A stretch of 28,365 bases of DNA from a virus. Position 1 is the first letter of the stretch. Each line of letters starts with the position of its first letter. The notes under the pieces are model-generated. The model had not been told where the DNA came from. It saw nothing but the letters and a program-made list of their open reading frames with translations, and did no database searches. The translations under genes and the position numbers were made by a program. Location: positions 1-28,365 of IMG/VR virus record IMGVR_UViG_3300045922_000715. The stretch is one strand, 5' to 3'. Below are positions 1-28,365 of the stretch, piece by piece.

Positions 1-389
1 TTTTTTATAATGGGCTCTGCTACAGCTTCACCAAGACCTTTCATTACGGTCATCTTAGCTCTGATTTTGTTTTTTTCGTAGTCGATTTCCATTTCGTTTG
101 ATGAGAGGTTAATATCTGGAGGAACGACCTTATCTCGAACGTGCTTGAATAGCGTTGTCGAGATCTCGCTCTCATCTGCGTTGGTGAGAACTGAGGCCCA
201 CCATTCCATTGGGTAATGGTATTTGAGATACATACAGGCATACGTGATCATTGCGTACGCAGAAGCGTGGGAGCAGTTATGGGCTATTGCTCCGTTTTCT
301 AAGATAAAATTATGATTTTTTGGCATCGATATATCATAAACGGATATTTTTTCTTTTTTTAGCACTTTCTTCACGAAAAGCTTCTTCAT
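1..389 (-). CDS. dnaE: DNA polymerase III alpha, C-terminal part, led by a split-intein C half (partial, runs off the window)
   Basis: This short gene begins with a 38-residue C-intein (276-389) and continues in frame into DnaE C-extein at 275 down to the window edge. The intein part has the usual end motifs: VYDISMP, then HNFI, and a final AHN followed by Cys (+1 nucleophile). The extein starts CSHASAYAMITY and goes on through HYPMEWWASVL, VPPDIN and MKGLGEAVAEPII, matching bacterial DnaE just after its conserved YGFNKSHSAAYA stretch. The ATG at 389 has an AGAGG Shine-Dalgarno about 9 nt upstream, and the frame is closed upstream by a stop at 420-422. The first 56 nt overlap the 3' end of the endonuclease gene in another frame. 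Inference: the product is joined to DnaE-N by trans-splicing. Only 91 extein residues are visible. Confidence 0.9.
   Translation of the reverse strand, partial: MKKLFVKKVLKKEKISVYDISMPKNHNFILENGAIAHNCSHASAYAMITYACMYLKYHYPMEWWASVLTNADESEISTTLFKHVRDKVVPPDINLSSNEMEIDYEKNKIRAKMTVMKGLGEAVAEPIIK
276..389 (-). mobile_element. C-terminal half of a split DnaE intein (IntC)
   Basis: The 38 residues run from the ATG at 389 to the terminal His-Asn (codon 278-276). The length and motif order are typical of naturally split IntC pieces (about 35-40 residues): a basic leader MKKLFVKKVLKK, a VYDI strand, HNF, then ENGAIAHN. The next residue is Cys, the expected nucleophile. It should associate with IntN at 1397-1690. 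Confidence 0.9.
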
Positions 390-1410
390 ATTTTTTGCCC
401 TCTTTCCCGTACAAATCTTTTAGCTGCTGTTCCCACAAATGGGTTTCATTGTCCCAAAAAACAAAAACTGGAATCCCCATAGAATTTGCTAACTCTTTTT
501 TTATTTTATCGTTTTCTACATTCTTTTTTACAATTTCTTCAATATTTTTAAAACATTTTTCTAGACTGTGCCAAATGTGACCATGCATTTCTATTAGTGT
601 ATTTATTTTGGGAGAGTAAATGTCATAACTTTTCCAAGTGTCCTGATAATCTATTTGTTTTTCCATTACGGCTAATGGGTCCAAATTTAAAACCATGTTG
701 TATAAAATCCTGTGGTGCAAAGATACAAAGCCATTTTTGTTTAATTTTTTCTTGTTTGCGTTTTTAATTTTAATTAAATTGGGAGATTTTTGTTGTCCTT
801 TTTTTATGTAAAATCCCCTATCTTTACTTTTTAAGTATACGATGTCTTTTATTGGCATATCTAAAAGATAAGATAAGATGTAATTTTTTTTATTGTATCC
901 TCTAAAACGTCCTAATTCCGGCATTTCAATATCTTTAATAATATTGAATTGATATTTTGGAAATTTTTTTTCTAGTAAATCACTTAATTCTCTAAATTTA
1001 GAATAGTTGTTTTGCATAGTAATAAAATTGCATTTTGCAAATTCTTTTATCTTTAGAGTGTCATATTTAGGCTGTTTTTTTGAAACAGGATTGTTAATGC
1101 CCGTTCTATCTTTTGAAAACCTTTTAAGTGTGCTAGGTCTGACAATCCCTAACGACCTTGGACGCTCAAATACTAATTCATCAATCGACAGTTCTTTTCT
1201 CAGAACTTTTACGCCCCAATTTTTTATTGCTAAAGCTTCTTCTCCTTCTGTCTTTTTCCATGCGCTATATGTACTTGATTTTTCTAAAATATCTAAACAA
1301 TATTTTATAAAGCTTTCTGAATGGTAAGTTTTTGAACACCTCAAATGCACTTTTGCTGTTCTAGCAGAAATATGTTTTCCGCACTCACATTTAAACTTAA
1401 GAAGCGCCAT
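334..1410 (-). CDS. Vsr-like PD-(D/E)XK putative homing endonuclease inside the split-intein locus
   Basis: The 358-residue protein has a C-terminal domain with the pattern DIYSP...LIEMHG.IWHS (Asp263, Glu274, His281), followed by an ENDKIKK helix and a PVFVFW strand. This matches the Vsr-type very-short-patch-repair fold, known in free-standing homing endonucleases associated with fractured genes and split inteins. The N terminus has a CEC...C arrangement (residues 8-25) that may bind zinc. The ATG lies inside the last codons of dnaE-N (14-nt overlap), and the 3' end overlaps the IntC start. The gene is visibly richer in A+T than its neighbours (long T and A runs around 740-1000), which fits recent transfer. 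Family assignment is by motif only; cleavage activity and target are inferred. Confidence 0.8.
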   Translation of the reverse strand: MALLKFKCECGKHISARTAKVHLRCSKTYHSESFIKYCLDILEKSSTYSAWKKTEGEEALAIKNWGVKVLRKELSIDELVFERPRSLGIVRPSTLKRFSKDRTGINNPVSKKQPKYDTLKIKEFAKCNFITMQNNYSKFRELSDLLEKKFPKYQFNIIKDIEMPELGRFRGYNKKNYILSYLLDMPIKDIVYLKSKDRGFYIKKGQQKSPNLIKIKNANKKKLNKNGFVSLHHRILYNMVLNLDPLAVMEKQIDYQDTWKSYDIYSPKINTLIEMHGHIWHSLEKCFKNIEEIVKKNVENDKIKKELANSMGIPVFVFWDNETHLWEQQLKDLYGKEGKKYEEAFREESAKKRKNIRL

Positions 1411-1690
1411 CGATCGGTAATCCTTTTTCTATAATTTCACTTAAAGTTAGCCATTCGCCATTAGATAAAAATCTATGGTCTGGCGTAGCCTTTATTATAC
1501 TACCGTCGCTAAGCTCTACTGTCCAGCATTCTTTTTCTCCCTGATATGCACCAAAATCAGGAGTTTCATATTCAACTTGTTCTGTAGTCTCATTAAAACT
1601 AGCCACAATGTATTCCGATGGGTTTTTTGCTATCTCATCTAGCCTTACTAAACCATTTTTTGTCTGAATCATTTGGTCGCCTGCCAAGCA
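1397..1690 (-). mobile_element. N-terminal half of a split DnaE intein (IntN)
   Basis: The 97 residues start at Cys870 of the DnaE-N product (codon 1690-1688), right after the extein sequence SRYSFN. Splicing block A reads CLAGDQMIQTKNGLV; block B reads SIIKATPDHRF with the TxxH signature. The protein stops at 1397 without any endonuclease domain or C-terminal splicing motif. The size is close to the roughly 100-residue IntN of cyanobacterial DnaE, so this is a canonical split position. Confidence 0.92.
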
Positions 1691-4297
1691 GTTAAAGGAA
1701 TATCTTGAACTCGTCTCCATTTGCGACCAGATCATTTCGGCCTTTTCCTGACCAACGGTCTGGATAGCGCCTTCCATAAACAAAGGCTTCATAGCAAGGG
1801 CCTTAGTTTTTTGTTTTTTTGAAAACACCCTACGTAGCTCTTCGGCATCGGTAGGTTTCATCTTACCGATCTCTTTAGCGACAAGTGTAGTTTGCTCCTG
1901 GAACACCTGAACCCCGTAGGTTTCGGGTAAAAGTGCTGCAAGCTCAGGAAGTTTTATTGTTCCTCGACCTTCGCGACGCTCAATATACTCTTCTGCCATA
2001 GTCAGGCCAGTATCTGGGTCTACGAAGTCAAGCGGCCCTGGACGAACCAGGGCTAGGATGGTGGCAAGATCGACGATCGATCGCGGCTTGATCTTCATCA
2101 CAAATGGAACCATGGACTGGGTATTAATCTGGAATAGGGTTTCAGTGTCACCCTTCCAGATCGATTTAAAAACCTCTTCTTCTTCAGGAAGGTCCCAGAT
2201 ATAAGTGTCCTTGCCATTGTGCATGAAGTGTCCAGTCTTAAGACTGGACTTGTTCTTTTTATTGATTCTGTTGATGCAGCCCTCAATATCCTTGAGCTGA
2301 TTTACAACAAGAAAGTCGTACTTAATCAACTTGCATTTCTCAACACCCTTAGCTTCATATTGAGTAATGTTGCCCATAAACACAGGAACAATCTCACTAA
2401 TAGGAACGTCGGAAATAACAAACGCTGAGGCGTGTTTGGAGTTTTGACGGCTAATACCCAGACACCTTTGTACAAGCTCCCATTCCTTAGGTCTTTCAGC
2501 AGCATACTTTTGAAGATCTGGATTGACCTCAATAAGACCTGGAATGTGGTTTCCATCAGAGTCTTCAAAACCAAAAACAAAATCTTTGTCTGAGACCCCC
2601 TGTGGAGGCGGAGGGAGGGCTTTTGAAAGCTTCTCAATTTCTGGGTCTACCGTTCCGCCGTTTAAATACCTATTGACGTCACGAATAGCACTTTTAAGCC
2701 TTAATTGGATGCGCGTAGAAATTTGCGCGGCCTTATCTCCCCATCGACCAAAAAGGTATCCAGAGCGTCCATCTGCACCAACCAAGGGTTCACGATCAAC
2801 AAGGTCCACATCTACGTCGGGCGTATCGCCATTAAGAATACGGTTTAAGGAAAGAAAACGCTCAAAGCTAAGCTTGTACTTGATTGGGTCGATATGGGTT
2901 ATGCCCATCAAGTACATAAAAAGAGAACCGCCTGCAGAACCGCGAGCTGGGCCTGTAAGTCTTCCAGAGCGGTCGTAGAAGTCAAGAACGTCGCGGATAG
3001 GTAGAAAGTAAGGAGTCAAGTCAACCTTGCCATTTTTAGCAAGCACTGAGATCTCGTATTTCAAACGCTCAAGATAGATAGGGTCGTTTGGAAGTCGTCC
3101 GGTGTTTTTTATGATCTCCATACAAAGCTGCAAAGGTGGCTTATTTCCTACGACTTCGGGCAACCGATAGTCAAATTTCATACTAAAACCGTCGAACCGT
3201 TTTGCCCACATGTCGTTTTCTTCCAAAATTTTCGATATGTCGGCGTCACTAAGTCCCAATTTTTTCATGTTTGCCACAGCCTCATCAGAGGTTTGCATAT
3301 GGCGCTTAGTATGTTCTTTGATATCGTCCTGCGATAGCCTAACATCCTGAACGGCTTTATCTTCAGCGGTACTATAAAAAGCATAATCAGAGTACAAAAC
3401 CCTGACACCATGGCGTTTTGCTAACGCGTATAGGAACTTATTAGCCTTTAACTGAATGTCGCCCTCAGGAAATCGCAAAAAACCACTATGGGCTTTTGCG
3501 TTTAAGATCTTTATACCAGGCTCTGGAAAGCTAATAGAGGCGTAGTTTCGCTGGTAAGATTTTAAAAGGTAGTGCTTGCTTGGATTGCTCACGATCTCTT
3601 TTGCCTGAGCAAACTTCGCAGCATTGGTTGCAACCCGTGAGTTTGCGAAAATGACATCTTTTTTACCATTTGCAAGCTCAAACTCAACCAAATTGACCCA
3701 TGTGTGGGTTACCTCGTTACCAACTAAGGTAACATAATAGTTTTCGGCGAACATATTTTTGAGCTTAAGTAGGACCTTCTCTCCCAGATTGGGGGTTCCG
3801 GTTACAAGATGCTTAGAAACCATGTCGTGGACATCGCTTGAGCACGCTATAACTCCGGCCTCGGCACATTCCTGAAGGTCGGCCCATCCCCAAACAGGGT
3901 AGGTTTCACCATAATAAACGATCGTGTCTGCACGTTCTTTGGATGAAAGCTTTGAAAGAACTTTAAACTGATTTTGATCTTGCGCATAAAGGGTTAATTT
4001 AAAATAAGAAGCTTTTTCAGCTCTTGTATTTTTTACAATATCACAATTTTTATCTTTAAAAAAAATCTCAAGTCCTGGAATAAATCCAAGCTTATGTGTT
4101 GGATTTCCTTTTTTATCAGGCTTGCCATCATACTTCTTACTATACTCGTAAGCTCTAAACAAGCTTGTCATATAAGCAGGATCTGTATAAGCAAAATGAC
4201 TACGCCCAAGCTTTGCAGCCTGATCGATCATGGACTCTACAGTAGAGCCAGAGATCGGAGATTCTGGATGAGTGTGCGGACTAACTAAAAACTTCAT
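1397..4297 (-). CDS. dnaE: DNA polymerase III alpha subunit, N-terminal part fused to split-intein N half
   Basis: This 966-residue protein is the N-terminal 869 residues of a C-family replicative polymerase plus 97 residues of intein. The PHP domain begins at once with SPHTHPESP (residues 6-14). The palm has ARGSAGGSLFMYLMGITHIDP (about 451-471), the metal-binding PDVDVD (493-498; Asp496 and Asp498 match the E. coli pair) and KYDF with the third aspartate. The finger region includes TLFQI, LVRPGP and YGVQVFQEQ. Extein sequence halts at SRYSFN, in the middle of the conserved block that continues in the separate gene at 1-389. The ATG overlaps the dnaQ stop (TAATG) after a GGAG site, so exonuclease and polymerase are translationally coupled. 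It cannot be complete without its partner, which supplies the rest of the fingers and the DNA-binding region. Confidence 0.95.
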   Translation of the reverse strand: MKFLVSPHTHPESPISGSTVESMIDQAAKLGRSHFAYTDPAYMTSLFRAYEYSKKYDGKPDKKGNPTHKLGFIPGLEIFFKDKNCDIVKNTRAEKASYFKLTLYAQDQNQFKVLSKLSSKERADTIVYYGETYPVWGWADLQECAEAGVIACSSDVHDMVSKHLVTGTPNLGEKVLLKLKNMFAENYYVTLVGNEVTHTWVNLVEFELANGKKDVIFANSRVATNAAKFAQAKEIVSNPSKHYLLKSYQRNYASISFPEPGIKILNAKAHSGFLRFPEGDIQLKANKFLYALAKRHGVRVLYSDYAFYSTAEDKAVQDVRLSQDDIKEHTKRHMQTSDEAVANMKKLGLSDADISKILEENDMWAKRFDGFSMKFDYRLPEVVGNKPPLQLCMEIIKNTGRLPNDPIYLERLKYEISVLAKNGKVDLTPYFLPIRDVLDFYDRSGRLTGPARGSAGGSLFMYLMGITHIDPIKYKLSFERFLSLNRILNGDTPDVDVDLVDREPLVGADGRSGYLFGRWGDKAAQISTRIQLRLKSAIRDVNRYLNGGTVDPEIEKLSKALPPPPQGVSDKDFVFGFEDSDGNHIPGLIEVNPDLQKYAAERPKEWELVQRCLGISRQNSKHASAFVISDVPISEIVPVFMGNITQYEAKGVEKCKLIKYDFLVVNQLKDIEGCINRINKKNKSSLKTGHFMHNGKDTYIWDLPEEEEVFKSIWKGDTETLFQINTQSMVPFVMKIKPRSIVDLATILALVRPGPLDFVDPDTGLTMAEEYIERREGRGTIKLPELAALLPETYGVQVFQEQTTLVAKEIGKMKPTDAEELRRVFSKKQKTKALAMKPLFMEGAIQTVGQEKAEMIWSQMETSSRYSFNCLAGDQMIQTKNGLVRLDEIAKNPSEYIVASFNETTEQVEYETPDFGAYQGEKECWTVELSDGSIIKATPDHRFLSNGEWLTLSEIIEKGLPIDGAS

Positions 4298-4926
4298 TAC
4301 TTCTCCAGCATAGAAAGAACGTCAACCGAAAGTCCTCCAGAACCTTCTGTGTTTCCTTTCAACATCTGGATCATCTTAGCATAAACATCAATCATCATCA
4401 AGACATCATCTTTGGCTGTGTGTGCCTTTCTTTCCTGAATGTCAAAGTGCTTAACAAGACTTCCTAGGTTTCCTAAAGTTTCAGGAAGAATTCCGATGTC
4501 TTTAAGCACGTTTGTCATCACCGATGTGCAGACAATACCATAATGTACGCTTGATTCCCATTCTGCTTGCGTTAAAAGCTGTCGTGTAAAACCTACATCA
4601 AATGCCACGTTGTGGCCCAGTGGTCGCGGTTTAGCTTTTGACTTACCTCGAAACTCTTTGAGAAACGAATTTAGTTTGGCTCCGGCTTCAGCTCGTGAGA
4701 TTGTTTTGGGGTCCGCATTGTGTTTTTCAAGGTCGATACCATTGACCTTCATAGCGCCCTCTTCGATAAAATCGAAAGGCGATTCAGGTCTAATCTGAAG
4801 CTCAAGTTCTCCTAAAATGTTTAGGTTATTATCAAGAGCAGCGAAGTAACCAGTTAGTGCTGGGCTTTTGGTTGGATCGATGCCACCTGTTTCAAAATCA
4901 AAAGCAATATATTTTGTGTCATTCAT
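4297..4926 (-). CDS. dnaQ: DnaQ-like DEDDh 3'-5' exonuclease (proofreading subunit)
   Basis: The 209-residue protein carries the three exonuclease motifs of the DEDDh family: FDFETGG near the N terminus (ExoI), GHNVAFDVGF in the middle (ExoII), and HTAKDDV near the C terminus (ExoIII, with the His that defines the h subtype). It should remove mispaired 3' ends. It lies directly upstream of dnaE and shares a TAATG junction with it, pointing to a role as proofreading partner of the phage polymerase. The ATG at 4926 was chosen because it overlaps the end of the preceding gene as ATGAATGA; an in-frame GTG nine bases upstream is possible. Confidence 0.9.
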   Translation of the reverse strand: MNDTKYIAFDFETGGIDPTKSPALTGYFAALDNNLNILGELELQIRPESPFDFIEEGAMKVNGIDLEKHNADPKTISRAEAGAKLNSFLKEFRGKSKAKPRPLGHNVAFDVGFTRQLLTQAEWESSVHYGIVCTSVMTNVLKDIGILPETLGNLGSLVKHFDIQERKAHTAKDDVLMMIDVYAKMIQMLKGNTEGSGGLSVDVLSMLEK

Positions 4927-5146
4927 CGTTGGCACCCATAAGTTTTTTCAAATTATTTACTGCTTCTTCATATATATCATCAACTTCTTGCTCTTCCATC
5001 AGAAGAACTTTGGCCGCATGGGAAGACTCTACTCCCTCGTCATGGCGGTGCATAAACTTATCCAGAGAGTTGTCGTATTTAGGGCTGTATATGAAGTCTG
5101 GATCTGTTAAGATCTTTTCCTTCAATTTTTCCTTGTTGTTGCTCAT
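4919..5146 (-). CDS. small acidic hypothetical protein
   Basis: 75 residues, charged, mostly predicted helical by eye, with an acidic middle (LLMEEQEVDDIYEEA). No family was recognised. It is a real gene by context: a strong AAAGGAAAG site precedes its ATG, its start overlaps the previous stop as TAATG, and its end overlaps the dnaQ start. Lying between a coiled-coil protein and the proofreading exonuclease, it could be a replication accessory protein, but nothing in the sequence proves it. Confidence 0.7.
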   Translation of the reverse strand: MSNNKEKLKEKILTDPDFIYSPKYDNSLDKFMHRHDEGVESSHAAKVLLMEEQEVDDIYEEAVNNLKKLMGANDE

Positions 5147-5535
5147 TACTCTTTCCTTTTAAACGGCAGCACTTTTGGCTCAGACGCCTTCTTAAGAGCA
5201 TCAAGCAACTTGATCTGTTCGGTTAGGTTTTTAGTGAGCTTTTCTATAGAAGGACCTATCGCAAAGATCTGCTTTTCAAGATCTTCAAGCTTTTTCATCG
5301 CAGAGCGGTGTGATTTAAGAACTTTTTTATATTCGCTTACAATAGATATAGTGTTTTTCTTTTTTAAGTATTTCATATTTTGTTCTGCCATTTTCATAAA
5401 ATGAATTAGGTCAGACTTGTTAAGTTCGAGCTTCGCTTTAAACTTTGAAGTTTCTTCTAGGTTTTTACGAAGTTTTTCGATGCTTTTCTCGATGTCGGCA
5501 ATATTGTTTTCCACAAAACACCCTACAGTCTCCAT
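5146..5535 (-). CDS. coiled-coil hypothetical protein
   Basis: 129 residues, Lys- and Glu-rich. Heptad-like spacing of hydrophobic residues runs through most of the length (for example IEKSIEKLRKNLEE and MKKLEDLEKQIF), so a long coiled coil is likely. No catalytic motif was seen. The ATG at 5535 overlaps the end of the upstream phosphoesterase gene by 13 nt behind a GAAGGT site, and the stop overlaps the next ATG, so it is part of the same transcription unit. Function unknown. Confidence 0.7.
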   Translation of the reverse strand: METVGCFVENNIADIEKSIEKLRKNLEETSKFKAKLELNKSDLIHFMKMAEQNMKYLKKKNTISIVSEYKKVLKSHRSAMKKLEDLEKQIFAIGPSIEKLTKNLTEQIKLLDALKKASEPKVLPFKRKE

Positions 5536-7112
5536 TTACCTTCGATCACGTTGATAAGCTGCCTAGTGCCATCAGAATAGACGATAGCTTGAGAGTTGTC
5601 CCAAGAGCTTGCGCCCCTGTTGTACGAGAGTTTTCTGTACGTTGACGTTCCGACAGACCAAGCCTCATGCCACATCTCGCCGTAGTGGCAGTGACCGTAG
5701 ATAACCTTGCCGTATGCTTTGTACATACCTTTTGAGCCAGGATTCCTTTTGCCGTTAGCTCCAAGGTCTCCATGGGCCCCAAGCTCGATACCGGCAACAC
5801 GGAAGTCCTGGTCACGCTCAAGCCATATAATATCTGGGCCGAATTCTACACCCATCATCTCAAGACCTGCCTTAAACGGGTCCTTACCTTCCATGGCAAG
5901 TACTTGTAACTTTGTGGATATTACACGATTTTGATCGTCAAAGTTGCCTTCTGCAAGGTAGCGATCTAGAAACTCATCGTGGTTTGATTTTGCAAAAACA
6001 AGCTTTTTTGCGGTTTTGAGCTTTTGTTTTGCTTTAATGACCTTGGCGTTCTCTTTAAGTTCCTGCTCAAGATTTATTTTGTTTTCGCCTGCAAGACGCG
6101 CACGTAGGACCTTGTTTCGCATCTCATGATGATTGATCGACACGCCACTAAAAAAATCGTGAAAAATTCTAAAGTTTGGCTTTCCAAGCAAGCACATTTC
6201 GTCGACCGCTTTATCAACTAAAGGGTCTGTTTCGGTTACATGGTAATCGCCCTGAACAATTGCTTCGCAGCCTACGAAGGATTTTTTCCCGTTTGGTGTA
6301 TACTTGTAGAATAGGTCGTTAAAAGAACCGTCCTTACACATTTGAACAGGCCTGAAATGGTAAAACTTATCGTCTACGATTTCGACAATTACAGCTCCCA
6401 TCTTATGGTGGGCCTCAGCAAGTCTATCGCGACGTTTTGGAATTTTATCCGAGGGAATGTATTTCGGTCGAGTGATTGCTCCTGTTGATTGTATGATACG
6501 GGCAAGCTTTGTATTCGAGTTTGCCACAGGGATACGTCTTTGCTTAGGGCTTCCGATGATAACAGTACCGTCGGTTTGGCCTAAAGCATCGAGACCAGCA
6601 ACAGGGTCTACTTGCTTGGGGTCGATCTTGATCGGATCGATGTAGATGTTCGAATTGAGCTTTAATGGTCTAAAGACGATATTGACATTTGGATCGCTTA
6701 CAAGATCGGGGTCTATCTCGTAAAGAGCGTAGTTTGCTGGTATCAACAGGAGCATCGCCTTATTTAAGGAGCAGTAGCCCTTTAAAGCGTCTAGGAAGTT
6801 TTCGTGCACCGGAGCACCGGCCACAGCAGTAGTTACTACAAACCTCTTATACTTCTTGACCTGCTCTTTGAGGTCGGAGAAGACCTCGGCAGAGAAGGCT
6901 TCCGGCGAGATGATGTTTTCAAAGCTTTTAGGACTCAAACTCTGAGCATGTTGTTTCAGAGAATCCATGTTACCAAAATGATCTCTGATCATATCTCTGG
7001 AAATTCCTGCCTCTTTTAGAAGGTCAGAGCGTGAAGGATATGCTTTGAGCTTTTTGGCAAGCTTAGCATATGTCAGCGCTATCTGGTCCTTTCGACTCGC
7101 CGTCTTGGACAT
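5523..7112 (-). CDS. calcineurin-like metallophosphoesterase with N-terminal HTH-like segment
   Basis: 529 residues. Residues about 24-55 (YPSRSDLLKEAGISRDMI.HFG) look like a helix-turn-helix DNA-binding unit. The C-terminal half has metallophosphoesterase landmarks in order: QGDYHV (287-292), SNHDEF (376-381, the GNHD-type motif), AHGD (446-449) and GHCHYG (473-478). Such enzymes bind two metals and hydrolyse phosphodiesters, often acting as DNA nucleases. The size and arrangement recall phage T5 A1-type pre-early proteins, but this is a low-confidence comparison from memory. It sits between two helical proteins upstream of the polymerase genes. The ATG follows AGGTG and lies 2 nt after the previous stop. 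A role in DNA degradation or repair is inferred, not shown. Confidence 0.75.
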   Translation of the reverse strand: MSKTASRKDQIALTYAKLAKKLKAYPSRSDLLKEAGISRDMIRDHFGNMDSLKQHAQSLSPKSFENIISPEAFSAEVFSDLKEQVKKYKRFVVTTAVAGAPVHENFLDALKGYCSLNKAMLLLIPANYALYEIDPDLVSDPNVNIVFRPLKLNSNIYIDPIKIDPKQVDPVAGLDALGQTDGTVIIGSPKQRRIPVANSNTKLARIIQSTGAITRPKYIPSDKIPKRRDRLAEAHHKMGAVIVEIVDDKFYHFRPVQMCKDGSFNDLFYKYTPNGKKSFVGCEAIVQGDYHVTETDPLVDKAVDEMCLLGKPNFRIFHDFFSGVSINHHEMRNKVLRARLAGENKINLEQELKENAKVIKAKQKLKTAKKLVFAKSNHDEFLDRYLAEGNFDDQNRVISTKLQVLAMEGKDPFKAGLEMMGVEFGPDIIWLERDQDFRVAGIELGAHGDLGANGKRNPGSKGMYKAYGKVIYGHCHYGEMWHEAWSVGTSTYRKLSYNRGASSWDNSQAIVYSDGTRQLINVIEGKWRL

Positions 7113-7113
7113 G

Positions 7114-7707
7114 CTACACCTGTGCTTGTTCTTGTGCTTGTTCTGCTGTTACTTCCTGTGTGGCTGTTTCTTCTGGGGACTGGTTGGCCACCATCTCAAC
7201 GTCTTTGATTACAACGTTGTAAACCTCTTCAATTTCGATTACGGCTGGATTGTTTTCCACAAACTTAACCGAATCTCCGGCTTTTTTACCCAAAAGCTTT
7301 TCAAGAGATTCTTGATTTAAAATGCTAACCGCGAACTGTAGGCGCGGATTGATGACAGCTCCTGTTTCAGAGTTCATTTCACGAACTACAAGGAAAGACT
7401 TTTTTGAGACTTCTTCGGCTTTTTCTAGAGAGCCAGATTTAACCAGGTCTTCTACTTTCTTTTTCATGTCTTCAATACGTTTTTGTTCGATCACCTGATC
7501 GATGGCCGAATCATTAACCGGTTGGTTTAACGACATCAGTGTAACCATCGCGTTGACTTTCTCATTAAGAAGAGTCAAAGCATCTCGCACCATCGAAAGC
7601 TGCTGAGCTTGGTTGTATAATGTCTGGTCGAGAGCGCCTACAGACTGTTCTAGTCCGAGAAGCCTTTGAGCCGCTGTCATTTGTTTGTTATCGTTTCCTT
7701 TAGACAT
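7114..7707 (-). CDS. helical hypothetical protein with GreA-like C-terminal stretch
   Basis: 197 residues. The first two thirds are helical with coiled-coil character (LDQTLYNQAQQLSMVRDAL and IEDMKKKVEDLVKSG). The stretch LEKLLGKKAGDSVKF followed by a beta-like IEIEEVYNVV resembles the end of GreA/GreB or FKBP-like domains (pattern LlGkkvGD). The tail is Gln/Glu/Ala-rich and probably disordered. The ATG has a GGGAGAA site. It has its own short upstream gap with a promoter-like motif. Function unknown; a transcription-factor-like or structural role is possible but not established. Confidence 0.65.
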   Translation of the reverse strand: MSKGNDNKQMTAAQRLLGLEQSVGALDQTLYNQAQQLSMVRDALTLLNEKVNAMVTLMSLNQPVNDSAIDQVIEQKRIEDMKKKVEDLVKSGSLEKAEEVSKKSFLVVREMNSETGAVINPRLQFAVSILNQESLEKLLGKKAGDSVKFVENNPAVIEIEEVYNVVIKDVEMVANQSPEETATQEVTAEQAQEQAQV

Positions 7708-7735
7708 TGTATTCTCCCTGTTTGGTTTGTAGTAA

Positions 7736-7755
7736 AACTATCTTATCACATTCTT
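7736..7755 (-). promoter_or_regulatory. candidate promoter with ATGTGATA motif
   Basis: On the minus strand this reads AAGAATGTGATAAGATAGTT. The core ATGTGATA (7744-7751) lies 37-44 nt before the ATG at 7707 and resembles an extended -10 element (TG then GATAAGAT). The same core recurs at 8651-8658 and 12634-12641. No convincing -35 box was seen. It also contains the stop codon of the upstream gene. Confidence 0.4.
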
Positions 7756-8624
7756 CCGTCGTTTGAATCATCATACTGACCGCCGACGTTTTCAATTAAT
7801 CCTGGAGGGCTCTTACCCATCTTTGTAAGAATTGCACCAATTAGATTTCCTCCAGCTTGAGTCTGCACACGAGTTGCGTACATATTCTCAAGTTGCTGAG
7901 AATCTGGCATAGGGATCTTTTTTAAGGCAACTGCCTTTTTTCCTTGCTGTCTAGCGGCTACCACCTTTTTATTGTACTCAATGAGTTCCGCCGCCGTCAT
8001 CTCAGATGGAGGTTTTTGAAGGCGTGGCTCGTCTTTTGCTGGGGGGTTTTGTTGAGGTTTTGGTTGGGCCTTCTTAGGGGCGGCAACCTTCACATTGCTT
8101 GAGTTGCCAAGAACTGGCTTGATCTTCGCAACCACAGGCTGTTGAGTCATAGCCGGTTTTATGGAAGCAGGTTTAGGTTGTTCTGTTTTGCCTGTAACCT
8201 TTGAAAGAAATTCTTTAAGTAATTGAATTTCAAGGTCTGAAAATGGCAACTGAACCTGAATGGCTTTAGGCGCAATCTTGGGGTCTGATTTTAAACCAAC
8301 TAAAATTTCAAGTCTTTCACGAATAAAAGCACGAAGCTCTCGCTGTACATTGGTGATTGCCCTAGGGTCTGCGTCTACCCCTTCAAACAAATCGTGCTTA
8401 AGAAGCATCTTGTATAAATTACCTTGCTCAAGGCGAAGACTTGCGTCTTTTAGTACTTGAAGATCGGCCTCTACGTCATCTTCCTGATTTTCTTCAGAAG
8501 CCTCAATCTTTTCGGACTGCTCTTCTTCAAAAACCTCTCCCTGCTCTTGGATACTTTCAAGAGCCTGATTGGCCTCTTCCTCTGACATAATGTCTTCCGA
8601 CTCCCAAAAACCATTTTCTACCAT
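7746..8624 (-). CDS. hypothetical protein with acidic N terminus and Pro/Lys/Gln-rich linker
   Basis: 292 residues. The N-terminal 55 residues are strongly acidic (runs of E and D). A helical region with RELRAFIRERLEILVG follows, then a low-complexity linker rich in Pro, Lys, Gln and Ala (about 150-205), and a C-terminal segment ending in QYDDSNDGRM. No known fold was recognised. A good AAGGAG site precedes the ATG, and a 44-nt gap with a promoter-like motif separates it from nrdA. The acidic head and flexible linker would suit a scaffold or adaptor, but this is speculation. Confidence 0.65.
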   Translation of the reverse strand: MVENGFWESEDIMSEEEANQALESIQEQGEVFEEEQSEKIEASEENQEDDVEADLQVLKDASLRLEQGNLYKMLLKHDLFEGVDADPRAITNVQRELRAFIRERLEILVGLKSDPKIAPKAIQVQLPFSDLEIQLLKEFLSKVTGKTEQPKPASIKPAMTQQPVVAKIKPVLGNSSNVKVAAPKKAQPKPQQNPPAKDEPRLQKPPSEMTAAELIEYNKKVVAARQQGKKAVALKKIPMPDSQQLENMYATRVQTQAGGNLIGAILTKMGKSPPGLIENVGGQYDDSNDGRM

Positions 8625-8645
8625 ACAAACTCCTTCTTACAAAAG

Positions 8646-8665
8646 GACTATATCACATAATCCTT
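8646..8665 (-). promoter_or_regulatory. candidate promoter with ATGTGATA motif
   Basis: Minus strand AAGGATTATGTGATATAGTC; the core ATGTGATA is at 8651-8658, 27-34 nt before the ATG at 8624. It sits in the gap after nrdA, one of the few gaps over 30 nt in the leftward block. It shares its core with the sites near 7744 and 12634. It could restart transcription after the ribonucleotide reductase genes. Confidence 0.4.
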
Positions 8666-8668
8666 TGC

Positions 8669-10393
8669 TTATCCCTCACAAGCCTTACATTCCGCCTCAT
8701 CTCTAGAGGCCATGTCTGCCCTAAGCGGTGAAGATGATCTAAAATAGTATAAACTTTTCAAACCTTCTTTCCAAGCTGCAATATGGACGCCGTTTATATA
8801 TTTTGGGTCAGAGTTACTAGCAAAGAAAAGGTTTACAGATTGGCCCTGATCAATCCACTTCTGCCTTTGGGCTGCTTGTTTTACGATAGCGTACTGGTTG
8901 ATCTCTCTAGCTGTAAGAAAAACTTCCTTTTCTTCCGAGCTTAAGAAAGATAAGCTTTGAACGCTTCCTTCATTTTTAACTATAGTTTTCCACGTATCCT
9001 CGTTATCCTTACCTTTTGAAGCAAGTAACTTTTTCAAAGTAGGATTGTACTGAATGAAAACACCCTTTGCGGTCTTTTTTACGTAAGCGTTAGCCGCGAT
9101 CGGTTCGATACCAGGAGACACGTTACCACTAAGTATACTATTTGAGGCAGTAGGTGCTACCGCAACCAGGTGAGAGTTGCGCCTTCCAAAACCTTTCATA
9201 ATTTCTGGTTCGCCAAGCTCTTTAGCTAAGATTTCAGAAGCTTTTATCGTTTCAGTCTGAATTGTACGGAAAACTTCAGCGTTTAGCTGCATTGCTTGAA
9301 AACTATCGAATGCGATCATGTTTTCCTGCAAAAGCGTATGCCAACCAAGGACACCAAGGCCAAGTGCTCGAGACTCTTCAGCAAACCGAACAGCTCTTTC
9401 CATACCAACCAAGCCCTTGGCTTTTACAAGAAACTCTGTCATGACAGCATCTAAAAAAATGGTCATAAAAAAGATAGCGTCAGTGTTTTTAAACTCATTC
9501 CATCGAACCAAGTTCATAGAGCTTAAACAGCAAACAAAGCTTCGGTCTTTGTCGACATGAAGCATAATTTCCGTGCAAAGGTTTGAGTTCTTGGTCGACC
9601 AACCCTTAGCTTTGTACCAAGCTGGGTCTGCTCTCTGAGCCGTATCTCTAAAAAAGAGATAGGGCTCACCAGTTTCAGAGCGTGTTTTGAGCGCATCAAG
9701 CCAAAGCTTTCTTTCGTGCTTGGAACCATCGATAACCTTCTGCATGAAATCGTCTCCGATAGAAAGTCCATGGTGCAGGTTGAGGCACTGTCTGTTAGGG
9801 TCACCCTCGGGTCTTCGGATACGCATAAAATCATGAACATCTTTGTGCTCGATAGGCTCATACCCTGCAAAGGCACCGCGACGAACTCCGCCTTGAGATA
9901 CCGAGGCGATCATAGAGTCAAACATCTTAAGCCATGCGATTGTACCGTTTGAGAATCCGCCTGTCCCTTTCACAGGAGAGCCTGAAGGTCTTACGTCTCC
10001 AAAATAGCCGGAAGTGCCTCCACCATATTTAGACATCATGGCAACCTCTTTCTGAGCGTCCATGATACCTATCAGCGTGTCCTCGACGTATGAACCAAAA
10101 CAAGATATCGGAAGACCTCTTTCTGTCCCCATGTTTGCAAGGACAGGAGTAGAAGGGCATAGCCAGTTTTTCCACATCAGATCAAAGAACTTGTCTTCTA
10201 GGTAGTCTTCTGTGTGAGATTTGTATCCCGAGGAAACCAAGGCCTTAGCCGCAGCTTTTGAAACCCTACGGTAGGCGTCCCTCGGGGTCTCTCCTTCAAG
10301 AAGATATCCGCCTTGTAACGTTTTCAATCCTTCAATAGTAAGCCACTCGGGTGATTCGCCTTTATTTTTCAAGTTTTGTAGTTCTTGACTCAT
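8669..10393 (-). CDS. nrdA: ribonucleoside-diphosphate reductase class Ia large subunit
   Basis: 574 residues; reduces ribonucleotides to deoxyribonucleotides using a radical passed from NrdB. Active-site residues are visible: Cys98 in ISCFGS, Asn271-Leu-Cys273-Thr-Glu275 (the NxCxE radical site), a Cys pair at 288-289 in VCCLSS, the Tyr549-Tyr550 radical relay, and the C-terminal CKAC (569-572) that recycles the disulfide. VAPTASNS is the usual loop. It is short for the family (E. coli NrdA is about 760) because it lacks an N-terminal ATP-cone, so overall activity control by dATP is probably absent. It follows nrdB by 14 nt with an AAGGGAAAG site. No intein, although this gene is a common intein target. 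Confidence 0.95.
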   Translation of the reverse strand: MSQELQNLKNKGESPEWLTIEGLKTLQGGYLLEGETPRDAYRRVSKAAAKALVSSGYKSHTEDYLEDKFFDLMWKNWLCPSTPVLANMGTERGLPISCFGSYVEDTLIGIMDAQKEVAMMSKYGGGTSGYFGDVRPSGSPVKGTGGFSNGTIAWLKMFDSMIASVSQGGVRRGAFAGYEPIEHKDVHDFMRIRRPEGDPNRQCLNLHHGLSIGDDFMQKVIDGSKHERKLWLDALKTRSETGEPYLFFRDTAQRADPAWYKAKGWSTKNSNLCTEIMLHVDKDRSFVCCLSSMNLVRWNEFKNTDAIFFMTIFLDAVMTEFLVKAKGLVGMERAVRFAEESRALGLGVLGWHTLLQENMIAFDSFQAMQLNAEVFRTIQTETIKASEILAKELGEPEIMKGFGRRNSHLVAVAPTASNSILSGNVSPGIEPIAANAYVKKTAKGVFIQYNPTLKKLLASKGKDNEDTWKTIVKNEGSVQSLSFLSSEEKEVFLTAREINQYAIVKQAAQRQKWIDQGQSVNLFFASNSDPKYINGVHIAAWKEGLKSLYYFRSSSPLRADMASRDEAECKACEG

Positions 10394-10407
10394 TTCTTCT
10401 TTCCCTT

Positions 10408-11364
10408 TTAATCAAAAGCTTCATCAAAATTTATAGCTTTGCCATAATCGGTAGGTCTAGTTGAGAAAAAATCAGTATGATAAACACCAGCAACCATCAA
10501 ATCAAACCAACCTGTGATTCTAGAGACAGCCTCTTTATCTATGTTTTTCCAGTTTGATTTAAGGCCCAGATCAATCAGTTTTGTGTTGGCACGGTGCCTT
10601 ATGTAATTCTTTAAATCATGGGAATCTAAACCTTCCATCTCACCTTTAGAGAAAACCCAATTGATAAAGTCATCCTCGATCTGAACTGTAAGCCTAGCGG
10701 CGTCGTAGATGTCTTTTTTCAGCTCGTCAACCCAAAGATCTGGATACTCAGTTATCAGTTGTCTGAAAAGCCAGCATCCTCCTTCGCTGTGGAGCGATTC
10801 GTCTCGTACAGAGAAGGCTACGATCTGACCAAGTCCCTTCATCAGGTTCAAGCGAGAGAAGTTCATAAGGATGGCAAAGCTTGAGAACAAGCTAACACCC
10901 TCGGTAAACCCAGAGAAGATAGCAAGAGATCTTGCGATCGATGGTAGGTCCTTGTCTTCGGTAGCAAGAAGCCTGTCAATCTTGACCTTCGCTGCTGGCT
11001 CCTGCATAAAAGATTCAAAATCTTCTAAACCCATGGACTGATTAAGGTATGCGTACCCAGCAGTATGGATAGCTTCCATACCGGAGAAGGCCGCAGACAT
11101 CATGCCGATCTCTGGGTGAGGGAACCACTGGGCTACCCTTCTCCAGTAATCACCAACCACCGTTTCTGGTTGTACAAATCCTTTTAACGTGTTGCCCAGA
11201 ATCATCTTCTGGGTCTCTGACAGCGTCTGGTTCCAATCGTTTATGTCAGAAGTCATTGATATTTCTGTATGTAACCAAAACGCCTGATTTTGTCTCATAA
11301 AATAATCGTAAGCCTGTGGATATACAAAAGGTGCATACACCAATCTCGTATCACGAAGTTTCAT
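10408..11364 (-). CDS. nrdB: ribonucleoside-diphosphate reductase class Ia small subunit
   Basis: 318 residues; houses the metal centre and tyrosyl radical. Ligand motifs are clear: EAIHTAGY gives Glu97, His100 and radical Tyr104 (His+4, as in E. coli), FTEGVSLF gives Glu155, and RDESLH gives Glu189 and His192. By alignment by eye, the first ligand (Asp84 in E. coli) is Glu67 in FVQPET, a variation also known in Chlamydia-type R2 proteins, but here the radical Tyr is kept. The gene precedes nrdA, the reverse of the E. coli order. The ATG lies directly after the HNH gene behind AAAGGGG. Works with NrdA to feed phage DNA synthesis. Confidence 0.94.
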   Translation of the reverse strand: MKLRDTRLVYAPFVYPQAYDYFMRQNQAFWLHTEISMTSDINDWNQTLSETQKMILGNTLKGFVQPETVVGDYWRRVAQWFPHPEIGMMSAAFSGMEAIHTAGYAYLNQSMGLEDFESFMQEPAAKVKIDRLLATEDKDLPSIARSLAIFSGFTEGVSLFSSFAILMNFSRLNLMKGLGQIVAFSVRDESLHSEGGCWLFRQLITEYPDLWVDELKKDIYDAARLTVQIEDDFINWVFSKGEMEGLDSHDLKNYIRHRANTKLIDLGLKSNWKNIDKEAVSRITGWFDLMVAGVYHTDFFSTRPTDYGKAINFDEAFD

Positions 11365-11365
11365 T

Positions 11366-11956
11366 TTACCCCTTTTTTTGTTTCTTCTTAAGTAGTCGTT
11401 CTAACTTACGAGCTTCCTTAGCTTTTCTTTCGTCTTCCTTCTGTTTAAGGTAAGACTGGTAAGCAGCCTTAGCCTCATCCAGATGGACGTCAATCTTAAA
11501 ATTTTCTTTCCCTATCTTGGCCAAGTAGTCACGGATAAAATTCTCTTCGTTGGTCTTGAGCCTGTGACAGCTTGGCTTTCCATTGTTTAGTTTAAGCGGT
11601 GTTGAACAAATCACTTGAAGGTTTGATTTATCACAGATAACACCTCGAACGATGTCGTCGTATGACATATCAGCCTCAGTCATCCATAGAGGCACGACCG
11701 GATCTATATGGTCAACCTGGACGTGCTTCTGAGGGAAAAGCCCACCACAACAGGCGCAGCGATACCTTACCTGGTTTCTTGCACCAGGCGTTCCGTCTTT
11801 CTTCAAAGCCGGAGGTAGTTCGACACGGGCAGCTTGAAGGACTTCCTTCATCTGTGGAGAAAGCCTAAAGACGCGACGAATCGCTCCCTTTACTCGGGCT
11901 CTCTCCTCTACCCATCGACCGTTTGCGTCATAGGGCGACTTTTCTTTTTTGGACAT
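11366..11956 (-). CDS. HNH endonuclease
   Basis: 196 residues. The core has CACCGG (CxxC zinc knuckle), then VQVDHIDPV (the DH of HNH), SNLQVIC, and a C...CHRLKT end, a classical zinc-stapled HNH nuclease. The C terminus is a charged Lys/Glu/Arg helix. The ATG at 11956 was preferred because it falls just after the preceding stop; an in-frame TTG at 11998 would extend it by 14 residues, but neither has a strong Shine-Dalgarno. It sits immediately upstream of nrdB, a site where phages often carry homing nucleases, so it may be selfish; a packaging or host-DNA role is also possible. Confidence 0.85.
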   Translation of the reverse strand: MSKKEKSPYDANGRWVEERARVKGAIRRVFRLSPQMKEVLQAARVELPPALKKDGTPGARNQVRYRCACCGGLFPQKHVQVDHIDPVVPLWMTEADMSYDDIVRGVICDKSNLQVICSTPLKLNNGKPSCHRLKTNEENFIRDYLAKIGKENFKIDVHLDEAKAAYQSYLKQKEDERKAKEARKLERLLKKKQKKG

Positions 11957-11957
11957 T

Positions 11958-12260
11958 TTACTTGATCGAACCTGAAGTGTTGCCACCTTTTTCGCCAAGG
12001 AGCATGATTAAATACTTTGTTTTTTGCTCATTGATCTTAAGGTTTTCACGATGAGGCGCACTAAGCTCTTTTACAAGCTCTTTTGCCTTATTTAGTTCTT
12101 CGTCTTTTTCACGAAATTCTTTAAGCTCTTCACGATACTTGGCGTATCGCAAAATCATCTTATCGAGTTCGTCGATAGAGAGACCTTGTACTGTAGAAAC
12201 CCAATCTTGGTGTTGTTCTTCGACTGTTTCACGAAGACTTTTTTTCTTACCTTTGGCCAT
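11958..12260 (-). CDS. small coiled-coil hypothetical protein
   Basis: 100 residues, highly charged. The middle (about 30-70: LRYAKYREELKEFREKDEEL and onwards) has strong helical and coiled-coil character, with a basic N-terminal head AKGKKKSLRE. No family recognised. Good AAGGGAGA site before the ATG, and its start overlaps the preceding gene. Its placement among recombination and nucleotide genes says little about function. Confidence 0.7.
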   Translation of the reverse strand: MAKGKKKSLRETVEEQHQDWVSTVQGLSIDELDKMILRYAKYREELKEFREKDEELNKAKELVKELSAPHRENLKINEQKTKYLIMLLGEKGGNTSGSIK

Positions 12261-12612
12261 TTTTATCTCCCTTTTTAAATACCGGAAGCCTCTTAAGTGC
12301 TTCCTTTCTGTTTAATAAAGATATCACACATTCAACGACACAGTAGTGTCCGACCTCTGAAGGCGAAAGTTCGCGTAAAGCGTTTTTGTCATCTCGTAAT
12401 CTGACAGGAAAAGCTTCTTGTGCGTACATCATTTTTGCGTTACTTAGAACTTGCTGAAGATCATTATAGGAAATCATCACATCACCTTGATTTGTGATCA
12501 AGTGTTTTTTGAAAAGCAGAGTAAGAATTTGTTTTCTATCGCTGTGACGAAGATCATCAACTTTTGATAAAAAGTCTAAGATGTCCTGTTCGATTTCTTC
12601 TAGCTGTGGCAT
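12247..12612 (-). CDS. hypothetical protein
   Basis: 121 residues from the ATG at 12612, chosen because a GGTGAGG site lies 6 nt before it; the frame is open for 16 codons further but without a better site. The protein looks globular and alpha-helical (LEEIEQDILDFLSKVDDLR; YNDLQQVLSNAKMMYAQEA), with no recognised motif. It lies just downstream of the Rad50-like gene, which may suggest a recombination accessory role, but that is only neighbourhood evidence. Confidence 0.65.
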   Translation of the reverse strand: MPQLEEIEQDILDFLSKVDDLRHSDRKQILTLLFKKHLITNQGDVMISYNDLQQVLSNAKMMYAQEAFPVRLRDDKNALRELSPSEVGHYCVVECVISLLNRKEALKRLPVFKKGDKNGQR

Positions 12613-12619
12613 GAATACC

Positions 12620-14677
12620 TCACCCAGATACATTATCACATATCCGGCTCTCTTGACCATCTCTAATCACACGAATAGTGTGGTGGACCATCTCTTTTGT
12701 TTCGTTGGAGTGGTCGACTACGATGATCTTTTTACCGGTAACATGAGTTTGTAATATTTGCAAACACTCTTCGCGACAAATAGAGTCTAAACCGTCAAAC
12801 GGCTCATCAAGAACAAAGATATCTAGGCCTTTGCCGGCCTGCTCTTCGATCATATCGATAACAGCAAGATCAACAGCAAGGTCGATAGAGGTTCTTTCTC
12901 CACCGCTCATGCTTTTTACTGGGATATTGACCTCTCCATCCATAGTAAGGATAGCTGTAACCTCGTCCTTGATCGTGCCAGACTTTGTTTCTTTAAAACC
13001 TTCAAAGTATATCGAGGCGGTAGCCATATTTGGAATCCTGGACAAGATCTGCGTGGCTTTGACTGCAATATTATCAAGAGCATCTTGAAACAAATTGTTC
13101 ATGTAACTCCTGATAATTTTTACAGCTTCTGTCGATATCGCTCTCATCTCAACTGCTTTTTTGTTTTTCTCTGTAAGTTCAAGAAGTTGACGCTCCTGTG
13201 TTTCGACGGCCTGATTTAGAGACTGTCTATTTTTTGTAAATAATTCTAAATTCTTCTGGAAGTTTTCGTATTCAGAACTTTTCTGAAAATAAAGACGTCG
13301 ATGCTCGTCTCTGTTGTACGAGAGATTTGTAATTATTTCATTAAATTTAGATCTGATAGCAGACTCTTGCTCTCTGACAAGTTCCAGAGACCTGAGATAA
13401 GCCTGATTTAAAAGCTGTTGTTCTTTTTCAAGTTTTTCGTTTTCAGTCTTAAGCTCTATCTCCGCAGCCTGAATAAGGGGCGCAAACTTATTTGTAGACG
13501 TCTCAGCTCGTGCGGCCTCAACCTCTTTCTTCTTATCTTCAATTTGATTTAAAAGGCCAGGAATTTCTTGCTCTAAAGTTTGGGCTTGTTGGATCTCAAT
13601 AGTCTTCTTTTTTGCCTCAGCAACAAGCGTATCAATCTCGTCGTGCCCTTGATGCCATGTTTGTTTACATGTAGGGCAGATACCATTTTTAATAGATAGG
13701 ATCTTTGATTTAAGATCTTCAAGCTTCAAAGAAGCAAGTTTGCCATTGTCAATAGCTCTTTTGTATTCAGAAACCTTAGACTCAAGAGCAGAAAGCTCTC
13801 GCATTTTTAGATTCCAGTTATCCATCGCGATTTTTCGCTCAGCATTTTCCTGAGCCTTAAGGTGGGCCACTTTGTCAGATAAGGGTTTGAGCGAAGCTTT
13901 TGAGACACCAGGAGGAGGCTGAGGCTTTTCTATGGAGGATAGGGCCTGTTCAAGCTTAAGAGATTCGTCCTTAAGTAGGTTTTCCGATCTTTCTAAGTTA
14001 TTTTTAAGAGTAGGTAGTATCGAAGGTTCCCAATCAAGAGAAGGTTGCTGTAGCATCGACAGGCTGGCCCTGGAGGCTTCTAAAGCGGATCGTACAGCGT
14101 CAAGAGCCGATTGCGTATTCTGAGCTTCCTGGTCAAACTTCTTAGCATCTTGTTCCGCTGCCAAAAGCCTTTGGGTCCAGGTTTTAAGATCTAAAACCTC
14201 AGCAAGGAAAGCGTGGCACTCTTTAGGAGTTAAACTTAAAAAGAAACCGCCTTCTTTCTGTCGTTTGTGGATCATCTTTCTCAGAAGTTCTCTAGGAATG
14301 CCTAAAATCTCATCGAGTTTTTCTTCTGCAGCCTTATTGCTTCCACTTACAATTTCTACACCATCAAGAACGATAGATAATCCTTCTGATTTTGATCTTT
14401 TTATGGTAAGGTTTTTTCCTTTGTAATCAAAATCTCCCTGTACGGCCATAGAGTTTTTTGTTAGACGAGACTGGAGAACCGTAGAGGGTAGCGCGTTAGT
14501 GCCAAGCAAATACTCCAAAGAGTTAAAAATTGTACTTTTTCCAGAACCTGAGGAACCGTTAGTATTTTTGTTTAAACCATCGACCTGGATAAGGTTAGGT
14601 CGGCCCTCAAAATTAATGTCATGCGAGCCTACGAAACGGCCCACGTTTGAGATGATTAGCTTTTTTAGTTTGAGCAC
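12620..14677 (-). CDS. Rad50/SbcC-like ATPase (T4 gp46-like recombination nuclease subunit)
   Basis: 685 residues from the GTG start. ABC-type SMC-like ATPase: Walker A GSSGSGKST near residues 41-49, two long coiled-coil arms, a zinc hook CPTC (334-337), the signature SMSGGERT near 590, and Walker B FVLDEPFDGLD near 620-631 with a following VDHS switch. It works with the Mre11-like protein at 16946-17902 to process DNA ends in recombination-dependent replication. The GTG at 14677 is chosen since GGGGAG lies 6 nt upstream and the protein then begins VLKLKKLIISN, as Rad50 proteins do; an ATG 48 nt upstream inside the previous gene is less likely. The usual close pairing with the nuclease gene is broken here by four genes. 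Confidence 0.93.
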   Translation of the reverse strand: MLKLKKLIISNVGRFVGSHDINFEGRPNLIQVDGLNKNTNGSSGSGKSTIFNSLEYLLGTNALPSTVLQSRLTKNSMAVQGDFDYKGKNLTIKRSKSEGLSIVLDGVEIVSGSNKAAEEKLDEILGIPRELLRKMIHKRQKEGGFFLSLTPKECHAFLAEVLDLKTWTQRLLAAEQDAKKFDQEAQNTQSALDAVRSALEASRASLSMLQQPSLDWEPSILPTLKNNLERSENLLKDESLKLEQALSSIEKPQPPPGVSKASLKPLSDKVAHLKAQENAERKIAMDNWNLKMRELSALESKVSEYKRAIDNGKLASLKLEDLKSKILSIKNGICPTCKQTWHQGHDEIDTLVAEAKKKTIEIQQAQTLEQEIPGLLNQIEDKKKEVEAARAETSTNKFAPLIQAAEIELKTENEKLEKEQQLLNQAYLRSLELVREQESAIRSKFNEIITNLSYNRDEHRRLYFQKSSEYENFQKNLELFTKNRQSLNQAVETQERQLLELTEKNKKAVEMRAISTEAVKIIRSYMNNLFQDALDNIAVKATQILSRIPNMATASIYFEGFKETKSGTIKDEVTAILTMDGEVNIPVKSMSGGERTSIDLAVDLAVIDMIEEQAGKGLDIFVLDEPFDGLDSICREECLQILQTHVTGKKIIVVDHSNETKEMVHHTIRVIRDGQESRICDNVSG
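12626..12647 (-). promoter_or_regulatory. candidate internal promoter with ATGTGATA motif
   Basis: The minus strand holds the core ATGTGATA at 12634-12641, followed by ATGTATC, 22-29 nt before the ATG at 12612. It lies inside the last codons of the Rad50-like gene. A weaker relative (GTGTGATATC, around 12320-12330) lies about 65 nt before the ATG at 12260. Shared with the sites near 7744 and 8651. Confidence 0.35.
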
Positions 14678-14678
14678 A

Positions 14679-14933
14679 TCAGTCTCCCCTATTAGGCGGT
14701 TTAATCCGATCTTCTTGAAGCTCAACTATGTTGGAGTTGACCTCAACAGCTCGGGCTTGACCGTTATCTATCGTTATTTTAGACGAAGATGTAGGGGCTG
14801 ACAAGAGTCTTTTTGATTCTTTTCCACATTTTTTACAAGGAGCAGATTCCTTGACATCCTTTCCCGACTTATAAAAAATCGGGAAGGGTGTGTTGCATTC
14901 TTTATCTAAACACCGATATTTAACCAGAGGCAT
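14679..14933 (-). CDS. small zinc-ribbon protein (FmdB-like)
   Basis: 84 residues from the ATG at 14933, which overlaps the protease stop as TAATG. It starts MPLVKYRCLDKEC and has a second CKKC pair about 25 residues later, a CxxxxC/CxxC zinc ribbon like FmdB-family regulatory proteins. The rest is a short disordered tail. It may bind nucleic acid or a protein partner. Placed between the protease and the Rad50-like ATPase and translationally linked to both. Confidence 0.7.
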   Translation of the reverse strand: MPLVKYRCLDKECNTPFPIFYKSGKDVKESAPCKKCGKESKRLLSAPTSSSKITIDNGQARAVEVNSNIVELQEDRIKPPNRGD

Positions 14934-15934
14934 TACTGTTCTGCGCCCTCTACCACTGTACGGCAAAATTCAATAATCTCGACATCATTAGTAAGGTTTT
15001 GTGTGCATTTTTTCAAAAATAAGCTTCTTGCATCTTTTACGCTCATTTCTTCTTCGTCCAAACTTTCAGTTTCATCTTGCATCCAAGGACGATCTTTAAT
15101 GCCTGAAGAGATCATTTTGGTAGCTTTTTCTATAAAGTTTTTTACAGCTTCAAAAGGAACAATGTAAGCATAACTTAAACCTCGAGCATTTCCAGCAAAA
15201 ACAAGACCTGATAAATCTCCATCTTTATTGAGCACAGCACTTCCAGAGGAGCCTCCCATGATCGTAGCCGACACTACTTGTGACTCATAGTTTCTGACAA
15301 TAGGTGCAACGCCAAAAAATCTACAAAAAGGCCCAAGCTTTGGATTGTTTAATTCCGAGTCTTTGCATTTTCGAACACCAACAACTATTGATATGATTTG
15401 CCGCCCACCAAAATGACCTTTTGTAATGATATTAGGCATAAGAGCAGGGTGGCCTGTAATTGTAGCCTCAGAATAAATTTCAGGGGCCTTGCTTGCTAAT
15501 TCGATGCTATTTTCTAAATCGGCAGCAACCGTTAAAACGCAAAGATCGTGTTCAATATCTGTGAGAAAACCAGTGACAATATGCTCTTTACCGTTTACCA
15601 GTCTTATTTTTCCGCCCTTTTTAAGGGCGCCGTCACAAACGTGTTTGTTAGAAAGAATAACAGACTCGCTTGCAGTGTTACTTACGATGACACCAGAACC
15701 TCCACCTGTTCCTGCCATGTTTGTGACCATTACAGTGTAGCTAGAAGGGTGAGAGTTTTTTCCAAGGTAGTACATATATCCAGCTAAAGCAATTGGCGCT
15801 ACGGCCAAAAGCACAGCTAGGCTGGTCCCTACTGTTGAGGGAAGGCGTTTGAACAAGAGTTCTTCGGCTTTCCGGTAAATTGATTGTACCGCTTTCTTTG
15901 CCTTATTAAGGCGACTTTTAAGGCGGAGATTCAT
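14933..15934 (-). CDS. membrane-anchored trypsin-like serine protease
   Basis: 333 residues. A basic N terminus (1-30) is followed by one hydrophobic segment (about 33-57), then a chymotrypsin/trypsin-fold domain. The catalytic triad is visible: His98 in SNKHVCDG, Asp130 in IEHDLCVL, and Ser230 in GGSSGSAV; the GTGGGSGVIV start of the fold also fits HtrA-like proteases. A C-terminal acidic tail with three Cys follows. The positive N terminus before the membrane segment suggests N-in topology, with the protease domain outside the cytoplasm. The ATG follows a perfect AGGAGG. Presence in a phage replication/recombination block is unusual; possible roles are host protein cleavage, envelope remodelling or head protein maturation, none demonstrated. 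Confidence 0.85.
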   Translation of the reverse strand: MNLRLKSRLNKAKKAVQSIYRKAEELLFKRLPSTVGTSLAVLLAVAPIALAGYMYYLGKNSHPSSYTVMVTNMAGTGGGSGVIVSNTASESVILSNKHVCDGALKKGGKIRLVNGKEHIVTGFLTDIEHDLCVLTVAADLENSIELASKAPEIYSEATITGHPALMPNIITKGHFGGRQIISIVVGVRKCKDSELNNPKLGPFCRFFGVAPIVRNYESQVVSATIMGGSSGSAVLNKDGDLSGLVFAGNARGLSYAYIVPFEAVKNFIEKATKMISSGIKDRPWMQDETESLDEEEMSVKDARSLFLKKCTQNLTNDVEIIEFCRTVVEGAEQ

Positions 15935-15961
15935 TTTTCCTCCTAGATGCCCTTTTGGGGG

Positions 15962-16618
15962 TTATTTGTTTTCTCTCTCTTCTCTAAGCTTAGCCAGCAT
16001 TTTGAGGACATCCCCAAGTTTTGACTTGTCATCCGACAGAGAGGATAACGGAGACACTTCTACTGTATTATCATCGATTTTCTTTAGAATCCCACCATTT
16101 GGCAAATTTAATCCCATTTGTGGTGTTTTCCCGTTTCCGGAATCTGGATTTTTAATTTTTTGTAACATTTCCATACACTTCATGTACATTTTAAAGTTTT
16201 CAAAATCGGCACTTTCTATAATTCTAGGGTCTTTAGTAACAGCATAACGATCTAAGATATCCCTGTAATAATTTTCCAAAGTCGACATGGCGTCAACAAG
16301 AAGGCTCACACTTCGGTTCTGGGTTATTTCTACCTTTTCGGCTAGGTTTCTTGCCATGTTCTCGTAATGCTCAATTTTACCTTGGTAAAAATTATTCTTA
16401 TAAGATATATAAAGTACGATATTTTTCTTAACTCCCAGCTTGAGAGCTATGTCATGATAAGTTTGGCCGTTGTAATACATTTCGATCATACGAGAGATCT
16501 TCTCGCTTGGCACGTTAAAAATCCCAGGCAGTCCGTCTTCGATAAACTGCTCAAGAGATTTTATCTCTTTATCCGTCATGTCTATAGGGTATTCACCCTT
16601 TGGAACTATGTTTGACAT
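15962..16618 (-). CDS. hypothetical protein with helix-turn-helix segment
   Basis: 218 residues from the ATG at 16618 (a GTG 21 nt upstream is an alternative). Residues about 42-70 (MYYNGQTYHDIALKLGVKKN) fit a helix-turn-helix of the kind seen in phage small terminases and regulators. A helical middle follows (MSTLENYYRDILDRY) and the C terminus is charged. Overlaps the preceding gene by 26 nt. It may be a DNA-binding regulator or small terminase, but it lies far from terL and on the other strand, so terminase is doubtful. Confidence 0.65.
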   Translation of the reverse strand: MSNIVPKGEYPIDMTDKEIKSLEQFIEDGLPGIFNVPSEKISRMIEMYYNGQTYHDIALKLGVKKNIVLYISYKNNFYQGKIEHYENMARNLAEKVEITQNRSVSLLVDAMSTLENYYRDILDRYAVTKDPRIIESADFENFKMYMKCMEMLQKIKNPDSGNGKTPQMGLNLPNGGILKKIDDNTVEVSPLSSLSDDKSKLGDVLKMLAKLREERENK

Positions 16619-16958
16619 CTTTAAAGTTATTCCCGTCACTGTCGACTACAATCACCTCAACCTCAGGCCATAGTATGGTATGGACAGTTCCTATGAGAGC
16701 TTGAAGTCTTTTTTCATGATATTGATCAGGTTTGTATTTTTCTTTGAAGCTTAAAGTAAACTTGACCATAGATCCAAGACCTGGCACTGAAGCTTCCGGC
16801 GTGGTTACGAGATTGTAAGAAACAGAAACTTCGGCAATATCATCAAAGAAAATAAAAGGGGCTGTTTGAAGCGTTTTTACGTGCATCTCGCTAAGTCGAC
16901 CACTTAAAATAGCACCTGTCTTTAAATCTTTAAGTATGTTAGGATCTACCTGGCGCAT
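16593..16958 (-). CDS. hypothetical protein
   Basis: 121 residues, mixed alpha/beta by appearance, with a beta-rich middle (FIFFDDIAEVSVSYNLV; SMVKFTLSFKEKY) and a strand VEVIVVDSDG near the end. No family recognised. A strong GGAGG lies 5 nt before the ATG, which overlaps the end of the Mre11-like gene. Probably a small accessory protein translated together with the nuclease. Confidence 0.65.
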   Translation of the reverse strand: MRQVDPNILKDLKTGAILSGRLSEMHVKTLQTAPFIFFDDIAEVSVSYNLVTTPEASVPGLGSMVKFTLSFKEKYKPDQYHEKRLQALIGTVHTILWPEVEVIVVDSDGNNFKDVKHSSKG

Positions 16959-17902
16959 AATTCCTCCAGATAAGACTTTACACCTTTTTTGTCAGTTATA
17001 CCAGGATAATTTTCTAGGTACTCAAATATGGTTTTAAATGATTTGGCCTGCATCTTTCGCTCAGAACTGTCGGTAGGCCTTGCTACAACCTTACATTTAC
17101 CTTTGAGTTTTTTGCTTGTCTGTGCTATCCATGTCGAAGGCCCCTCGAGTTCTACGAATGTTTTGGGCCCAAGATTCAGAGAAGCAAGGTCTGTATCGGG
17201 AGTAACCTTGTAAGTTCTAATTGGCTCCAAAACTAAAGAAGTATCAACGAAGCTCCACTGGCCGTCGAAAGTCCAGATGCCTTTGATCTCATTCGCATCG
17301 GAAAGACTGTCCCACTTCGGTGTTCCTGGGTAAAATACCCGTCCTACTGTCTGAGACTTGTGTATATGTCCTGAGATTATATGTGTAAAGTTTAGACGAT
17401 TTTGATCAACGCCGTGTGGTGCGTAGAATCCGTTCTCAAATTCAGAGCCGTCAAAAGTTTGATGGCAGAAGAGTTTTTTTGCACCAAGTTCAGCGAGCTT
17501 ATTTGCCTCTTCAACAAACTTTTCATTATCTGAAAAATAGGGCATAAATCCACAGTTGCCATATTTTTGGGGCTTGTCGATTATCATGATATTGTCAATG
17601 CCCATTTTAAGGGTATCAAGAGCAGACATCTGACCCTCTCTTTGTTTATCCCCAATCTGGTCATGATTACCAACCAAAAGAATGACTTTATCAAACAGGG
17701 TCGACATCTTTGCAATGGTTTTTTGCCAAAAACTTACAACCTCAAGCCTAAGAACCGCATGCGTATGAAACAGGTCGCCACCAACAACAAGAGCGGTGGC
17801 TTGAAATGTTTCCTGGGTCTTTTCGACCAAGGAAAAAATCTTCTCAAGATCTGAGAGATTGTTTGGCTGTGCGTGTGGGTCACCGATAAAAATCGTCTTC
17901 AT
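16946..17902 (-). CDS. Mre11/SbcD-like nuclease (T4 gp47-like recombination nuclease subunit)
   Basis: 318 residues with all metallophosphoesterase motifs: GDPHAQ (7-12), GGDLFHTH (41-48), GNHDQ (78-82), CHQTF (146-150) and SGHIHKSQ (177-184). These ligate two Mn ions for 3'-5' exonuclease and endonuclease action at DNA ends. The C-terminal part matches the length of a DNA-binding cap domain. The partner is the Rad50-like ATPase at 12620-14677. The ATG at 17902 overlaps the preceding stop as TAATG after an AGAAGGAAG site. Assignment of the pair to recombination-dependent replication and repair follows the T4 gp46/47 model. Confidence 0.93.
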   Translation of the reverse strand: MKTIFIGDPHAQPNNLSDLEKIFSLVEKTQETFQATALVVGGDLFHTHAVLRLEVVSFWQKTIAKMSTLFDKVILLVGNHDQIGDKQREGQMSALDTLKMGIDNIMIIDKPQKYGNCGFMPYFSDNEKFVEEANKLAELGAKKLFCHQTFDGSEFENGFYAPHGVDQNRLNFTHIISGHIHKSQTVGRVFYPGTPKWDSLSDANEIKGIWTFDGQWSFVDTSLVLEPIRTYKVTPDTDLASLNLGPKTFVELEGPSTWIAQTSKKLKGKCKVVARPTDSSERKMQAKSFKTIFEYLENYPGITDKKGVKSYLEELCAR

Positions 17903-18204
17903 TATTCTTCCTTCTGTTTTACAGCCGATACATACCGGCTTTCAACGATGATGAACTCGCCCTCGATACCAGGAGCTTTACGGGTCAACTTAGCCCATTG
18001 AGCTGTCATCAGAATATCCTCTTGGATATAAGCAATGGAGCCAGATTTGAAAATTTGACCATCAACCTTAGAGTCTGCCATAAGCCTAAGCGGTACAAGA
18101 TTTAATTTTTGTCCAGGAAGAGCTAGGCCTGCCCTAACTTCTGTTCGGATGCCCTGTCCTTGCTGATAAGGTTCCAATATGAATAACCCATTTAAAGCTA
18201 TCAT
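17902..18204 (-). CDS. putative GroES-like co-chaperonin
   Basis: 100 residues, GroES-sized. Strand by strand it follows the GroES plan: NGLFILEPY at the N terminus (GroES HDRVIVKR), a loop RAGLALPG (24-31) that parallels the mobile loop GGIVLTG, KSGSIAYI (53-60) against KVGDIVIF, and EFIIVESRYVSAV (83-95) against EVLIMSESDILAI. The LAL triplet would be the hydrophobic anchor that docks on GroEL. It starts with a strong AAGGAG site in an ATGA overlap with the sigma gene. A GroEL-like gene begins about 2.7 kb away on the other strand. Overall identity is low, so the call rests on pattern and context; T4 gp31 is a precedent for a divergent phage co-chaperonin. Confidence 0.7.
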   Translation of the reverse strand: MIALNGLFILEPYQQGQGIRTEVRAGLALPGQKLNLVPLRLMADSKVDGQIFKSGSIAYIQEDILMTAQWAKLTRKAPGIEGEFIIVESRYVSAVKQKEE

Positions 18205-19250
18205 AACTTAACTCCTTTTAGTCTTAAAACTTTCTGTTGCAATATAGGAAGCTTTCTCGCAGCGTCAATCATCTTCGACATCAAATCTTGTTTGAGAAGA
18301 ATATCTTCAGGTGTATCGGAGCCATCTGAGGTCCCTTCAAGGTTAGAATATATGGCATCATCATTATCCGATGAAGATATGGACGCGTCAATAGATAAAA
18401 CACTTGCGGCGTTTAAAAGACTAGAAAGCTGATCGGGAGTAACTTTTTGTTTTGGGACCCTTATTCCGTTCTTTTCATCTTCGATGTAGCTTTTATTTAT
18501 AGCCTCTGCAAGTTGATTAAGATCTTGGATATCATGTTTAAACCGCAAAGAATTTGCACGGTACAGTATAGAGCTATCGGAAGGGTAAAAATGGATTGTT
18601 GTTTCGGAGTAACTATCGATCATGTTTCCGGTCATGCGGCCAATACAGACACCATTGAACACTTTAGAATATTCACCTACCCATTTATCTACACCGGAAA
18701 CCAGGCCCATAGAAGCAATCCCGATCATGTCCATTAGGGTTAGGTGGTTTCTTGGAACCTTCCGGTAAAAAAGTTTTGCCCTATTAATCGCTAACGGCAT
18801 GTTGTTTTCTATAAGCTTTCTTCGGGCTTCAACAAACTGATTGTAGATTTTTTCAGACTTTTCTGGAAAAGGACCTTTCCAATTGTCTCGTATGAATTTT
18901 ATAAGGTTGTAGTTAATGTGGAAGCTTTGAAGCTCTTTAATGTCACCATTCTTAATGGCAGGCGTGATTCGGCTACTGAAAACTTTTGACTTTTCTCTAA
19001 AATAAGGACGTGCGCTTAGAATTTGTCTGTTGGTGACAGCTACCAAAAGTATAAACTGCTTGTAGATCTCGCGAGACTGAGCAAATACGATGATACTCTT
19101 CCTAAAACGCTCTTCGAGCTTCATGACGAGTTCAACCTGAGCTTTTTGATCGGAGCCGTCCTTATTAAAATTAAGGATAGCCGTAAGCTCTTCGGCAAGC
19201 TGCCTCAAACTGTTGTCATATTCTTGGTTATTCGTCGCCTTTTTCTTCAT
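18201..19250 (-). CDS. divergent sigma-70-like factor with truncated region 4
   Basis: 349 residues. Region 2 is visible at about 145-217: NNMPLAINRAKLFYRKV, then LTLMDMIGIASMGLVSGVDKW and a basic GRMTGNMIDSYSET stretch, as in the core-binding and -10 recognition helices. A region-3-like part follows, then an acidic Ser/Asp-rich insert (about 290-325). The protein stops at LPILQQKVLRLKGVKL, the beginning of region 4.1, so the -35-binding helix-turn-helix is missing. T4 gp55 is a known late sigma factor lacking region 4. The ATG at 19250 overlaps the helicase gene; a TTG one codon earlier is possible. Likely directs host RNA polymerase to phage promoters without a -35 element. Confidence 0.78.
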   Translation of the reverse strand: MKKKATNNQEYDNSLRQLAEELTAILNFNKDGSDQKAQVELVMKLEERFRKSIIVFAQSREIYKQFILLVAVTNRQILSARPYFREKSKVFSSRITPAIKNGDIKELQSFHINYNLIKFIRDNWKGPFPEKSEKIYNQFVEARRKLIENNMPLAINRAKLFYRKVPRNHLTLMDMIGIASMGLVSGVDKWVGEYSKVFNGVCIGRMTGNMIDSYSETTIHFYPSDSSILYRANSLRFKHDIQDLNQLAEAINKSYIEDEKNGIRVPKQKVTPDQLSSLLNAASVLSIDASISSSDNDDAIYSNLEGTSDGSDTPEDILLKQDLMSKMIDAARKLPILQQKVLRLKGVKL

Positions 19251-20889
19251 CAACTTCCTTAGTTGGATCTTGTCCTCCTATCCATTCTATCACCGTTCCG
19301 GAAGACCTGTAAAATTCAACCCTTGTTTTGAGGTGTCTAACCATAGACTCAATACCCTTTACGTGAAAGTCATAAATTATAGACTTCTTTTTAGGTGGAT
19401 GAAGGTCTGCAAACTTGCTGATCTCAAGCCTTCTAACGCTTCGTCCAACAGCTCCCTGTTTTGTCCTGATCTCGCTCGTCCCACCTTGCCAGTTTATGGT
19501 GTGGTGTGTCGGGTAAATATTGGTACCAGTAGATATGCACGATGTCCCGATTAAAACCTTAACTTCTCCCCTGTTAAATTTTTCGACAGCATCCATAGGG
19601 TCACTGTTCTTAATTTGGTCATACATCCTTTTCTGCTCATCGCTCATCGAATTTATGAGCTTTTCAAGGATGTCGGGCTTGTTCTTCATGGCTTTTTTTA
19701 TCTTAGTCTTGTCAACACCTAAGATAACTGAGACGATCGTTAGTTTATCATCGGCACTTGTTGCTAATGCGTATGGAACTTTCAAAAACGGTGCCAACAT
19801 AAGTATTTGAGATAACTCATCTATCAAGACAAGGGTTGATTCGTTTCGAGATTCGGCCACGGCATTAGCAAGCTTGGCCGTAAAAGCTGCGATGTTTATG
19901 TTGTTTAAAAAATGTACACGTTTCATCTCCAAAGCATCTTGACTGTAAAATGTAGGGTTTGATGTTTCAACCGGTAAAATCTTAAAAGAATGGTCGCAGA
20001 TATATCCACCTTTAATAGCGTCTTCAGTGCTTAATTTGTAGACAGTCTTTCCTATGATGGCCTTTAAAAGCTTTTCGGTTCCATCTCCTCGAGTCTGGGT
20101 ACCGGACAGAAAAAATCGATATGGTATGTCCCTTAAAACTCCATGACATACGCTTTCTAAAGTTTCGGCAGGTATGGTATGGGATTCGTCGGCAAGCAAG
20201 ACCTGGGCTTGTGAGATTTCTTCGTATTCCTTGGTTCCTGGTTCAAGATTTGTTAAAGAATCAGAAATACATATCATGAAATTTTTACCAAATTTTTTCT
20301 TACCATCACCAACCATGCCTATCGCAGATGGTCCAAGGTAGTGTTGAAATCTTTCCACCATCTCCGTAAATATGGAAGCAGAAGGCACCATAATTACGGT
20401 TTTAAGGCCAAGTTTTTGAGCAATCATCAATATGATAAGAGATTTTCCAGCACCCGTACAAAGCTCGACGTTTCCGTGTTTTATATTTATAAGTTCTTCG
20501 ATAGAGGCAGACTGGTAGTTGTGAGGGGTCATATCCATACGGCGATACCACGGGTAAGGCCTAGGCCTTGGATAGTTTATATTGTTTGTAATTTCTACAT
20601 CAAGCTTATCTTGAAGATAAGGTAGATATCCTGGGCGGATACAAGCCTGCCCATCTTCTTGGAACATTACAGACTTTTCTATCTTAGATTTTAGCATTTC
20701 TCCGTGAGCTTTCCATCCTTCAGGGTCATATGAGGGCCAGCGCCTATTTTTCATATGACGCTTATACTGAAATTCTATAGACTTATTTCTATACTTTGTA
20801 AAAGTTTCAAGCTTGCTAATTTCCTCGTCCGAAGCAGAAGATAAGTCTAATATTGCTTTTGAACCAGATACAATTGTTGCCTTGATCAC
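19228..20889 (-). CDS. superfamily 2 DNA helicase, UvsW-like
   Basis: 553 residues. Helicase motifs: PHNYQSASIEELI (Q-like region, about 122-134), LCTGAGKS (motif I, 143-150), VIMVPS (Ia), LLADESHT (II), FLSGTQTRGD (III), VLIGTSCISTGTNI (V) and QGAVGRSVRR (VI). This is the layout of T4 UvsW, which remodels recombination and replication forks; it fits with the Rad50/Mre11-like pair downstream. An N-terminal extension of about 110 residues precedes the core. The GTG start is supported by GGAGG 4 nt upstream; the ATG two bases earlier leads straight into a stop. First gene of the leftward block. Confidence 0.9.
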   Translation of the reverse strand: MIKATIVSGSKAILDLSSASDEEISKLETFTKYRNKSIEFQYKRHMKNRRWPSYDPEGWKAHGEMLKSKIEKSVMFQEDGQACIRPGYLPYLQDKLDVEITNNINYPRPRPYPWYRRMDMTPHNYQSASIEELINIKHGNVELCTGAGKSLIILMIAQKLGLKTVIMVPSASIFTEMVERFQHYLGPSAIGMVGDGKKKFGKNFMICISDSLTNLEPGTKEYEEISQAQVLLADESHTIPAETLESVCHGVLRDIPYRFFLSGTQTRGDGTEKLLKAIIGKTVYKLSTEDAIKGGYICDHSFKILPVETSNPTFYSQDALEMKRVHFLNNINIAAFTAKLANAVAESRNESTLVLIDELSQILMLAPFLKVPYALATSADDKLTIVSVILGVDKTKIKKAMKNKPDILEKLINSMSDEQKRMYDQIKNSDPMDAVEKFNRGEVKVLIGTSCISTGTNIYPTHHTINWQGGTSEIRTKQGAVGRSVRRLEISKFADLHPPKKKSIIYDFHVKGIESMVRHLKTRVEFYRSSGTVIEWIGGQDPTKEVDEEKGDE

Positions 20890-20944
20890 ATGACCTCCAA
20901 AGTTATGATATCATATTTAAGCAAAGAGTCATGGAGGTTTTAAA
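20890..20944. promoter_or_regulatory. divergent control region between helicase and chaperonin genes
   Basis: 55 bp separating two GTG starts that point away from each other. Each end has its own GGAGG. The middle holds the perfect 12-bp palindrome TATGATATCATA (20904-20915), which reads as a TATGATAT -10-like box on both strands, similar to the ATGTGATA motif used elsewhere. It must drive both blocks or be an operator controlling them. No -35 pair is obvious. Confidence 0.6.
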
Positions 20945-22714
20945 GTGTCTATAAGAAAAGCTAAAACATCGGCAAAAATGTTCATTTCAGACCAGCAGCG
21001 CCTTCAAGATATCGTTCTTAAAACCATGAACCGTATCAGTGAAATCGTCGGCGCTACCTACGGACCTGGTGGCCGAAACATCCTTATTGAAAGCGATATT
21101 CCTGGAATCCCCAACACCAATACTAAGGACGGGGTAACAGTCTTTCAAGCATTAGGAGCTTCAAACTCATATGAACACCTCATCATCGAACAGGCTAGAG
21201 ACTCAGCAAAGAGAACCGCGACGGAAGCCGGCGACGGAACGACTACCGCAACTATTCTTTCGGCAGCTATTATTAATTATTTGTATGAGTTCTGTAACGA
21301 AAACCCTAAATTTAGCCCACAGAAGGTAGCTCGAGACGTTGCCTCCGTTGTTCGTAAAAAGCTCGTCCCTATGATCAGGGAGAGTTCTATTCCTATTAGT
21401 ACAGAAAATATTGAACTCCTTAGGCTTGTTGCTAAGGTTTCAGCGAACGGTGACGACGACATGGCCGATGCGGTCATGAAGGCTTTTGAAGAGCTTGGCT
21501 ATGGTGAAAACGCACACGTAACTATCAAGCAGGTCAGTGGTCCATACGGATATGAAGTTGGCCTGATCGAAGGTTTTCCTATTCCTATCGGATACGAAGA
21601 ATCTATCGGAAAGTTTCACCCAGCTTTCGTAAATGACCCAGGCAACCAAAGATGTATTCTTCAAAATCCAAAGTTTCTTTTATTTGATGGTCAGATAGGA
21701 GATCTGATCTCGCTACAAAACATCACAGATCAAGTTGGGCAAAAATATAACGATGGAGACGCGGACTATAAAAATCTCGTTATTTTTGCTCACGGATACA
21801 GCGATTCTGTAATCAACGCCCTTGCTTATAACTTTCAAGATCCAGCGACGATAAATGTAGTTCCGATGGTTACACCCAAAGCCCCTTTTATAAACGCTCA
21901 AACACATTTTATGCACGATTTAGCAGCGTTTACTGGAGCAAAAGTATTTGGAATGAAAGATAGTTTGGCGAAAGCTACAATTGCAGATCTTGGTTCTGGT
22001 ATGACAACATTTGAAGCCTATCGATTCAGATCGACAATAGTTGGCGATCCAGATCCTGTAAACATCGAAGTAAGAGCTGACGAGCTTGCACAGCAGAAAA
22101 AAGTAGCAGAAAGCAAGGAAGAAGGTATCTGGCTTGAAGAGCGTTTAGGTAAGCTTACTTCTGGTATCGCAAAACTTACGATTTACGGAGGCTCTAACGG
22201 AGAGCTTAAAGAAGCTCACGACCGATGCGAAGACGCTGTGTGCGCTGTTCGGGCCGCTATCAGCAAGGGCGCTCTTCCAGGTGGATGTCGCATTCTTTTA
22301 AATCTTTTTGATTATGTGGTTTCGTCTAAAGATGTGCCAAATCATGTAAAAAATGTTCTTGCGCCATCTTTGATGGTACCAATTACAAGACTCTTAAACA
22401 ACGCCGGAGTCAACGATGAGGAATCGCAACAAATTATCGAAAAGCTTTTGGCTGATAAGAACCTTGTATACGATGTGGAAAACCAAAAATTCGGAACAGC
22501 AGAAGAGCTTGGGGTATTTGATTCGCTGCCTGCTGTAGAAGAAGCACTAAAAAATGCAACGTCTATAGCAACTGTAATGGGTACACTTGGTGGCCTTATT
22601 GCATATCCTAGAGATGAGGTCTTTGAAAGACAAGAGGCCGCAGCAGATGCCGAAATGCAGAGAATCATCGAAAATCCTACAGCTTTTACAAACGAAGCCA
22701 ACGAGAGGATTTAG
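20945..22714 (+). CDS. groEL: phage-encoded GroEL-like chaperonin (Cpn60)
   Basis: 589 residues; folds phage proteins in an ATP-driven ring. The ATP site is conserved: ATYGPGGRN (about 37-45), TKDGVTV and GDGTTTATIL, with the catalytic Asp of GDGTTT. The apical region is divergent (GKFHPAFVNDPGNQRCILQN). The equatorial C-terminal half has ERLGKLTSGIAKLTIYGG and AVRAAISKGALPGGC, as in group I chaperonins. It is about 40 residues longer than E. coli GroEL and lacks the GGM tail. GTG start behind GGAGG; the stop overlaps the terminase start. It is first in the structural block, suggesting folding of virion or packaging proteins. Large phages such as phiEL are known to carry their own GroEL. Confidence 0.93.
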   Translation: MSIRKAKTSAKMFISDQQRLQDIVLKTMNRISEIVGATYGPGGRNILIESDIPGIPNTNTKDGVTVFQALGASNSYEHLIIEQARDSAKRTATEAGDGTTTATILSAAIINYLYEFCNENPKFSPQKVARDVASVVRKKLVPMIRESSIPISTENIELLRLVAKVSANGDDDMADAVMKAFEELGYGENAHVTIKQVSGPYGYEVGLIEGFPIPIGYEESIGKFHPAFVNDPGNQRCILQNPKFLLFDGQIGDLISLQNITDQVGQKYNDGDADYKNLVIFAHGYSDSVINALAYNFQDPATINVVPMVTPKAPFINAQTHFMHDLAAFTGAKVFGMKDSLAKATIADLGSGMTTFEAYRFRSTIVGDPDPVNIEVRADELAQQKKVAESKEEGIWLEERLGKLTSGIAKLTIYGGSNGELKEAHDRCEDAVCAVRAAISKGALPGGCRILLNLFDYVVSSKDVPNHVKNVLAPSLMVPITRLLNNAGVNDEESQQIIEKLLADKNLVYDVENQKFGTAEELGVFDSLPAVEEALKNATSIATVMGTLGGLIAYPRDEVFERQEAAADAEMQRIIENPTAFTNEANERI

Positions 22715-24627
22715 TGACTTTAGAAGAAAAAGAAGAACAGCTAAAAAAAGAGCATTTTTTAGATGTTTTAGAAAACGCTGAACAGCTTTCAGATTGGGTT
22801 TATACCTATCTAGGTATACGTTTACCGTCAGACACAATCGACCCAGACTCTAATAGTAACCCGATTAATGCTATGTGGGAAATTTATGAGGCTGTAAAGT
22901 TAAATAAAGGTGAAGATATACCTGGCTATATCATGCTTTCGGCTCGTGAAGCCTACAAAACTTTATCCAGTTCTATCCTTGAGGTTTTAATTCTATCTCA
23001 CTTTCAGCTTTCTATTGCCCACATGGCGGCGATCGCATCTCAAAGTAATAAAGCGATCAGCTATATTCAGTCATTTCTAGTTAAATTAAAACCATATTAC
23101 GACTATCATGGTTGGACAAAGGTCGGAGATTCTAAGACTAAAATTCAGTTCCAAACACCACAAGGAAATTCTCCTTACATCACCGTGATCATTTGCACTT
23201 TACAGGGAGCAAATTCCGAGCATGTACCTATCATGTTCTTGGATGAGGTTGACGTTGTTCGTGACCCTCAAGCTTACGACGAAGCAAAGATGATTCCTGG
23301 CATGGAAAGAGGAACCTTTCCGATCACGGTAAAACTGTCGACTCGAAAGTTTGCTTTCGGTATGATGCAAAAAGAACTTGAACTTGCCAACACAACAGGT
23401 GAGGCTATTAAAAAGTGGAATATCTTAGACGTTACCGAAAGATGTCCGACAGAACGTCATGAACCAAACGAGGATGGCAGTAAAGTTGGGCTTTATGTGC
23501 ACAAGAAACTTCCGTTAAGGTCCTCATTTGAAAGCGATTATCAGGCCTTGCCAGATCCGCAAAAACCGGACTGGGAGAAGGTCAGCGTCCATCCAGGATG
23601 TGTCAGATGTCCGCTTGTAGCTGTTTGTAAGGGTAGGCTTGCCGACAAACCCCTGACAGCAAAGGCTACAAAATCAAGTCTTTATAAACCCATCAAATCT
23701 GTTATCAACAACTTTAAGAAAATCCCACCAGACATGGCAGAGGCTCAGCTTATGTGTTGGAGACCTTCAACCAAGGGCTTGATATACCCAAGGTTTGAGG
23801 CTACCCAACAAAACGGAAACATGGTTTCCATTTCTAAAGCATGGGAAATAGTAACTGGCGAAAAAAAAGATGATGTAAATATTACACAGTTTGTCGGTAT
23901 GCTTCACGATATTGGTGCAAAGTTCTATGCTGGAGTCGACTGGGGATACACCCACGAAAGCACGATTGTTGTCATGGCCGTCACCGCATCTGGGTACTCG
24001 TTCATAATTGACACCTACGGAAGCCCAGGTCTTGAGATTCATGATTTTGTAGAGATTTGCGCTACTTACCAGGAAAAATACGGTATCGGACGATGGTTTT
24101 GCGATAACGCAGCTCCAGCAAATATTAAAACCCTTAAAAAACGCCTTAAAATGATAGCAACCCATGTAGTAGTTCCTGATTTTAAAAAAGATGTCCTTGG
24201 CGGAATCGAAGCTATCCGTAGCCAGATTGTAACTTCTACAGGGTCTAGGAGGCTTTTGGTATTGGCAACACCTGAAAATGAAAAGATTGTTCAAGGTTTT
24301 AAGGTACATCACTTTAAGCTGGACATGGCCGGCAACCCGACAACGACACCAGATGACGAAGAATATGCGGATATTATGGATGCCTTAAGGTATATCGGGC
24401 AAAACGTGTTCTCCGTAACTGCCCAAAAGCCCCTTTCAGGTCAGAGTGTAGAGCCGACAAAAGCTATTCATCAGGCGGCCCAGGCAGACCCAAAGGTTGC
24501 CCAGGTTGCTCAGGGCGTAAATACTGAGCTTATGAAGTACGAGATTTCCAAAAGAGCAACCCAACCTTCGTCCCAAATCGATGATAATATAAAGAGGAAC
24601 CGTAAGCTGTTCTGGAACACGGAATAG
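22714..24627 (+). CDS. terL: terminase large subunit (ATPase and nuclease)
   Basis: 637 residues; pumps DNA into proheads and cuts it. The N-terminal ATPase has a degenerate Walker A SAREAYKT (76-83) and Walker B IMFLDEVD (173-180). A Cys cluster HPGCVRCPLVAVCKG sits in the middle, as often seen in terminases of large phages. The RNase-H-like nuclease has AGVDWGYTHEST (first Asp), RWFCDNAAP (second) and ADIMDALRY (third). The tail is Gln/Ala-rich. It uses GTG overlapping the chaperonin TAG by 1 nt, after GAGAGGA. Unlike the portal it has no intein. Confidence 0.93.
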   Translation: MTLEEKEEQLKKEHFLDVLENAEQLSDWVYTYLGIRLPSDTIDPDSNSNPINAMWEIYEAVKLNKGEDIPGYIMLSAREAYKTLSSSILEVLILSHFQLSIAHMAAIASQSNKAISYIQSFLVKLKPYYDYHGWTKVGDSKTKIQFQTPQGNSPYITVIICTLQGANSEHVPIMFLDEVDVVRDPQAYDEAKMIPGMERGTFPITVKLSTRKFAFGMMQKELELANTTGEAIKKWNILDVTERCPTERHEPNEDGSKVGLYVHKKLPLRSSFESDYQALPDPQKPDWEKVSVHPGCVRCPLVAVCKGRLADKPLTAKATKSSLYKPIKSVINNFKKIPPDMAEAQLMCWRPSTKGLIYPRFEATQQNGNMVSISKAWEIVTGEKKDDVNITQFVGMLHDIGAKFYAGVDWGYTHESTIVVMAVTASGYSFIIDTYGSPGLEIHDFVEICATYQEKYGIGRWFCDNAAPANIKTLKKRLKMIATHVVVPDFKKDVLGGIEAIRSQIVTSTGSRRLLVLATPENEKIVQGFKVHHFKLDMAGNPTTTPDDEEYADIMDALRYIGQNVFSVTAQKPLSGQSVEPTKAIHQAAQADPKVAQVAQGVNTELMKYEISKRATQPSSQIDDNIKRNRKLFWNTE

Positions 24628-24646
24628 AGGCAATCTTTAAAGTGAT

Positions 24647-25363
24647 ATGGGTGGATTAATTTATAAAATAACCAATAAAATCAACGGTAAAAGCTATGTA
24701 GGGCTCACAACCCAAAAGCTTTCAGTTCGTTTTTATAAACATTTAAGTTCCAGTAACTGTACGGCCATATCTGCAGCTATTCAAAAGTATGGAAAAAACA
24801 ACTTTGAAGTTGTTGCTATAGACTCTTCCGATTCTTTGGAAGAGCTGAAAAAGAAAGAATCTTTTTACATACAGACCCTCGGTACCCTTTCTCCGCACGG
24901 ATACAATCTGACTTCCGGTGGAGAAGCGCCATCTCCTTCGTTGGAAACAAGAGAGAAACTATCTCAGGCATTTAAGGGCAAGAAGCGATCGAAAGATGCC
25001 AGAAAAAGAATAGCAGAGGGCAAAAAAGGCAAGAAGACAGGGCCCTGCTCTGAAGGAAGAAAGAAAGCAATTTCTGAGGCCCTAAGAGGTAGAAAGCTTT
25101 CAATAGAACATCGTCAGGCACTTTCTATGGCAAAAAAAGGCAGAAAGCTGCCAGCTTTAGCTATCAAAAATAGAATAGCAAACATATCTAGACAAATACT
25201 CTGTCATCAAAACGGAAAGATCTATGATAGTATAATTAAGGCTGCTAGAATTTTAAATCTAGACCCTTCTAGTATTACTAGAAATTGCAAAGGAAAACAA
25301 TCGATAGTAAAAGGATACTCTTTTGAGTATGTGAAAAAGGAAACTACGAATGAGCAAAGCTAA
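24647..25363 (+). CDS. GIY-YIG endonuclease with NUMOD-type DNA-binding repeats (homing endonuclease)
   Basis: 238 residues. The catalytic domain is at the very N terminus: GLIYKITN and SYVGLT form the GIY-YIG pair, with Arg28, Glu71 and GYNLTSGGE (85-93). Basic repeats of the NUMOD3 type follow (KLSQAFKGKKRSKDARKRI, AISEALRGRKLS, ALSMAKKGRKL), then a NUMOD1-like segment with YDSIIKAARILNLDPSSI. This is the modular make-up of free-standing phage homing enzymes such as the SegA group. It sits between terL and the next gene, with a weak start site and a 14-nt overlap at its 3' end. Its likely target is the intron-less or element-less version of this locus. Confidence 0.9.
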   Translation: MGGLIYKITNKINGKSYVGLTTQKLSVRFYKHLSSSNCTAISAAIQKYGKNNFEVVAIDSSDSLEELKKKESFYIQTLGTLSPHGYNLTSGGEAPSPSLETREKLSQAFKGKKRSKDARKRIAEGKKGKKTGPCSEGRKKAISEALRGRKLSIEHRQALSMAKKGRKLPALAIKNRIANISRQILCHQNGKIYDSIIKAARILNLDPSSITRNCKGKQSIVKGYSFEYVKKETTNEQS

Positions 25364-26288
25364 CATATTGGTTTATTTGAATATTTATAGAGATAGTAAT
25401 CCAACAAATTCTCCCAATATGTCCCATACTAAGTGGCAAAGGGAGCTTCAGGGAGTTTCTGCTGAGAAGCCCCAAAGTATCGAGTTCAGCCTCGCACCTG
25501 GCGAATCTCGAGTCATGTTCGATGGCCAAAGAACGCTTTCATCAGACAACACCACTGTTTACTCTCTTACTCTCAAGTCTGGAAGTACTTATATGCTAAA
25601 AAACACTAGCGGTACTTCTCCTGCTTTTAGGACTCTTCGAAATATAGGCTCTGATGCAACCTCTCAGATAACAGTTACGGTTTCAGGAAGCCTTATGACC
25701 CTTCAGGGTACGGGAGGCACTATCATATCTACGGCTTCGGTTGTTGTAGGAGATGAAATCTCTATTGGAAATATTTTTAATGCTGCAAACCGTGGCAGGT
25801 TTAAGATTTTGTCAAAAACAACCAACAGCGTTACCGTTGAAAACTCATCGGCTATCGCTGAAGCTTCTATCACTTTAGGTTCTAACTATGCCGACGAAAT
25901 TAGAATTTACTCCGCATCAGGAGTGCAGAAAGGCGACAAAATTAAACTTGGTTCTGGATTTTTTTCGACTAATCAAAGTACATACGAAGTTACAGGGGTA
26001 CAAGATAATTTGGTCGAATTTTTCTCTGCTGGTGTATTGGCCACCGAAACAGGGCTGGTAAACCCTTCAGTTACTATTTATTCTTCAGCAAAAAAGCTTG
26101 TGTATGTAGAAACCGATAAGCCTGTAAATGTTACTGTTAACGGTATCGCAGAATCTAAGATCGAGCCTTTTATAGAAGGCAATAATTCACTTCCTGGTAT
26201 GCTCTTAAAGCGTTCTACGATGTGGGAGATGACGATCACTAATAACGGTACGGATATGGCAACCCTTTACTTTGTAAGTATCGAGTAA
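25350..26288 (+). CDS. putative structural protein, beta-rich
   Basis: 312 residues, rich in Ser, Thr, Gly and Asn with repeating beta-strand-like stretches (SQITVTVSGSLMTLQG; KPVNVTVNGIAE; WEMTITNNGTDMATLYFVSI). No catalytic motif or membrane segment. An AAGGAAA site precedes the ATG. Its place between terminase and portal suggests a virion component such as a decoration, neck or fibre protein, but no family was recognised. Confidence 0.7.
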   Translation: MSKANILVYLNIYRDSNPTNSPNMSHTKWQRELQGVSAEKPQSIEFSLAPGESRVMFDGQRTLSSDNTTVYSLTLKSGSTYMLKNTSGTSPAFRTLRNIGSDATSQITVTVSGSLMTLQGTGGTIISTASVVVGDEISIGNIFNAANRGRFKILSKTTNSVTVENSSAIAEASITLGSNYADEIRIYSASGVQKGDKIKLGSGFFSTNQSTYEVTGVQDNLVEFFSAGVLATETGLVNPSVTIYSSAKKLVYVETDKPVNVTVNGIAESKIEPFIEGNNSLPGMLLKRSTMWEMTITNNGTDMATLYFVSIE

Positions 26289-26291
26289 TCT

Positions 26292-28365
26292 ATGTCAGAA
26301 GATCAGCAAAAAACAAAAAAGAATGTGATTTTTGCGGCAGGAGAAATTGACGCAGCCGTATTAGAAGCCAATAACTTAGTAAAAAATGAAGGTGAGGGAC
26401 CCCTTACGTTTGCCATCAAGCATGCGATGGGGACGGCTAAAAAAAGTGCTGCTCCTCGTATCGGTTTTACAGAAGACCCAGTATCGACTGATCACTATGC
26501 AGGCGTTTATAAAATTAAGAAGAAGCTTCTTCCTGATTCGGTTCTCAAACTTGTTCGCGTCCAAAACCACTTGGTGGCATCAATACTTAGAGCACGGGCA
26601 AACACGATGTCCATGTTTGGACACATTAAGAAAGATCGTTTTGATGTAGGTATTGAAGTTTCTATCAAATCAGAATTTGAAGAACACATCAAGCCAGAGC
26701 AAATGGTTAAGGTTAAAGACCGTATCGAGAGATTTAAAAAAATGTTGGTCAATTGTGGCCACACTGAGGGCTTGCCAGAAAATGAAAAAATGAGCCTTTC
26801 AGACTTTTTCTATCTCCAAACTATGGACGGATTATCTTTAGGCCGTTTCGCTACCGAGATTGTCTACGAAGAAAATGACAACGGCGACGGTTCAAATCTA
26901 AAAGATCGCGCCAAAAAATTTAATCGTTTTCGACCTGTTGACGCAGGCACTGTATATAGAACGGTAAAAAAAGGCGAAACAGCTCAGGGTTTAAGACAGT
27001 CTGGTATCAGACTTCTTGAACAGGTTACGGGCAAAAAAATTAATGGGGCCGCCTTCGAAAAAGATGAATACGCGTATGTTCAGGTTATAGAGGGCACGCC
27101 AAAACAGGCTTTTGCACCAGATGAATTGCTGGTTCACAACCTTTTCCCATCAAACGATATTGATCATAACGGTTACCCAGTAACCCCTATCGATACATGT
27201 ATTAGTTCAATTACTACACATCTTTCGATTGATGCCTACAACAAGCTTTACTTTCAGAACGGAAGGGCCGCTAAAGGTATCCTGGTAATCAAGTCTGAAG
27301 AGCTTGATCAGAATACTTTAAACCAGTTAAAACAAGACTTTATGGCATCCATCAACAATGTAGGCAACTCTTTCAGAGTCCCTGTATTCGGAGTCGGTAA
27401 AGAAGACGAGATAGGCTGGACGCCTATGGTTTCAAGTGCAGGAGATGGAGAATTCCAATTCTTGTACGATGCGGTCGCAAGAAATATCTTGTCAACTTTT
27501 AGTATGTCGCCTGATGAACTTCCTGGCTATGGACACTTGTCAAGGGGGACGAACGCTCAGACATTGTCTGAATGTTTCGATATAGACTCTCCTTTCTTGT
27601 CCAGTCTCGGATATAAGACTGCTAGACAAATTCTTGGAGAAAAAACAGAAGCACCTCTTATGGTGTGGACTGGTAAAAAATGGCAAGAAGGTAGGGTATT
27701 TAAAACTGGAACCAAACAATTGGCCCAAACAGTTACAACTAGCGGTTTAACCGTAAGAACGTCTCCAGACCACAGATTTTTAGCTTTAGGTGAAGACGGA
27801 TCGCCTGTATGGGTTCACCAGTCAGATTTAAAAGAAGGTGATTACGTTCTAGTTAACGCTCAGCCTATAAAAGGACACGAGGATTTCTTACCTTCTTTTA
27901 ACGGCAAAAAAATTACTAAAGAACTTCTTGAAGTTCTAGGCTGGATGACAGGAGACGGTTCTCTTATTGCTCCTCGTTTTAGAGCAGGTGGAAAGATAGC
28001 CTTATTTTATCATCACGATAAAGAAGCAGACGTACAACAAAGACATTTAAATATACTGACTTCTTTTGGTGTTAACGCCAAAGAAGACAATAAGCCCGTT
28101 TCTCCAGAAGAGCAAGAAAAAATTAAGGGGCGCTATGGATTTAAAAATGTAGCAGAGTTAAGAAGGCGCATAACTATCTATGATACCGATTTTGTTAGAT
28201 TTTTACTAGAAAATGGATTTGAAACCTCTTCAAACGGTAAATCCATCCCAGAATTCTTGCATCTAATACCTGCTGAATATAAGGCTGCCTTTTTAAGAGG
28301 ACTATTCTCCGCCGATGGACATGCGACCACCACAGGACAGATTATTTTAACTATACAAGAAGATC
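26292..28365 (+). CDS. portal protein interrupted in frame by an intein (partial)
   Basis: 691 residues are visible to the window edge. The first 427 are portal-like: a core including FAPDELLVHN, a helix-rich region, and SPDELPGYGHLSRGTNAQTLSE, the conserved end of a loop in portals of large phages. The portal is the dodecameric ring through which DNA enters the head. At residue 428 (Cys) an intein begins. The ATG lies 3 nt after the previous stop with only a weak GAG upstream. The C-terminal extein is outside the window, so resumption after the intein cannot be checked here. Confidence 0.85.
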   Translation, partial: MSEDQQKTKKNVIFAAGEIDAAVLEANNLVKNEGEGPLTFAIKHAMGTAKKSAAPRIGFTEDPVSTDHYAGVYKIKKKLLPDSVLKLVRVQNHLVASILRARANTMSMFGHIKKDRFDVGIEVSIKSEFEEHIKPEQMVKVKDRIERFKKMLVNCGHTEGLPENEKMSLSDFFYLQTMDGLSLGRFATEIVYEENDNGDGSNLKDRAKKFNRFRPVDAGTVYRTVKKGETAQGLRQSGIRLLEQVTGKKINGAAFEKDEYAYVQVIEGTPKQAFAPDELLVHNLFPSNDIDHNGYPVTPIDTCISSITTHLSIDAYNKLYFQNGRAAKGILVIKSEELDQNTLNQLKQDFMASINNVGNSFRVPVFGVGKEDEIGWTPMVSSAGDGEFQFLYDAVARNILSTFSMSPDELPGYGHLSRGTNAQTLSECFDIDSPFLSSLGYKTARQILGEKTEAPLMVWTGKKWQEGRVFKTGTKQLAQTVTTSGLTVRTSPDHRFLALGEDGSPVWVHQSDLKEGDYVLVNAQPIKGHEDFLPSFNGKKITKELLEVLGWMTGDGSLIAPRFRAGGKIALFYHHDKEADVQQRHLNILTSFGVNAKEDNKPVSPEEQEKIKGRYGFKNVAELRRRITIYDTDFVRFLLENGFETSSNGKSIPEFLHLIPAEYKAAFLRGLFSADGHATTTGQIILTIQED
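27573..28365 (+). mobile_element. large LAGLIDADG intein in the portal gene (partial)
   Basis: Begins at Cys428 of the portal product: block A is CFDIDSPFLSSLGYKTARQI, block B TVRTSPDHRFLALG (TxxH present). A homing endonuclease domain follows, with both LAGLIDADG helices visible: LLEVLGWMTGDGSL and FLRGLFSADGHAT. 264 residues are seen and the C-terminal splicing motif is beyond the window. It is a contiguous, bifunctional intein, unlike the split one in dnaE. Confidence 0.9.

Follow-up and report, generated by a model that had tools for sequence, protein, structure and literature searches.

HtrA and DegS proteases carry, by definition, at least one PDZ domain behind the protease domain, and MarP is an anchored extracytoplasmic serine protease with several membrane helices. 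Known phage proteases mostly act in the cytoplasm on capsid proteins. The DNA analyzed here (the window) is a virus record of 28,365 bases that encodes, at 14933..15934 on the minus strand, a 333-residue trypsin-fold serine protease with a predicted export signal, P0001. Judging by titles and abstract openings, we found no paper that deals with such an exported phage protease, and a search of 50,697 records of named phages at E 0.01 returned no relatives of P0001.

The original prediction, made from the letters alone, had placed a membrane-anchored trypsin-like protease at these coordinates, and the ORF is indeed there. The triad that it named, His98-Asp130-Ser230, lies at exactly the claimed positions (codons 15641..15643, 15545..15547 and 15245..15247, minus strand, the serine within GGSSGSA), and each residue is invariant in 12 of 12 aligned trypsin sequences, a set that represents 11 phages with the window and a near copy differing by one residue (L013) both counted. 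Residues 79-244 match the Pfam family Trypsin_2 (PF13365) with E 9.6e-12 and a score of 46.3 bits where 27.6 are required, so the triad is not a chance arrangement. A second family of the trypsin fold, Peptidase_S46, scores above its threshold too, over the short stretch of residues 221-257 (24.8 versus 22 bits). The single membrane segment behind a basic N terminus was likewise recovered: the best 19-residue hydropathy window reaches 1.94 at residue 39, the net charge over residues 1-32 (predicted inside) is +8, and the structural model has a helix at residues 33-59 (15758..15838, minus strand). The protease domain follows at residues about 60-277 (15104..15757, minus strand). An RBS-like AGGAGG (15939..15944, minus strand) stands 4 bases ahead of the ATG, and the stop codon overlaps the ATG of the adjoining zinc-ribbon gene (TAATG), both as read in the sequence; we therefore take the protease gene to be an operon member. 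Cys100, Cys132, Cys190 and Cys204 are also invariant in 12 of 12 aligned trypsins, a pattern that would fit an exported protein with disulfides. Compared with the related contig L002, the pN/pS of the protease gene was 0.233 overall (domain 0.144, anchor 0.254, tail 0.664) and that of four other genes of the region 0.08 to 0.18; against L003 it was 0.289, above three of the four other genes and below the TerS-like gene (0.414), with synonymous sites near saturation in these comparisons. These ratios indicate a gene under purifying selection that is changing faster than most of the neighbors measured.

The fold was modeled with AlphaFold on 12 sequences (mean pLDDT 81.5), replacing an earlier 5-sequence model (pLDDT 65.5) for which Foldseek had listed Mycobacterium tuberculosis Rv3671c and DegS at the top. 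When the Foldseek list for the new model was realigned with VIA-align 2, all 994 of the 994 aligned chains gave a Z of 8 or more, and DegS protease domains ranked first (3lh3_H, Z 22.2, rmsd 2.7 with 176 residues aligned, P0001 range 60-274). A phmmer search of solved structures gave weak matches only, with HtrA proteins first (best E 0.016). The model thus suggests that P0001 has a protease domain of the HtrA/DegS type, and "trypsin-like" is the right term for its fold; the specificity pocket has no Asp at the presumed Arg/Lys-specificity position of trypsin, and in the alignment its residues look HtrA-like. P0001 is nevertheless not an HtrA protein by definition, because a Pfam search at E up to 1 listed no PDZ domain (the chain continues for only about 56 residues beyond the protease domain) and the NCBIfam cut-offs for Do and DegS are missed by far (30 versus 416 bits and 18.2 versus 423 bits). 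PADLOC matched P0001 to LmuA and RT-Protease_XI, which we take to reflect the shared trypsin domain, and we did not file P0001 as a defense gene.

Export signals recur throughout the relatives and differ in kind, as judged by hydropathy and motif. Among the trypsins, the window protein, L130, L131, L132, L136 and L139 start with a membrane helix, four of 11 loci carry a lipobox (LSAC in L133 and L134, LTAC in L135, LASC in L137), and L138 and L052 have signal-peptide-like N termini. The ClpP-like proteins that take the same place in other relatives (see below) mostly have signal-peptide-like starts, with a lipobox in one slot protein (L033/L163); L092 also has a lipobox. As a control, the first 70 residues of proteins from ten families of the same loci were scored, counting a 13-residue hydropathy mean of 2.1 or more. 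All 12 trypsin rows and 69/73 ClpP-like rows had such a stretch, compared with one among 570 distinct proteins from the eight flanking families; the four ClpP-like rows below the threshold are two signal-less paralogues, one ORF cut by a contig end and one protein at 1.56. We regard this as good evidence, in the form of a prediction, that both protease kinds leave the cytoplasm, and export of the trypsin-fold protease itself as highly probable. Burial of the hydrophobic segment in a soluble fold, which would have spoken against the original prediction, is disfavored because relatives keep an export signal while exchanging membrane helix, lipobox and signal peptide. The window protease may have a cleavable signal peptide in place of an anchor, since A-L-A occurs just before residue 52, but in the alignment L003 has no such motif there. 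An anchored HtrA is reported to be released by self-cleavage (PMC5359297), and release of this kind is a possibility for the window protein too.

Of the named phages, Myxococcus phage Mx1, a 169,621-bp contractile-tailed phage (PMC10720576), is nearest to the window in terminase large subunit and chaperonin (36% and 41% identity), and we assign the window to an Mx1-like family. The chaperonin is phage GroEL-like (20945-22714, plus strand; phrog_5725, E 6e-79) and conserved in Mx1. Several other features of the window were seen by eye. Its DNA polymerase III alpha gene (3-389, 334-1410 and 1397-4297, minus strand) seems to be broken in two by a split intein, and an endonuclease-like ORF stands free between the two parts; a GIY-YIG-like homing endonuclease ORF (24647-25363, plus strand) lies behind the terminase gene; and the portal gene (26292-28365, plus strand; phrog_15361, E 3e-14) seems to enter an intein-like stretch at the window end. 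L002 has a small intein-like insert in its terminase large subunit (690-3209, minus strand) that is absent from the window copy, and an IscB-like ORF of 379 aa (18446-19585, plus strand) near the counterpart of window 4919-5535 (both by eye).

The genes around the protease, all on its strand where coordinates are given, bear out the recombination gene block of the original prediction: a helicase that we call UvsW-like (PHROGs, "DNA helicase"), a sigma-factor-like gene, an SbcD-like gene (16946..17902; phrog_100, E 1.2e-31) and an SbcC-like gene with a GTG start as in relatives (12620..14677; phrog_77, E 2.7e-51). The slot holding the protease is bordered on the left by a gene (15962..16639) without a family match of weight, which we name TerS-like by synteny, its positional counterpart in Mx1 directly preceding the terminase large subunit, and on the right by the zinc-ribbon gene (14679..14933; PF09723, E 1.7e-5, below cut-off). 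Gene order is common to the window and Mx1 in two pieces, helicase/sigma-like/SbcD/TerS-like and zinc-ribbon position/SbcC-like. In Mx1 the first piece, from helicase to TerS-like gene, runs directly into the terminase; in the window's group the protease stands at the junction of the two. No match to Trypsin_2 was found in Mx1.

To survey the slot blind to the protease, we searched IMG/VR with an SbcD alignment and kept 80 of 86 relatives, giving 79 loci. Thirty of these were counted as family members with an interval from TerS-like gene to zinc-ribbon gene (or SbcC); the other 49 comprise 12 with Mx1-like order and no slot, 18 that end before the slot or have no recognized border, and 19 with distant SbcD. 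Of 21 loci scored "none", 19 (within L069-L091) were left out of the 30 as distant SbcD matches with no family sign seen. The slot holds a trypsin in five family loci, L013 among them, and an exported ClpP-like protein in 23; it is empty in L068, where a 4-base gap takes the place of the gene, and rearranged in L067, where genes for a ClpP-like and a membrane-anchored trypsin-like protein lie close by. One region of L067, a distant relative, contains subtilase-like, signal-less ClpP-like and membrane-anchored trypsin-like ORFs (6704-7339, 9871-10635 and 10759-12054, plus strand), the first recognized by eye and having no Pfam match. With the slot empty in L068 and Mx1 lacking Trypsin_2, the slot function is dispensable.

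The ClpP-like identity is supported by CLP_protease matches in five exported slot proteins scanned (E 1e-13 to 2e-16). In 20 aligned slot proteins two cysteines and the triad Ser and His are invariant, and the acidic member of the triad varies between Glu and Asp, triad positions being those that we presume from ClpP in general. The ClpP-like slot protein of L041 matched 242 phage records, none over 80% of the query, and the trypsin of L136 matched one unannotated fragment among named phages. No trypsin relatives were found in GTDB genomes. ClpP-like relatives occurred there at 5 loci, three in one Deltaproteobacteria MAG and single loci in MAGs of Saprospiraceae and Phycisphaerae, which is at best a weak hint of the host.

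When five trypsins served as queries, 11 loci came up, six with the gene in the slot. Among 48 survey records, 7 contain Trypsin_2 (6 over cut-off). Of 80 loci with an exported ClpP-like protein, the records of 76 were searched for Trypsin_2 (26 by contig name and 50 further, all but L210, L212, L214 and L216), and none has a match; CLP_protease was absent from the slot-trypsin records searched (all but G001), namely G002, G003, G022, G040 and G053. Both exported kinds together thus occur in no record searched, a weak absence as many records are fragments; G022 spans 175,837 bases. Records with the trypsin elsewhere often do carry CLP_protease (G038, G042, G043, G045 and G050, and one of five other such records, G055, with two matches). 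Their seven ClpP proteins have no export-like start, with hydropathy maxima of 0.16 to 1.65 in the six scored and the remaining one, a 421-residue HNH-like fusion, judged by eye. At L221 1468-2733 (minus strand), an ORF of 421 aa joins an HNH-like portion, recognized by eye, to a ClpP-like one. In a quickly computed SbcC tree of 49 rows, which leaves out the window's own SbcC (the contig copy is cut), the five trypsin rows form two groups that stand apart from each other, with good support, among the ClpP-like rows. Its "none" rows are L067 and, probably only through a 700-base limit, L041 and L170, the L041 slot holding a ClpP-like gene. The tree implies two changes, both forced by starred branches, with two long branches flagged, and so needs two separate placements of the trypsin.

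A second context for the same pair of proteases is provided by other phages. In L132, L138 and L139 the trypsin gene comes directly behind a small ORF for a membrane protein and ahead of further small ORFs for membrane or exported proteins (membrane and export judged by eye), and the ClpP-like genes of L190 and L196 sit in a cassette whose neighbors are homologous to those of L132, L139 and, in part, L138 (phmmer against the 16,827 ORFs of the study's loci). The upstream membrane ORF links L132 with L196 (1e-11), L190 with L196 (2e-7) and L139 with L196 (3e-5), with no match for L138 in that search. The exported ORF links L132 with L196 (7e-12), L138 with L196 (2e-11), L190 with L132 (5e-4) and L139 with L196 at only 0.007, and an HNH ORF links L139 with L196 (5e-30) and has members in L202, L205 and L217, each with a ClpP-like gene nearby. 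Because homologous neighbors surround trypsin and ClpP-like genes alike, the same exchange appears to have taken place in this second context. In L191, L201, L208, L211 and L215 an exported ClpP-like gene is followed shortly downstream by an XkdF-like (head protease-like, by eye) ORF.

Some of the neighbors suggest envelope breakdown. A GH24 lysozyme (PF00959) lies about 0.5 kb from the trypsin in L136 (E 2e-50) and about 1.3 kb in L135 (E 2e-41), and a lipoprotein-like ORF and an M15 peptidase (E 5e-8) lie behind the ClpP-like gene of L219. Rz-like-spanin matches on neighbors in L190 and L138 were weak (E 0.006 and 0.033), and the other small cassette neighbors gave no family match of weight. 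The second-lineage cassettes and the GH24 and M15 neighbors make us lean toward envelope breakdown, short of proof; as only 2 of the 24 records searched contain GH24, each time close to the trypsin, the link to lysis stands on few loci. The window itself has no such lysis cassette, and its slot neighbors are replication and recombination genes.

Taken together, these data lead us to a tentative reading, held at a little under an even chance as a whole, of an anchored, exported serine protease that cuts host-envelope proteins, is replaced in its slot by a ClpP-like protease in most surveyed relatives and supports envelope breakdown, lysis or release. The N-terminal signal anchor would insert the protease into the host cytoplasmic membrane with the protease domain predicted to face the outer (periplasmic) side, and the anchored enzyme would then cut host-envelope proteins during infection, where we infer activity, substrates and timing alike. 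An unrelated exported ClpP-like protease would do the same job from the same operon slot in most surveyed relatives, and breakdown or loosening of the envelope would, as the leading guess, support lysis or release. Since one slot is filled by either of two unrelated exported proteases, the selected trait would be serine proteolysis outside the cytoplasm and not one fold. Envelope proteolysis by the slot protease is the likely part of this reading; lysis or envelope breakdown as its purpose is a guess that we would sooner doubt than assert. The reading must accommodate a window slot that lies in a replication/recombination operon and not beside lysis genes, the scarcity of GH24 and the weak spanin-like matches, the empty slot of L068 and the lack of Trypsin_2 in Mx1, and the PHROGs matches of ClpP-like slot proteins described below. 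Stated more broadly, we marginally favor the view that at least two large-phage lineages replace trypsin by ClpP folds, or the reverse, at one exported-protease site, with periplasmic proteolysis selected independently of fold and probably dismantling the envelope. A slot in which the fold changes but an exported serine protease is retained points to a periplasmic step of infection, and suggests that proteolysis in the host envelope matters to phages of this family. The original prediction of an anchored HtrA/trypsin-like protease acting at or outside the inner membrane is upheld, at the level of prediction, by the export signals in relatives. Of the roles that it named as possible, superinfection exclusion, receptor change and lysis, the gene neighborhoods in other phages lean toward lysis or envelope breakdown.

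The best of the alternatives is superinfection exclusion or receptor inactivation, in which the exported protease would remove a surface or periplasmic protein needed by a second phage. A product with an anchor, lipobox or signal peptide, a non-structural operon location and an exchangeable slot would all suit such a role, but two unrelated folds would need the same target, and the gene lies near lysis genes in some other phages; we consider it unlikely. Counter-defense or host takeover comes next and is also unlikely. Here the target would be an envelope sensor of the host or an anti-phage effector anchored in the membrane, perhaps with DegS-like release of a sigma factor, a role consistent with DegS as best structural match, with the sigma-factor-like gene in the same block and with a jumbo-phage review that describes patchily distributed peptidases, ClpP among them, which may target the host (PMC7824862); that no PDZ domain was found argues against it. 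Periplasmic quality control, the removal of misfolded exported phage or host proteins, would fit an HtrA-type protease domain and is improbable, for here too no PDZ domain was found, and with no ATPase partner a ClpP-like protease would seem an unlikely stand-in. The annotated prohead protease of Mx1 has no Pfam match, and its N terminus matches the head-maturation family phrog_1028 (E 2.1e-6). A head-maturation protease with a hydrophobic propeptide has as its main support that all three ClpP-like slot proteins scanned against PHROGs hit families of head-maturation proteases (best E 7e-18), but this role is highly improbable for the window protease given the lipoboxes and signal peptides of relatives, a slot in a recombination operon and not beside capsid genes as placed in Mx1, and a separate homologue of the Mx1 prohead protease in 16 of the 18 records searched from the family or its relatives (including the slot-trypsin records G003, G022 and G040), which also goes against the virion-maturation enzyme that the original prediction had named as its refutation.

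The reading of P0001 as an anchored envelope protease can be set beside known systems. Near the top of the matches from a viral structure library (BFVD) stand two phage proteins named as a periplasmic serine protease (Podoviridae sp. ct9P15) and an HtrA protease (Rhizobium phage AF3); these phage HtrA-like proteins match P0001 in structure (E 4e-10 to 7e-10) and share 16-17% identity with it. MarP (Rv3671c) of M. tuberculosis was the top Foldseek match of the first model and is the top NCBIfam match, yet under its cut-off (36.1 versus 250 bits), and its several membrane helices are absent from P0001. ClpP (S14) and the phage ClpP-like proteins are represented by the slot alternative with its CLP_protease domain, but the slot proteins carry an export-like signal peptide or lipobox, and their fold is unrelated to trypsin. 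DegS, a periplasmic, N-terminally anchored member of the HtrA family, has in common with P0001 one N-terminal membrane helix and the fold of the protease domain, whereas no PDZ domain was found in P0001, the two are about 24% identical where their structures align, and P0001 has conserved cysteines and is encoded by a phage.
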